The notes below the pieces were generated by a model. It saw nothing but the letters and a program-made list of their open reading frames with translations. It searched no databases and had not been told where the DNA came from. A stretch of DNA of 64,000 nt from Sphaerolaimus hirsutus. Its lineage: Eukaryota; Nematoda; Chromadorea; Monhysterida; Sphaerolaimidae. This document shows, in pieces, positions 1-64,000 of this stretch. The number at the start of each line of letters is the position of its first letter. Within the stretch, counting starts at the first letter, position 1. Made by a program: the position numbers and the translations under genes. Location of the stretch: positions 1-64,000 of the forward strand of contig CAXIWS010000702.1 in the NCBI GenBank assembly GCA_964036195.1. Reading direction: 5' to 3'.

Positions 1-795
1 AATGCTGTACATGAACAGAGAGATTTTCTGGAGAAAATCACTCACAAATTTCTCTTGCACAGATTACATGTTTTATTCATAAAGCACAATCATTGCACCA
101 CAATGTGTCAAGAATGAGTGATTTTCTCAGTGATTTTTTTTCAAATTTAAAAAATATAAATAAATATATCACTCAGAATTTGGAAAAAATATAAATATAT
201 ATAAATCACGAGTTATTTATATTTATTGTGATTTTCGAAAATATAAATCACGGGTTATTTTTCAAATGCTAATCACCATACGTTTGTATTTCTTTGAATC
301 TGGTTTGGTCACTTCACAAGCACAGGTATAAACACTAATTTGCTCAGAGGTTGGCTGTTTAGAGCCCAGTTCTATTTTTACGCTTTATTCGAGTCCCTCA
401 ACAGCTCCTGATTGTACCCAGTTTGGAGCAAAAATACTACAGCGAAACGCAGTACACTTGCATCACATTTACAGGGACACTTAAATGATAACGTATCATA
501 CCATTGGACCTAAAAAATTAGCTTACTGTATTTCTTCTAATAGAACGACACCTTCAGTAAAACGGACGTTAGAAATTACACTATAAGTGTGTCAAAACAC
601 AAAATTTCATAACAATGGGTGGTGAGAACATCAAGCTGTTCAGAACTATCTGGTTTTGTTTGAATTCATGCTCTGATATTAAGATGTGGCTCATGTTTCT
701 GTGGTAACTAGAAAGCGCTCGCGTGCATCCCGCACTTGAGCGCCCGCGCAAACCAGTCGCTTATTCAAAACTTGGCTTCAAGCCAACAGTTGTCC
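1..795. other. AT-rich intergenic DNA, no gene seen
   Basis: No convincing coding region, RNA gene or transposon end was found. The stretch has short AT-rich runs such as ATAAATATAT near positions 160-260. Short open frames here lack coding character. Confidence 0.5.
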
Positions 796-1096
796 ATGCA
801 TTTTACTCACATTGTTCAGTTCAAATCATGTGTCTGAAAAAAACGTTTCTGTTTTTTCTGTGTTTTCGTGTTTCTGTGTTCTTGAAAAAAACACCTGTGA
901 GTTTCCGTGTTTTTCAAAATTGATGAGTTTCCGCATTTAAACACGTGTGTTAAACAAAAACACGGAAACTCAATGAGTTTCCATATTTAATGTGTGTTTT
1001 TGCTATCATTGTCTGTGAAACTTCCGGCACCCCCAGTAGCTTCTGCAGCAGAACCGAGTGGGCTAAAAAGGGATAAAAAGGCCGAACATGGTGTGT
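796..1096 (+). repeat. Direct repeat, copy 1 of 2 (about 300 bp)
   Basis: The segment starts ATGCATTTTACTCAC and runs to GGGATAAAAAGGCCGAACAT. It recurs at 1747-2042 in the same orientation with only scattered differences. It contains many copies of GTTTCCGTGTTT and its complement AACACGGAAAC, so it can fold internally. Family unknown. Confidence 0.8.
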
Positions 1097-1195
1097 TGCA
1101 AGTTGGCTAGTTGCAAGTGCAATTATCGATAACAGTAGGCCAGTAAGAAGGACAGGGAATTTTCAGTAGAAGGACTATATGCAGTGTGCTGCATT

Positions 1196-1520
1196 TGTAA
1201 AATTTGTGTAAAGTGTCAGTTGTCATGACAAATGTAAAGGCAAGTGTCAATTGTCATGGAAAATGTCCAGTGTCATGTTAAGTGTAAAGTCAAGTTTCAA
1301 TTGCCATGACAAATGGTATGCATTATGTAAATTTTGTATCCAAATCTTATGTTTTTGTATTGAAAGATTATGTTTTGTATCAAAATGTTCACATAAGATT
1401 GAAATATGCAACATAAGATTAAAAAACAAAACATAAAATTTGGTTACAATTTGCTTGCAAACTGACACTTTACATTACATTTGTCATGACAATTGACACT
1501 GCATGACATTTTATATTACA
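1196..1520. repeat. Imperfect inverted repeat rich in TGTCATGACA
   Basis: The left half (about 1205-1315) carries repeated GTGTCAATTGTCATG-type motifs and the right half (about 1455-1515) carries the complement CATGACAATTGACAC. A unique AT-rich core separates them. The same motif vocabulary (GTCATG, GTGTCAA, TGTAAAGT) recurs in the MITEs at 3088-3286 and 5837-6079, so this is probably a degraded relative. No TSD was identified. Confidence 0.45.
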
Positions 1521-1746
1521 TTACATGGCGACACTGCAAAGTAGCACCAAGCGCCAAAAACACCATGGCGATTTTGCTTAGGTGCTTCGGAGTGCATCAT
1601 GTGAAATTTCTAATGACTTTTAGAACTTTATTTTCTTACACTTTACTACACTTGGTTTATACCTTTATTATTCCTACTTAACTTTGCTTACACTTTAAAT
1701 ACATGCATAGGCATTTTACCTTATGCATGCACTCACATTGTTATGC

Positions 1747-2042
1747 ATGCATTTTACTCACATTGTTCAGTTCGAATCATGTGTCTGAAAAAACCATTTC
1801 TGTATTTTCTGTGTTTTTGTGTTTCTGTGTTCTCGAAAAAAACACATGTGAGTTTCCGTGTTTTTCAAAATTAATTAGTTTCCGCATTTCCGTGTTAAAA
1901 AAACACGGAAACTCAATGAGTTTCCATATTTAATGTGTGTTTTTGCTATCATTGCCTGTGAAACTTCCGGCACCCCCAGTAGCTTCTGCAGCAGAACCGA
2001 GTGGGTTAAAAAGGGATAAAAAGCGGTGCCGAACATAGTGTG
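1747..2042 (+). repeat. Direct repeat, copy 2 of 2 (about 300 bp)
   Basis: This is the second copy of the repeat at 796-1096, from ATGCATTTTACTCAC to GCCGAACATAGTGTG. It differs by a few substitutions and small indels, for example an extra CGGT near 2025. The copies are about 650 bp apart. Confidence 0.8.
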
Positions 2043-2819
2043 ACAGAAGTTTAGTTAGTTACCTGAAATTGTGAAAAACGTTTTTTTAGCTATGAATGGA
2101 ATTTATTTTCAAACGATTTACCTTAATTCAATAAATGAAATGTAAATCAAAATCTATAAGCTGGTCATGTAAAAAAGATACATCCGTTGCAAAAAAATTG
2201 CAATCTAATACTTATATCCATCCGTTGAATAATCAATAGATTTGAATATAAAAAAGACAATCATTATTGAAAATCATTTTCACTGCGGTTACGGCCTAAA
2301 TTGGGTGAGAGTGAATGAACTTTTTGCCATTTCTTATTTAATTAACAACATCCCAGCAAGTAACAAATTTTACAAAAAATTTTTTCGATTTGCAGTCGCG
2401 TTTCTCCAATTTTTTTGGATTGTTATCATCTCGCTTGTCAATCAGTTCCTGTGTAAACTGCACTGTGAAATGACGGAGGTCAGGCGGACTGTCGAACGTC
2501 ATGCAAAATGCCGAGAGAATGTCAAACTCTGTTTCGTTTTTACTGGTCGTTTTCCATTTTGCAGGGCATTTTCCATGACTTTTGACACTTTTTGAGGGGG
2601 GTTTTATTATTTCGCCAGAAATTTTCGTAAGTTTCGTAGTAAATAGTAGGCATTTGCATACCCAAAACAGATAATAAATGTGTCCAAACAGGAGACATTT
2701 GTACAATAAAACATTGATAGCTACACAAACTAGTATATGTGTAGTTGCAATGCAAATTAACAGTAATATACATCATGTACATTGCATACATGACGTATTT
2801 ATTATGTACATGACGTACA
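2043..2819. other. Intergenic DNA, no gene seen
   Basis: No supported gene. Positions 2555-2595 contain a half copy of the TTTGCAGGGCATTT/ATGACTTTTGACACTTTT motif of the 3088-3286 MITE family, running into a G-run (TTTTTGAGGGGGG) like that of the CCGTATTTCC family. Confidence 0.4.
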
Positions 2820-2944
2820 TCATTCCGATGGGGGGGGGGTATTTCGAGGGGGGGGGGTTATTATTTTCCAGCCCATTTTGAGGGGGGGGGGGGGTTATTA
2901 CAGGGGGGGTAATTCAAGGGGGGGGATAATTCGAGGTAATACGG
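2820..2944. mobile_element. Right end of a G-run TA-MITE (CCGTATTTCC family)
   Basis: Long G tracts alternate with TATTTCGAG and TTATTATTT and end in TTCGAGGTAATACGG followed by TA. That is the right terminus of the family whose full copies are at 9409-9865 and 60,306-60,757. No left terminus was found, so the copy appears truncated. Confidence 0.5.
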
Positions 2945-3068
2945 TAGAATAATAAATGTACTACGAAAGCACGCCGAAAGTGGGAGAGAATCCGGCCATT
3001 TAAATGGCATGTATTATTGCGATGTTTAATAAAGTGAATAGGTAGGAAATTTAAATTGAAACACATAC

Positions 3069-3425
3069 CTTCAGTTGGGGGACCAGGTGCCAGTCCCAGG
3101 CCCTGTAAAATGCCCTGTAAAGTGCCAAAGGTCATGCAAAGTGTCAACAGTCATGTAAAATACCCTGCAAAATGGCAACTCAAATGCCAACCGAGTTGCC
3201 ATTTTGCAGAACATTTTAGAGAACTTTTTACACTTTGCATGACACTTGACATTTTACAGGGAACTTTACAGGGTCTGGGACTGCCCCCTGGTTGCACATG
3301 GGGCAGTGTGTTGTTACGATGTCGTAGATGTCCTCCACGCGGTCTCCACGCAGTCGCGGCCGCGCCGCATCCCCAATCTGTGCGTTCAAGTCCAGCACAC
3401 ACTTTTTGCACTCGGCGGACACCGC
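3069..3425 (-). CDS. Candidate host exon interrupted by a MITE; protein unidentified
   Basis: Read on the minus strand, TTTTTCAG precedes position 3425, a good splice acceptor. The frame then encodes AVSAECKKCVLDLN and continues to DIYDIVTTHCPMCNQ. The composition is GC-rich and protein-like, unlike the neighbourhood, and it contains two CxxC pairs. After CNQ the frame enters a 199-bp TIR element (3088-3286), which brings a stop. Beyond it the minus strand reads on and meets CTGAAG|GTATGT at 3069, a near-perfect splice donor. Ignoring the element and one copy of its flanking CCWGG, the frame stays open to that donor, so the insertion probably broke a once-continuous exon. The CxxC pairs suggest metal binding or disulphides, but I do not recognise the family. 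It could be a processed fragment of a gene elsewhere. Confidence 0.5.
3088..3286. mobile_element. MITE with long TIRs, flanked by CCWGG
   Basis: The ends TGCCAGTCCCAGGCCCTGTA and its near-complement (TACAGGGTCTGGGACTGCCC) face each other. The interior is palindromic with GTCATG and TGTAAA motifs. It is flanked by CCAGG on the left and CCTGG on the right. A sister copy at 5837-6079 has CCTGG on both sides, so the target is probably a 5-bp CCWGG. GC-rich 5-bp TSDs occur in Transib-type transposons, but that assignment is only a suggestion. It sits inside the exon at 3069-3425. Confidence 0.7.
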
Positions 3426-3691
3426 CTGAAAAATGCCCTTTTTAAATTTCACCTAAAATACTTTTCACCAAAAAATTTCACTAAAAACTGATTAATTTCA
3501 TCCTTAATTCGGTGATGCCAAGGGGGGATGTTATTCAAAGGGGAATTATTTTTTTCTGGAACTTGCACTGTTGCCATCTTGGCAATAATAGTGATAAATT
3601 TATTTTAGGTCCTTAAAGTTTCGAGGGGGTATTTCAAGGAAACATGTATATGTATAACACTTTTTTACCCATCCTCATAAGTACATGTGAG

Positions 3692-4575
3692 TAGTGATGG
3701 AATGGCGCCATGGCGCTGGCGCCATTTGAGGGCGCCAAAGGGCGCAGCGCCATGGCGCCATTGGCGCTTGGCGCCCTTTTTCTGTGGCGCCCTTGGCGCC
3801 TGGCGCCCACATTCTGAAAGGCGCCATGGCGCCCTTGGCGCTTGGCGCCCTTTTTCCGTGGCGCCCTTGGCGCCTGGCGCCCTGCTTTAAAAGGGCGCCA
3901 AAAAGGCGCCAGCAGGGTTTCAAGGTGAGCGTTGTATAAATGAACAAAAAATGAACAACGCATCCGTTGATGATCTAAATTCGCCAGAAAAATGGACAAA
4001 GTGGTTTGAGTGGGTGGGAATCTTTCGTACAATGGTTCATAAGGTGTGCCTGACCGATCAGATGACGAGAATGATGGACCATCGAATTTGCAAAATCATA
4101 AATCATGGATTCAAATCGTTGCAATTCCGTTTTTGTCCATTTCAAGGGAACATTGATTGAAAAAGTCTATTTGAAGTGAATGGATTGTTATCTAATGACA
4201 ATTTCCATGGTGTTTGAATTTGTCATGTGGATTTTATATAAAAAAAATTATGTTGCTAATCTTGTTTTTGTTAATTAAATCCTGGAGAACGTGAATTAAG
4301 ACGTAAATGCATGTACTAAAGTGCTGTAGAAGCATTTTTAGCACACACAGGGTGTTGTACGCACCTATTTTTGCTGGCGCCCTTGGCGCCTGGCGCCCTA
4401 TTTTTCAAATGGCGCCATGGCGCCCTTGGCGCTTGGCGCCCTCTTTCCGTGGCGCCCCTGGCGCCTGGCGCCCACTTTCATAATGGCGCCATGGCGCCCT
4501 TGGCGCCTGGCGCCCTTTTTCTGTGGCGCCCTTGGCGCTTGGCGCCCACTTTCCGAATGGCGCCATGGCGCCATT
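3692..4575. repeat. GGCGCC-rich satellite blocks around a unique core
   Basis: Blocks at 3700-3915 and 4375-4575 are built from GGCGCCATGGCGCC and CTTGGCGCTTGGCGCC, sequences that are their own reverse complement in part. The left edge reads TAGTGATGGAATGGCGCC and resembles the left edge of the repeat at 10,938. A unique AT-rich core (about 3920-4370) lies between, giving the satellite-core-satellite plan also seen in the hAT-like elements. The right edge is not clean. Long open frames here are rich in A, P, W and R only because of the repeat. Confidence 0.6.
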
Positions 4576-4595
4576 TTTTTTTGGTGGGGGGCAGT

Positions 4596-5816
4596 TAGGG
4601 TTGGGATGATATATGGGGACTTTCATTCTGAAAGTTCACATATCCAGAGCACACATGAACTTTTGGAAATAAAACTATTTTTTGGACTTGTGAACTTATG
4701 AAATGAAACTCCTGTGGTCTGGGATTAGGGTTCAAACGATATGACTTTTCGATATCGATATTCAATATTTTTTTCTGAAACTCGATATTCGATATCGATA
4801 TGATATGAAACCTCGATATCGATATTCAATATTCGATATTGAAAAATGGTCGATATTTGATATTTCAATATTTTCGGTGTTCGATATTGCAATTTGCTTT
4901 TGGTATAGCAAGGCATATTTCAAGTGGCATATTTTATTTTCATGTGGTTGCACACATCGTTAATCATCTCTTTACTGAGATGTGAATGGTACAAGTGATT
5001 TTAAGAAGGTTTACATCACTCACGTAGTAGAAAAACAAGTAGAAAATGGAAGAGAAACATGATGAATCAAAGTGTATCAGACAAATAACAATTGGTAGAT
5101 ATTACAGTTCATGCTTATAACCTAATTGCTCAAGGGCATGTTGCAAAAAATAGCATATCAGCATTTTCTAGCTTCAAAATTAGCACTCCAACAAAAATTA
5201 CATTATAAATACTGTACTTTTACTCATCAAATACAATACTATAAGCAAATCAGATCAATAATAAATATCTCAAAATGAAAATGATAACTTGATTAAGGGA
5301 CACAATGCAGGTTCGCTATGGCACAATATATCGAAAAAATGGTAGATATTCGATATCTATATTTGATATTTTTTCAAAATTTTCGATATCGATATTCGAT
5401 ATTTTTTCAAAATTTTCGATATCGATATTCGATATTCATTATGAAAAAATTGTCGATATCCGATATTCGATACGATATATCGTTTGAACCCTATCTGGGA
5501 TGGATATGTGAACTTTCGACGTGAAACTTCTGTTTTTCATAGGGGATTGGAGATGGATATGTGAACTTTCGATATGAAAATTGTGATTTTTCTGAAAATC
5601 GGTACCGCTGTATCTCAGGAACGAAATGGACTATAATGCAGATTTTTTTTCTAAAATGTGAAAAACTATACGTGGAGGTCAAATCCACGCTTAACTCGAT
5701 TTTTCTGGATTTGGCGCTTGTGAACTTTTGGAATGGAAGTCCCCATATCGTATCGGATATCGACAATTTTTTCATATCAAATATCAATATCGAAAAGTCA
5801 TACGGTCCCAACCCTA
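4596..5816. mobile_element. Outer hAT-like non-autonomous element (TAGGGTTGGGA ends)
   Basis: The left end TAGGGTTGGGATGATAT and the right end GGTCCCAACCCTA are inverted. The flanks are GGGGCAGT (4588-4595) and GAGGCAGT (5817-5824), a 7-of-8 match. An 8-bp TSD with TAGGG-type ends fits the hAT superfamily. No transposase is encoded. A second hAT-like element (4736-5493) is nested in it. Confidence 0.75.
4736..5493. mobile_element. hAT-like MITE carrying ATCGATATCGA satellite
   Basis: The TIR is TAGGGTTCAAACGATAT, and the exact 8-bp TSD TCTGGGAT lies at 4728-4735 and 5494-5501. Each side holds an array of TCGATATCGATATTC-type repeats; the centre (about 4880-5310) is unique. The core is homologous, in inverted orientation, to that of the element at 12,975-13,821, for example in the stretch around TATACCAAAAGC. 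No coding capacity. The insertion sits inside 4596-5816. Confidence 0.9.
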
Positions 5817-5836
5817 GAGGCAGTGCGATTTCCTGG

Positions 5837-6079
5837 GGGCAGTCCCAAGCCCTGTAAAACGTAAAGTAAAGTGTCAAATGTAAAGTCAAGTGCAAAGTAA
5901 AGTGTCAATTGTCATGACAAAAGTAAAGTATAGTGTCAATTGTCATGCAAAGTTCAATAATAAAATCTTTTCTTTTTTTTTGTTTTGATTGACACTTTAC
6001 TTTACATTTGACACTTTACTTTACACTTTACTTTACATTTGACACTTTACTTTACACTTTACAGGGCTTGGGACTGCCA
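5837..6079. mobile_element. MITE with CAGTCCCAAGCCCTGTAAA TIRs
   Basis: The ends GGGCAGTCCCAAGCCCTGTA and TACAGGGCTTGGGACTGCCA are inverted repeats, flanked by CCTGG at 5832-5836 and 6080-6084. The interior is tandem TTTACTTTACA and GTGTCAA motifs on both strands, so the whole element can fold as a hairpin. Same family as 3088-3286. The next transposon's TSD begins one base after it ends. Confidence 0.8.
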
Positions 6080-6092
6080 CCTGGATGGTGTC

Positions 6093-6758
6093 TAGGGTTG
6101 GAAAAAATCGATTTTTTTTAACGTTTCCGATTTAAAAAAAATAAAAATCGCTGGGGTCAAAATTGGCCCCAATTCTTGCTAAAATCACCTCTAAAGGTGA
6201 TTAAAGCCATATAAACTGATAGGCGATGAACACTTATGCTTTCTGTGGTAATACAAGTGCTGTAGAGCTTTAGAAAAGCTTGAAAGTCAGTTATTTTTAA
6301 GTTTAAAAGTAATTAACTAGTTATATTTGCCGCGTGAATTACATATCATCGACCATTTGTGATTTTGTTTGCAGAAATTGCACGTTCTTGTTGAGAACAA
6401 AATATAAACATTTGGGAGTGAACGTGAATGCATTGGCATAAATATTTGATTTTAAAACACATAGCACAACTATGAATAATTTCCGAAATGATTCACAGCC
6501 TACCTTACATGCTTGAAAGTACGCAGAAATGGGTGCTACACCACAAAATTAGTTGTAAAAGAAATGAAACAAGCAAATGATGGATTGCCTACATGAAAAT
6601 GCATGCTTGCGCACAAAATTTTTGCATTTTACCTAGTGCATGATTACCAAAATTTTTCGCCAGCGATTTTTTTTTTAAATCGGTACGGGTGCTGCGATTT
6701 AAAAAAAAAAATCAGAATAAAAAAAAAAATCGCTTAAAAACATCGCTTGCCAACCCTA
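6093..6758. mobile_element. hAT-like MITE with AAAAAATCG-type arms
   Basis: The ends are TAGGGTTGGAAAA and GCCAACCCTA, with the exact 8-bp TSD ATGGTGTC at 6085-6092 and 6759-6766. Just inside each end are T/A tracts with CGATTTTTT, and the core (about 6150-6660) is unique AT-rich DNA. No coding capacity. Related by its ends to the elements at 26,634, 29,619 and 57,872. Confidence 0.9.
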
Positions 6759-6766
6759 ATGGTGTC

Positions 6767-7621
6767 AACACTTGAATTTACGGTTCTGGGTTTCCAGTAG
6801 TCAAACTTCTTACCTTAAAGTTTTCTATTAGGGGTCTCCTAGGGGAGGGGGGGGGGGCTGCCCCCCCAAATCCCCCAGCTATCTATCTATCTCGGAGCCC
6901 GGAGGCAAATTTTTGTTCTGCTTTCTGTTAGATGTGTAGTTGTAGTGTGTTGAGCAACTTTGGTTTATGAAATGACTGGCATTTAAATTGTTCAAAAGAC
7001 ACATTTGTAGTACGTTCTTTTACCTGGGAAAAAAGTGTTTTTTCTTCAAAACCAAATATTGGTTTCGGCATTCTCGTTTTAAATACTGGCTTCGATCTTC
7101 GCTTTGAAAAACGTTAGAAACCTGTCAAAAACTCCGCTATCGCTCTATCCGCTATCGAGTCACAATTTTTAGCTACTACCCGCTGAAACCAACTCATCCG
7201 AAATCCCTCAACTATGCATTTGCAACTCTGGAGCGATTTTTGAGAATTTTGCTCTTTTTTTTCGCTAAAAATCTCTGATTTTCATCTTATAGTTTATAGT
7301 TTTTCACCTTCAACATCGCGATTTTCAGTTATATGTGGCTATATACCTATTTTTAGCTATTTTTGACCTATTTTGGCTACTTTAATCCATTTTAGTGGTT
7401 TCCCACGTTTCTGCCTCAAATAAGCCTTGAGAAGACCTATACCTAAACCTGTACCTATACCTTCAAAAACCGTATATATTTTGCCCCGCCCCCCCCCCCC
7501 CACCCCCACCAAAAAAATATTCAGCTATTTATCTATTTCTCCATAGGAGCGATTTGCTATCTATCCAACCCCCCGCAGGGTCGAAATCTTGGAGACCCCT
7601 GCCGCGAACATTGTATCGTTA
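6767..7621. other. Intergenic DNA, no gene seen
   Basis: No supported gene. It contains G/C homopolymer runs (about 6840-6880 and 7485-7505). Near 7550-7605 a dispersed motif, AGCGATTTGCTATCTATCC followed by CGCAGGGTCGAAATC, recurs in part near 24,780, 27,310 and 63,900. This marks an unclassified repeat. Confidence 0.4.
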
Positions 7622-7629
7622 GATGGGTG

Positions 7630-7966
7630 CAGGGACGTAGCCAGGATTTTTGAGCAGGGGGGAGGTCGGATTGTATACGGAGCCCGGCGAACGGGGGGGG
7701 GGGGGCGACGCCCCCCCTTTTTTTTCCTCTGCAGTATGGGAATGGCGCCATGGCGCTTGCGCCATTCGTAGACGTAACGTCATGGCGCCACTGGCGCTGG
7801 CATCGGCGCCAAAACAGCTGTATGTCTGTATCCTACAGGCATATACAGCGACACGGACAGGAATTTAGGCTTTTTAGTGGCTTTGAGGCCGCGCATACTT
7901 GTCAACTGGAAATATATGTTATGTGACGGTAAAATGCGTGCCCCCCCCCCCCTGGCTACGTCCTTG
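7630..7966. mobile_element. hAT-like MITE (CAGGGACGTAGCCAGG ends)
   Basis: The TIRs are CAGGGACGTAGCCAGG and CCTGGCTACGTCCTTG, with the exact 8-bp TSD GATGGGTG at 7622-7629 and 7967-7974. These are typical hAT-type ends. The interior has G and C runs and a GGCGCCATGGCGC block (about 7743-7812). No coding capacity. Confidence 0.9.
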
Positions 7967-8002
7967 GATGGGTGGTAAGCCGGTAAATGTTATGGTCACT
8001 AG

Positions 8003-8400
8003 CAAGGACGTATCCAGGGGGGGGGGGCTGCCGAAATTTCGTCCCCATGCATTGTATTTTCAGCGGATCGGTCCCTGTAAACCAATATCCTTGGAAATAA
8101 ACACATTTTTGCGACTTTCGCTGTATATTTATGTATATTTACACAGCGTATATTTACATAGCGTATTACTATATATTTAAATGTAAATATATTTATGTAT
8201 ATTTACATTTAAATATATAGCGGTTCCTAGCGCTGGCGCCAACGCCAATAGCGCCATGGCGTGGCGCCTTTGTATGGCGCTAGCGTCAAAACGCCTTTTC
8301 GTCCTTACATTTCGTCCTTTCGGCTGAGCCCCCCCCCGTTCGCCAGCCCCCGTAAACAAGCAGCCCCCCCCCCCGCTCAAAAATCCTGGATACGTCCCTG
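8003..8400. mobile_element. hAT-like MITE (CAAGGACGTATCCAGG ends)
   Basis: The TIRs are CAAGGACGTATCCAGG and CCTGGATACGTCCCTG, with the exact 8-bp TSD GTCACTAG at 7995-8002 and 8401-8408. The interior has G/C runs, TATATTTA repeats (8120-8220) and a GGCGCC block (8228-8285). Same family as 7630-7966 and 15,926-16,353. Confidence 0.9.
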
Positions 8401-8443
8401 GTCACTAGCGACGCCACTTAGAACAACACGGGGTAACATTCAG

Positions 8444-8648
8444 TCTCAAAAATGCAGGAAATGCAGCTGCACGTGGAACGAAGTGGCACAGGGCGAAATC
8501 GGTCTGGCCGAGGCGGCACAAGACGCTGGGAAATACTGCGAGTTCCATCTTTTCCATGTTGTGTTGAAACGAGTACCGATTAAAAAAACGCGTCCCCCCA
8601 ACGAGAAAATTTTTTGCCACCTACCTCTGGAGAAGCGATTTGCCATCT
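8444..8648 (+). CDS. Candidate host exon, protein unidentified
   Basis: After AACATTCAG, an acceptable splice acceptor, the plus frame reads SQKCRKCSCTWNEVAQ and goes on through KYCEFHLFHVVLKRV to EKIFCHLPLEKRFAI. It has balanced amino-acid use and several Cys and His residues, unlike the repeats around it. It is squeezed between a hAT-like MITE ending at 8400 and a TA-MITE starting at 8650, so its 3' end may be cut off by the latter. No donor is visible and no family is recognised. The minus frame is also open, so the strand is not certain. Treat as a tentative exon or exon relic. Confidence 0.35.
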
Positions 8649-8649
8649 A

Positions 8650-8816
8650 CCGTATTTCCTCGAAATCCCCCCTGGGGGTTTATTTTTCAGAGTGGAAATT
8701 TTGAGGGGGGTTTTTCGAGGGGGGTTTATTATTTCGTCAGAAATTTTCGTGAATTTGGTAGTAAAGATAACGTGAAAACGTGCCCAAAAGGGGTAATGAA
8801 CGTGATGAAATAGGAT
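8650..8816. mobile_element. Left part of a G-run TA-MITE
   Basis: It starts CCGTATTTCCTCGAAAT after TA, followed by C and G runs and TTTATTATTTCGTCAGAAATT. These features match the left end and interior of the family at 9409-9865 and 60,306-60,757. The copy is interrupted or ended by the hAT-like element at 8817. Confidence 0.55.
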
Positions 8817-9397
8817 TAGGGTTCAAACGGGACCAGTTTTCCGGACCGGGACCGGGACCAAAAATTTTCTACTGTCGGGACCGGGACTGGGGTGTCGGGA
8901 CCGGGACCAGGACCGGGACTGGCCTTTTTCAATTGTCGGGACCGGGACCGGGACTGGGGTGTCGGGACCGGGACCAGGACCGGGACTGGCCTTTTTCAAT
9001 TGTCGGGACCGGGACCGGGACTGGGGTGTCGGGACCGGGACCAGGACCGGGACTGGCCTTTTTCAATTGTCGGGACCGGGACCGGGACTGGGGTGTCTTG
9101 GACTGGGACCGGGATTAATTGACTCACAACTATAGTTAGGAGCAACAGAAAAAAATTGTAGAATGGATGGAAAAAACGTCATTTTTTCCATCCCTTGTCG
9201 GGACCACTGAAAAATTCCGGGACCGGGACTGGGGTGTCGGGACCGGGACCGGGACTGGGGTGTCGGGACCGGGACCGGGACTGGCATTTTGTAATTGTCG
9301 GGACCGGGACCGGGACTGGGGTGTCGGGACCGGGACCGCCCCAGTCCCGACTTTTTGTTGAACCATGTACCGGGACCTCGGTCCCGTTTGAACCCTA
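8817..9397. mobile_element. hAT-like MITE carrying GGGACCGGGAC satellite
   Basis: The TIRs are TAGGGTTCAAACGGGACC and GGTCCCGTTTGAACCCTA, with the exact 8-bp TSD AATAGGAT at 8809-8816 and 9398-9405. The interior is a minisatellite of GGGACCGGGACTGGGGTGTC units, including three near-identical higher-order units of about 67 bp that each end in CTTTTTCAATT (8870-9070). The first 13 bp of the TIR are identical to those of the ATCGAT-carrying elements. Open frames such as RDRDRDW are repeat artefacts. Confidence 0.92.
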
Positions 9398-9408
9398 AAT
9401 AGGATATA

Positions 9409-9865
9409 CCGTATTACCTCCAAATTTCCCCAGAGGGTTTATTATTTCGCCAGCAAAATTTGAGGGGGGGATAATTCGGGGGGGGGGGGGGTCTATTATT
9501 TCGCCAGAAATTTTCGGAAATTCCCCATACGCAGACGTAGAAAAATCAAACAATTACATAGATGTATATGTGTTTATAGGCATATATAACTGTATATACA
9601 CAAAAACCCTTCCCTAACGTCACTTAATCATAAGTTTTAACGTGTGTATTGCATTGTACAGATCGCAAACTGCGGTATTTGTCATTTTACGTTCACGTTA
9701 CACTCAATTTTAGGGGGGTATTTCGAGGAGGGGGGGTTATTATTTCCTCAGCCGAAATTTAGGGGGGTATTTCGAGAGGGGAGTTAATTCAAGGGGGGTT
9801 TATTCAAAGGGGGGGTTAATTCAAGGGGGGTTTATTCAAAGGGGGGGTATTTCGAGGAAATACAG
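9409..9865. mobile_element. G-run TA-MITE (CCGTATTACC ... GGAAATACAG)
   Basis: It runs from CCGTATTACCTCCAAAT to TTTCGAGGAAATACAG, flanked by TA on both sides. The interior has long G runs separated by TATTTCGAG, TTATTATTTC and TTAATTCAA, and a unique core near 9520-9710. TA flanks suit a Tc1/mariner-type mover. The same family at 60,306-60,757 has a recognisable empty site. Confidence 0.7.
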
Positions 9866-9867
9866 TA

Positions 9868-10620
9868 TCCAGCCCTCGCGAGGTTCAAAATTTTGAGACC
9901 TCTGGTTGGGACTGAAGATGGAGAAATACGTCTTCTGATGACTCCATTTGAAAAAATTTTTAAAAGGTTTTTTTTTAACAACGTTTTTATCAAAAGCTCC
10001 CAGATATGGTTGTGAAATCTCTGCAACCGCCGATACAGATTTGTATGCAAAATTGCATCCTTCCGTGCAAAAAGTCTAATTGATAAGAAATACTAGAAAT
10101 TTTATACAACTTTTAAAAAAAAGACAGGATGACAATTGTGTTTTAAAAACGTTCAAAACAACTCCGTCAATCCCTAGAAGTAGCAATCGCTTTTTTGGAA
10201 ACAGTCTTGCATCTTCAGTAAATTTTTTCTTTTTTTAGTTATGCATTTTCCAGGTTTGCGTAGCGTTCTGCTCGAATGGCTGCATGCTTTGAGAAGGCAG
10301 AAATTCTGGTGGTTGAAAAATCTTCCCGCATGAAACCTTGTCAATGACTAAGTTAGAAATATTTGAAATACATATTTGATTTGCTATATTTATGATAATG
10401 GGTTCATTTGTAGTGTAACTCGGGTACTGTTTTTGACTACACGGTCATTTTGGTTTGTTACCGTAATTTTGTAGATTTATTTTATTCTGCGATTCCATTT
10501 GTTTTTTTCTTCATTTTTGTATCGTGATTTTGGAATACATTTACATAATGATAAAAATAATTAAATATGCATTTTGAAAAGTCACTTTAAATGTTTGCTT
10601 GGGCTTTGGTTACTACGGCC
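9868..10620. other. Intergenic DNA, no gene seen
   Basis: No supported gene. Positions 9965-10,010 (AACAACGTTTTTATC, then GCTCCCAGATATG) match the edge and core start of the element at 29,619-30,323, indicating an old fragment of that hAT-like family. Confidence 0.4.
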
Positions 10621-10623
10621 CTC

Positions 10624-10850
10624 CACACACTAGTTGACGCCAAAATTAGCGTCAACTCAGAGTCAACTGGTCAAAAATTCAGTTGACTCTGAGCCATTTA
10701 CAATATGTATCCAAAAAATCCCCTTCTTTCATTCTACATCAATCGACTTCTCAATATTTCTTAATCAACACAGGTAAAAAATCAAAAATAGTTATACTTA
10801 AAAACAGTTGACTCTGAGTTGACGCTAATTTCGGCGTCAACCAGTGTGTG
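10624..10850. mobile_element. MITE with about 45-bp TIRs (GTTGACGC)
   Basis: The left arm CACACACTAGTTGACGCC is mirrored on the right, and the inner GCGTCAACTCAGAGTCAACT is also mirrored. A unique AT-rich loop of about 130 bp lies between. No convincing TSD was found. No coding capacity. Confidence 0.65.
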
Positions 10851-10937
10851 TAGCACCTAACGATATTTCGTTCTATCGTGTATTGTAGTTTGCATATTTT
10901 GTTCGCCTGGGTGGGGCCAAGGGATGTATGTCAGCTA

Positions 10938-11308
10938 GAGATGGAGTGGCGCCAAGGCGTTGCGCCAAATGATTTGGCGCCATGGCGCCATTGGTGCTTG
11001 GCGCCATTTTCTGTGGTGCCTGGCGCGCAATCTTAAAAGGGTGCCACCATTGTTTCAGGTTGAGTTGCGCAAAAGTGATAAAATTTTAAGAGAGCGGTGC
11101 ATTAAAAATCGATTTTATGACTGAAATTTGCTAAATTAGATATCGTTCTACCTATTCTTCAGGTATGTATCTGATGGACATTTGTGGGGATGTGATTGGT
11201 GCGGTGAAACTGTCGGAAAACTTAACCTGGCTTTTTTTCTGTGGTGCGCCTGGCGCCCTTTTTCCAAATGGCGCTCGGCGCCATTTTTCTGGCGCTTTTC
11301 CATCACTA
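10938..11308. mobile_element. GGCGCC-bearing TIR element (TAGAGATGGA ends)
   Basis: The left end is TAGAGATGGAGTGGCGCC and the right end GGCGCTTTTCCATCACTA, roughly inverted. GGCGCC-type repeats line both inner edges, and a unique core (about 11,040-11,240) lies between. Its left edge matches the repeat at 3692. The expected 8-bp TSD is not preserved. Confidence 0.5.
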
Positions 11309-11332
11309 GTGCGGACGTGTGCCGGTGCTCCT

Positions 11333-11396
11333 GTAACCCGGAGCGCATGTAACCCGGAGCGCATGTAACCCGGAGCGCATGTAACCCGGTGCGCAC
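11333..11396 (+). repeat. 16-bp minisatellite, four units
   Basis: Units GTAACCCGGAGCGCAT start at 11,333, 11,349, 11,365 and 11,381; the last is diverged (GTAACCCGGTGCGCAC). It directly precedes a CpG-rich stretch that may be the 5' end of a gene. Confidence 0.85.
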
Positions 11397-11436
11397 GCAG
11401 ACCAGCCACTCATCCGCCCGGCTGCCCTGCTGTGCC

Positions 11437-11481
11437 ATGGACCCGGCCGTGCCCGACGCGGGGCGGAGTCGCCTGCTCAGG
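11437..11481 (+). CDS. Candidate first coding exon of the F-box/LRR-like gene
   Basis: GCCATGG at 11,435 is a strong initiation context in a short CpG-rich island. The frame encodes MDPAVPDAGRSRLLR and reaches AGG|GTCGGT, a possible though weak splice donor in phase 0. The next supported exon on this strand (16,435) also begins in phase 0 and lacks an initiator, so this exon could supply the N-terminus. The intervening 5 kb is filled by nested transposons. There is no transcript evidence and the donor is not consensus, so the link is an inference. Confidence 0.35.
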
Positions 11482-12586
11482 GTCGGTTACCCGCACATTT
11501 CTGTCGCTGCTCTGCAAGTGCTTTGTTTTTACCCACTTGTTTGTGGGTGAATTCTGTTGTTTGTATGGCTCTGCTGCTCTATTCAAAGGTTCTGTGTGGC
11601 ATTTCTGAGTTGCATTATCGTTCGTTTTGGTTAAAGTGAGCGTGTGGCCCGTAGACTTTTCATATTGTCTAATTGCTGTCTAGCAAATGCACTGAACGCA
11701 GTGTTGATATGAGAAACAAGCCTGGAGTCCAAATGTAATATGTCATGCAAACACAACTGCTTAAACGGTTAAATATTTACACGTGAACTAACGATGGCAA
11801 AAAAAGATTCGAAAATATTTTCGAATTTTTTCGGAATTTTCGAATTTTTATTCCACCACTGGAAAAACACTTAAAATTTGATTTTTTTTTAAATTCGAAA
11901 ATTCATAAATTCGAAAATAGTTCTCGAATTTTTCAGGGAATTCAACGAAATAAAACACATTCTTAGGTTCTATGTGCTAAATCGATCGATAATTGATACG
12001 CGGTGCGTCTGGAAAAGTCTATCGAAACAGAAAAAAACGTCAATGAACGTTGAAATGGTATCCATGGCGGACACAGCGCTGGAATCGGGGAAGACATTTT
12101 AGGGGGTGGGTCCACCAAACTTTGTGTCGCCACATTCTGTTGCTGCACTCAACCAAATTGTTTCGTTTCCTTGAATCGTCCCCCAGTCCCAAGAAGGGGG
12201 GGGGTGTCTATTTATAAAAACGTGTTGATTTTACATGGCAGATCTAGCTATTTGACTTTGAAGCTTAATAACTCGGTCATTTCTTGGCCGATTTGGAATA
12301 CTCCAAATGATCTGCAGAACATGTAGATTCCATTTTTGAGGTTGGATTAGTGATGTATAAATTAATTATACAATTTGACCCAGTATTTAAATGTGTAAAA
12401 TAAATTTTTCTGAACATGCCATCATATACTTAATATAAATAAACTGGTGGCACATATAAATGAGAAAACAGGTACCTCATTTTTCACAACAATCTCACAG
12501 GGATACATGCAGCCCAATGTGGCTGCCATTTGTAGTGGGGGTGCCCACAACATTTGTCTACATATATGCCAAGTGGCACCCCATGG

Positions 12587-14090
12587 GCCAGATTTAATAC
12601 TCCCTACAGATTTGTAGGGTAGGGCAGACGGATTTAATACGCCCGACAGATTTTTTAAAGTTTAACCGCATCGACGCACATGCACCGAGAGCAAGGCGGT
12701 TCATAAAATACACGAAACTATCCCTTAAGGTCGCCGATATTGCAATATGACGGTTATCGCTTCGATTTTGGCTCGGAAATCACGATTTCGTCATTTCGTG
12801 GCCGTCTGCCAATTCGTTTTTTATTTTATTTTGTCGGGCAGGTTACTCGCAAAAGTTGCGCTTTTGTACGCTCATGCATGCATTTCTTTCTTGTCGCTGC
12901 CCTCATGGTTTCGGTTGCAGACAGTGAACACTAAAAAAGTGACCCCCTGACTACACAAAAGCGTGACCTATGCGTAGGGTTCAAACGATATATCGTATCG
13001 AATATCGAATATCGGATATCGACCATTTTTTAATATCGAATATCGAATATCGATATCGAAAATATTGAAAAAATATCAAATATCAAATATCGATATTGAA
13101 AATTTTGAAAAAATATCGAATATCGATATCGAATATCGACCATATTTTCGATATATCGAACCTGTATAATGTCCTTAATTAAGTTATTATTTTTGTTTTG
13201 AGATATTTGTGATTAATTTGATTTGCTTATAGTATCTAAGTTGATGAGTAAAAGTAAAGTATTTAATGTCATTTTTGTTGCAGTGCTTACTCCACATTTC
13301 TTGTATTTGCTTTGGCCACATACCTACTGAACTACCTAGCTCAAATTTGAAGCCAGAAAATGCTGATATGCTGCTTTTTCGCAACATGCCCTTAAACAAT
13401 TGGGTTATAAGTATGAATTGTAATATCTACCAATTTTTGTTTGTCTGATACAATTTGATTCATCATGTTTTTTCTTCGATTTTGTCATTCTGACCATTGT
13501 AAACCTTGTTAAAATCAATTGTACTTTTCAGTAAAGAGATAATCAACCATGTTTGCAACCATATGAAAATACAATATGCTGCTTGAAATATGCCTTGCTA
13601 TACCAAAAGCTAAATATTGAATATCAAAAATATTGAAATATCGATATCGAATATCGACCATTTTTTAGTATCGAATATCGAATATCGATATCGAGGGTCC
13701 ATATCGTATCGAATATCGATATCGAAAATTTTGAAAAAATATCGAATATCGATATCGAAAATTTTGAAAAAATATCAAATATCGAATATCGATATCGAAA
13801 AGTGATATCATTTGAACCCTACCTATGCGAGTAACCCGCCCGACAAAATAAAATAAAAAACGAATTGGCAGACGGCCAATAAATGACGAAATCGTGATTT
13901 CCGGGCCAAAATCGAAGTGATATACGTCATATTGCAATATCGGCAACCTTAAGGGATGGTTTCGTATATTTTACGAACCGCCTTGCTCTCGGTGCATGTG
14001 CGTCGATGCGGTTAAACTTTAAAAAATCTGTCGGGCATATTAAATCCGTCTGCCCTACCCTACAAATCTGTAGGGAGTATTAAATCTGGC
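12587..14090. mobile_element. Fold-back transposon with about 280-bp arms
   Basis: The left arm (12,587-about 12,860) and right arm (about 13,838-14,090) are near-perfect inverted complements, beginning GCCAGATTTAATACTCCCTA. The direct repeat CCCATGG flanks it at 12,580-12,586 and 14,091-14,097. The loop (about 110 bp) holds the hAT-like element at 12,975-13,821. The arms give short open frames that are artefacts of the inversion. Confidence 0.8.
12975..13821. mobile_element. hAT-like MITE carrying ATCGATATCGA satellite
   Basis: The ends are TAGGGTTCAAACGATAT and ATATCATTTGAACCCTA, with the exact 8-bp TSD CCTATGCG at 12,967-12,974 and 13,822-13,829. ATATCGAATATCG arrays flank a unique core (about 13,165-13,610) homologous to the core of 4736-5493. 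It is the innermost of a four-level nest. Confidence 0.92.
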
Positions 14091-15708
14091 CCCATGGCAC
14101 CCCCCTGTTTTGCTGCTACAGAATGATGAAGTTTTTTTGCCAATTTTTTCACAGAAAATATAAATGAGAATTTTCAAAAAACCACACAAAATATAGAAAG
14201 TGTGCAGCCATTTTTTGATTTGCTGACAACACAAGTGATGAATACACTTGTGTTGGTGCTTTTTCAAAAAATAAAACTCCTTGTGGCTTGCCAAAAGCCA
14301 TATTTTGACCCGCTGCTCATTTGTGGGTATATTTTGACACCCATTCCACTACCCCCACATAAATATGGCCCCCAATATGCTGACATGTACTTTGAAGCCA
14401 TCTCAACAATCATTTTGAACTTTGTGATAATCCAGATTGTGATTGTAATTGAAAAACCATGATTTTCAACTTTCTGGACATGACCTAGTTGTTTGTCTGG
14501 CCCATTCAAACTAGATATACGGCACATTGCCCATTGGCCCCCATAGATTTTTTACACATAATTAGTGCCCACATTGAATGAGCACAATTATTTTGTGATT
14601 TGTGTTGCGACATTGCAGGTGTCGGACGCGCTGTCACGCAAGTGCCCTCTTTACACAGGGCCGTTTTTATCATTTGCTATAAAAAATACTTGAGTGCTAA
14701 AATGGGGCCCAGGAGCAGCCATATGTTGCCCCTGACACCGAACAAGCCAATTCTGGCCCCCATGTGCTCCATGAATAGCTTGTGATAGTGGATTGTCCAT
14801 TTCTAAAACCTATGTTTTTCTCCAAAAATTTTTTTTCAGTTTGATCAACAACGCCATCATTGTGTGGGGATCCTGGGGGTTCTGAGGGGGTAGAAAAGTT
14901 GTGCATAATTTTTATCTACCAATGTTAAAAAACTTTTTAGTCTAACATGTGCAGAAAAATTTTTATTAAAAATTTAAATTTCATCAGGAACAAAAATTTG
15001 TATGGAATTCTCATTTATATTTTCCAAAAAAAATGTGAAAAAATTTCTTTTCTGCACCAAGGGTCGCCTGAGGTGTGTGCCCACTAGGGTATATTTACTA
15101 AATACTTGGGGGCACCCTCACACAAGATGAGAGCCTAACAGCTTGCATGTGGGATTTGTAAAATACAATTTAGTGATTTTCTCATTTATATTTTCCACCA
15201 GTTTACTGTATATCCTCAAATAAGTCCCCTGGGGGGGTATTTGTTGTCAGTGATTTTTGAGGGGACTTATTCGAGGGTGAGTTATTTGGATCAGACTTAT
15301 TGAAGGATTTATGGTGAATATATAGATGTAAATGTACAACAGAATGGAATGACACAAAAGTAAGGTGGACCCCCACCCCCATAACAGCCACCCACAATTC
15401 CAGCTATGGGTGGACCCGGTCACATTGAGCAATGTGCAGGGATGCACCAAGCACCCATAACTATTTCAACATAACTACTTAACAGCTCAAAGCTCTTAAT
15501 TCAATATCTTTGCAAAAAATTCGAAAAGTATGTAAAAAAATTCGAAACTACCCAAAAAATTTGAAAATTGCCCAAAAAAATTCAAAAATTTGAAAATTCA
15601 TTTTGGAAAAAAAAACACTTAAAAATTTAAATACTTTTTTTCGGAGGGTTTGCCATCGTTAATGCGAACAGAGACGTTAAAATTACTGAACTTTTTCAAT
15701 GTATGTGC

Positions 15709-15847
15709 ACCATATTTCCTCGAAATAACCTCCTCAAAATGGACACTATGAATTCATAAACCTCAAAATACCCCCCTCGTTCAACCTCCCGTCAACTTCT
15801 CACTCTGAAACAGTCACCCCCTGGGGGCATTTCGAGGAAATACTGTA
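15709..15847. mobile_element. Short TIR element of the TTTCCTCGAAATA type
   Basis: The left side CATATTTCCTCGAAATAAC and right side GCATTTCGAGGAAATACTG are inverted and close together, with C-rich runs between. It is a diverged, short relative of the G-run TA-MITEs. A similar remnant (TATATCCTCAAATAAGTCCC) lies near 15,208-15,290. Confidence 0.5.
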
Positions 15848-15925
15848 CATGTGTACGTTGCAAATGTACGCCTACAGGCACGTACCAGTACATATATATG
15901 TATTTACAAAGTACTTGAGTGTATG

Positions 15926-16353
15926 CAGGGCAGTATCCAGGGGGGGGGGGGGCAGGGAGCTCCCCCTTCCCGGGGCGAGACCAGAAAGTGGCCGGAAAAT
16001 GCGATTTTTTAATGTCAGCGTAAAAAAATTTGCGCGCAAACGCGAATTTTTCACCACACATGATGTATTATCATCAAATCATCATCATGTGCCCTAAAAT
16101 CGTTAAAAAAATATACTCAATGGTGTGCTTTTTGCTGTTATTGTATGTATATTTATCTACATATACTGCGTTCCATGGTGCTGGCGCTAACGCCGATGGC
16201 GCCATGGCGTGGCGCCTACTAATGGCGCCAGCGCCATGGCCCCATTCCGCCATTTTGTAGGTAAAATTTGGGGGGGGGGGCTGAGCCGGCCGTTCGCCGG
16301 CCTCCGTAAACAAGCAGCCCCCCCCCCGCTCAAAAATCCTGGATACGTTCCTG
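15926..16353. mobile_element. hAT-like MITE (CAGGGCAGTATCCAGG ends)
   Basis: The ends CAGGGCAGTATCCAGG and CCTGGATACGTTCCTG are inverted. The flanks AGTGTATG and ATTATATG match at 6 of 8. The interior has G/C runs and a GGCGCC block (16,175-16,250). Same family as 7630-7966 and 8003-8400, but older. It ends about 80 bp upstream of the exon at 16,435. Confidence 0.7.
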
Positions 16354-16434
16354 ATTATATGTATTTTTCAATTACCTCTAAGTATGTTTTAACAACTGTG
16401 CATTGGAAGAGCCCAAAGCCCATTATTTATTTAG

Positions 16435-16716
16435 GCATTTATGGTTCCACGGGATATAGTGTTCTACCACTCGCAGCTGGTGGAGTCGCCCACAAGTGTG
16501 CCGCACGTGCTGGAGGCGATTCTACTGTGCGCGTGCCCCGCCCCCCAACAGCTGTGCGCGCTGGTGGCGCCCCTGTGCTCGCGGCTGCGCACCTTCGTGT
16601 ACTCCGAGCCGAGGCTGTGGCGTCAACTGGCAGTTAACGGTTCTCGAAATGGTTATCGAAGGAAGAGCTTTGAAAGCAACATTGATGCATTGGGCCACTT
16701 GTTCCAGCAGCCGAAG
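16435..16716 (+). CDS. F-box-like exon of host gene, left copy
   Basis: The exon begins after TATTTATTTAG and ends at CCGAAG|GTTTGA, both GT-AG compatible, with both boundaries in phase 0. It encodes 94 residues containing VPRDIVFYHSQL, then ACPAPQQLCALVAPLCSRLRTFVYSEPRLWRQL. The pattern (PxxI/V start, C-R pair, closing LWRQL) resembles an F-box, the module that links substrate receptors to SCF ubiquitin ligases. An inverted second copy at 62,167-62,436 has identical boundaries and differs by a 12-bp in-frame indel, which argues for coding constraint. No initiator is present, so an upstream exon (possibly 11,437) is needed. F-box identity is by pattern only. Confidence 0.7.
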
Positions 16717-16996
16717 GTTTGAGGGGGACATTTTGCGAGTGTCTGTGTCTGACTTTAAAATGTGGTTATATTGCCAAATAAGTCCTTGCCAAATGATATG
16801 TGTGCCCCTGCTCACTCTGGTTTTATTTCGTGACAAATTTCGCACTCGACCGTGGTCCTTAAACCCAGTTGCACATAAATACAACCCGCATCTAAGAATG
16901 TATTTCGAGTTATCCCAATATATGCACAAAATGTTTCTCTCACAATCTGCAAATGATTGAATATTCGCAATTTATCGATTGTCATTTTGAACGCAG

Positions 16997-17354
16997 GTGT
17001 GCACAGGGCTGCGGCAATTGAAGTTGGAAAATGTTTCGACGGAAACAAGTCACATGCCGAGGGTCTTTTTCGCCCACCCACTTCCCAACCTGACCGAGCT
17101 GCAGCTGGAAGATTGCCAAATTGGCTGGGACATGTGGCTGTCGCTGGCCGGGGCAACTCCGCACTTGCAGCAGATCACATTGTATTATCTCACACTTGAT
17201 CGCTATGAAAGGTCGTCTGAAGAAGTCCCAGAGAGTGGTCGCTTTTGGCCTGCATTGACAACTGCAAAAATGAGATGCCATGTGGATTTTATGTTGTTTG
17301 TGCTGCGGCAGAGTTGCTCACTGGAAATTTCTGAAATTGTATTTTTACCAGATA
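16997..17354 (+). CDS. Leucine-rich-repeat-like exon of host gene, left copy
   Basis: It follows a 280-bp intron (16,717-16,996) ending in AACGCAG and ends at GATA|GTGAGA, a good donor. It continues the preceding exon in phase 0 as VCTGLRQLKLENV. Two leucine-rich motifs follow: LPNLTELQLEDCQIG and TPHLQQITLYYLTL. An F-box plus LRR order is typical of FBXL substrate receptors. The copy at 61,526-61,886 is 3 bp longer but also open. The exon ends in phase 1, so at least one more exon is expected; none is recognisable before the fold-back element at 17,572. Confidence 0.7.
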
Positions 17355-17571
17355 GTGAGAGGTCTGTTCTTTTACTCGGGCGTTTTGTTTTTCATTAGCG
17401 CAGTTTGTATTTCTTGAAGCTTTTTTGGCACTGCGCCATATCGCCATTAGTGTTTGGCGCTCGTGTTGGTGCAATTCCACTCAGGTACACATTACCATTG
17501 GAGGTTGCTTCCATTGTTTTTGAAACAATGTTGGTGTAAAAGCTTCCATTTGTTCATGTTATTGTGTAATA

Positions 17572-19046
17572 AACACCTTCCCGATCAAGTCCGGCCGCCT
17601 ATTTTTTTTTCACTTCGCAGGCCATATCTCCGGTTGCCGGAGGGGTGGAAAACTAAAACTTGGGTGGTATATAGGCGCAACCCCCCACTACCCCACATGA
17701 ATAAATGGGGCAGCGGCGACTCACTATAGAGGGGGTCGCCATATATGTGAAAAAAGTTTGCAGCGTTTTCACTGTCCCGCACAGGTCCGGCCCCCGGTTG
17801 ATTTCTTACACTGCGGGTCCCGTATCTCCAGCTGTGGGAGGGGTATAGATCTAAAATTTTTGGGGATGTGTCGCCAACACCCCTCCCCTACTATACACTG
17901 GCCAGGCGGTTTTTGGCAACTCACCACAGTGTGGGGTGCAAAGTTTAAAATTTATTAAAATGTTACTGTCCCACACAAGTCCAGCATCCAATTGAATTTC
18001 AAAAAATGGACACTTTTGTGTTGTTTTAACACTAATGTGGTTGACAATGTGAAATAAGCATGAAATATCCTCTAAAAAATATCTTATCCGACCTCAAACT
18101 GGCCACCACATGAACCCCTTCCCCCAAGTGGGTGACAAAAAAATCACTTTTTACAACTTTTTTATTAGACACTTGAACTGCTGGTTTACAATGATTTATA
18201 GAGGAGGGTTAAAGGTTTCAAATTGTGTAAAAAACCTTACCTCAAAAATGCCTTCATAAGAAAATTTGCTGGGGGTGAATTTCAAATTGTAAAAATGACA
18301 TCATTGCAGGAACAAAAATAGGCAAAATTCACAATTTGAAATTCACCCCCGGCAAATTTTCTTATGAAGGCATTTTTGAGGTAAGGTTTTTTACACAATT
18401 TGAAACCTTTAACCCTCCTCTATAAATCATTGTAAACCAGCAGTTCAAGTGTCTGATGAAAAAGTTGTAAAAAGTGATTTTTTTGCCACCCACTTGGGGG
18501 GAGGGGTTCATGTGGTGGGCAGTTTTAGGTTGGATAAGATATTTTTTAGAGGATATTTCATGTTTATTTCACATTGTCAACCACATTAGTGTTAAAACAA
18601 CACAAAAGTGTCCATTTTTTGAAATTCAATTGGATGCTGTACTTGTGTGGGACAGTAACATTTTTATAAATTTTAAACTTTGCACCCCACACTGTGGTGA
18701 GTTGCCAAAGACCGCCTGGCCAGTGTATAGTAGGGGAGGGGTGTTGGCGACACATCCCCAAACTTTTAGATTCATACCCTTCTTACAGGTGGAGGTACGG
18801 CACCCGCAGTGAAAGAAATCAGTGGGGGCCGGACCTGTGTGGGACACTAAAAAAGCTGCAAATTTTTTTTGCACTCGGCGACCCACCCTGTAGGGGGTCG
18901 CCGCAACCCCTTCAATTCATGCGAAGTAGAGGGGGGTTGCGCCAATATCTACCCCAAGTTTCAGCTTCTGGCGCGTCCTAGAACAGGAGATAGGACGTCA
19001 GAAGTAAAATAAAAAATGGGGGGCCGGACTTGATCGGGAAGGTGTT
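17572..19046. mobile_element. Full-length hairpin (fold-back) transposon, TA target
   Basis: The ends AACACCTTCCCGATCAAGTC and GACTTGATCGGGAAGGTGTT are inverted, with TA on both sides. Almost the entire 1475 bp is one long inverted repeat: for example, the segment around 18,160-18,290 is mirrored at 18,330-18,470, and 17,820-18,060 at 18,540-18,780. The loop near 18,290-18,325 is only a few tens of bases. The right arm of the large duplication keeps an unoccupied site near 61,305-61,312. No transposase. Sister copy at 20,411-21,770. Confidence 0.88.
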
Positions 19047-19204
19047 TATGTGTCATATGCTAGTGTGGTATAAAATATTTGGTCCACTTTGGGAATCAGT
19101 TAGATAGTAAATCGCTTGGCGGAAACTCTCAGTGCATCCAATCTCTCAGCGCATCCAAACTCTCAGCGCATCCAAACTCCCAGCGCACGCATGCATCCTG
19201 TGGT

Positions 19205-20283
19205 TAGGGTTCAAACGGGATTGACTTTTCGGGATCGGGATCGGGATTCACTTTTCGAGATTTCGGGATCGGGATCGGGATCGGGATTGGGGTTTCGGGA
19301 TCGGGATCGGGATTGGTTTTTTGAGATTTCGGGATCGGGATCGGGATTGGCCGGGATTGGGGTCACGGGATCGGGATCGGGATTGGGATAGGCATTTTTC
19401 TGGGATCGGGATTGGGTTCTAGGGATAGAGATTTCGGCCATTTTTCTGGCATTCACAGTTGTTCATAAAGGTCTCAAAACACTGTTGGATGCCAGAAAAG
19501 TGGCATAAAATTGACGCTGGGGGTTTGCATCCACTTTTTCGCATGCAAAAACGTCATTATTTCACTTTTTATAATTTCCACTAATTTTTCCGGGATCGGG
19601 ATCCCGGACTTGGGAGTTTCTCGGGATCGGGATCGGGATTTGAAAATTTTCGGGATCGGGATCGGGATTGGTATTTTTGAGATTTCGGGATCGGGATCGG
19701 GATCGGGATTGGGGTTTCGGGATCGGGATCGGGATTCACTTTTCGAGATTTCGGGATCGGGATCGGGATCGGGATTGGGGTTTCGGGATCGGGATTGGTT
19801 TTTTGAGATTTCGGGATCGGGATCGGGATTGGCCGGGATTGGGGTCACGGGATCGGGATCGGGATTGGGATAGGCATTTTTCTGGGATCGGGATTGGGTT
19901 CTAGGGATAGAGATTTCGGCCATTTTTCTGGCATTCACAGTTGTTCATAAAGGTCTCAAAACACTGTTGGATGCCAGAAAAGTGGCATAAAATTGACGCT
20001 GGGGGTTTGCATCCACTTTTTCGCATGCAAAAACGTCATTATTTCACTTTTTATAATTTCCACTAATTTTTCCGGGATCGGGATCCCGGACTTGGGAGTT
20101 TCTCGGGATCGGGATCGGGATTTGAAAATTTTCGGGATCGGGATCGGGATCGGGATTGGTATTTTTGAGATTTCGGGATCGGGATCGGGATCGGGATTGG
20201 GGTTTCGGGATCGGGATCGGGACTGATAAATCCTGGAATTTCACAGGATCCGTGATCGGGATCGGGATCCCGTTTGAACCCTA
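19205..20283. mobile_element. hAT-like MITE carrying GGGATCGGGAT satellite
   Basis: The ends are TAGGGTTCAAACGGGATTG and CCCGTTTGAACCCTA, with the exact 8-bp TSD CCTGTGGT at 19,197-19,204 and 20,284-20,291. The uninterrupted target occurs once in the right arm at 61,166-61,173. The interior is GGGATCGGGAT arrays around a unique core; core plus arrays are tandemly duplicated with a 482-bp period (GCATTCACAG at 19,449 and 19,931). Open frames reading SGSGSG or RDRDRD are artefacts. Confidence 0.95.
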
Positions 20284-20410
20284 CCTGTGGTGCCTCACCT
20301 CTGCACCGCTAGGCGTCTCTTGACCAATTATGCCGCACTTCCAGCCGTTGAATCACTCAGGCAACCCCCACAGTACCCACCAATGTTATCCAAACATTGT
20401 GCACATTATA

Positions 20411-21770
20411 AACACCTTCCCGGTCAGGTCCGGCACCCTATTTTTGATTTCACTCCGGGTTCCCTAACTCCCGCTGCGGGCGGAGTAGAAAGCTGAAAAT
20501 GGGGGGTATATACTTGCAACCCCCCTCTACGCTGCATCAATGGGGTAGGCCACGGCGACTCGCTACAGGGTGGGTCACCGTATACGCAAAGTTTTTTTTT
20601 GGCTTTTTGAGTGTCCCGCACAGCTCCGGCAGCCACTTTATTTTGCGACACTTCGGATGCCGTACCTCCAGCTGTGGGGGTAATAAAGAGCTGCAATTTG
20701 GGGGGAGTATAGACAACACCCTCTCCTACTATACCCCCTCAGGGCGGCCTCCGGCGACTCACTAAATTCCCGGTTGCCGCGGCTCAATTTCATTTCATTG
20801 GAAAAAATGTCCCATCAAGTCCGTCACTGGTTTCTGGTGCAAAAATGAACACAGTAGTGTAGAAAATGCACTATTAATGTGAAATAAAGCGATTAAAGAT
20901 GCAATTGGATACACGTATTTCATTTTAAAAGTTGAAAAATCGCTCGCTTCGCAGGGTCTCTTTTCCAGCGATTTTGTTTCATTGAAAAAATCGACTGTCC
21001 CATTGACATGACCACCCAATAGATGGATGACAAACAATTCACTTTTTGGAACTTTTTTATTAGACACTTGAAGAGCTGGTTTATGATACTTTAAACAGAA
21101 GGGTTAGATGATTAAAGTTATGTAAAGAACCATACCTCTAAAATTCCTGCATTGCAAAATTTACTTAGGGGGAATTTTATGACACCATAATGACATCATT
21201 TCAGGAACAAAAATTTACAAAATTTACACTTTGAAATTCCCCCCAAGTAAATTTTGCAATGCAGGCGTTTTAGAGGTGTGGTTCTTTACATAACTTTAAT
21301 CATCAACCCCTTCACTTTAAAGTATTGTAAACCAGCTTTGCAAGTGTCTAATAAAAAAGTTCCAAAAAGTGAATTATTTGTCATCCATCTATTGGGTGGT
21401 AATGTTTTTTTAGAGAATAAGAGAAAATTTTAGAATTTTTTCACATTAATCTCACATTTTTGAATAGTGTATAGTAGGGGAGGGGTGTTGGTAACACATC
21501 CCCAAAATTTTAGATTTATAGCCCTCCCACAGCTAAAAAATCAGTGGGTGCCGGACCTGTGAGGGACACCAGAAAAGCCAATAAAAATTTTGTTCTTATG
21601 GCGACCCACCCTCTAAAGGGGTCGCCGCAACCCCCCAAATTTATGCGACGTAGAGGGGGGTTCCGTCAATATTTCCCCCAAGTTTCAGCTTCTGGCGCAC
21701 CATAGAACTGGAGATAGGACGTCACAAGTGTCATCAAAAATAGGGTGCCGGACGTGACCGGGAAGGTGTT
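20411..21770. mobile_element. Second full-length hairpin transposon, TA target
   Basis: The ends AACACCTTCCCGGTCAGGTC and GACGTGACCGGGAAGGTGTT are inverted, with TA at 20,409-20,410 and 21,771-21,772. The body is a long inverted repeat with its turn near 21,180-21,215. It is the same family as 17,572-19,046 but clearly diverged. The right arm of the duplication keeps the empty site (TA at about 61,047). Confidence 0.88.
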
Positions 21771-21816
21771 TACATTTTGAAATTTACGCAATGCTTACCC
21801 TGCAACATGCACAGTC

Positions 21817-22020
21817 TAGGGTCCAGACGGGATCTGAATCCCGAATCCCGAAAATTTTTGGGATTTTGTGGTCCTGATCCCGATCCCGCAGCCCCAATCC
21901 CAATCCTGATTCCGAAATCTCAAAATCTCAATCCCGATCCTGGTCCAAAAAAGTTGCAAAACACAATCCCAATCCCGTTCCTGAAACCCCAATCCCGATC
22001 ACGGAAAAAAATCACAATCA
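21817..22020. repeat. GGGATCGGG-type satellite remnant present in both arms
   Basis: It starts TAGGGTCCAGACGGGATCTG and continues with degenerate ATCCCGATCCC repeats. The matching segment is 60,785-61,001 in the other arm, so it predates the duplication. The opposite terminus is not recognisable. Confidence 0.65.
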
Positions 22021-22509
22021 GTGTTTTCCATGTGTTCATGTGTTCACTGTATATTTTCTGCTATTTTGTGTACTTTATATGCTCTTTTTATTTATTTTTT
22101 ACCTACTTTTAATGATTTTTCCCCTTTTCTTGCTTCTATACCTTTTATATATTGAACCCCTGCAAACCTCCCCACCAGGGTATCAAAAATTTGTTTTTTT
22201 TGAAAACAGAAATGATAAAAATTTGCACTTGCCAGAAAACAGAAATGGAAACAGATAATTATTTTGCAAACGGAAATGGAAATTTAAAAATTTACACTTC
22301 CTGAAAATGGCAAAATGAAATGCTGGAAAATGGAAAACAGAATACAAAATTTGCATTTAAACGGGAAAATTTGCAAAAAAGTTGCTGGAAACAGGAAAAA
22401 ATTGCAGCAATTTTGTCAGAAATGGAAAAAATTTGCAAAAATTTCTCTGAAATGGGAAAAAATTCACAAATTTTTTTCACAGAATTGATAACCTTGATGC
22501 ATTTTTATC

Positions 22510-23948
22510 TAGGGTGTCAAAAAAATTTTTTTACGGAAAACGGAGGAAAGGTAAAAAAAAAAAATTCTGCGGGAAAACGGAAAGGTAAACACTCAGCGGA
22601 AAATGGAAAACAGAAAGGTAAAAAAAAATTATCAGTCGGAAAACGGAAAACAGAAAAAGAAATGCCGGAAAACGGAAAGCAAAATTTCTATGGAAACAGA
22701 AAAAATAAAGTGAAATTTGCACGGAAATGAACAAATTTGCATGCAGGTTTGCCTGTTTGGCTTAGATTGTGTAGCTGTACATTCTGCAACTATGGATCAT
22801 GCCAGTAACTTCACTTGTAGTTCAAGCTTGACTGAACCGACAAAAAATCATCAAAAGGTAGCAAAAATACACTACAACAACAATAAAGTTGGAGTAGATG
22901 TGGGTCGACACGGGGGCCCACAACCCCAAGACACAGTTGGGAGAGCACAAGTTTATTGCACATTGCTGAACTGAACATGCATCACAAAAGGTCACAGGTG
23001 GTGTGCACTTGAAACATAACAATCGCGGGTTTGGTAATAACCCCATCTACACTACTACTCAACTCCTCGGGGGGTAACCTGATTATATGACCTTGGATAA
23101 TCACAAAAAGGTAAGAGATACAACAGAGTTTACAAGTTTCATGTATCTGAAGTTACAAAAACCAATTGAACCTTGTTTGCATGGGAAAACGGAAAAGCTT
23201 ATACACAAGAGTTTCCTCAATCAAATGAACAAATTTCACATCTTGCATTGACAGCAGGTCTTATATCCAACATCCATCGACTTGGACGTCTGCTGCACTT
23301 TCCTTGATGTGTTGCATGAGGGCTTGACCATTCGGCAACATTTGCAGAATCAGCAGTCTTCCCAAATCGATAGGCGGGTGGTTGTAACTTGATGTCGCAA
23401 GTTGACAAATCAGCCAAATCAGTTTGTGTGGTGATGTTGCGCAGACTGGCCAGGTAGTTGGGATTTCCAAGCAGAATCGAGCCATCGGCAGCAAACATCT
23501 TGACTCCAAGTTTTGTGAGCATGTCTCTCTCTTCACATCTTTGTGAGCATGTCTGATACAGATTCGGATACAGATAAAAATTATGAATGACACAAGAACC
23601 TGGTAGAAAAAAACACCATAGTGGAAAAAGATAAATACAGATTGGAAAAATAATGGAAAAATGCCAGAAAACTGAAAATCGAGCCAGAAAATGGAAAAAT
23701 GGCCTGGAAAAATGTAAACGGTAAGGTAAAAATTTTTCAGCCAGAAAACAGAAAAATGGGCCGGAAAAACGGAAACGGAAAGGTAAAAAATTTTCAGCTG
23801 CCGCAAAACGGAAAGGTAAAAAAATTTCAGCTGCCGGAAAACGGAAAGGAAAAAAATTTCAGCTGCCGGAAAACGGAAAACGGAAAGGTAAAAAATTTTC
23901 CTGCAGAAAGGTGGAAACAGAAAACGGCAACTAAAATTTGACACCCTA
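22510..23948. mobile_element. hAT-like GGAAAACGG-satellite element with unknown cargo
   Basis: The termini TAGGGTGTCAAA and TTTGACACCCTA are inverted. Arrays of GGAAAACGGAAAGGTAAAA lie inside both ends. The middle (about 22,737-23,615) is non-repetitive cargo that I do not recognise; a minus frame (23,217-23,522) contains NITTQTDLADLSTCDIKLQ but no known domain. The flanks are not duplicated, and compared with the other arm (about 59,840-59,860) six bases, AGTTTG, are missing at the junction. Sister element with BEL cargo at 57,322-59,180. Confidence 0.75.
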
Positions 23949-24045
23949 GCTAAAACAGATAAGGCGCATTTTACACTGTGAGACTGTGACAACAAAAAAT
24001 GCAATTTTTCAGCCATTTTTGTGCGATACATAAGAAATATTTTTC

Positions 24046-24348
24046 ATGTGTGAAGCTTCAATTGATCATGACTTGATCAACCAAAGACAAACATTAAATT
24101 ATATACATTGCGTGTTCATGCACACTAGATCACACTTTTTTCTTGTTGTCGGAGGATATCGCTGATTTGTTGTCGCCTGCCCCTTAAACAAGGCCGCCGA
24201 CAGCGCCCCTGGAACAAATACAGCAACAGCCTCTGACAACAAAAAAAGTGTGATTAGTGTGCATGAACACGCAATGTATAATATATAATTTGATGTTTGT
24301 CTTAGGCAGTGGGGCTGATCAAGTCATGATCGATAGAGGCTTCACTCA
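24046..24348. repeat. Hairpin repeat (GTTCATGCACACTAGATCACAC)
   Basis: The arm from GATCATGACTTGATCA through TGTTCATGCACACTAGATCA is mirrored on the right by AGTGTGCATGAACACGC and TGATCAAGTCATGATC. A GC-rich loop around 24,180-24,230 separates them. The counterpart in the other arm of the duplication is at about 59,445-59,765. Confidence 0.7.
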
Positions 24349-24529
24349 TGAATATGGAACTTTTCACTTGACCTATGGAACTTTTTAAAGTGTTGTCTGA
24401 GTCGTCACAAAAATGCAGTGTAAAAGCTGTCTAACAGAAAGATGAGCCAGAAAATGGAAAAAATGCTGAAAAACAGGAAATTTACAATGACAATTGAATG
24501 AAATTGAAATTGACAATTGAAAGGGGTAT

Positions 24530-24870
24530 AAAAACAGGAAGACAGGAAAAAAATGTGGAAACCGAGCTGGAAAATAAAAAAAATGAGCTGGAAAAATGGA
24601 AATGAAAAACATTAGCAGCCAGAAATGGAAATGAAAAAAATTAGCATCATGAAAATGGAAACAGACATGGAAAAATTTTGCCAGTGTGAAACAGAAAATG
24701 GAAAACAGAAAGTTGACACCCTACCACCCTCAAACCTCCACAACATCCCAAACATTTTTTCAGCTATCTATCCCTCCAGAGGACCAATTTACTATCTATA
24801 TGAACCCCCTGCAGGGGTCCAAATTTACAAAACCCACGCAATACCATGAACAAATGGAAGCTTATACCCT
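24530..24870. other. Private insertion with GGAAAATG repeats
   Basis: This stretch has no counterpart in the right arm near 59,270. It holds GGAAAACAGG/GGAAATG-type repeats ending in AGTTGACACCCTA near 24,723, the right terminus of the GGAAAACGG family. A dispersed CAATTTACTATCTATATGAA motif follows (24,785-24,840). No clean left end or TSD. Confidence 0.45.
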
Positions 24871-25062
24871 TAAAAAATTTGTTTAACAGATGTAAAAAAA
24901 ACTTCTAATGGTAATGTGTATTTGCAATTGCATGCTTGCATGCGAAAGTTGCAAAATGCCTTGTGCCTGAGTGTTATCAATTTTTCCAACACTATTGCAA
25001 ACTGCTGAGACCCTTGCAACTATTTTTTTCAAAGCACTGGTCATCTCTATTTACACCTAGGG

Positions 25063-25213
25063 TTGTGATTGGGACGATATATTGTATCGAATATTGAATA
25101 TCAAACATTTTTTCATATCGAATATCAATATCAAAAATTTTGAAAAATATCGAAAATGGAATATAGACCATTTTTTCGATATTTTTCGATATTCTGATAT
25201 TCTTTTCGACCTA
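25063..25213. repeat. ATCGAT-type satellite remnant
   Basis: It starts TAGGGTTGTGATTGGGACGATA and continues with ATTGAATATC, ATCGAATATC and TTTTTCGATATTTTTCG. The other arm has the same remnant at about 57,065-57,215, so it predates the duplication. No intact right terminus or TSD. Confidence 0.5.
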
Positions 25214-25433
25214 GTTTTGATCCCATAATAAATGGGCAAAGCCAACAAAAATTGGACGCTGCAGCCATATAGCCAGAATTACAGCTCAGCGGCGTTTGAC
25301 ATGAAATGATGACGTCATAAAATTGATTACATCAAAATAGACATAGGTACAGTGTTGAAATTTCAGAATTTGATAGTTCTAGTAATTGTGTGTAATGTCC
25401 TAAAAAAATTAAGAAAATAATTATTATTTAATA

Positions 25434-26252
25434 AAGTGCCCAAGTATAAAGACCGGTGCCCAAGTACGCCCAGTGCCCAAGTAAAGTGCCTGTACTTGTG
25501 CACTTTACTTGTGCACCGGGCGGCTGTTTACTTGGGCAACACTTGTGCATTACTTGGGCACGGTTGCGTCGGGCCGGGTTTACTTGAATTGGAATTGGCG
25601 AATTTTCTGTTTTCTGTTTTCTGGGAAATTGGAAGTTTCATGAAATGTCATGAAAAGTGTCAAAGGTCATGGAAAATGCCATGCAAAATGGCAACTGAAT
25701 TGCCGTCTTGCAGGGCATTTCTCATGACTTTTGACACTTTTCATGACATTTGACATTTTACAGGGCTTTTTACAGGGTCTGCGAAGTTGAATTGAAGTTG
25801 AATTTCCTCGAAATAACCCCTGGTGCCAGTCGTAAACCCTGAAAATTGTCAAATGTCATGAAAAGTGTCAAAAGTCATAAAAAATGCCATGCAAAATGGC
25901 AACTGAATTGCCGTTTTGCAGGGCATTTCTCATGACTATTGACACTTTGACATCTGCATGTTTTGGGGTATGTTGTATGAGAATAGCAATGCTGGGGGGG
26001 TATGTGATCTGCACCGCTCCCATCGCTCCTATACGCTATCGCCCCCTATCGCTCCCATACTTGTGCACCGGGCAGGGCGCTTGCACCTGCCCGGTGCCCA
26101 AGTAAACACCCGCCCGGTGCCCAAGTAAAGAGCCGCCCGGTGCCCAAGTACGGACACTTTACTTGGGCACCGGGCGTACTTGGGCACCGGAAATTATACT
26201 TGGGCACCGGGCGTACTTGGGCACCGGTTTTACTTGCACACCGGCTCAGCGC
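25434..26252. repeat. GTGCCCAAGTA minisatellite in both orientations, plus a palindromic block
   Basis: Arrays of CCGGTGCCCAAGTA switch to the complement TACTTGGGCACCGG around 25,490 and again near 26,155, making inverted minisatellites. Between them (25,640-25,960) lie palindromic segments of AAAAGTGTCAAAGGTCATG and TTTTGCAGGGCATTTCTCAT, related to the 3088-3286 MITE family and including CCTGG followed by TGCCAGTC at 25,819. No gene. Confidence 0.7.
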
Positions 26253-26633
26253 TGCCAAAATCGTGTACTCTTGAATACAGTGAATTTCGGGCTGTTTTTA
26301 GAGCTTTTGTACCCGTTTTTTTTGTCATTTTTCACTTCAATGATTTTTGTTCACAAGTCAACGGTTGGTGTGCTTTAGATGGATGGTGTGCAGTGGCGTG
26401 TCTTTTCTCCGACTCGCGTTTTCCTTCTGCCATGTGTTTTCTCCGACTGTGAGGGGGGTATTTGGGCCACCAAAAATACAAATAACTGGCCAACCCTAGT
26501 ACTTTCTGTCTGTCTATTTTTGGCTATATTGTGTACTATATGTACTTATATACCTATTTTTAGCTGTTTTTTTCCAACGCGATTTTTCCCCCTTTTATTC
26601 CTTCTATACCTCGGAAAAGCCTATATGCTGAAC

Positions 26634-27241
26634 TAGGGTTGGCACTTGATTTTTTTACCTGATTTTTTTTTATCTGATTTTTTTTAAATCAAAGGGTGGA
26701 AACTTCAAAAAATCAAAAGGCAAAATTTCTGGTAGACTTGCACAAGGTATTTTGCATTTTTTTTGCATGCAAGCGTGCAATTCCTCATACATATTACCAT
26801 TTGTGGTGCTTTCATGGGTTTTGGGGCATTTTTAGTGTAAAATCTTCCATTTATTCATGTTACCATGTAATAATCAGCCATGATATGCTAGTGTAGTATA
26901 TAATATCAAACCAATGTGCTCCCACATACTTCTACAGTGTGTAACATCACTGTCAATGTACACCTGAAGTCACAAACATTCGACAAAAGGCAATATACGT
27001 AGTAAGTCGACTTAAAATCACTTTGAAGTCGACTTTGAAAGAAATCACTGCTCATAATGCTATTCCATGACTCCACAGTCATAATATGATTACAATAGAC
27101 ATAACAATACATTGTCTGACACTTAACATACATAAAATGCATACATGTTTCGCTAAACCCACATTTTGGGCGATTTTAAAAAAATTAGATTTTAATTTGA
27201 AAAAATCAAGGTGTTTACAAAAAGATTTTTTTCCAACCCTA
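26634..27241. mobile_element. hAT-like MITE (TAGGGTTGGCAC ends)
   Basis: The ends TAGGGTTGGCACTTGATT and TTTTTCCAACCCTA are inverted. The flanks TGCTGAAC (26,626-26,633) and TACTGAAC (27,242-27,249) match at 7 of 8. TTTTTT/ATC arrays lie inside the ends and the core is unique. No coding capacity. Confidence 0.8.
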
Positions 27242-27249
27242 TACTGAAC

Positions 27250-27975
27250 CCTCACGACCCCCCCCCCCCCCAAAAAAAAAAAAAAATTTTTTTCCAACTA
27301 TTCTATCCCTCCCGAGGAGCGATTTACTATCTACATGAACCCCCGCAGGGTCGAAATCTACAAAACCCCTGGTACTTGTGCACCGGAGCAGCAGCAGTTT
27401 ACTTGAGCATACTTGTGCATTAATTGAGCACCACTTGTGCACCACTTGATATCTCCCCAGAAAAATACCTACTTTTATGTTTTGTCAGAAAAAATTATTT
27501 TACTCACGTTTTACGCAGTGTAAAATATAAAAATTTAATTGACATTTTCTGTACTCACCTGTGAGTAAAATAAAAATACTTTATGTTTACGTTTACTTTG
27601 AAAACAGTTCGGTACTTTTGAGAACTCTGATGTACAGATGATTAAGCAGTGGACAAATGCGTGTTTGCATGCAAAATTTTGCACAAGTATGCTCAAGTAA
27701 ACAGCTGTCTAGTGCACAAGTATCCACCCAGTCCAGTGCACAAGTACGGGCACTATACTTGTGCACCGGGTAGACTTGTGCACGGTGTATAAAAACTTGT
27801 GCACGGGGGCTACTTGTGCACTGGGTTTACTTGTGCACTGACACACCCCTGTCCCACAGCATGTTAATGCATGCTATAGTTGTGACGCGCACAAACCCAG
27901 CATCGAAACAACAAAATGACACATCAAAACAACCAAGGATGTACACAGAGGCCTCCCCCCCATTCCCAGGATGGA
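27250..27975. other. Intergenic DNA with C/A homopolymers and GTGCACAAGTA minisatellite
   Basis: It contains a run of C followed by A and T (27,258-27,295), the dispersed AGCGATTTACTATCTACATG motif (27,313-27,355) and TACTTGTGCACCGG units (27,368-27,440; 27,685-27,842) in both orientations. These relate to the GTGCCCAAGTA arrays at 25.4-26.25 kb. No gene is supported. Confidence 0.5.
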
Positions 27976-29618
27976 CATTGCTGAGGCATCAACGAAAATG
28001 TGCAGTTGTGCATCTGCACCACTCTGATAATTCAAATTTCTGTTGAACTTGATCTGTCCAACTTTGAGCAATTCTGTCTCTAATTGCTGCCAAATTGCTG
28101 TCTGTTCCTCAGACAGGGAAGTATCCCACTCTTTGGCACTTGGTCCTGAATGCCATAACATCTGCAAAAATCTCTTTGCTGGCAGTAGGACAGAACTGAC
28201 GAGTCCCATTGGATCAAAACATCCCGCAGTCACCTTTGCAACTGTCCTTTTCGTGGGAAGTTTGATTTTCTGATCAGTTTCTGATAATTGTGATTGCTGA
28301 ACTATCTTTGGAGTTTTCAGCCACATCTGGTCGCTCTCTGTGTCCCATTTCATTCCTAGGACTGTTGTGACAATTTCCTTGGCCACATCTGACTCTGCCA
28401 ATTGCCAAGTGAAGTTCTTGTTATTGCTGTTCCATTCTCTCAGATTCATTTGTGCCTCTGTGAACAGCATTTTGGATTCCTGGTACAATTCAATTGCTTT
28501 CTGCTCTGTGCCCACACTGAGGATCAAATTATCCACATACAGATTTTCATTGATTAATTTTGCATTCTCTGTGCCAGCTTGATTCAGGTGGTATCTGACT
28601 GTCAGCGCCAGCAGCGCTGGGCTGCAGATTATACCAAATGGCACTCTGGCAAATCTGTAAATCTGAATGTTGTCCTCCATAGATGGTTTCGTGGGATCCT
28701 TGTACCACAGAAATCTTGTCACATCTCTGTCACTGTCCTGCAGACTGATCTGCAGAAACGCTTTCTCTATGTCTGCGACCAGTGCGATTCCATGCAATCG
28801 GAATCGTATCAGCATCCCTACCAGCTGCGGTAGTATAACTGGACCGCAATACATGCACTCATTCAAGCTTGGCATGCCTGGCGGCTTTGCTGAGGCATCA
28901 TATACTTCTCTGACCTTTGTGGTAGTTTTCTCTGGCGTTATCACTGGTTGATGAGGTAATATATGGAATTTTCTGCCATCCATAATATCCTCTTGGACTT
29001 TCTCAATCACTCCTTGCTCCTCTTGTGCTTTCATGATTGCCTGAATCTTCTCCAGTAATTCTGGGTCTCTCTTGAGCCTGTTGGTGAAGTATCTGAACCT
29101 CTTGAACGCCATTGCTTTGTTATCTGGGAGTTCATGCAAATTTGGTTTGTACATGAACTTTACAGAGTACCGTCCATCTGGGTTTCTCTGTACACTCTCA
29201 TTGAATTGCTTTATGGCCTCATCATCCTCGACGAGGTCTGGCTGGTCCATTATGCCAATGGTATCCAGTCTATCCATGTCTTTGACATTTGGTACAGGAG
29301 CAATTGACAACGGTGCTTCCTCGTACCACTTTTCTCTCTGAATTTGATGCACAATTGTGTTGACCACCACCGGATATGCGCCATCCGTGGTCCATTGATT
29401 TCTGTTGCTCGTCAGCTGCCCACCTCCCATCAGCAATCCCAATTCTGATGGAATGACGTACAATCCTGACAGAAGTCTGGTGGTGCTGGTGTTTCTGGAC
29501 ATCAAGTCCCAGAAATAATTCAAGCCCACTATTATGTCTGGCTTGAACTTGCACTCTGTCCCTTTTTCCTTGGGAATTCTGTCTGCAAAGTAACTCTCAT
29601 CTGGGAAGTACTTCTGCA
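27976..29618 (-). pseudogene. B2 pol fragment: reverse transcriptase to start of RNase H
   Basis: The frame is open and closely matches RT of element B, including VADIEKAFLQISL with the first catalytic Asp and LYVDNLILSV at the YxDD position. The Peptidase_A17 (Pao) region follows. Near the 3' edge the RNase H motif FVDASAM is reached, then the frame enters unrelated DNA at 27,976. The 5' edge is the hAT-like insertion at 29,619. There is no intact upstream frame, so it is not expressed as a full polyprotein. Confidence 0.88.
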
Positions 29619-30323
29619 TAGGGTTGGAAAAAAAACGTTTTTTTTTAACTCGATGTTTTTTTTAAAAAAAAAACGTTTTTTTTTAAAAAAAAACGTTTTT
29701 TTTTAATAAAAAACGTTTTTTTTTAAAAGCTCCCAGATATGACCTTGTGTCAACATATATAGGTATATCAGACAGTTGCAATACTCTGTGATGTTATATA
29801 TGACCATATAATGGCTGTTGAGCCATGGGATAGCATTATAAGTGGTGATTTGTGTCAAAAATATTCATTTTTCGTCGACATATCGTTCGCATATCGCCTT
29901 ATAGTCAAATGTTCGTGACTTCAGGTAAAGTTTCGCACGGAATAGTGATGAAACAAGGTTAAAAAAGGAGGTTGTTACTTTGGGAGTGATGTTACACACT
30001 GTGGAGGTACATGGAAGCACATTACCTCAATATTATATAACTACAGCAACATATGACGGCTTATTAACCCATGGTAGCACATAGAAATGGATACTTTGAT
30101 ACTAAAAATGCCACAAAACCAATGAAAACAACCACCAATGTCAATTTATGTGTGAAATTGCGCGCTTGCGCGCAAAAATTTTGCAAAATACCTAGTGCTT
30201 AGTACTAAAAATTTCGGTCGATGTTTTTTTTTAAAAAAAAACATTTCGGACGTCATGTTTTTTTTTAAAAAAAAACGTTTTTTTTTAATAAAAAACGTTT
30301 AAAAAAAACATCGGCCAACCCTA
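29619..30323. mobile_element. hAT-like MITE inserted in B2 pol
   Basis: The ends are TAGGGTTGGAAAAAAAACG and GGCCAACCCTA. The flanks are CTTCTGCA (29,611-29,618) and GTTCTGCA (30,325-30,332), 7 of 8 matching, and the intact sequence is seen once in element B near 44,280. TTTTTTAAAAAAAACG arrays lie at both sides. The unique core (about 29,730-30,200, from GCTCCCAGATATGACC) recurs at 55,043-55,545. Confidence 0.88.
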
Positions 30324-30332
30324 CGTTCTGCA

Positions 30333-31440
30333 GGTACTTTTCGTCCTGTTCTGACACAGGCACTTTGACTTGTTCTGTGGTCAACGTCGGGACCACATCA
30401 GCCACCATATCAACTTTCTGGCCATTTCTGAGCCGCATTCTGAATTCCACTTGCTGTACTACTTTATAGTGCGGCTTTTCATTTCCGAATGTGTACACCT
30501 GGATGTGATGTTCACCTGTACTCTTTAAATTGAGTTTCTTGGCCACTTTCTCTGACATGTACGTTCCCTGGGATCCTGTGTCCAGGAACGCTTGAATCTG
30601 TAGTGGTGGCTGTTCAGGCTCCATCTCTGTATCCATTTCTGAAGCCTCAATCATGGTTCTGGCTGTCATCAACATTGACATATTCCTGTTTACTGACAGG
30701 TTCACTGACGTATTATGTTGCTTTGTATTTGGTTCTGTAACCACTGTGCTGGATATGGTCTCTGTCTCTACCATTTCTGGTCCAGCTTCTTCCACAGTGA
30801 CACAATTCACTGTGGCTTTTCTCTGCTGGCTCTGTGCTGGTCGACCGACCGTCGGCACAGACTTTCTGCCATTGTTTGCTGACTGTTGACCATTCTGTTG
30901 ACCATTTGCTCTGAATGCTGGAATTTGCCGTCCAGCGTTTCCATTGCCATTGTCACTTAATTTCTCTGGGCACACTGCAGTGTGGTGCCTATTGGACTTG
31001 CAATAGAAACAATTTCTCGTGAATTGACACTGATTCATATAATGCCCTCTCTGCAGGCATCTCAGGCATTGCTCTGCCTTTGACAAAATTATCCTCCTTT
31101 CTCTGGCAGTTTTGAACTTTGGACACTTATCATTAAAGTGTAATTGCTGTGTGTCATTGCAGAACACACACGGCCTCCCAGGATTCATAAATCCAGCCTG
31201 TGGTGCACTCTGACCATTCTGGATCACAGACATGCTCCCTGTGCTGGTCCTTGGGTTCTCTGGCCCTCTGAATCGATTCCCATTGCCTTGGAATCGATTA
31301 TTGAATTGCTGTGCGCGTGGATTATTCCCGAATCCCTGGCGCAATTGCTGAACTGGTGCCTCAGTTTGCTGTGCGTGCTGTACAGCCTCACTGAGCGCTA
31401 GCTGCTTGCCAAACAGCTTTCTGAATATCTCCACCGTCAA
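30333..31440 (-). pseudogene. B2 gag C-terminal part and aspartic protease
   Basis: The minus frame carries three Cys/His zinc knuckles (CVFCNDTQQLHFNDKC, CLRCLQRGHYMNQC, CFYCKSNRHHTAVC) and the retropepsin-like motif AFLDTGSQGTYMS. The arrangement matches element B nearly residue for residue. It is cut from the upstream gag by a frameshift near 31,445 and from RT by the hAT-like insertion. Zinc knuckles normally bind the RNA genome during packaging. Confidence 0.88.
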
Positions 31441-31447
31441 GGCTTCC

Positions 31448-32438
31448 TCAGTTCCCTGTTCCTTCTGGATTTCTCAGAACCTTGGGTGGCACTTTCTGTT
31501 GCAGCTGGCTCAACAGCATTGGATGTTCCACTGATTCACCCAGTGACTCCAACTGCTGGAGCAGCCTTTCAATTGCATCAAACAAAATTCTCATATCCTG
31601 ACAGGTATTCCTGGCCTGTCGCAACTTCATGATATTACTCATCAGCGCGTTTCTGACCACAACTGGTTGGTCATATCTCTTCTTGAGCATTGCAATTGCG
31701 GGTGCATAATTCTCTGCGGTCACACTCAATCCACTGATCATGCCAAATGCTGAGCCTTTCAGCAAGCTCCTCAAGTATGAGAACTTGGAAATGTCCTCCA
31801 AATCTGTCCGATTGTGGATGTGGGATTCGAACATTTGCCACCATGATCAAAATTTGACAATTTCCCCAGTAAACTGTTAAACTTCCAGTTTCTGTAATTT
31901 GACACTCTTTGCTGTGGTTGCATTGGTTGAACTGGCTCCCGTAGCAGCTCCCTGAGCTGTCAGAGCCATCTGGGCAGCCATCTGCTGTATGAATGCTGTA
32001 TTGACTTCATACATGGTATTTCCGCTCTGTTGCTGGATCATGTCTTGCAACTCTTCGATGTACACATTCATGGCTGCAACTTTCTGTGTCACCAAGTCTG
32101 ACATATTTGCATATTCCTCATATGAGTCTTGGTATATCTTCTGTTCTTGTTCCATCTGGTCGGGTTCATCAATGTCCTTGGTCGGGTTCATCAATGTCCT
32201 TGACGACATCCCTCCATGCGTCAAATTGAGTTCTCACTGCAGTCATTGCACTTTCCAATTTTGCACCCTCCTGTTTGATAGATGCAATCACTCTTCTCAT
32301 TTCTGTTCTCTTCTCTTCCTTTGATGCTCCCGCAAATAGTTCTGGGTCATATTTGGCATATTCTCTTGCCAATCTGCTGTCCACCCTGTGCTTTGCTGGC
32401 CCCAGGGTCTTTCTGATGTGACCCGTTGGTGAAACCAT
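31448..32438 (-). pseudogene. B2 gag N-terminal part, frameshifted
   Basis: It begins with the same ATG context as element B (AAAATGGTTTC read on the minus strand; MVSPTGHIRKTL). A 22-bp tandem duplication at 32,158-32,201 shifts the frame. A second lesion near 31,880 brings a stop after VKLQKLEV. The DUF1759-like block (FESHIHNRTDLEDISKFSYL) is open again at 31,834-31,448. Confidence 0.85.
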
Positions 32439-33665
32439 TCTTGCTGATGAATTTTCCTTCACTATTTCTCTTTATAGTGTGTCTCCTGTGACGCCTGTGA
32501 CGCTTCTCTGCGTCTTTCTGTGCAGTGCTCTGTGCACCACGGATTTGTTGTGCCACGCACAATACCAATGCAGTCCTACAGGCCCCTGACGTGTTCTCAC
32601 GCGTTGACCTTTACTGCACTGGCACCAGGTGTGTTCCTAAAGCCCCTGACGTGATTATTTACACGCGTTGACTTCAACACACCGGTCAAATCCACCTGGA
32701 CAATAAACAATTTATTTGCCCAGCAGTGTGCGCCCAAAGAGGGTCCTTACACACTCTTTCTGAGCGCTCTGGCGCTCTTTCTGGCACGCCTGTGTGCCTT
32801 GTGACCATGCCGGCCACTTGCTTTCCTGAGCGGCTCCTGTGCCGCTGTGCGCAGTGCTACGCTTGCCGTGTCGCCCGTGACACGTTTCTGTGCACTCTGG
32901 TGCACTTTCTGATTCTGGGCAGTGTTTCTGTACACTGCTCTGCAATTGCGCCTGTACAATGCAGAATTCTGGCACTTTTGTGCTGTCTGATCTGATGGTA
33001 CCGAGCAGGCACAGCGTGTATATTTGATGGGAGCTCCGCAAAGCCCCTACACGCTACCAAGTATCCTAATACTTGGTTTTCAAATCCACTCTCTGTCAGC
33101 TACAGCCCTCTGTCAGCTACAGCCCTTTGTACACTGATACCCCTACTTTTGCACTTCTGAGGTATGAGTCCACTCTTACCCAGTGGAGCGAGGGACCTCC
33201 GCGAATGCCCAAAAACAGCCCTTTGACTAGCGTGGCTCTGTGGCGATCCTGTCTCCATCAGGTCACCCTCCCTTGGCATAGGAAGGACGTGCGAGCGGTC
33301 ACTAGCGTCCGGATGTCCAGGAGCGTCCAGCGAAAGTTTGACCACCGTCCGACAATGACTCCTTGTCAAATGCCGGTGCCGCCCAGCGTCTAGCACCTTG
33401 CCAGAACACTGGTGAAAGCTGCCTGAAATCCTGACAGGTTTGTCAGAACTCCAGTGTCCTCCGCGCGTGAGCGTAGAACCGCTCCCAGGATGTAGACAGG
33501 AGTGCCGTGACTTTGGCACAATGCTGTCTGCAAATCAACAGCCAACGCTCAGCCAAGGCCAATTGATGATCAGCAGGACTTTTTAAGTTCTGCCAACTGC
33601 CGCACAATGTTCGTTCCAGCTTGGTGATAGCACAATGTCATGCAATCACCCTGCTCGCTGCGCCA
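32439..33665 (-). other. B2 leader and primer-binding site
   Basis: This corresponds to the 1.2-kb leader of element B (40,967-42,192). The primer-binding site, read on the minus strand as TGGCGCAGCGAGCAGGGT, lies at 33,648-33,665 directly against the LTR. A leader frame of about 139 codons is open in both copies, but it starts from GTG and is probably fortuitous. Confidence 0.75.
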
Positions 33666-34928
33666 TGTGATGAAGCCACCGAAGTCAGCGTCTTCTACTA
33701 CCGAATCCGGCAACTCCAAGACCTTAGTGAGAAACGGCCTTTAGAGTGGTTGATTTCCCGTTGTAGCCGAACGTCCACTTGTCGACAGCCAAGTTGAGTT
33801 TATTTTGTAGTTGTGTGTTGAAAAAGGGGGTTTGAATTGTTTCAGGTACTTTATTTCAATCAGATACAGCGTGTTACAAAAGCGCAAAGTCTAGCGAGCT
33901 TCCTAATCGAAGTTTCTATCGCTAGCTTATTTTTGTTCAGTAGCTTGGGGTCCGCAGACTGAAGTAAAAACTTCCAAAGTAGCTAAGACACGGAAAATGA
34001 TGTATAAAACATAGCTACAATAATTTCTTAAATTCAAATGCACAAATAAGTCATAAATGCAACAAATAAACACATCTAGCCGAAACAGTTGCCTTATACT
34101 GCGCGTGCATACATTCAAATAATTATGGTAAAGAAATACTAGGTACAAATTGGGCTAATGGAAAAACTATTAATCTTGAGAGGCGCGAAGTCGGCAAACT
34201 CGGCCGATTAACTAATTTGGTTCAATTTGTCAGAAAACATTGACGCACATTGGAACTAATATGATAGGGTTTGGAAATTGTAAATAGTGGTGTAAATGTT
34301 CCTAATGACGCAAATAGAACATGGTATATTTAACACAACAATAATAATCACTTCCTGAAAACGTATATTTCATAATCAACAAATTGGGACTTATTTGGAG
34401 TAAATGGGTATTGTAATTGAGCAGGGTCTATAATATATTCAGCTTGAGCAGGGTATTATAAATATCAATATAATATGAGTAGTGAGCAGGGTTATGCTAA
34501 TTATGCCTACGCGAAGGGCTCTAATAAACACATACAGTAAATGCTAGTCACACACAGGGCGCTATTTCTCTGTTAGGACGTTGGCCTAGATAATTACGCA
34601 GCACATAAATAATTACAAGATTTGAGTTTGTCAACTTGCAAGTAAACTATATAAATGTATATATAATAATGATCAGAAAATTATGGCGAGTTGAATGAGC
34701 CTAATTTCATATTAATACACCTAATAATAACTTATTTAACTTTTTAACCTAAATATTTCACATAAACATATCGATTACTCATAAAACACTTTCCTAATTA
34801 AATATTCTCCATGGATAAAAAATATAGTGCAGGGAATAAAATAGTGCAAATAAGTAAATGTGCGAATATGAGCCTAATTATCAATTCTCTGTATTTCTTT
34901 ATCCATCCATTTTGCTACGGTCAGCACA
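33666..34928 (-). repeat. 5' LTR of B2 (1263 bp)
   Basis: On the minus strand it runs from TGTGCTGACCGTAGC to GGCTTCATCACA and aligns along its length with the 1302-bp LTRs of element B, with scattered substitutions and indels. It is therefore an older copy. Its outer edge at 34,928 directly abuts RT of element A. Confidence 0.88.
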
Positions 34929-36537
34929 CAAACCAAGTCTCAACAATTGCTTATTTCGAGGCCCAGTTCTCACACCACTGGCGCTCGGATTAATGCTTCG
35001 TTTCAGAGCCGGAAAAGTTGTGTTATTGGCAGATATCGAGAAAGCATTTTTACAAATTGCTCTTCACCCAAAATCACGCGCTTTCACAAAATTTTATTGG
35101 CTGCGTGACGACACCATTCCGACTCACGAAGATAACATTCAAATGATGCAATTCACAAGGGTGCTATTTGGTCTCACATGCAGTCCATCCATTTTGTCGA
35201 CTGTTATCAAATATCACCTGGAAGCGGAACTAGCTTCCATGCATCCCGCTGATTCACACAAACGAGCGAAATTGGAGTTGTTGCTCAACAGCATTTACGT
35301 TGATAATTTAGTTATCAGCGTAGATGATGAAAAATATGCAATCCAGCTCTATCGTTTAATTAAAGCTGTTTTTGCAAGAGCAAATTTCAACATGCGCGAA
35401 TGGATGACAAATTCGGGTGTTGTTTCTGAGAAAATCAAACCTGATGATCTCAACCCGAAACAATCACAATATATCAAAGTCATGGGTCTTGTTTACGATC
35501 ACATCAAAGGCACCATCGCGTTGCCAACTCCAAAGAAAGACTTTACGCTCATTGTCACAGCTACATGCCGCAATTTGAATAAATTGCTGGCTTCAACATA
35601 TGACCCTATTGGCATCACAGCGCCCGCGTTATTTCAGTTGAAATTTCGCGTGTCACAAATAATTCAAAGGTGCAATATCACAGCCTGGGACGAACTCATC
35701 AAAGACCCAGAGGCGGATGACTTACTGGATGATTTGAAACGACATCTCTCGTCCATTAGTCAAATCAAATTTCCGCGCTCATTTCACTCTTTTGGCATTG
35801 ACGTCAAAGACAAAACACGTCCCTTAGAGTTACATGTTTTTTGTGATGCCTCAAAAGACGGATATGCCGCTTGCGCTTATTTGCGTCAACAAGCGAGTTC
35901 ACCTGATGAATACGGCTATGATGATTTCCAACATTTTAGTGGTTTTCTCACAGCTCGCAAGAAATTAGCCCCACTTCCATCAAAACGAGGTCAACCCCTC
36001 ACAATCACACGCTTGGAATTGCTCGGTGTCACAATTGGTGCACAGCTCATTGATTACTTACATCACAAACTCGTTGAGCTAGGTGGATGGAAAATTCACA
36101 GCAATTTCCTATGGACCGATAGTACAGTTGTCATCAGCTGGCTATATACTTCAAAGCCGCTGGCTACTTTTGTCAATAATCGGGTCACAAAAATCCATTC
36201 ATTTATGTCAAAACACTGCATTCAAATTTGCAAAGTTGCTACAAAAGACAACCCGGCTGACATTGCGTCGCGTGGATGTACTTTTGCTCAACTAATGATC
36301 GAAACAATATGGTTCACAGGACCATCATTTTTCGCTGAACCCTTCACAGCAGACATTGTTGACATTTCGCAATATCAAGCTCAACCTGTCACCGAAGAGC
36401 ATGCGAAAGGCGACACTTATATAAGTCGACCTTTATACGCTGGTGCAGCTACTTCACAGCCTGCTTTCATAACAAGTGCCTGTCAATTTGGACCCCAATT
36501 TGTCACAAAATGTCACCCCTCAAAATCCGTTTGTTGA
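34929..36537 (+). pseudogene. Element A RT and RNase H, 5'-truncated
   Basis: Reading enters from the B2 LTR at 34,929. RT motifs are VLLADIEKAFLQIAL (first catalytic Asp) and IYVDNLVISV, where the usual second Asp of YxDD is Asn. The Peptidase_A17/Pao block follows (STYDPIGITAPALFQLKF), then RNase H with LHVFCDASKDGYAACAY and FLWTDSTVVISWL. The frame stops at 36,535-36,537. The integrase continues in another frame, so a frameshift separates them. The upstream ATG-like start lies in the B2 LTR and is not genuine. Confidence 0.88.
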
Positions 36538-37537
36538 AAGTCGGCAACGTCACATCCCATCAAATCCATTCGAAATAGATATTCGACGATTTTCAACACT
36601 GTCAAAATTGTTGCGCACTGTCGTTTATTTGCTTCGTGTCAAAACATATTGGCTCAATCGCTCTATGCACAAAGCTGCAAAACGCGACAGCGAATATTTG
36701 TCTAAGGCTATCACACAAGCCGATCTGAATGAAGCATTTCGACATGTGTTGCGCATTGCACAAGCTGAGGAGTGCGCCAGTTGCATTTCACAAGCGCAAC
36801 TGGGCAAGCACCACATGCTCAAATGGGACGCGTGGAATAATTTATTATATTGTGTCACGCGTGTGTCTCACAAAGAACACCGAAACCCCTTGTTGTTTTA
36901 CTACCTACCAAAAATGGGGTGGTTAACAACGCTTGTGGTTACACATTTTCATGAGCTTGCTGGTCACAGTGGCATGCTTCACACCTTAGCGGATTTACGC
37001 GAACACTGCTGGTTGTCAAGTGCCAAGCAAGTAGTTGCGAAAATTTTGCGCAAATGCGTCACATGCCGCAAAGCGGAAGGAGGTCCATTCACATTACCCG
37101 ATTTTCACACGTTACCGGTCACTCGAACTCAATCACAAATCAAGCCATTTCAACACGTTGGCATTGATTATATGGGACCGCTAGTTTATTCACAGAACGG
37201 CGCCCGTCACAGTCAACACATTTTGTTGCTAACATGCTTCAGTACACGCGCTATTCATTTAGAGTCAGCCAACAGTGTCTCGACAGCCGACACAATTATG
37301 GCTCTAAACCGCTTTATTTCGCGTCGCGGCATGCCGGACACAATTTGGTCTGACAATGCCCCCGCGTTCAAAAATTGTGTCAAATTGCTGCCGGACGTAA
37401 AATGGCATTTTATCACAGCCAACAGTCCCTGGCAGGGCGGCGTGTACGAACGCATGGTCGGCTTAGTCAAACGCTTGCTCAAAAAAGCATGCGGCCGACG
37501 TTGTCTCACATGGCATGAATTTCTCAGTCATGCTTGA
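36476..37537 (+). pseudogene. Element A integrase
   Basis: The zinc-binding HHCC module is visible in HFHELAGHSGMLHTL followed by KCVTCRK. The catalytic DDE core shows HVGIDYMGPL, WSDNAPAF and PWQGGVYERMVGL. The frame closes at 37,537 just after RRCLTWHEFL, and the C-terminal part continues in another frame from about 37,525, so a second frameshift is present. The start is a frame overlap with RNase H, not a true initiator. In an active element this enzyme joins cDNA to chromosomal DNA. Confidence 0.88.
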
Positions 37538-39664
37538 CGTTGAATTCTCCGTCAACACGCGACCATTGTCATATCTGTCAAACACAGACATTGGTGCAGC
37601 GATACTCCGCCCAATACATTTTCTTTGGGGCACCCCACCACCATGTTACATGGATGAAAAACGTGAGTTGGAACTCGATTCCACCACGATTCAGCCCATG
37701 CGAAAAATTCCGAAAGAGGAATGGGATGGGCCAACTGATGGATCTTTCAATCAGTCACCTTCACAAATTGAAAAATCCTACACATTCACACCCCCACGTG
37801 TCAATGACGTCAATTGTATTGACGAAATTGCACTTAACTCTGTGCCCGAAAAGGACAGAGATGACATCATATTACTTTGGGATCAAATTCGTCACAACCG
37901 TGAAGTGCTCTGGTATGAGTGGTCGCGACAATATATTGACCTACTCAAAAATCGAGCTAAAAATCAACGCTTGAAAAAGGGCACTATCAACGAGGCTCCC
38001 AAACGTGGCCAAGTGGTGTTAATCATTGATGATAAACAACCACGCGGTATGTGGCAAATGGGCCGCATTCACGAAATACACGTGTTGAGCGATGGCAAAA
38101 TATGTGCAGTCACAGTATTGTCAAGCAACGGCTGTTGCACACGTAGATCTCCATCTAACCTTGTTCCTCTTGAAATCGACACAGAGGACGGTGTTGAATA
38201 CAAAATCGACACCGAGGTCAAAGATGATGATAAATCACAACCACCACCCGACAATGGTGATGATTCACAAAAAGATCAATCACATCAACAATCACAATTT
38301 TCGCAACAAGATGCAAGACGAGCAAACCCACGTCGAACGTGTCGCTACACTGGCACATATTCGTTCTGGGGAAATGTGTCACATTTAATGGCACTCACGT
38401 TGCTAATACAGTCAAAATTAGCCAACGCTCTCACATGGACAGATCAATATCACAAAACTTTCAATCTGTGTCATAAAACACGCACCAGTCACGCGATTCA
38501 ACTTCCGGAAAAAGTAACATGTCACTTTCCTCAAGTTAATGCCATAGAGGATATTGTGATATCCATATGGACGTTGCGTGTTCAGCCGCAAACGACACCC
38601 ATTTATAGATGCTTTCAACAAGAGCATACTATAATCACATATATGAGTCTGGTGGGCGGAAAATCTATGCTGCCACCAGAGATCATTAAAAATCACAGAG
38701 TCACAACCTACGATTGCATGATTGCCTACCAAAATAAAACTTGGAAAGGCGAACCCTTAATAAAAATCGGTCATGCATTGTGGAGTACCAACAAATCACT
38801 TCACATCGATTATTGTTACTTTTGTCACAATATGAGTAACACGGTGATGAACTTTCACATAGAGGAAGGCGTGGTTGCAAGTCTTGACGGAAAGAAAATC
38901 GTTTCCGAAATTCAAGATTTGTCACATTGTAACCCACAAGCCAGCTATTGTTATGACAGCAACAATGGTGTCTCTTTATGGAACGCTACTGCTTTCAACA
39001 AACAGTGTGCATTCCAAGAGATTGGTCAATTTGACACACAATATTCACAAAACCATTATGTAGTGGAAACATTACAAGCTGCATTTTTGGTCACATGGAG
39101 ATCACAACAATTTCCAAATAATGCAGAATGTGTAACGAAAGACGCAAAATACATTGACCAAGGCTCAGCATTCATTCAATTTCTTAGATACCAACAAAAG
39201 AAGTTGAAAAAGCCGGAAGCCAAAAAGGCTCCTCTTCATTTTAAGCTCGCACCAGACCTCGATGTTGGTGTATTTCACTTACTCACAGCCCGTCAACAAT
39301 ATGAAGTCGACAAAATTGCACATCTTGAACGTAAACAATTTGGATCCATCTGGCAACAATTGTGTCACATCCGTCAAACCCAGCTGGATATAATTCATGC
39401 AATTATCACATTCAATCCCACGCTTGGCTTGCGAGCATTGCTAGGACGTCAAAATCTCTATGCTGAATGGCATGGAGATATATTGATGTTCTGGGATTGT
39501 AAACCTGTCACAGCAGAAATTATTTACTTTCAACATCAATATAACAATACGTGTTATAAATTTCTGCCGGTCAAAGTCACAGACCACCCGCATGTTATGT
39601 TCGTTGCTCCTGGTACCAATGATCTAATCACACATTCACCAATAGATCATTGTCTCATGAAAGA
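37525..39664 (+). pseudogene. Element A integrase C-terminus plus N-terminal envelope, cut by B
   Basis: It starts with the integrase end (NTRPLSYLSNTDIG) and the DUF5641-like domain (QPRGMWQMGRIHEI ... SNLVPLEI). A low-complexity linker rich in D, Q and S follows. A hydrophobic segment, LMALTLLIQSKLANALTW (about 38,380-38,435), could act as an internal signal sequence. The ectodomain contains many paired cysteines and FNPTLGLRALLGRQNLYAEW (about 39,410-39,470), the same block as in the envelope of B. The frame is broken at 39,664 by insertion of element B. Envelope function is inferred from layout. Confidence 0.8.
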
Positions 39665-40966
39665 TGTGCTGACCGTGGCAAAATGGATGGATAAAGAAAT
39701 ACAGAGAATTGATAATTAGGCTCATATTTGCACATTTACTTATTTGCACTATTTTACAATTTATGCACTATATTACTTTACCACACAAATTGTATTTCCT
39801 GCACTATATTATTTACCCATGGAGAATATTCGATTAGGAAAGTGTTCTATAAGTTATTGATAGGTTTATGTGGAATGTTTAGGTTAAAAGGTCAAATAAG
39901 TTATTATTAGGTGTATTAATATAAAATTAGGCTCATTCAACTCGCCGTAATTTTCTGATCATGAATATATATACATTTGCATAGTTTACTTGCAGTTTAC
40001 AAAAGTCAAATCTTGTAAATATTTACGTGCTGCGTAATTATCTAGGCCAGCGTCCTAATGGAGAAATAGTGCCCTGTATGCAACTAGCATTTACTGTACG
40101 TGTTTTACGAAGCCCTTCGCGTAGGCATAATTGTTTAACCCTGTCCACAATTTATATTTATATTTACTTAATAATTATAATACTTTGCTCAAGCTGAATA
40201 TATTATAGACCCTGCTCAATTAATATACCCATTTACCTCGAATAAGTCCCAATTTGCCAATTATGAAATATACGTTTCCAGGAAGTGATTATTATTATTA
40301 TATCGAATATACCCTGCTCTATTTATGTCATTAGGAACATTTACACTACTATTTACAGTTTTCAAACCCTATTTTATTAGTTCCAATGTGCGTCAATGTT
40401 TTCTGACAAATTGAAGCAAATTAGTAAATCGGCCGAGTTTGCCGACTTCGCGCCTCAAGATTAATAGTTTTTCCATTAGCCCAATTTGTACCTGGTATTT
40501 CTTTACCATAATTATTTGAATGTATGCACGCGCAGTATAAGGCAACTGTTTCGGCTAAATGTGTTTATTTGTTGCATTCATGTCTTATTTGTGCATTTGT
40601 ATTAGGAAATTACTGTAGCTGTTTTTCTATACGTGATTTCCGTGTCTTAGCTACTTTGAGAGTTTTTACTCCAGTCTGCGGACCCACCCAAAGTGAACAA
40701 AATAAGCTAGCGATAGAAACTTCGACTAGGAAGCTCGCTAGGCTTTGCGCTTTTGTAACACGCTGTATCTGATCAAAATAAAGTACCTGAAACAATCTCG
40801 AAACCCCTTTTCAACACACAACTACGAAATAAACTCAACTTGGCTGTCGACAAGTGGACGTTCGGCAACAACGGGAAATCAACCACTCTAAAGGCCGTTT
40901 CTCACTACGGTCTTGAAGCAGCCGGATTCGGTGGTAGAAGACGCTGACTTCGGTGGCTTCATCACA
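39665..40966 (+). repeat. 5' LTR of element B
   Basis: It begins TGTGCTGACCGTGGC and ends GGTGGCTTCATCACA. An AATAAA lies at 40,777-40,782. The length equals the 3' LTR exactly. The LTR should carry the promoter for the genomic RNA; no clear TATA box was singled out. Confidence 0.95.
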
Positions 40967-40984
40967 TGGCGCAGCGAGCAGGGT
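40967..40984 (+). promoter_or_regulatory. Primer-binding site of element B
   Basis: TGGCGCAGCGAGCAGGGT starts directly after the LTR. The complement ends TCGCTGC-G-CCA preceded by CCTGC, which fits the acceptor and T-stem of a serine tRNA with discriminator G. That tRNA assignment is an inference. Confidence 0.75.
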
Positions 40985-42192
40985 GATTGCATGACATTGT
41001 GCTATCACCAAGCCGGAACGGACATTGTGCGGCAGTTGGCAGAACTTCAAAAGTCCTGCTGAACATCAATTGGCCTTGGCTGAGCGTTGGCTGTTGATTT
41101 GCAGACAGCATTGTGCCAAAGTCACGGCACTCCTGTCTACATCCTGGGAGCGGTTCTACGCTCACGCGCGGAGGACACTGGAGTTCTGACAAGCCTGTCA
41201 GGATTTCAGGCAGCTTTCACCAGTGTTCTGGCAAGGTGCTAGACGCTGGGCGGCACCGGCATTTGACAAGGAGTCATTGTCGGACGGTGGTCAAACTTTC
41301 GCTGGACGCTCCTGGTCATCCGGACGCCAGTGACCGCTCGCACGTCCTTCCTATGCCAAGGGAGGGTGACCTGACGGAGACAGGATCGCCACAAAGCCAC
41401 GCTAGTCAAAGGGCTGTTTTTGGGCATTCGCGGAGGTCCCTCGCTCCACTGGGTAAGAGTGGACTCATACCTCGGAAGTGCAAAAGTAGGGGTATCAGTG
41501 TACAAAGGGCTGTAGCTGACAGAGGGCTGTAGCTGACAGAGAGTGGATTTGAAAACCAAGTATTAGGATACTTGGTAGCGTGTAGGAGCTTTGCGGAGCT
41601 CCCATCAAATATACACGCTGTGCCTGCTCGGTACCATCAGATCAGACAGCACAAAAGTGCCAGAATACTGCATTGCACAGGCGCAATTGCAGAGCAGTGT
41701 ACAGAGCACTGCCCAGAGTCAGAAAGTGCACCAGAGTGCACAGAAACGTGTCACAGGCGACACGGCAAGCGCAGCACTGCGCACAGCGGCACAGGAGCCG
41801 CTCAGGAAAGCAAGTGGCCGGTGTGGTCACAAGGCACACAGGCGTGCCAGAAAGAGCGCCAGAGCGCTCAGAAAGAGTGTGTACGGACCCTATTTGGGCG
41901 CACACTGCTGGGCAAATAACTTGTTTATTGTCCAGGTGGATTTGACCGGTGTGTTGAAGTCAACGCGTGTAAACAATCACGTCAGGGGCTTTAGGAACAC
42001 ACCTGGTGCCAGTGCAGTAAAGGTCAACGCGTGAGAACACGTCAGGGGCCTGTAGGACTGCATTGGTATTGTGCGTGGCACAACAAATCCGTGGTGCACA
42101 GAGCACCACACAGAAAGACGCAGAGAAGCGTCACAAGCGTCACAGGCGACGCACTATAAAGAGAATCAGTGAAGGAAAATTCATCAGCAAAA
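40985..42192 (+). other. Leader (5' UTR) of element B
   Basis: This is a leader of about 1.2 kb between primer-binding site and gag ATG, conserved in B2. It contains several short upstream open frames, for example 41,113-41,532 beginning with GTG. I see no protein domain in it. The packaging signal is expected here but cannot be located by eye. Confidence 0.7.
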
Positions 42193-45100
42193 ATGGTTTC
42201 ACCAACGGGTCACATCAGAAAGACCCTGGGGCCAGCGAAGCACAGGGTGGAAAGTAGATTGGCAAGAGAATTTGCCAAGTATGACCTGGAGCTATTTGCG
42301 GAAGCATCAAAGGATGATAAGAGAACAGAGATGAGAAGAGTGATTGCATCTGTCAAACAGGAGGGTGCAAAATTGGAAAGTGCAATGAATGCAGTGAAAA
42401 CTCAATTTGACGCATGGAGGGATATTGTCAAGGACATTGACGAACCCGACCAGATGGAACAAGAACAGAAGATATACCAAGACTCATATGAGGAATATGC
42501 AAATATGTCAGACTTGGTGACACAGAAAGTTGTAGCCATGAATGTGTACATCGAAGAGTTGCAAGACATGATCCAGCAACAGAGCGGAAATACCATGTAT
42601 GAAGTCAATACAGCATTCATACAGCAGATGGCTGCCCAGATGGCTCTGACAGCTCAGGGAGCTGCTCCGGGGGCCAGTTCAACCAATGCAACCACAGCAA
42701 AAAGCGTCAAATTACAGAAACTGGAAGTGGAACAGTTTACTGGGGAAATTGTCAAATTTCGATCATGGTGGCAAATGTTCGAATCCCACATCCACAATCG
42801 GACAGATTTGGAGGACATTTCCAAGTTTTCATACTTGAGGAGCTTGCTGAAAGGCTCAGCATTTGGCATGATCAGTGGATTGAGTGTGACCGCAGAGAAT
42901 TATGCACCCGCAATTGCAATGCTCAAGAAGAGATATGACCAGCCAGTTGTGGTCAGAAACACGCTGATGAGTAATATCATGAAGTTGCGACAGGCCAGGA
43001 ATACCTGTCAGGATATGAGAATTTTGTTTGATGCAATTGAAAGGCTGCTCCAGCAGTTGGAGTCACTGGGTGAATCAGTGGAACATCCAATGCTGTTGAG
43101 CCAGCTGCAACAGAAAGTGCCACCCGAGGTTCTCAGAGAAATCCAGAAGGAACAGGGAACTGAGGAAGCCTTGACGGTGGAAAATTTCAGAAAGCTGTTT
43201 GGCAAGCAGCTAGCGCTCAGTGAGGCTGTACAGCACACACAGCAAACTGAGGCACCAGTTCAGCAATCGCGCCAAGGGTTTGGGAATAATCCCCGCGCAC
43301 AGCAATTCAATAATCGGTTTCAAGGCAATGGGAACCGATTCAGAGGGCCAGAGAACCCAAGGACCAGCACAGGGAGCATGTCTGTGATCCAGAATGGACA
43401 GAGTGCACCACAGGCTGGATTCATGAATCCTGGGAGGCCGTGTGTGTTCTGCAATGACACACAGCAATTACACTTTAATGATAAGTGTCCAAAGTTCAAA
43501 ACTGCCAGAGAAAGGAGAGTGGTTTTGTCAAAGGCAGAGCGATGCCTGAGATGCCTGCAGAAAGGGCATTACATGAATCAATGTCAATTTACAAGAAGTT
43601 GCTTTTATTGCAAGTCCAATAGGCACCACACTGCAGTGTGCCCAGAGAAATTTGGTGACAATGGCAATGGAAACGCTGGACGGCAAATTCCAGCGTTCAG
43701 AGCGAATGGTCAACAGAATGGCCAGCAATCAGCAAACAATGGCAGAAAGTCTGTGCCGACGGTCGGTCGACCAACACAGAGCCAACAGAGAAAGGCCACA
43801 GTGAATTGTGTCACTGTGGAAGAAGCTGGACCAGAAATGGTAGAGACAGAAACCATATCCAGCACAGTGGTTACGGAACCAAATGCAAAGCAACAAAATA
43901 CGTCAGTGAACCTGTCAGTAAACAGGAATATGTCAATGTTGATGACAGCTAGAACCGTGATTGAGGCTTCAGAAATGGATACAGAGATGGAGCCTGAACA
44001 GCCACCACTACAGATTCAAGCGTTCTTGGACACAGGATCCCAGGGAACGTACATGTCAGAGAAAGTGGCCAAGAAACTCAATTTGAAGAGTACAGGTGAA
44101 CACCACATCCAGGTGTACACATTCGGAAATGAAAAGCCGCACTATAAAGTCGTACAGCAAGTGGAATTCAGAATGCGGCTCAGAAATGGCCAGAAAGTTG
44201 AAATGGTGGCTGATGTGGTCCCGACGTTGACCACAGAACAAGTCAAAGTGCCTGTGTCAGAACAGGACGAAAAGTACCTGCAGAAGTACTTCCCGGATGA
44301 GAGTTACTTTGCAGACAGAATTCCCAAGGAAAAAGGGACAGAGTGCAAGTTCAAGCCAGACATTATAGTAGGCTTGAATTATTTCTGGGACTTGATATCC
44401 AGAAACACCAGCACCACCAGACTTCCGTCAGGATTGTATGTCATTCCATCAGAATTGGGATTGCTGATGGGAGGTGGGCAGCTGACGAGCAACAGAAATA
44501 AATGGACCACGGATGGTGCATATCCGGTGGTGGTCAACACAATTGTGCATCAAATTCAGAGAGAAAAGTGGTACGAGGAAGCACCGTTGTCAATTGCTCC
44601 TGTACCAAATGTCAAAGACATGGATAGACTGGATACCATTGGCATAATGGACCAGCCAGACCTCGTCGAGGATGATGAGGCCATAAAGCAATTCAATGAA
44701 AGTGTACAGAGAAACCCAGATGGACGGTACTCTGTAAAGTTCATGTACAAGCCAAATTTGCATGAACTCCCAGACAACAAAGCAATGGCGTTCAAGAGGT
44801 TCAGATACCTCACCAACAGGCTCAAGAGAGACCCAGAATTACTAGAGAAAATTCAGGCAATCATGAAAGCGCAAGAGGAGCAAGGAGTGATTGAAAAAGT
44901 TCAAGAGGATATTATGGATGGCAGAAAGTTCCATATTTTGCCTCATCAACCAGTGATAACGCCAGAGAAAACTACCACAAAGGTCAGAGAGGTATATGAT
45001 GCCTCAGCGAAACCGCCAGGCATGCCCAGCTTGAATGAGTGCATGTACCGCGGTCCAGTGATACTACCACAGCTGGTAGGGATGCTGATGCGATTCCGGT

Positions 45101-48100
45101 TGCATGGAATCGCCCTGGTCGCAGACATAGAGAAAGCTTTTCTGCAGATTAGTCTGCAGGATAGTGACAGAGATGTGACAAGATTTCTGTGGTACAAGGA
45201 TCCCATGAAACCATCCATGGAGGACAACATTCAGATTTACAGATTTGCCAGAGTACCATTTGGTATAATCTGCAGTCCAGCGCTGCTGGCGCTGACAGTC
45301 AGATACCACCTGAATCAAGCTGGCACAGAAAATGCAAAATTGATCGATGAAAATCTGTATGTGGATAATTTGATCCTCAGTGTGGACACAGAGCAGAAAG
45401 CAATCGAATTGTACCAGGAATCCAAAGTGCTGTTTACAGAGGCACAGATGAATCTGAGAGAATGGAACAGCAACAATAAGAACTTTACTTGGCAATTGGC
45501 AGAGTCAGATGTGGCCAAGGAAATTATCACAACAGTCCTAGGAATGAAATGGGACATAGAGAGCGACCAGATGTGGCTGAAAACGCCAAAGACAGTCCAG
45601 AAATCACAATTATCAGAAACTGACCAGAAAATCAAACTTCCCACGAAAAGGACAGTTGCAAAGGTGACTGCGGGATGTTTTGATCCAATGGGACTTGTCA
45701 GTCCTGTCCTACTGCCAGCCAAGAGATTTTTGCAGACGTTATGGCATTCAGGACCAAGTGCCAAAGAATGGGACACACCCCTGTCTGAGGAACAGACAGC
45801 AATTTGGCAGCAATTGGAGACAGAGTTGCTCAAAGTTGGACAGATCAAGTTCAACAGAAATTTGAATTATCAGAGTGGTGCAGATGCACAACTGCACATT
45901 TTCGTTGATGCCTCAGCAATGGCATACAGCGCAGCGGCATACATATGCCAGAAAACGGAAATTGACAGCGGCACGTCAAGCCTGCTGTACTCCAGATTGA
46001 GACTAGCTCCAAAGAAACCAGAAGTGACAATTCCACGGCTGGAATTGTTAGCAATGTTGATTGGCAGCAGAATGTCAAAATTCATTCACAAGGAGCTCAA
46101 GGACGTCAAATTCAGTCAGACAGTTGTATGGTCAGATTCAACCTGTTGTCTGAAGTGGCTGACAACCGCGAAGCCACTGGCATGTTTTGTCAAGAACAGA
46201 TTGGATGAAATCAGGAAAATTCAGAGTGAGACAGAGAACATGCACATCAGACACATCGCAGGACTGGAGAACCCAGCTGACATGGCCACAAGAGGCATAA
46301 ATATGTCAGAGTTGGAAGGCAGTAACCTGTGGTGGAAGGGGCCAGAATGGCTAATGACTGGAGAATGGCCAGAGCCGAAAGTGGAGCCAGTCACGCCAGA
46401 AGTAATGGCAGAAATCAAGAAAGAAGAGCTCAAGTTCCCAAAAGCCAGTCCAATTTACCTGGGCGCCACACAGCAAGTGGTCAGTGACCCAGATGCCAGC
46501 AATGTGCAAGTTGACGAAAGCAAGCAAAGCAATCCATTGGGAATTGAGATTCAGAGATTCTCATCACTGACAAAGTTACTGGATGCAACAGTATACGTGA
46601 TGAGATTTGTGCGACAGATGCACAAAAAGCGCAGCAAAAATGACAGTCAGAATGGATTGTCAGAAATCATGAAAAGTATCTGTGGTACAATGAAACCACA
46701 GGGAATTATCAGTATTGAAGAGAGAGAGAGTGCGTGGAAATATTGGATCAAAGTGACGCAACAGAATCATTACAAAGAAGTGGCAAAGATTCTGGCAACA
46801 GGCCACAGCAAAGGCAGCCAGGATGGCAAGAAAGCAGCTGCAGACCAGCAGTTGATCAAATGGCTCAATGTGCAAATGCATCAGGATGGAATCCTGAAGT
46901 GCCACGGCAGAATGGAGCATACAGACCCACAGGAGGTCACAGTGCCACTCATACTGTTGCCAGCAACGGCTACAGTGACTCAGCTGATCGTCAGAGACCA
47001 GCATGAGAAGTTAATGCACGCAGGAGTGCAACACACATTGGCAGCGATCAGACAAAAGTACTGGATTACACAGGGCAGACGGGTGATCTACAATGTGACG
47101 AGAACCTGCCCAACCTGTAAGAAATTGGGAGCGAAGCCGTACCAGCTTCCACCAATGCCAGATTTACCAGAAACCAGAGTTCAGAGAGCCAGACCGTTCC
47201 AGTACACGGGCTTGGATTATTTGGGACCAGTTTGGTACAAAGTGGACAAAGATCACAGGAAAATGTGGATCTGTTTGTTCACATGTATGGTGACACGTGC
47301 AGTTCACCTGGAAAGTGTGCTGGACATGACAGCACAGGAATTCCTGAATGCAGTCAGAAGATTCATCGCCAGGCGCGGAAAGCCTGAGGCAGTGATTTCA
47401 GACAATGCGACGCAATTCAAATTGACAGAGAAAGTGCTCAGCTCAAGCACTGACAAGGCCATTAATACTGGGAAAGAATGGTCAGAGATGGTCAAAAGTG
47501 GAGCAGTACAGACTTACTGCTCACAGCAACAAATCCAGTGGAACATGACTACTCCTATGGCACCATGGCAGGGAGGAATCTATGAAAGAATGGTGGGCAT
47601 CACCAAGAAACATTTCAAGGCAGCTGTGGGGCACAGAATGTTAACCCTGCAAGAATTGTTGACACTTCTGCCAGAAGTCGAGGCAGTGATCAACAGCAGG
47701 CCAATCTCTTACATCTATGGTGATGTAAAGAGCCTCAGAGTGCTGACGCCAAAAGACTTCCTGACAGGGGAAGGTCAGATTGGAGCACCACAGTTTGACG
47801 CAGACAAAGATGGAGAATTTGTGCCCAGAATGGATAACGCAGCGAAACTGCAGAAATATTGGGAGACAACCCAGCAAACTTTGGATAAGTTCTGGGACTT
47901 GTGGCATCAAGAGTATATCCCGAGCTTGAGGGAAAGAACTCAGGTGACGCACAAACATGGCAGATTGACAGCGACTCAAGAACCCAAAGTGAATGAAGTT
48001 GTGCTGATTTATGAAGAGAACATGCCCAGAGGTGCATGGAGGATGGGTCGCATCGAGCAGTTAGAGCCCAGCAAAGATGGACAGATTCGCTCAGCAAAAG

Positions 48101-50895
48101 TCAGAACTGCCAACAGAAATGTGGTCAGCAGACCACTCAATCAATTGTATCCGCTGGAAATCAATTCAAAGACAATGGATATCCCAGAGACAGCAGTGAC
48201 AGTCAAAGTGGATTTACTGGACCCAGCAATTGTCCAGAAACATGTCAGAAATCAGAGCTCGAACAGAGACTCTGTACAGAACCCTGCTCAGAGGAACTCA
48301 GTATCGGATAGAGTCCTGAGAAGTGCAACAGGGAAAGCCACAGCAACCACCAGCAGTCTGGTGATTGGAATGCTGTGCATGATGTTGATGCTGACAGGCA
48401 TGTCAGAGTCAGCAACGCTGAGAAAAGCTGGCAAAGCTTACAGCGAAGTATTTTCCAGAACATACGTTCTAGAAACCTCGACAGTAAGGCCACCATCATT
48501 GGCAGCGCATCATGGATTGCCGCCTTTGCCTTCAGAATGGCCACCAAAATCTGTCAGAGAAATGCAGACTTATGAGAGATTCAAGGATGCAATCAAAGAT
48601 CATCCTGTGGAACAAGTGATCAGCTCACAAAGCCAGAAGTATCAGATTTGCACCAGTGGAAGACATGGACATGCGCTTACAGTTCCTGAAGAAGTGCAGT
48701 GCCATATCCCACCAAGGAATTTTGTCAAGGCAATGAAAGTTACACTTTACGCACAGAGACAGATTCCACAGAAAGAGAAAGCATACAGATGCTACATCAG
48801 AATCAAAGAAATCATCACACACACCAGTTTCTGGGGAGCGAAAGGCATTACAGGCAATTTTGAGAAATACCAGCAAGTTGGCGTGGTAGCCTGTAACTAT
48901 GCAAGAATTCACAAGATGTTCAGAGGAACACCTTTGGTGGAAATGGAGCCCAGAGTGTGGACAACCAATCAAACCTTGAAAGTGGAATATTCATGGTGTT
49001 GCCATGACAAAGAAAATGTCGTCAGTAACTTCTACATGGAAGAAGGAACCGTGGCTTCTCTTGATGGAAAGACTGTAATCAGCGACTTGCAAGATTTCAG
49101 TCAGTGCAGAGCCATGATGGGACATTGCAGAGACCACAATTATGGAATTACAGTGTGGGATACAGAGAACTTCAAGCATCAATGTGCATACGAGAGAATT
49201 GACAGATTCAAATCAGAGATATCTGGCCAGACAATTATTGTGTCAAAATTGCAAGCAGCATACTCCCACAGCAACAAGACAAAGAGGCCAATTGGTTCAG
49301 AATGTGTTCCGGGAGACACATACTACACCGATCAAGGAGGTGTATTCATCCAGTTTGACAGAAGAGAAGATGTGCCTGTAGAATGGGCAAGGCCAGGGAA
49401 GATAGTGGAGGCAAGAGAGTCGACAATCAGTGGAACATTGTATGCCAGATTGGACGACAGAAACTCCAAGTTTCAGTTCCTGCAACATGTGGTCAGAGAA
49501 ATGACTCAGGCACAATTTGCGATTGTATGGCATCAGCTATGTCAACTTCGCAAGAACCAGCTGGACATGTTGACTCAGCTTTTCCGCATCGATCCAACAT
49601 TGGGGATTCGAGCCATGCTGGGAAGACAGGATGTTCATGCAGAATGGGCTGGAGAAGCAATTATGTTTTGGGAATGCAAGGAAGTGCAGCCATACATAAT
49701 TTATCAGACAGGAAAAGTGGGAGAGACATGTTACAAGTACACACCAATGAGATTGGACAAAGACGGGCCCTTGTGGTTCAAGAGCCCAGTCAGCAGAGAC
49801 TTGGTGGAAAAATCACCAGAAGAGGATTGCAGCCACACCACACCGCACCTGTACAGAAATGAACATGGACAATGGAAGTCCGCACATGGAATGGTGCATG
49901 TCACAGAGACGCCAATTGAAATGACATGGAAAGGACAGTGGCAGGCCTTCACGTTTGACGCGCCTCACCTGTTCACCAACATTGTCAACAGAGCGACCAA
50001 TTTCATGGATGTCAGAGGCCAGATTCAGAGACTACAGAATTTAGAGCATGTGCAGAATCAGTTGATCGATTACACAGCAGATATGTCACTAGATCCCAGA
50101 GTGATCAGAAATTCAATAGAAGGCATTGGAGCTGGAATTGGACAGACAGCAGCAGGAATCGGCAAGGCATATGGTCACTATATATCTGGAGTGTCAAAGG
50201 GGTACACCAACTTTATCAGAGGAATGCTGAAAGGACCCTTTCAAGTGATCATCAACACAATCGCAATGCTGCTGGGGATCACAATCCTGATAGCCGGAAT
50301 TGTAGCTGCAGGATACCTGTGGTACAATTGGAGGATTGCCACAGGGAAACCAGTGATTCCACCGTGTGTATACACATGCATATGGAAATGCATAGTGTGT
50401 CCATTCAAGTGCATATGGCTATGCTTCAGAGCCGTCAGATACACTATCAAGAAATCAACTCAGAAAGAGACCAATTATCCACAAAGAAAAGTGCGCAAGA
50501 CAGAGTTGAGACCAGCAATCAAGAGGAGAGCCAGATCCAACTCAACACAGTCTGTCAGATTTGCCAGGAGAGCAGAAACAGAGGACAGAATGGCAAAGTC
50601 ACTATCAGCATATGTTCAGCCAGATGAAAGTTCAGCTGATGAGGGACAAGTCAGAGCCAGGAATAGAGACAGTGTTCACATGCCCGATATCCGCAAATTC
50701 ACCTCACGCGAACGCGCAGGAAGCGACACGGGCAACTACCTGCTTCATCATCAGGCTAGGTCGGCGTTGGCATCACCAGCAACCGGACCTGCAACTTCAC
50801 GCACGCCCACGACTTCGCGCACAACCACGTTCACCACCGAGGCGACTGTGGAAACGCCACTCATCACTTTGACGCCCACCACTACCAGCATGTGA
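42193..50895 (+). CDS. Gag-protease-RT-RNase H-integrase-envelope polyprotein of BEL element B
   Basis: One frame of 2900 codons from ATG at 42,193 (AAAAATGG, good context; the upstream GTG at 42,169 is in frame but unlikely). Positions counted from that GTG: gag with a DUF1759-like block (185-330) and three zinc knuckles at C425, C459 and C478; aspartic protease DTGS (621-624, DUF1758 region); RT with D986 in VADIEKAF and YVDN at 1064-1067; Pao/RNase H with D1247 and D1323; integrase HHCC (H1617, H1622, C1647, C1650) and DDE (D1683, D1745, E1806); DUF5641-like end (about 1940-1996). From about 2060 comes an envelope-like region: hydrophobic leader, Cys-rich ectodomain, transmembrane segment (about 2693-2718), then a Cys-rich tail. 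Protease cleavage or splicing would be needed to release the envelope. No stop or frameshift seen. Confidence 0.95.
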   Translation: MVSPTGHIRKTLGPAKHRVESRLAREFAKYDLELFAEASKDDKRTEMRRVIASVKQEGAKLESAMNAVKTQFDAWRDIVKDIDEPDQMEQEQKIYQDSYEEYANMSDLVTQKVVAMNVYIEELQDMIQQQSGNTMYEVNTAFIQQMAAQMALTAQGAAPGASSTNATTAKSVKLQKLEVEQFTGEIVKFRSWWQMFESHIHNRTDLEDISKFSYLRSLLKGSAFGMISGLSVTAENYAPAIAMLKKRYDQPVVVRNTLMSNIMKLRQARNTCQDMRILFDAIERLLQQLESLGESVEHPMLLSQLQQKVPPEVLREIQKEQGTEEALTVENFRKLFGKQLALSEAVQHTQQTEAPVQQSRQGFGNNPRAQQFNNRFQGNGNRFRGPENPRTSTGSMSVIQNGQSAPQAGFMNPGRPCVFCNDTQQLHFNDKCPKFKTARERRVVLSKAERCLRCLQKGHYMNQCQFTRSCFYCKSNRHHTAVCPEKFGDNGNGNAGRQIPAFRANGQQNGQQSANNGRKSVPTVGRPTQSQQRKATVNCVTVEEAGPEMVETETISSTVVTEPNAKQQNTSVNLSVNRNMSMLMTARTVIEASEMDTEMEPEQPPLQIQAFLDTGSQGTYMSEKVAKKLNLKSTGEHHIQVYTFGNEKPHYKVVQQVEFRMRLRNGQKVEMVADVVPTLTTEQVKVPVSEQDEKYLQKYFPDESYFADRIPKEKGTECKFKPDIIVGLNYFWDLISRNTSTTRLPSGLYVIPSELGLLMGGGQLTSNRNKWTTDGAYPVVVNTIVHQIQREKWYEEAPLSIAPVPNVKDMDRLDTIGIMDQPDLVEDDEAIKQFNESVQRNPDGRYSVKFMYKPNLHELPDNKAMAFKRFRYLTNRLKRDPELLEKIQAIMKAQEEQGVIEKVQEDIMDGRKFHILPHQPVITPEKTTTKVREVYDASAKPPGMPSLNECMYRGPVILPQLVGMLMRFRLHGIALVADIEKAFLQISLQDSDRDVTRFLWYKDPMKPSMEDNIQIYRFARVPFGIICSPALLALTVRYHLNQAGTENAKLIDENLYVDNLILSVDTEQKAIELYQESKVLFTEAQMNLREWNSNNKNFTWQLAESDVAKEIITTVLGMKWDIESDQMWLKTPKTVQKSQLSETDQKIKLPTKRTVAKVTAGCFDPMGLVSPVLLPAKRFLQTLWHSGPSAKEWDTPLSEEQTAIWQQLETELLKVGQIKFNRNLNYQSGADAQLHIFVDASAMAYSAAAYICQKTEIDSGTSSLLYSRLRLAPKKPEVTIPRLELLAMLIGSRMSKFIHKELKDVKFSQTVVWSDSTCCLKWLTTAKPLACFVKNRLDEIRKIQSETENMHIRHIAGLENPADMATRGINMSELEGSNLWWKGPEWLMTGEWPEPKVEPVTPEVMAEIKKEELKFPKASPIYLGATQQVVSDPDASNVQVDESKQSNPLGIEIQRFSSLTKLLDATVYVMRFVRQMHKKRSKNDSQNGLSEIMKSICGTMKPQGIISIEERESAWKYWIKVTQQNHYKEVAKILATGHSKGSQDGKKAAADQQLIKWLNVQMHQDGILKCHGRMEHTDPQEVTVPLILLPATATVTQLIVRDQHEKLMHAGVQHTLAAIRQKYWITQGRRVIYNVTRTCPTCKKLGAKPYQLPPMPDLPETRVQRARPFQYTGLDYLGPVWYKVDKDHRKMWICLFTCMVTRAVHLESVLDMTAQEFLNAVRRFIARRGKPEAVISDNATQFKLTEKVLSSSTDKAINTGKEWSEMVKSGAVQTYCSQQQIQWNMTTPMAPWQGGIYERMVGITKKHFKAAVGHRMLTLQELLTLLPEVEAVINSRPISYIYGDVKSLRVLTPKDFLTGEGQIGAPQFDADKDGEFVPRMDNAAKLQKYWETTQQTLDKFWDLWHQEYIPSLRERTQVTHKHGRLTATQEPKVNEVVLIYEENMPRGAWRMGRIEQLEPSKDGQIRSAKVRTANRNVVSRPLNQLYPLEINSKTMDIPETAVTVKVDLLDPAIVQKHVRNQSSNRDSVQNPAQRNSVSDRVLRSATGKATATTSSLVIGMLCMMLMLTGMSESATLRKAGKAYSEVFSRTYVLETSTVRPPSLAAHHGLPPLPSEWPPKSVREMQTYERFKDAIKDHPVEQVISSQSQKYQICTSGRHGHALTVPEEVQCHIPPRNFVKAMKVTLYAQRQIPQKEKAYRCYIRIKEIITHTSFWGAKGITGNFEKYQQVGVVACNYARIHKMFRGTPLVEMEPRVWTTNQTLKVEYSWCCHDKENVVSNFYMEEGTVASLDGKTVISDLQDFSQCRAMMGHCRDHNYGITVWDTENFKHQCAYERIDRFKSEISGQTIIVSKLQAAYSHSNKTKRPIGSECVPGDTYYTDQGGVFIQFDRREDVPVEWARPGKIVEARESTISGTLYARLDDRNSKFQFLQHVVREMTQAQFAIVWHQLCQLRKNQLDMLTQLFRIDPTLGIRAMLGRQDVHAEWAGEAIMFWECKEVQPYIIYQTGKVGETCYKYTPMRLDKDGPLWFKSPVSRDLVEKSPEEDCSHTTPHLYRNEHGQWKSAHGMVHVTETPIEMTWKGQWQAFTFDAPHLFTNIVNRATNFMDVRGQIQRLQNLEHVQNQLIDYTADMSLDPRVIRNSIEGIGAGIGQTAAGIGKAYGHYISGVSKGYTNFIRGMLKGPFQVIINTIAMLLGITILIAGIVAAGYLWYNWRIATGKPVIPPCVYTCIWKCIVCPFKCIWLCFRAVRYTIKKSTQKETNYPQRKVRKTELRPAIKRRARSNSTQSVRFARRAETEDRMAKSLSAYVQPDESSADEGQVRARNRDSVHMPDIRKFTSRERAGSDTGNYLLHHQARSALASPATGPATSRTPTTSRTTTFTTEATVETPLITLTPTTTSM

Positions 50896-50937
50896 CGTTG
50901 CTGCAACAACGGGGTACAGCAACTCTTCCGCCCGGAG

Positions 50938-52239
50938 TGTGCTGACCGTGGCAAAATGGATGGATAAAGAAATACAGAGAATTGATAATTAGGCTCATAT
51001 TTGCACATTTACTTATTTGCACTATTTTACAATTTATGCACTATATTACTTTACCACACAAATTGTATTTCCTGCACTATATTATTTACCCATGGAGAAT
51101 ATTCGATTAGGAAAGTGTTCTATAAGTTATTGATAGGTTTATGTGGAATGTTTAGGTTAAAAGGTCAAATAAGTTATTATTAGGTGTATTAATATAAAAT
51201 TAGGCTCATTCAACTCGCCGTAATTTTCTGATCATGAATATATATACATTTGCATAGTTTACTTGCAGTTTACAAAAGTCAAATCTTGTAAATATTTACG
51301 TGCTGCGTAATTATCTAGGCCAGCGTCCTAATGGAGAAATAGTGCCCTGTATGCAACTAGCATTTACTGTACGTGTTTTACGAAGCCCTTCGCGTAGGCA
51401 TAATTGTTTAACCCTGTCCACAATTTATATTTATATTTACTTAATAATTATAATACTTTGCTCAAGCTGAATATATTATAGACCCTGCTCAATTAATATA
51501 CCCATTTACCTCGAATAAGTCCCAATTTGCCAATTATGAAATATACGTTTCCAGGAAGTGATTATTATTATTATATCGAATATACCCTGCTCTATTTATG
51601 TCATTAGGAACATTTACACTACTATTTACAGTTTTCAAACCCTATTTTATTAGTTCCAATGTGCGTCAATGTTTTCTGACAAATTGAAGCAAATTAGTAA
51701 ATCGGCCGAGTTTGCCGACTTCGCGCCTCAAGATTAATAGTTTTTCCATTAGCCCAATTTGTACCTGGTATTTCTTTACCATAATTATTTGAATGTATGC
51801 ACGCGCAGTATAAGGCAACTGTTTCGGCTAAATGTGTTTATTTGTTGCATTCATGTCTTATTTGTGCATTTGTATTAGGAAATTACTGTAGCTGTTTTTC
51901 TATACGTGATTTCCGTGTCTTAGCTACTTTGAGAGTTTTTACTCCAGTCTGCGGACCCACCCAAAGTGAACAAAATAAGCTAGCGATAGAAACTTCGACT
52001 AGGAAGCTCGCTAGGCTTTGCGCTTTTGTAACACGCTGTATCTGATCAAAATAAAGTACCTGAAACAATCTCGAAACCCCTTTTCAACACACAACTACGA
52101 AATAAACTCAACTTGGCTGTCGACAAGTGGACGTTCGGCAACAACGGGAAATCAACCACTCTAAAGGCCGTTTCTCACTACGGTCTTGAAGCAGCCGGAT
52201 TCGGTGGTAGAAGACGCTGACTTCGGTGGCTTCATCACA
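50938..52239 (+). repeat. 3' LTR of element B
   Basis: Same length and sequence as the 5' LTR as far as checked, including AATAAA at 52,050-52,055. The 42 bp between the stop codon and this LTR lack an obvious polypurine tract, which is unusual. Confidence 0.95.
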
Positions 52240-52244
52240 AAAGA

Positions 52245-53841
52245 TCACAAATATTATCAATTAAATGATCAATCATGGGCCAACGAAAATGGACCAACAA
52301 ACTTGCATGTCACAAAACTCCCAATCGAATTAATTTGGGCTGGCTCGTGGAAACCATTCACACTAAATGTTTCCGGGTCACCAGGCGTAAGCATGACTGA
52401 CATTGCATTCAGTATCATGGCTGCACATCACCACTTTCAAAATCTGCAGCGACTCGAACAACAAGTCACACGTTCAGTCGATTACATTTCAACAAAATCC
52501 AACGATCCTAAAGCCGTGCAGGCGTATATTGCTGGCATCGGCCAAGGGGTTGGTGCATATTTTGAAGGTGTAGGTACAGAATTGGGTCACATCATTCACG
52601 GTAGTATCACAGGTGGTGCGTCTGCATTAGATTCGTTACTATCTGGGCCACTTCAAACCGCTGTGAACATTATACTCATTATTATCACAATCGCTTGTAT
52701 TGGGTATATCGGTTATGTTTACATGCAGTGGCGGCTCGTAACCGGCAGGGGTATGCTGCCAGACGTCAAGGGATTTTTCCGAAGAAAGGACAGAAAGGAC
52801 AAAGACCCAAACAACAGGGGCCACCGTCCATTCAGCAAGGAAAAATCGGTAAGCGACAGCAACGTAACCGCCAGAAGAAACAGAAAAGCGGTTTCAACAA
52901 ACCCGCTTTGTCAAGTGAACCCGTCACACAAACGTCAAGTTCGTCACAGTTACAGTCAAAGTTTGTCACACCCCTCAAACGAGTTTCTCCATTCAAACGA
53001 CTTTCCATTAAAGGACGCTTGGTACAGTCTAGATCGGATCCCCCGGTCAGCTATAGTGCCCAGCGCGCCGAAGAAATCGAAATGGAGACGGGTGCGCGCC
53101 GGGTCAAGACCTGCACCCTCCTGCGAGTCACAAATGCAGGGCTCGTCGCCAAACGCCAAATTCACAGTCACAGAGCCCGTCACAACAGAGGTCACAATGG
53201 AAGACGCGATCCCTGACCGCGAGCCCTTGCAAAAGCGACTCAAGAGATTCGCTGGAGTTGCAGGGCTCCCAGGTGAGCAGCAATCGTCAAACCAGACATT
53301 TCCCTCTATACCCCACTCTTTTCACAAATTCAATAACATCAATCAAAAACTGGTCAAATCAAAAATTAAACGATCTAAAAAGATCCGTGACTTTCCTCAG
53401 ACAAACACCTTCACAGTCCGACATAGAGCTCGGAGAGATGGAAGAAAATCACGTTCTAGATCTAGATCCCCCTCCGTACCATTTGACCAACTCAACACAA
53501 TCACTTCACAATGTTCAACCACATTCACAACCTTCCACGTCCCCTTGCTACCAAGCAAACCGCTTGCAGCAACGGAACAATGGCATCCAACTGAGCCATC
53601 GAAAACGAGCGTCGACGAGACTGAGATGCTCCGACAAGCCCTCGAGCAACTCGTCGAGGAATCTGAGAAGCTCCCCAACTGGCCAGGTCGACCGGGAGGG
53701 GCCCCAGAAGACCAGGCGCCCAGGCACGGGGAAAGCCGCCAGCCTGAGGAGGATGCCGTCGAACCCATGGACGAGCATCATGAGGAGGGCCGGGAAAATG
53801 CCGGCGTTGAGGACGCCGACGATCTGCTACCACAGGAGTGA
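52245..53841 (+). pseudogene. Element A envelope C-terminal part
   Basis: It resumes element A right after the TSD of B. It encodes the membrane-proximal region (VDYISTKSNDPKAV, then a Gly-rich AYIAGIGQGVGAYF stretch), a transmembrane helix (IILIIITIACIGYIGYVYM, about 52,670-52,726) and a long basic, Ser/Pro-rich tail. The same order occurs at the end of element B's frame. The tail frame may be broken: an overlapping frame (53,258-53,863) contains DLDPPPYHL, a PPxY late-domain-like motif. The frame is cut from its N-terminal half by 12.6 kb of element B. Confidence 0.8.
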
Positions 53842-53847
53842 TGAAAG

Positions 53848-55041
53848 TGTCACAGGCGTTTGATTTTGATTTTCACATCAATAATCTTTTCATATCAAGT
53901 GCCGTGATTGGCTGCGATAAAATTAAATTAGATTTAATTTTAATTCTCGTTTTGGGAGTGTGTAACATTATCGTAAAATGTAAAACTTTAATATTTAAGT
54001 TGACGTTCTTATGTTCGCTTTTATATTTAGTTAATTCAATTTATCAATATTCCTTTTCAGTTCACATTCCACCTTTAACATCTTCACATTCACCATTTAA
54101 TATCTCAAGCGATTATGTTTACAACGTGCGCTTTACATTGCTCACATATTTAGATCTTAGCCATTGCTCACATTCCGCCACATTTCCTTGACAAGCAGCA
54201 TGCAAATACGCCGACATGTTTATGTTAAGCGGCGGGCTCGCCCCAAGCGGGGGGCCGGGCCCGCGCGCCATTTCAAATGCTGTCTGGCTTGTCTCACATT
54301 TTCATTATCTTGCCAGTTTAGCTCGCTTTTTGTCGGAAAGGCGAGCGGGCAAGAGTTGAACAATTGGAAATGTTGGGTAAAAATCAGAGATTAGAGCCGA
54401 CCGATTGGCGCCAAGCTAGTCGCCATCGGTCTGGCCCTTAGAAGCCGATCTCACAGCTAAAATCGGCAGTGTTTGCAACCTCGTCAACTTCACACAAATA
54501 TCTTCCTAGGATCTAAATAAGCGCTGTTGTCACCTTTATTAAATCGCTTATTTTTTGGTGCTAAGTTTTAACTCTTGGTGCTTTAAGTCACCTTAGTGCT
54601 TTATTCACATCCGCGCTATTTAAGGTGCTTTGTTCACAACCGCGCCACTAAATTATTGCCTTGTTGTCGTATATAAGTGCCTTCTTTAAATTGCCTTATT
54701 TCTTCGGTAATTTACGTTTAACTTACTTTTCATTTAAGTAATTAATTTAGTTGTAAATTAATTCCTTTATTTAAATATATTTTATTCACATTTATTTCTT
54801 TGTATTTAATTGTCTAAACAAAAAGGTTCGTCAAACCCTTTTGGAAACAATCTAAATATTGAATCACACTAACTCACGTCAATTCACTTCAACTCAACTA
54901 ATCACATTGATAAAATAGCGGAACATCAACTAAGAGACGACGCCTCACGTCACAATTCATTCGTTCACATTCGTCCTCTTCCTCGGTTAGGAATAGGAGC
55001 TCGTTCACAAGTCAACTCAACTAGTTCCATACTATTTTACA
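53848..55041 (+). repeat. Probable 3' LTR of element A
   Basis: It begins TGTCACAGGCG just after a purine-rich stretch (AGGAGTGATGAAAG) that could be the polypurine tract, and ends near CTATTTTACA where a hAT-like fragment starts. It holds a TATA-like CGTATATAAG near 54,667. With the 5' half of A lost there is no partner LTR, so the boundaries are inferred from position and the TG/CA rule. Confidence 0.5.
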
Positions 55042-55630
55042 AGCTCCCAGATATGACCTAATGTCAACATATATAGGTATATAAGACAGTGGCAATACTG
55101 TGTGATGTCATATATGACCATATAAAGGCTGTGGAGCCATGGGATAGCATTATAAGTGGAGATTTGTGTCAAAAATATCCATTTTTTTGTCGACATGTTC
55201 GTATATCGCCTTATAGTCAAATGTTCATGACTTCAGGTGAAGTTTGGCACGGAATAGTGATCAAACAACGTTATCAAATGAGGTTGTTACTTTGGGAGTG
55301 AAGTTACACACTGTGGAGGTACATCGGAAGCACATTACCTCAATATTGTATACTACAGCAACATATGACGGCTTATTAACCCATGGTAGCACATAAAAAT
55401 GGATGCTTTGATACTAAAAATGCCACAAAACCAATGAAAACAACCACCAATATCAATTTGTGTGTGAAATTGTGTGCTTGCACGCCAAAATTTTGCAAAA
55501 TACCCAGTGATTAGTAATAAAAATTTCGGTCAATGTTTTGTTTTGTTTTTAAAAACATTTCGGACATCATGTTTTTAAAAAAAAAAACGTTGTTTAAAAA
55601 AAACGTGAAAAAAAACATCGGCCAACCCTA
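55042..55630. mobile_element. Truncated hAT-like element, same family as 29,619-30,323
   Basis: The core from GCTCCCAGATATGACC to GGCCAACCCTA matches the element at 29,619 closely, but the TAGGGTTGG left end is absent. Its right end is followed by GGTGGAAAAAC repeats. Confidence 0.75.
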
Positions 55631-56165
55631 GGTGGAAAAACAGAAAATTTAGCCGGAAAATGGGAAAAGGTGGAAAAAACAGAAAATTGGGCAAGAAAAT
55701 GAAAAAAGCCTGGAAAACGAAAATTGAGCCGGAAAAATGGAAAGGGAAATGAAAAAAATATTGTGGCCGGAAAACGGAACCGAAAATGGAACTCAAACTT
55801 TAGTGGCTGGAAAATGGAAGGGAAAACGGAAAAAATTTGTCTTAAGAAAACAGAAATGGAAAACAGAAATTTGACAGCCTAGTTTTGTTCCACCGTTGCA
55901 CTTTTTGTCAACGCGTTATGTTCAAGTTCGTGGATATTGTGTCCCGACATTCTCTTTACATGCAAAAACACTGTGATTAGCAAAATATAATTTTGTAGGT
56001 GTAAATAGGGTTGAGACAATATGACTTTTCGATATCGATATTCGATATTTTTTTCTGAAACTCGATATTCGATATCAATATGATATTCGATATTAAATAT
56101 GAAAATATGCTCGATATTCGATATCGATATTTCGATAGTTTCAATATTTCGATATTTTCATGCAG
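55631..56165. repeat. Satellite remnants: GGAAAACGG then ATCGAT type
   Basis: 55,631-55,881 is GGAAAATGGGAAAA-type repeat ending TTTGACAGCCTA, the right end of the GGAAAACGG hAT-like family. 56,006-56,165 starts TAGGGTTGAGACAATATGAC and holds TCGATATCGATATTCG repeats, a fragment of the ATCGAT family. Neither has both ends. Confidence 0.6.
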
Positions 56166-56570
56166 ATGGGGCACATTGTGTTTCCATTTGGTCACAAACA
56201 TGGTTGATCATATTTTTCAATGAGTCTCGCAACAGTCAAAATGAGAGGATGAAATGAGAACAGGATTAATCTAATTTTATCAGGTGGAAAATTATTCTGC
56301 AGACATTTACATTTCATACTTGTAACTAGGGGTGGCTGGCTTTTTACATTTGAATGGTTGTTGTTTAAAAAGACTGCTAAAATTTTTTTAGCCACATTTT
56401 GGTGAAATTGTTTCCTTGTGATGCAGTTTCCTTTGTTAATAGCTTGTATTTTGTGGGGGTGTGTATACATTTCCCTTCATATAATTACTACTGTTGATAG
56501 CTCAATGAAAAATGGCATGCTATTTACATGAGATATTACTTTGTGCATTCAAAAGCATACACCTGTTAAG

Positions 56571-57019
56571 CCGGATTTACAGCTCAGCGGCATATGACGT
56601 GACATGATGACGTCGTAAACTTGATCACATCAAAATAGACAAAGGTACAGCATTGAAATTTCATGATTAGATAGTTCTAGTTCTAGTAATTGTGTGTTCT
56701 AGTTCTAGTAATTGTGTGTAATGTCCCAAAAAAAATTTATAAAATAATCATTATTTAAGTAGTTATTAATTTAACATCAAAATTTGTTGGTGACGTAAAA
56801 TGTTTGACGTAAAATGTTGATGTAGAATGTGTAAATTTTGACGTAAAATTAATAACTTATTAAATAATAATTATTTTCTTCATTTTTTAGGACATTACAC
56901 ACAATTACTAGAACTATCAAATTCTGAAATTTCAACGCTGTACCTATGTCTCTTTTGATGTAATCAATATTATGACGTCATCATTTCAAGTCAAACGCCG
57001 CTGAGCTGTAATTCCGGCT
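56571..57019. repeat. Fold-back at the inner edge of the inverted duplication
   Basis: CCGGATTTACAGCTCAGCGG (56,571) is mirrored by CCGCTGAGCTGTAATTCCGG (ending 57,019), with arms of about 170-190 bp and a short AT-rich loop with TGACGTAAAAT repeats. The right half also matches the left arm at 25,260-25,434. A 25-bp direct duplication of TTCTAGTAATTGTGTG lies near 56,678-56,720. Confidence 0.7.
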
Positions 57020-57512
57020 ATATGGCTGCAGCATCCAATTTTTGTTGGCTTCGCCCATTTATTATGCGATCAAAAATAGGTCAAAAAGAATATCAGAATA
57101 TCGAAAAAATGGTCGATATTCGATATTTTTCAAAATTTTCCATATAAATATTCGATATGAAAAAATGGTCGATATCTGATATTCAATACGATCATCCCAA
57201 TCCCAACCCTAGGTGTAAAAAGAGATGACCAGTGCTTTTTAAAGTCGCTTTAAAAAAATAGTTGCAAGGGTCTCAGCAGTTTGCAAAAGTGCTGGAAAAA
57301 TTGATAACACTCAAGCACAAGTAGGGTGTCAAATAATTTTTTTTACGGAAAACAGAAAACGGAAAGGTAAAAATATTTCACTTTACGGAAAACGGAAAAC
57401 GGAAAGGTAAAAAAAAAATTTCTGCCGGAAAACAGAAAACGGAAAAATGAAATGCCGGAAAACGGAAAGCAAAATTTTCACGGAAACGGAAAAATCATCA
57501 AAAAGTAGCCAT

Positions 57513-58846
57513 AGTGGCCATAGGAAAGGAAACACTACAACAATTTCACAGTCTAGAAGCAGTGGGAATCACTGATGACCCCTATGCAATTGATGACAAC
57601 ATTGCAGAGGAGATGATAATAAATAGCATAAAATTCAACGACAACAACAAACAATACTATATTGACTGGCTGTATAAAGAGAGTATCAGTGACCTGCCCA
57701 CAGGAAAAGCAGATCCCTTGGTGCGGTTTAAATCACTGATATGAAGATTCAACAAAGATCCAAACTTATTCGAACAATACTGGAAAGTTTTGGACAACCA
57801 ACTAGAAAAGGGAATAATTGAGATCTGTGATGACAAAACAGACAACAAAGGGATTCATTACCTGCCACACCTAGGGTTGGCCGATGTTTTTTTTTAAACG
57901 TTTTTTTTTTTTTTAAAAACGTTGTTTTTTTTAAAAAAAACGTTTTTTTTAAACAAAAAACCACGAGTTAAAAAAAAACGTTTTTTTTCCAACCCTAGCC
58001 ACACCAGCCAGTAATCACGCCGGGCAAATTGACATCATGCAGAATTGTGTACAATGGGTCGGCAGGTAAGCCCAGTTTCAACGAGTGCCTTTTTAGAGGA
58101 CCAATTACAACACCATTAGCACTGGGCCTACTCCTGAGGTTCAGGGCAGGCAATCTAGCATTAATTGCCGATATTGAAAAGGCATTTTTGCAAATAGGAT
58201 TGCATGACCAAGCTAGAGACTACACATGATTTTTCTGGCTGAAAGAGCCTCAAAACCAGTAACTGAAAATAACTTAATAGTACTTCGTTTTAAACGCGTA
58301 CTGTTTGCACTTGTCTGCAGCCCAGCAATTTTGGGAGCAGTCATAAAATACCATTTAAATGTGACAATAAACAACATGAATGAATATGAAGAAAATGAAG
58401 GGGAACAATACCAGTTGGCGATGATAATAAACAACATTTGCGTCGATAACTTCATCATGAGTGTCACGAATGAAGTTGAAGCTTTAGAACTATATTACAA
58501 AGTCAAAGCTTTATTTAACCAATGTTCTATGAACATGAGGGAATGGCTGTCAAACTCCAGATCAGTCATGAATGAAATAGCAGAAAACGACAGGAGTCCA
58601 AAGGTGAATAAAATTGTCGCAGTAATGGGCATGAAATAAAATCACCAAACAGACATGCTGGCAATATCAACACCTAAATTGCAAATTGACAGCATCACAA
58701 CACCAACCAGACGAAACTTGAATAAATTATTGGTGTCAGCATATGACCCAATTGGGTTCACAGCACCTGTTTCACTGACCCTGAAATCCCAGTTGTCAAT
58801 GCTGCTCCAAGAGACAAAAACAACACAATGGGATGAGCCAATTGAA
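57513..58846 (+). pseudogene. Captured BEL/Pao pol fragment (RT region)
   Basis: It encodes, with stops and frameshifts, the segment before RT (NLFEQYWKVLDNQLEKGIIE), the RT motifs PSFNECLFRGPITTPLALG and LIADIEKAFLQIGL, a degenerate VDNFIMSV box, and the Pao segment SAYDPIGFTAPVSLTLKS. It is closer to element A than to B. Stop codons occur near 57,742, 58,227 and 58,637. A 126-bp MITE splits it at 57,872. It has no LTR or gag and lies entirely within the hAT-like element. Confidence 0.88.
57872..57997. mobile_element. 126-bp hAT-like MITE (AAAAACGTTTTT)
   Basis: The ends are TAGGGTTGGCCGATG and TCCAACCCTA, with the exact 8-bp TSD GCCACACC at 57,864-57,871 and 57,998-58,005. Apart from the ends it is only T and A tracts with AACGTT steps. 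It is the smallest member of the family at 6093, 26,634 and 29,619. Confidence 0.93.
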
Positions 58847-59444
58847 GATAAATACAGATTGGAAAAACAATGGAAAAATGCCAGAAAACTGAAAATCGAG
58901 CCAGAAAATGGAAAAATGGCCTGGTAAAACGGAAACGGAAAGGTAAAAATTTTTCAGCCGGAAAACGGAAAAATGGGCCGGAAAAACGGAAACGGAAAGG
59001 TAAAAAATTTTCAGCTGCCGGAAAACAGAAAACGGAAAGGTAAAAATTTTTCAGCTGCCGGAAAACGGAAAACGGAAAGGTAACAATTTTTTGGCTGCCG
59101 GAAAACGGAAAACAGAAAGGTAAAAAATTTTCCTGTGGAAAGGCGGAAACGTAAAACGGAAACGGAAATTTGACACCCTAAGCACAAGGTATTTTGCAAC
59201 TTTCACATGCAAGCGTGCAATTTCAAATACACATTACATTGGAAGTTTTTTACATCTGTTTAAAAAAATTTATACCCCTTTCCATTGTCAATTTCAATTT
59301 CATTCAATTGTCATTGTAAATTTCCTGTTTTTCAGCATTTTTTCCATTTTCTGGCTCAACTTTCTGTTAGACAGCTTTTACACTGCATTTTTGTGACGAC
59401 TCCGACAACACTTGAAAAAGTTCCATAAGTCGAGTGAAAAGTTC

Positions 59445-59765
59445 CATATTCATGAGTGAAGCCTCTATCAATCATGACTTGATCAGCCCCACTGCCTAAG
59501 ACAAACATCAAATTATATACATTGCGTGTTCATGCACACTAGATCACACTTTTTTTTTGTCAGATGCTGTCACTGTATTTGTTCCAGGGGCGCTGTCGGC
59601 GGCCTTGTTTTAGGGGCAGGTGAAAACAAATCAGTGTTATCCTCTGACAACAAGAAAAAAGTGTGATCTAGTGTGCATGAACACACAATGTATATAATTT
59701 AATGTTTGTCTTGGGCAGTGGGGCTGATCAAGTCATGATCAATTGAGGCTTCACACATGAAAAAT
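59445..59765. repeat. Hairpin repeat, right-arm copy
   Basis: This is the counterpart of 24,046-24,348: TGATCAAGTCATGATC-type and GTTCATGCACACTAGATCA arms with a GC-rich loop (GGGGCGCTGTCGGCGGCC). 59,850-60,180 beyond it is the GGGAAAAATTTGCAA block shared with 22,190-22,500. Confidence 0.7.
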
Positions 59766-60305
59766 ATTTCTTATGTATTGCACAAAAATGGCTGAAACAT
59801 TGCATTTTTTGTTGTCACAGTCTCACAGTTTCTCTGTTTTAGCCAAACTGATAAAAATGCATCAAGGTTTTCAATTCTGTGAAAAAAATTTGTGAATTTT
59901 TCCCATTTCAGAGAAATTGTTGCAAATTTTTCCCATTTCTGACAAAATTGCTGCAATTTTTTCCCGTTTCCAGCAAATTTTTTGCAAATTTTCCCATTTT
60001 AATGCAAATTTTGTATTGTTTTCCATTTTCAAGCATTTCATTTTGCCATTTTCAGGAAGTGCAAATTTTTCAATTTCCATTTCCGTTTGCAAAATAGTTA
60101 TCTGTTTCCATTTCTGTTTTCTGGCAAGTGCAAATTTTTATCATTTCTGTTTTCAAAAAAAACAAACAAATTTTTGATACCCCTGGTGGGGAGGTTCGCA
60201 GGGGTTCAATATAAAAAAGGTATAGAAGCAAGAAAAGGGGAAAAATCATTAAAAGTAGGTGAAAAATAAATAAAAAAGAGCATATAAAGTACACAAAATA
60301 GCATA

Positions 60306-60757
60306 CCGTATTTCCTCGAAATACCCCCCGGGGGGTGATTGTTTCATAGTGGTCCCGAGATGGGGGGGGTTTTTCGAGGGAGGGGGTTTTTATTTCACAA
60401 GAAAATTTTTTGAATCCCAGTACGAAATCGTCGTCTGAAACGTACGCAGACGTCGAAAAATACAACAAAAACCGCCATTTATAAGGTTATGTAGACAAAT
60501 ATAAGTACGTAGATGGTATAAACACTGTTCTAACGTGATTCCGACATTGTTTTCACGTGTGTTCTGCACTACGCAGAACACAAACTGCAGTATTTGGCAT
60601 GTACGTTCTCTTTACACTCAATCTGGGGGGGGGGTATTTCGAGGGGGGGTGATTGTTTCATAGTGGTCTCGAGAGGGGGGGGTCAAACGAGGGGGGTGGG
60701 GTATTTCGAGGGGGGGGGGGATATTTCGAGGGGGGGGGGTATTTCGAGGAAATACGG
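60306..60757. mobile_element. G-run TA-MITE (CCGTATTTCCTCGAAATA)
   Basis: The inverted ends CCGTATTTCCTCGAAATACC and GGTATTTCGAGGAAATACGG are flanked by TA at 60,304-60,305 and 60,758-60,759. The left arm of the duplication lacks it (site near 22,057). The interior has several runs of seven or more G and a unique core with ACGTACGCAGACGTC and CTGCACTACGCAG. TA target and TIRs suggest a Tc1/mariner-type mover. Confidence 0.9.
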
Positions 60758-60784
60758 TAAAATATACAGTGAACACATGAACAC

Positions 60785-61001
60785 ATGGAAAAACACAGTG
60801 ATTGTGATTTTTTTCCGTGATCGGGATTGGGGTTTTAGGAATGGGATTGGGATTGGGTTTTGCAACTTCTTGGGACCAGGATCGGGATTGACATTTTGAG
60901 ATTTCAGAATCGGGATTGGGATTGGGGCTGCGGGATCGGGATCAGGACCACAAAATCCCAAAAATTTTCGGGATTCGGGATTCAGATCCGTCTGCACCCT
61001 A
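60785..61001. repeat. GGGATCGGG-type satellite remnant, right-arm copy
   Basis: Degenerate GGGATTGGGATTGGG repeats end in GCACCCTA. This is the counterpart of 21,817-22,020 in the left arm. Confidence 0.65.
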
Positions 61002-61525
61002 GACTGTGCATGCTGCAGGGTAAGCATTGCGTAAATTTCGAAATGTTAAATGTGCACAATGTTTGGATAACATTGGTGGGTACTGTGGGGGTTGCCTGAG
61101 TGATTCAACGGCTGGAAGTGCGGGCATGATTGGTCAAGAGACGCCTAGCGGTGCAGAGGTGAGGCACCACAGGATGCATGCATGCGCTGAGAGTTTGGAT
61201 GCGCTGAGAGATTGGATGCGCTGAGAGTTTCCGCCAAGCGATTTACTATCTAACTGATTCCCAAAGTGGACCAAATATTTTATACCACACTAGCATATGA
61301 CACATATTAATTACACAATAACATGAACAAATGGAAACTTTTACACCAACATTGTTTCAAAAACAATGGAAACAACCTCCAGTGGTAATGTGTACCTGAG
61401 TGGAATTGCACCAACACGAGCGCCAAACACTAATGGCGATATGGCGCAGTGCCAAGAAAGCTTCAAGAAATACAAACTGCGCTAATGAAAAACAAAACGC
61501 CCGAGTAAAAGAACGGACCTCTCAC

Positions 61526-61886
61526 CATCTGATAAAAATCCAATTTCACAAATTTCCAGTGAGCAACTCTGCCGCAGCACAAACAACAGCAAATCGACAT
61601 CACATCGTACCATTTTTGCAGTTGTCAATGCAGACCAAAAGCGACCACTCTCTGGGACTTCTTCAGACGACCTTTCATAGCAATCAAATCTGAGAAAGTG
61701 CAGCGTGATCTGCTGCAAGTGCGGAGTTGCCCCGGCCAGCGACAGCCACATGTCCCAGCCAATTTGGCAATCTTCCAGCTGCAGCTCGGTCAGGTTGGGA
61801 AGTGGGTGGGCGAAAAAGACCATCGGCATGTGACTTGTTTCCATCGAAACATTTTCCAACTTCAATTGCCGCAGTCCTGTGCACAC
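61526..61886 (-). CDS. Leucine-rich-repeat-like exon of host gene, right copy
   Basis: On the minus strand the exon follows CTGAACGCAG and ends at CAGATG|GTGAGA. It encodes VCTGLRQLKLENV, LPNLTELQLEDCQIG and TPHLQQITLHFL and ends within SCSLEICEIGFLSDG. It is 361 bp, 3 bp longer than the left copy because of an in-frame Val codon. An open frame in both copies supports selection or recent duplication. Its function as a substrate-binding LRR is inferred by pattern. Downstream exons are not identifiable before the arm's satellites. Confidence 0.7.
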
Positions 61887-62166
61887 CTGCGTTCAGAATG
61901 ACAATCTATAAATTGCGAATATTCAATCATTTGCACAGCTTTTTGTGAGAGAAACATTTTGTGCATACATTGCAAGGATAACTTGAAACACATTCTTTGA
62001 TGCGGGTTGTATTTGTGCAGCTCGGTTTCCGGACCACGATTGACAGAATTGAAGGACCAAAATTAGCCTCGAGTGAGCAGGGCTGCACATATCGTACCGC
62101 CAGGACTCCTCTTGGCAATATAACCACGTGTCTAAGTCAAACACTCGCAAAATGTCCCCTTCAAAC

Positions 62167-62436
62167 CTTCGGCTGCTGGAACAAGTGGCCCAATGCATCG
62201 ATGTTGCTTTCAAAGCTCTTCCTTCGATGACCGTAAACTGCCAGTTGACGCCACAGCCTCGGCTGGGAGTACACGAAGGTGCGCAGCCGCGAGCACAGGG
62301 GCGCCACCAGCGCGCACAGCTGTTGGGGGGCGGGGCACGCGGACAGCAGAATCGCCTCCAGCACGTGCGGCACACAAGTGGGTCCCTCCAGCAGCTGCGA
62401 GTGGTAGAACACTATATCCCTTGGAAGACCCAGCAG
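62167..62436 (-). CDS. F-box-like exon of host gene, right copy
   Basis: On the minus strand it starts after GCCTACAG and ends at CCGAAG|GTTTGA, phase 0 at both ends, 90 codons. It reads LLGLPRDIVFYHSQLLEGPT, then ACPAPQQLCALVAP and RLWRQL, a cleaner F-box start (LPRDIV) than the left copy. A 280-bp intron (61,887-62,166) joins it to the LRR exon. A hAT-like element (62,452-63,203) sits 15 bp upstream, so most of the original polypyrimidine tract has been displaced, which may affect splicing. The upstream exon is not identified with confidence; CG-rich DNA near 63,230-63,430 could contain it. Confidence 0.7.
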
Positions 62437-62451
62437 CTGTAGGCAACAAAC

Positions 62452-63203
62452 CAGAGTTGTTAAAATACCGGTATTTTTGGAAAGCGTAAGCGTAAGCGTA
62501 AATACACTTTCCAAATTTTGAGTATGGATACTGAAAGCGTAAGGTATTTTTAAAATACCTAGGAAAGCGTAAAATAAAGCGTAAGCGTAAAAAACGGATT
62601 ACAAGGTGCTCTTCCTGTTGAGCATCAGATTATCGGATTACCGTATTTACTCAAAATACCCCCTCAAAATACCCCTACCCAAAATGTGCCTAATAATGTC
62701 CAAAAAGTGAAGTTTGGTTTCTGTGCAATGCGAAACACACGTTAAAAAGAATACAGAGTTATATTAGGACAGGGCTTATAACTAGGTTAATAGGTACATA
62801 CTTATGTAAGTGTATACCTGGACGCTTATATTTTGCACTTTGAGAAAAACCCTGGGTGTATTTCGAGCAAATACGGTATCCATTATCTGACCCAAAATTC
62901 CTTATCCTAAGCCACGATATTGGTAGACGACACAATTTGCACATGTGCCGCTATTTTCACTCTGTTAGCGCACACACGTTTTTTTGTACGCTTTCTCAAT
63001 CACTTTCTGTTCCTTTCTTCCTTTTTCAAAAGCGTAAAACTAGGTTGCGTGAAAAAAATTATGCTTTTAGTACCCGGGTATTTCCGCCGGGAAAGCGTAA
63101 TAAAGCGTACGGGTATTTTACAAAAGCGTAAGCGTAAGCGTAAGTATAAATACCCATTTACCTGGGTATTTCGGGTAAGCGTATATACGCTTTTGCAACT
63201 CTG
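62452..63203. mobile_element. hAT-like MITE carrying AAGCGT satellite
   Basis: The ends CAGAGTTGTTAAAATAC and TTTTGCAACTCTG are inverted, with the exact 8-bp TSD CAACAAAC at 62,444-62,451 and 63,204-63,211. The interior has GCGTAAGCGTAAGCGTAAAT-type repeats on both sides of a core. The core contains a nested TA-MITE (62,641-62,876). CAGnG-type ends with 8-bp TSD fit hAT. Confidence 0.92.
62641..62876. mobile_element. Short TA-MITE nested in the AAGCGT element
   Basis: The ends CCGTATTTACTCAAAATACC and TGTATTTCGAGCAAATACGG are inverted and flanked by TA. It is related to the CCGTATTTCCTCGAAATA family but with few G-runs. No coding capacity. Confidence 0.75.
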
Positions 63204-63211
63204 CAACAAAC

Positions 63212-63470
63212 ACCGCATGGCAACAGCGCTCATTGGGCAACAATCATCGCATGGCAACCGCGGCACACGCACAGTGACCGTAGGCGCCTGCCAAGCTGGC
63301 GCCAGGGCGCTGCCAGCACATGAGCAGCCAACGTGCTCGCGTCCGACTGGCGCCATTCCTGCCGCGCGGCCGAATCCACTCACATGCTTTTTTTTGGTAA
63401 AAGGCACGCTGCTGCGTTCACGCCTACATTTGCGCAGTCATGTCTTTGGTTCAGCCAAATAACCTGCCCC
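63212..63470 (-). other. CG-rich stretch upstream of right gene copy
   Basis: Unlike the surroundings it is rich in GC and GGCGCC (63,285-63,370). On the minus strand an ATG near 63,354 opens MAPVGREHVGCSCAGSALAP before a possible splice site. It may be a promoter-proximal region or first exon of the minus-strand gene, but it shows no similarity to the candidate first exon of the left copy at 11,437. Confidence 0.25.
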
Positions 63471-63500
63471 TCGCATTATCAATCATTATAACCTTGTATG

Positions 63501-63740
63501 AAGTAGCATTTGAAATGTAGAGCCTTTACCGGAACTTAACCGCAACAAAATTTTTCAAGTTCTGGTAAAGATTCTTAATTTCAAATGCTACTTCATATAA
63601 GGTAGCATTTGAAATTTACAACCTTTACCGTAACTTGACCGTAACAAAATTTTTTAAGTTCCGGTGAAGGTTGTAAATTTCAAATGCTACCTTATATGAA
63701 GTAGCATTTGAAATGAAGAATCTTTACCGGAACTTGCAAA
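63501..63740. repeat. Tandem array of 99-bp palindromes
   Basis: Units start at 63,501, 63,600 and 63,699. Each is itself an inverted repeat: AAGTAGCATTTGAAAT at one end and ATTTCAAATGCTACTT at the other, with CTTTACCGGAACTT mirrored by AAGTTCCGGTAAAG inside. The third unit is cut off after its left half. Confidence 0.9.
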
Positions 63741-64000
63741 AAAATTTATTTCACCTCTAGAAAAACAAACCAAATTTAAATACTATTTTCGTGAGGGTTT
63801 GCCATCGTTACTCATGAGTGAAAGTAAAAAAAGTTTTACTTTACATTGGCTTTACAGCACGCTGATATCAGGGGTATCTTGAATTTTGACCCTCCGAGTG
63901 GTTGGATAGATAGCAAATCGCTCCTCCGGAGGGATAGATAGCTGAAAAATTTTCTGTATCAGCTATGGGGGCTAGCTGCGGGAGGGTACTGATGAACATC
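63741..64000. other. Window edge, transposon ends only
   Basis: GGGTTTGCCATCGTTA near 63,796 is the end of the TAACGATGGCAAA family (see 11,789-15,661). The motif AGCAAATCGCTCCTC near 63,918 is part of the dispersed repeat seen at 7550 and 27,310. No gene. Confidence 0.45.

Follow-up and report, generated by a model that had tools for sequence, protein, structure and literature searches.

The elements described here, named A, B and C after the hexamer (the word) that they repeat (CGGGAC, CGGGAT and CGATAT, respectively), are short, high-copy, non-autonomous (MITE-like) hAT elements, and their internal short repeats probably represent predicted transposase docking sites and not passenger satellites. 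We consider it likely that the arrays are subterminal repeats for transposase binding, which change together and for the most part independently of the tip; since no autonomous copy or BED domain is tied to A, B or C, the binding itself is what we infer. More tentatively, the hAT address could consist of two parts evolving separately: a slow tip, assigned to the catalytic core, and a fast word, assigned to the BED finger and rewritten in concert, including both palindrome arms at one end. This would produce a combinatorial set, in which a single tip goes with three words and a single word with two or more tips, and each combination may be mobilised as its own family.

The tips, the 8-bp TSDs, an empty site and the relics of a last transposase exon in word-C cores and in one word-A core all support the assignment to hAT. 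In the window (the whole 64-kb stretch of DNA analysed), exact TAGGGTTCAAACG starts all four elements and exact 8-bp TSDs flank each of them (Table 1), as the sequence-only reading had claimed in proposing a common terminus with different arrays next to it; the first element, which it placed at 4736, starts at 4726. Exact copies of TAGGGTTCAAACG begin on the plus strand at 4726, 8817, 12975 and 19205, and those on the minus strand end at 5493, 9397 and 20283. The right tip of element 3 (13821) has one mismatch, and this element is reversed relative to element 1. Allowing up to two mismatches, the window contains 10 matches, whereas 100 shuffles gave 1.48 on average and no more than 6. In element 4, core and arrays form a tandem duplication with a 482-bp period and 2.1 copies. 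All 14 word clusters of the window (at least three words; 31 smaller groups of one or two words elsewhere were left out of this count) are inside or against a hAT-type tip, and no satellite-type free array, that is no cluster of this size away from such a tip, was found in the 64 kb.

Table 1. Elements, ends and related features located in the window.
Feature	Positions	Strand	Details
Element 1, word C (CGATAT)	4718..5501 including TSDs; element 4726-5493	+	TSD TCTGGGAT on both sides; left end of g3 type (TGACTTTT)
Element 1 core, relic of last hAT transposase exon	5108..5177	-	tblastn E 7.6e-4
Element 2, word A (CGGGAC)	8809..9405 including TSDs; element 8817-9397	+	TSD AATAGGAT
Element 3, word C (CGATAT)	12967..13829 including TSDs; element 12975-13821	-	TSD CCTATGCG
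Element 3 core, relic of last hAT transposase exon (dimerisation region), two pieces	13308..13417	+	tblastn E 1.4e-5
Element 4, word B (CGGGAT)	19197..20291 including TSDs; element 19205-20283	+	TSD CCTGTGGT
Paralogous empty site of element 4	61049..61298	-	single CCTGTGGT; same window
Related element, word C, other tips	56006..57211	+	tips TAGGGTTGAGAC / TAGGGTTGGGAT; TSD GGTGTAAA
g5-type end, word C behind a different tip	25057..25192	+	tip TAGGGTTGTGATTGGGACGATAT
g3-type end, word C behind a different tip	5735..5814	-	tip TAGGGTTGGGACCGTATGACTTTTCGATAT
Decayed tip with word B array	21817..21997	+	tip TAGGGTCCAGACG

Across the 348-Mb genome, TAGGGTTCAAACG occurs in 15,514 exact copies (7752 + 7762), against 5 + 3 for the reversed-pattern control. 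The earlier view of one hAT-type mobile shell family with 8-bp TSDs, different short-period interiors and a genome-wide spread is supported. The hAT-type tip TAGGGTTCAAA forms the TIR at both ends. The part common to A, B and C is 11 bp long, and the final CG of TAGGGTTCAAACG already belongs to the first hexamer, which it opens in each of the families; the 13-bp shared end of the sequence-only reading is thus shortened by the two bases that belong to the hexamer, and its observation that different arrays follow the same tip stands. The hexamer after the tip is A, B or C at 14,371 of the 15,514 tips (92.6%), and the six sampled tips that continue otherwise all have A or B with one base changed. 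The three words are one to three bases apart in the same register, and word C is also found behind a second tip.

The sample, made up of the window and of 50 loci surrounding the first 100 places listed for contig C1, yielded 108 exact tips, among them 35 convergent pairs of neighbouring exact tips less than 3 kb apart. TSDs were exact in 27 of these pairs; they had one mismatch in 3, two in 2 and four to six in 3, and in a control shifted by 8 or 16 bp none of the 35 had two mismatches or fewer. In the sampled sequence, the flanks joined across the insertion point matched uninterrupted sequence for 16/55 elements, one of which was inspected base by base. Every pair combined one g3-type end with one other end (35/35), and both ends carried the same word in all 32 classifiable pairs (3 of the 35 were unclassifiable). 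Taking the commonest word as the family of each element, A elements contained 275 A, 3 B and 1 C words, B elements 705 B, 19 A and 1 C, and C elements 523 C and no others. Sampled elements measured 100-1389 bp (script limit 1600 bp); outside this range, the 1468-bp row L046:1546-3013, a B shell in which a C-type element is nested, had been labelled C by the script and was excluded from the run-length test, the end consensus, the word and palindrome counts and the relic count (16 C elements).

The ends of A, B and C have a layout in common, in which the arrays begin within the terminus. B and C also share the spacer TGACTTTT, and between their g3-end consensus sequences there are two 1-bp indels and eight substitutions, each of which falls on hexamer position 3 or 4. 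This B-C comparison is the only clean one, because A differs from B at 16/43 gap-free columns. It could be argued that A, B and C are separate hAT lineages with coincidentally the same tip, since their cores are only partly shared and hAT tips are alike in general (other hAT families of this genome have the tips TAGGGTTGG and TAGGGTGTC). Identical 11-bp tips followed by CG, the spacer of B and C, the constant pairing of a g3-type end with another end and a relic that C and one A element have at the same position and in the same orientation make such a coincidence scarcely credible.

The same layout bears on satellite recruitment, in which one hAT end pair would repeatedly capture and spread unrelated satellites, the interchangeable cargo of the sequence-only reading. 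In its favour, the arrays behind the common tip do differ, and passages of PMC9659126 describe satellites that travel on MITEs. However, the arrays start inside the terminus, the end layouts are alike, the same word is found at both ends, and the words, which are in register, are practically limited to three and their one-base variants; the four long shells opened (see below) look nested or duplicated. We therefore judge recruitment very improbable as a general explanation and prefer the reading of the arrays as subterminal repeats.

At the g5 end, the family's own word forms a palindrome adjoining the tip in each consensus, near the position of the Hermes BED pair: CGGGACCGCGGTCCCG in A, CGGGATCCCGATCCCG in B and ACGATATATCGT in C, with arms of 8, 7 and 6, against an arm of 2 in the g3 consensus over bp 10-30. 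The B palindrome is without the innermost pair of A. Copy by copy (elements of 130 bp or less were left out here and in the end consensus), arms of 7-8 were found in only 6/13 A elements, the other seven having 3-4, arms of at least 5 in 20/23 B elements and arms of 6 in 16/16 C elements. The C palindrome taken alone is weak (p = 0.039), and the C g3 end has a palindrome of its own, TCGATATCGA, at bp 24-33. Among other hAT-type elements of the genome, arms of at least 6 adjoin a tip in 18/31, and 5% or fewer of an element's own interior stretches do as well in only 14/31. Thirteen representative elements, chosen after the 31-element survey had been seen, gave p < 0.05 in 10 cases and not in 3. 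The CAGAGTTG elements L062 and L081 are two both-arm changes apart. In the TAGGGTGTCAA group, copies with an A/T palindrome have arms of 7, 6, 4, 4 and 4, and the palindromes do not contain the group word ACGGAAA.

Neutral microsatellite turnover would require no binding role: slippage and unequal exchange would homogenise the hexamer, and a few master copies would spread the result. Coherently with this, array copy number varies, cores are tandemly duplicated inside element 4 and L017, and run lengths co-vary within B elements (F 4.1, 0/2000 permutations; elements with fewer than four runs left out), a co-variation that age or subfamily could also give, that is weak in A (35/2000) and that is absent in C (1905/2000). 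However, neutral turnover predicts neither the same word at both ends of the classified pairs, nor the remaking, from the new word, of the palindrome beside the tip of one end, nor a similar architecture in other tip families, and we regard it as rather unlikely. Gating by CpG methylation, considered because the words contain CG, was rejected: CpG depletion is not seen in the sampled C1 loci (o/e 0.97; that of the window is 0.77), and in the few cases where a word is altered between intact neighbours, no excess of CpG transitions is apparent by eye.

The core fragment of C elements matched PF05699 (E 2e-11) and the Hermes transposase chains (E 6e-6). A relic of the last transposase exon is present in 13/16 C elements, among which are elements 1 and 3 of the window (E <=0.004 in 12 of the 13 and 0.21 in the other), and in 1/13 A elements (E 1e-4, 50% identity), in the same place and orientation; none was seen in the sampled B cores. 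Transposase matches also lie between C-type ends at L066, L067/L068 and L069. The sequence-only reading had set homologous cores with only point changes against its own proposal, and such homology is partial: the last exon is common to the C cores and one A core, up to 90 bp are shared between some cores of A and B, and the B-C g3 consensus agrees with it, but the cores are not all alike. Two sets of core matches were discarded: those from B to C come from the mislabelled nested shell described above, and that from A to C (L011 vs L069, 76% over 95 bp) looks by eye like a shared GGCGCC-type repeat. The autonomous hAT with the same ends expected by the earlier reading was not found for A, B or C among the 88 C-fragment matches (150/390 candidates scored; longest open frame 161 aa). 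The copies obtained were all deletion derivatives. The genome has eight zf-BED matches, none of which coincides with the hAT places listed.

Long shells were inspected as candidate autonomous copies or cargo shells, and all four that were opened look like ordinary elements, interrupted or duplicated. L022:2516-6856 has a duplicated left part and a weak PIF/Harbinger-like frame whose Pfam match (E 0.05) does not reach the cut-off; in L067/L087, a C element has been duplicated and a GGCGCC hAT is nested in it; and L089 contains an insert of no identified kind. In L090, an A element is split at an A/T site by an insert that we call Helitron-like from its TC start, CTAG end and A/T insertion; it contains 116-bp, 30-bp and 27-bp repeats, and one 21-mer of the 116-bp repeat occurs 2909 + 2931 times.

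Our proposal could work as follows. In these short non-autonomous hAT elements, the hexamer arrays would be subterminal repeats (STRs) read by the N-terminal BED finger of the hAT transposase, and they may have expanded until they filled much of the element. A shift in the specificity of a transposase lineage would then lead array turnover and selection to swap the word at every site, the two arms of the palindrome among them, and the 11-bp tip, presumably read by the catalytic core, would stay constant. Tip and word would then evolve as two separable parts of one address. The proposal touches the question of how a transposase can keep working while it and its dozens of binding sites change jointly, which is kin to the coevolution of transcription factors and their sites. 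Here, the same sites would be present in alternative states in thousands of natural copies within one genome; the tip serves as an internal control, and the Hermes BED pair gives a structure-based prediction for test. The proposal also replaces the story of satellite spread by a simpler, testable one.

A string search found the tip and array strings in none of 5.39 million open-access papers. Titles and abstract openings in the open literature gave no description of word switching behind a constant hAT tip; subscription literature was outside this scope, so novelty is unproven.

The subterminal motif of Ac is AAACGG, and Hermes, a housefly hAT, belongs to the 8-bp TSD class. Hermes resembles the present elements in its short TIR, its many short and asymmetric STRs at both ends, the quasi-palindromic STR pair adjoining the TIR of one end and the homologous dimerisation region. 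The consulted sections of PMC10368747 describe this STR1/STR2 quasi-palindrome, with central bp 19, as bound by two BED domains, the STRs as asymmetric and about 220 bp of each end as needed. In contrast, the Hermes STR is AAG(T/C), scattered in 17 and 14 copies, whereas the hexamer of the present, non-autonomous elements is densely arrayed, with up to dozens of copies per element, and varies between families with the same tip. Tgf2/Tol2 and Ac/Ds also have STRs at both ends; passages of PMC4890040 present these as a feature that defines hAT elements and as the site of stronger binding, with bipartite recognition in Tgf2, where STRs are bound more strongly than TIRs, and word switching behind a constant tip does not appear in those passages. 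Tandem repeats in short non-autonomous DNA transposons are shared with the satellite-carrying MITEs (Xstir, miDNA4, lepidopteran (GTCY)n, bivalve HindIII/BIV160); their repeats are hitch-hikers or satellite seeds in the portions of PMC9659126 consulted, whereas here a layout of transposase sites fits. Finally, Helitrons and DINEs with central tandem repeats are likewise mobile with satellite interiors, and one Helitron-like insert is nested in an A shell (L090), but they have no TSD and are not part of the hAT shell.

The four elements proposed in the window by the sequence-only reading are real, with identical 8-bp flanks in 4/4, and the start of the first is corrected to 4726. The terminus described there as a shared 13 bp is indeed shared and is really 11 bp long, the remaining CG being the start of the first word, i.e., of the hexamer that names each family (A, CGGGAC; B, CGGGAT; C, CGATAT). 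Element 4 has a paralogous empty site inside the same window: its alignment to the element flanks is unbroken across the junction, with a single CCTGTGGT, two substitutions, one 17-bp gap, and one 1-bp gap. In the sequence examined, flanks joined in silico match through the junction for 16/55 elements, among which element 4 alone was inspected base by base and the others may partly be ordinary repeats. The evidence suggests that the surroundings of element 4, whose flanks recur near 61 kb, belong to a larger repeat family. Overall, the mobility and hAT identity of the elements are well supported.

Features located in the window and in other loci (L) or one contig (C1) of the same genome
Feature	Position	Tip or word	Details
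Element 1	window 4726-5493	C	
Element 2	window 8817-9397	A	
Element 3	window 12975-13821	C	
Element 4	window 19205-20283	B	
Empty site of element 4	window 61049-61298 (-)		
hAT-type element	window 6093-6758	TAGGGTTGG	TSD ATGGTGTC; 16-bp palindrome AAAAAATCGATTTTTT adjoining one tip
hAT-type elements	window 7630-7966, 8003-8400	CA(G/A)GGACGTA	exact 8-bp TSDs; no clear word array or palindrome
Second large hAT group	window 57322-59180	TAGGGTGTCAA; ACGGAAA	exact TSD
Element nested in the preceding	window 57872-57997	TAGGGTTGG	126 bp
Tip pair of the second group	window 22510 (+), 23948 (-)	TAGGGTGTCAA	no matching TSD seen
Word clusters at decayed tips	window 21817, 61001		
Word behind yet other tips	window 56006-57211	C	
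Long inverted repeats either side of element 4	window 17570-19050, 20400-21775		start AAACACCTTCCCG; by eye
Resembles F-box/leucine-rich-repeat gene exons	window 16460-17360		by eye
Element with GGG tip on either end	L046:1871-2674	GGG	TSD ATTACCAT
Helitron-like insert	L090:515-5386		TC start, CTAG end, A/T site; tandem repeats of 116, 30, and 27 bp; a 21-mer from the 116-bp unit has 5840 genomic occurrences
Six of eight zf-BED matches	C1:7466186-7488779		within 23 kb; looks like a tandem gene cluster
Tip ~200 bp from one match of the C1 zf-BED group	C1:7488981	C	

Searching with PF05699, the hAT dimerisation family, yielded 28 matches. C-type ends flank such a match in L066, in the single element L067/L068, and in L069, where TSDs are imperfect or absent, and C-type tips lie near a match, not enclosing it, in L070 and L081. 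The partial word-C transposase (C fragment) matches PF05699 at 2e-11 and Hermes transposase chains at 6e-6. A broken last transposase exon is present in 13/16 sampled C elements, including elements 1 and 3, and a relic of the last exon in 1/13 A elements (L041; 50% identity over 30 residues); the B cores searched for transposase gave no match. Cores of some A and B elements have 24-90 bp in common at 71-92% (best E 1.6e-4). No intact transposase gene was found among 88 C-fragment matches (150 of 390 candidates were scored; the longest open reading frame has 161 aa), and none of the eight zf-BED matches in the genome, seven of which fall in the 7.47-7.68 Mb interval of C1, coincides with the hAT places listed (PF05699 or C-fragment matches). 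Thus, families A, B, and C look like deletion derivatives, with the helper unplaced, elsewhere or lost.

The hexamer arrays are part of the element end. At the g3 end type, the tip is followed by the word, then by (T)GACTTTT or CAGTTTTT and further words; at g5, by a palindrome built of the family word. One g3 and one non-g3 end were found in 35/35 pairs, and the same word at the two ends in 32/32 classified pairs. With families assigned by the commonest word, own to other words were 275:4 in A, 705:20 in B, and 523:0 in C. Over 43 columns, the B and C g3 consensuses differ by eight substitutions, each at position 3 or 4 of the four words, and by two 1-bp indels placed by eye; A versus B is less clean, with 16 differences (no gaps) coming from the spacer and a one-base shift in word register. 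In B (22 elements), hexamer run lengths co-vary between blocks of an element (F 4.1, 0/2000 permutations); in A (13 elements) they do so weakly, and in C (16 elements) they do not. Age or subfamily may be the explanation.

Across the 348-Mb genome, which its size and content mark as presumably eukaryotic, exact tips are 7752 + 7762 (reversed-pattern control, 5 + 3), and after these 15,514 tips the word is A in 2549, B in 8581, and C in 3241, in sum 92.6% (17-mer controls for tip-plus-word counts, 0 occurrences). In the sample, a non-random set from the start of C1 (50 loci around the first 100 places listed) plus the window, 102/108 exact tips carry an A, B, or C word, and the remaining six carry one-base variants of A or B. 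Each of the 14 window clusters of at least three words is within or abuts a hAT-type tip; two of these tips are decayed. Local satellite growth within a shell, i.e., a tip-to-tip element, is real, since element 4 and L017 show whole-core tandem duplication; the long shells opened look nested or duplicated in 4/4.

The g5 consensus palindromes adjoining the tip are CGGGACCGCGGTCCCG in A, CGGGATCCCGATCCCG in B, and ACGATATATCGT in C. By inspection, two pairs that separate B from C, and one that separates A from B, changed in both arms together; the B palindrome is without A's innermost pair. The mean best arm per copy at g5 is 5.5 in A, 6.2 in B, and 6.0 in C, versus 3.0, 2.1, and 3.9 at g3 and 3.3, 3.1, and 3.6 in the element interior; the C g3 end has its own palindrome, TCGATATCGA, at bp 24-33. 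Copies are uneven: 7/13 A have only 3-4 pairs, 20/23 B at least five, and 16/16 C six.

Among other hAT-type elements in the sequence examined, 18/31 have arms of at least 6 within bp 9-36 of the tip, and in 14/31 the tip palindrome is equalled or bettered by at most 5% of interior stretches. The TAGGGTGTCAA group has CAAAAACTTTTTG and AAAAAAATTTTTTT, both lacking the group word ACGGAAA, with arms of only 4 in 3/5 copies with the A/T palindrome; relatives of this group with hAT dimerisation matches are L059, L060, L064, L078-L080, L083, and L086. Tip TAGTGATG (word GGCGCC) has AGCGCCATGGCGCT, tip TAGGGTTGG has AAAAAATCGATTTTTT and AAAAAAAAACGTTTTTTTTT, and tip CAGAGTTG has AAACGTATTTACGTTT versus AAGTGTATTTACACTT, differing by two both-arm changes. 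The 11 forms tabulated have palindrome centres between bp 16.5 and 19.5, the search range itself confining centres to its middle. Against shuffles, p < 0.05 was obtained in 10 of 13 representatives and not in CAGGGTTGG, CAGGGGTCTCC, and CAGGGACG; significance is overstated, as representatives were picked after the 31-element survey and the combined value of 5e-14 counts related families as if each were independent.

Tip and word can be separated. Genomic counts are 2508 + 2509 for the pattern TAGGGTTNNNACGATAT and 3241 for the CAA form. Among the first 100 places listed, the three variable tip bases are CAA in 57, GGG in 29, CGA in 9, and others in 5; the 35 close pairs comprise 19 CAA-CAA, 12 GGG-GGG, and four CAA with CGA, with no mixed GGG/CAA pair. 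The g3 side of the L046 element has 78% identity over 259 bp to a canonical C element.

These are elements of a known kind, with a clear pattern: the tip stays constant while the family word changes in concert, the tip-adjacent palindrome of one end included. Open papers on hAT subterminal repeats, MITEs, minisatellites, coevolution, and palindromes, judged by titles and abstract starts, gave no description of this pattern. The hexamers are probably subterminal transposase-binding repeats changing in concert, with predicted BED recognition and putative coevolution. Somewhat short of an even chance, tip and word could form a two-part address whose parts evolve separately, the word having a predicted BED reading. 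The unevenness of the palindrome between copies and the post hoc choice of representatives led us to lower our confidence slightly in both and to give a little more weight to a neutral turnover of the arrays, without a binding role, which we consider unlikely.

The transposase-binding reading can be set beside known systems. STRs are described as a defining hAT feature, with stronger binding on STRs and weaker binding on TIRs (PMC4890040). In Hermes, the STR pair that two BED domains bind is quasi-palindromic and spans LE11-27, with base pair 19 at its centre; STRs crowd at the tips in an arrangement that is asymmetric between the two ends, and in cells ~220 bp are required at each end (PMC10368747). 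The present elements fit this anatomy; unlike Hermes, they have a family-specific word and far more copies of it.
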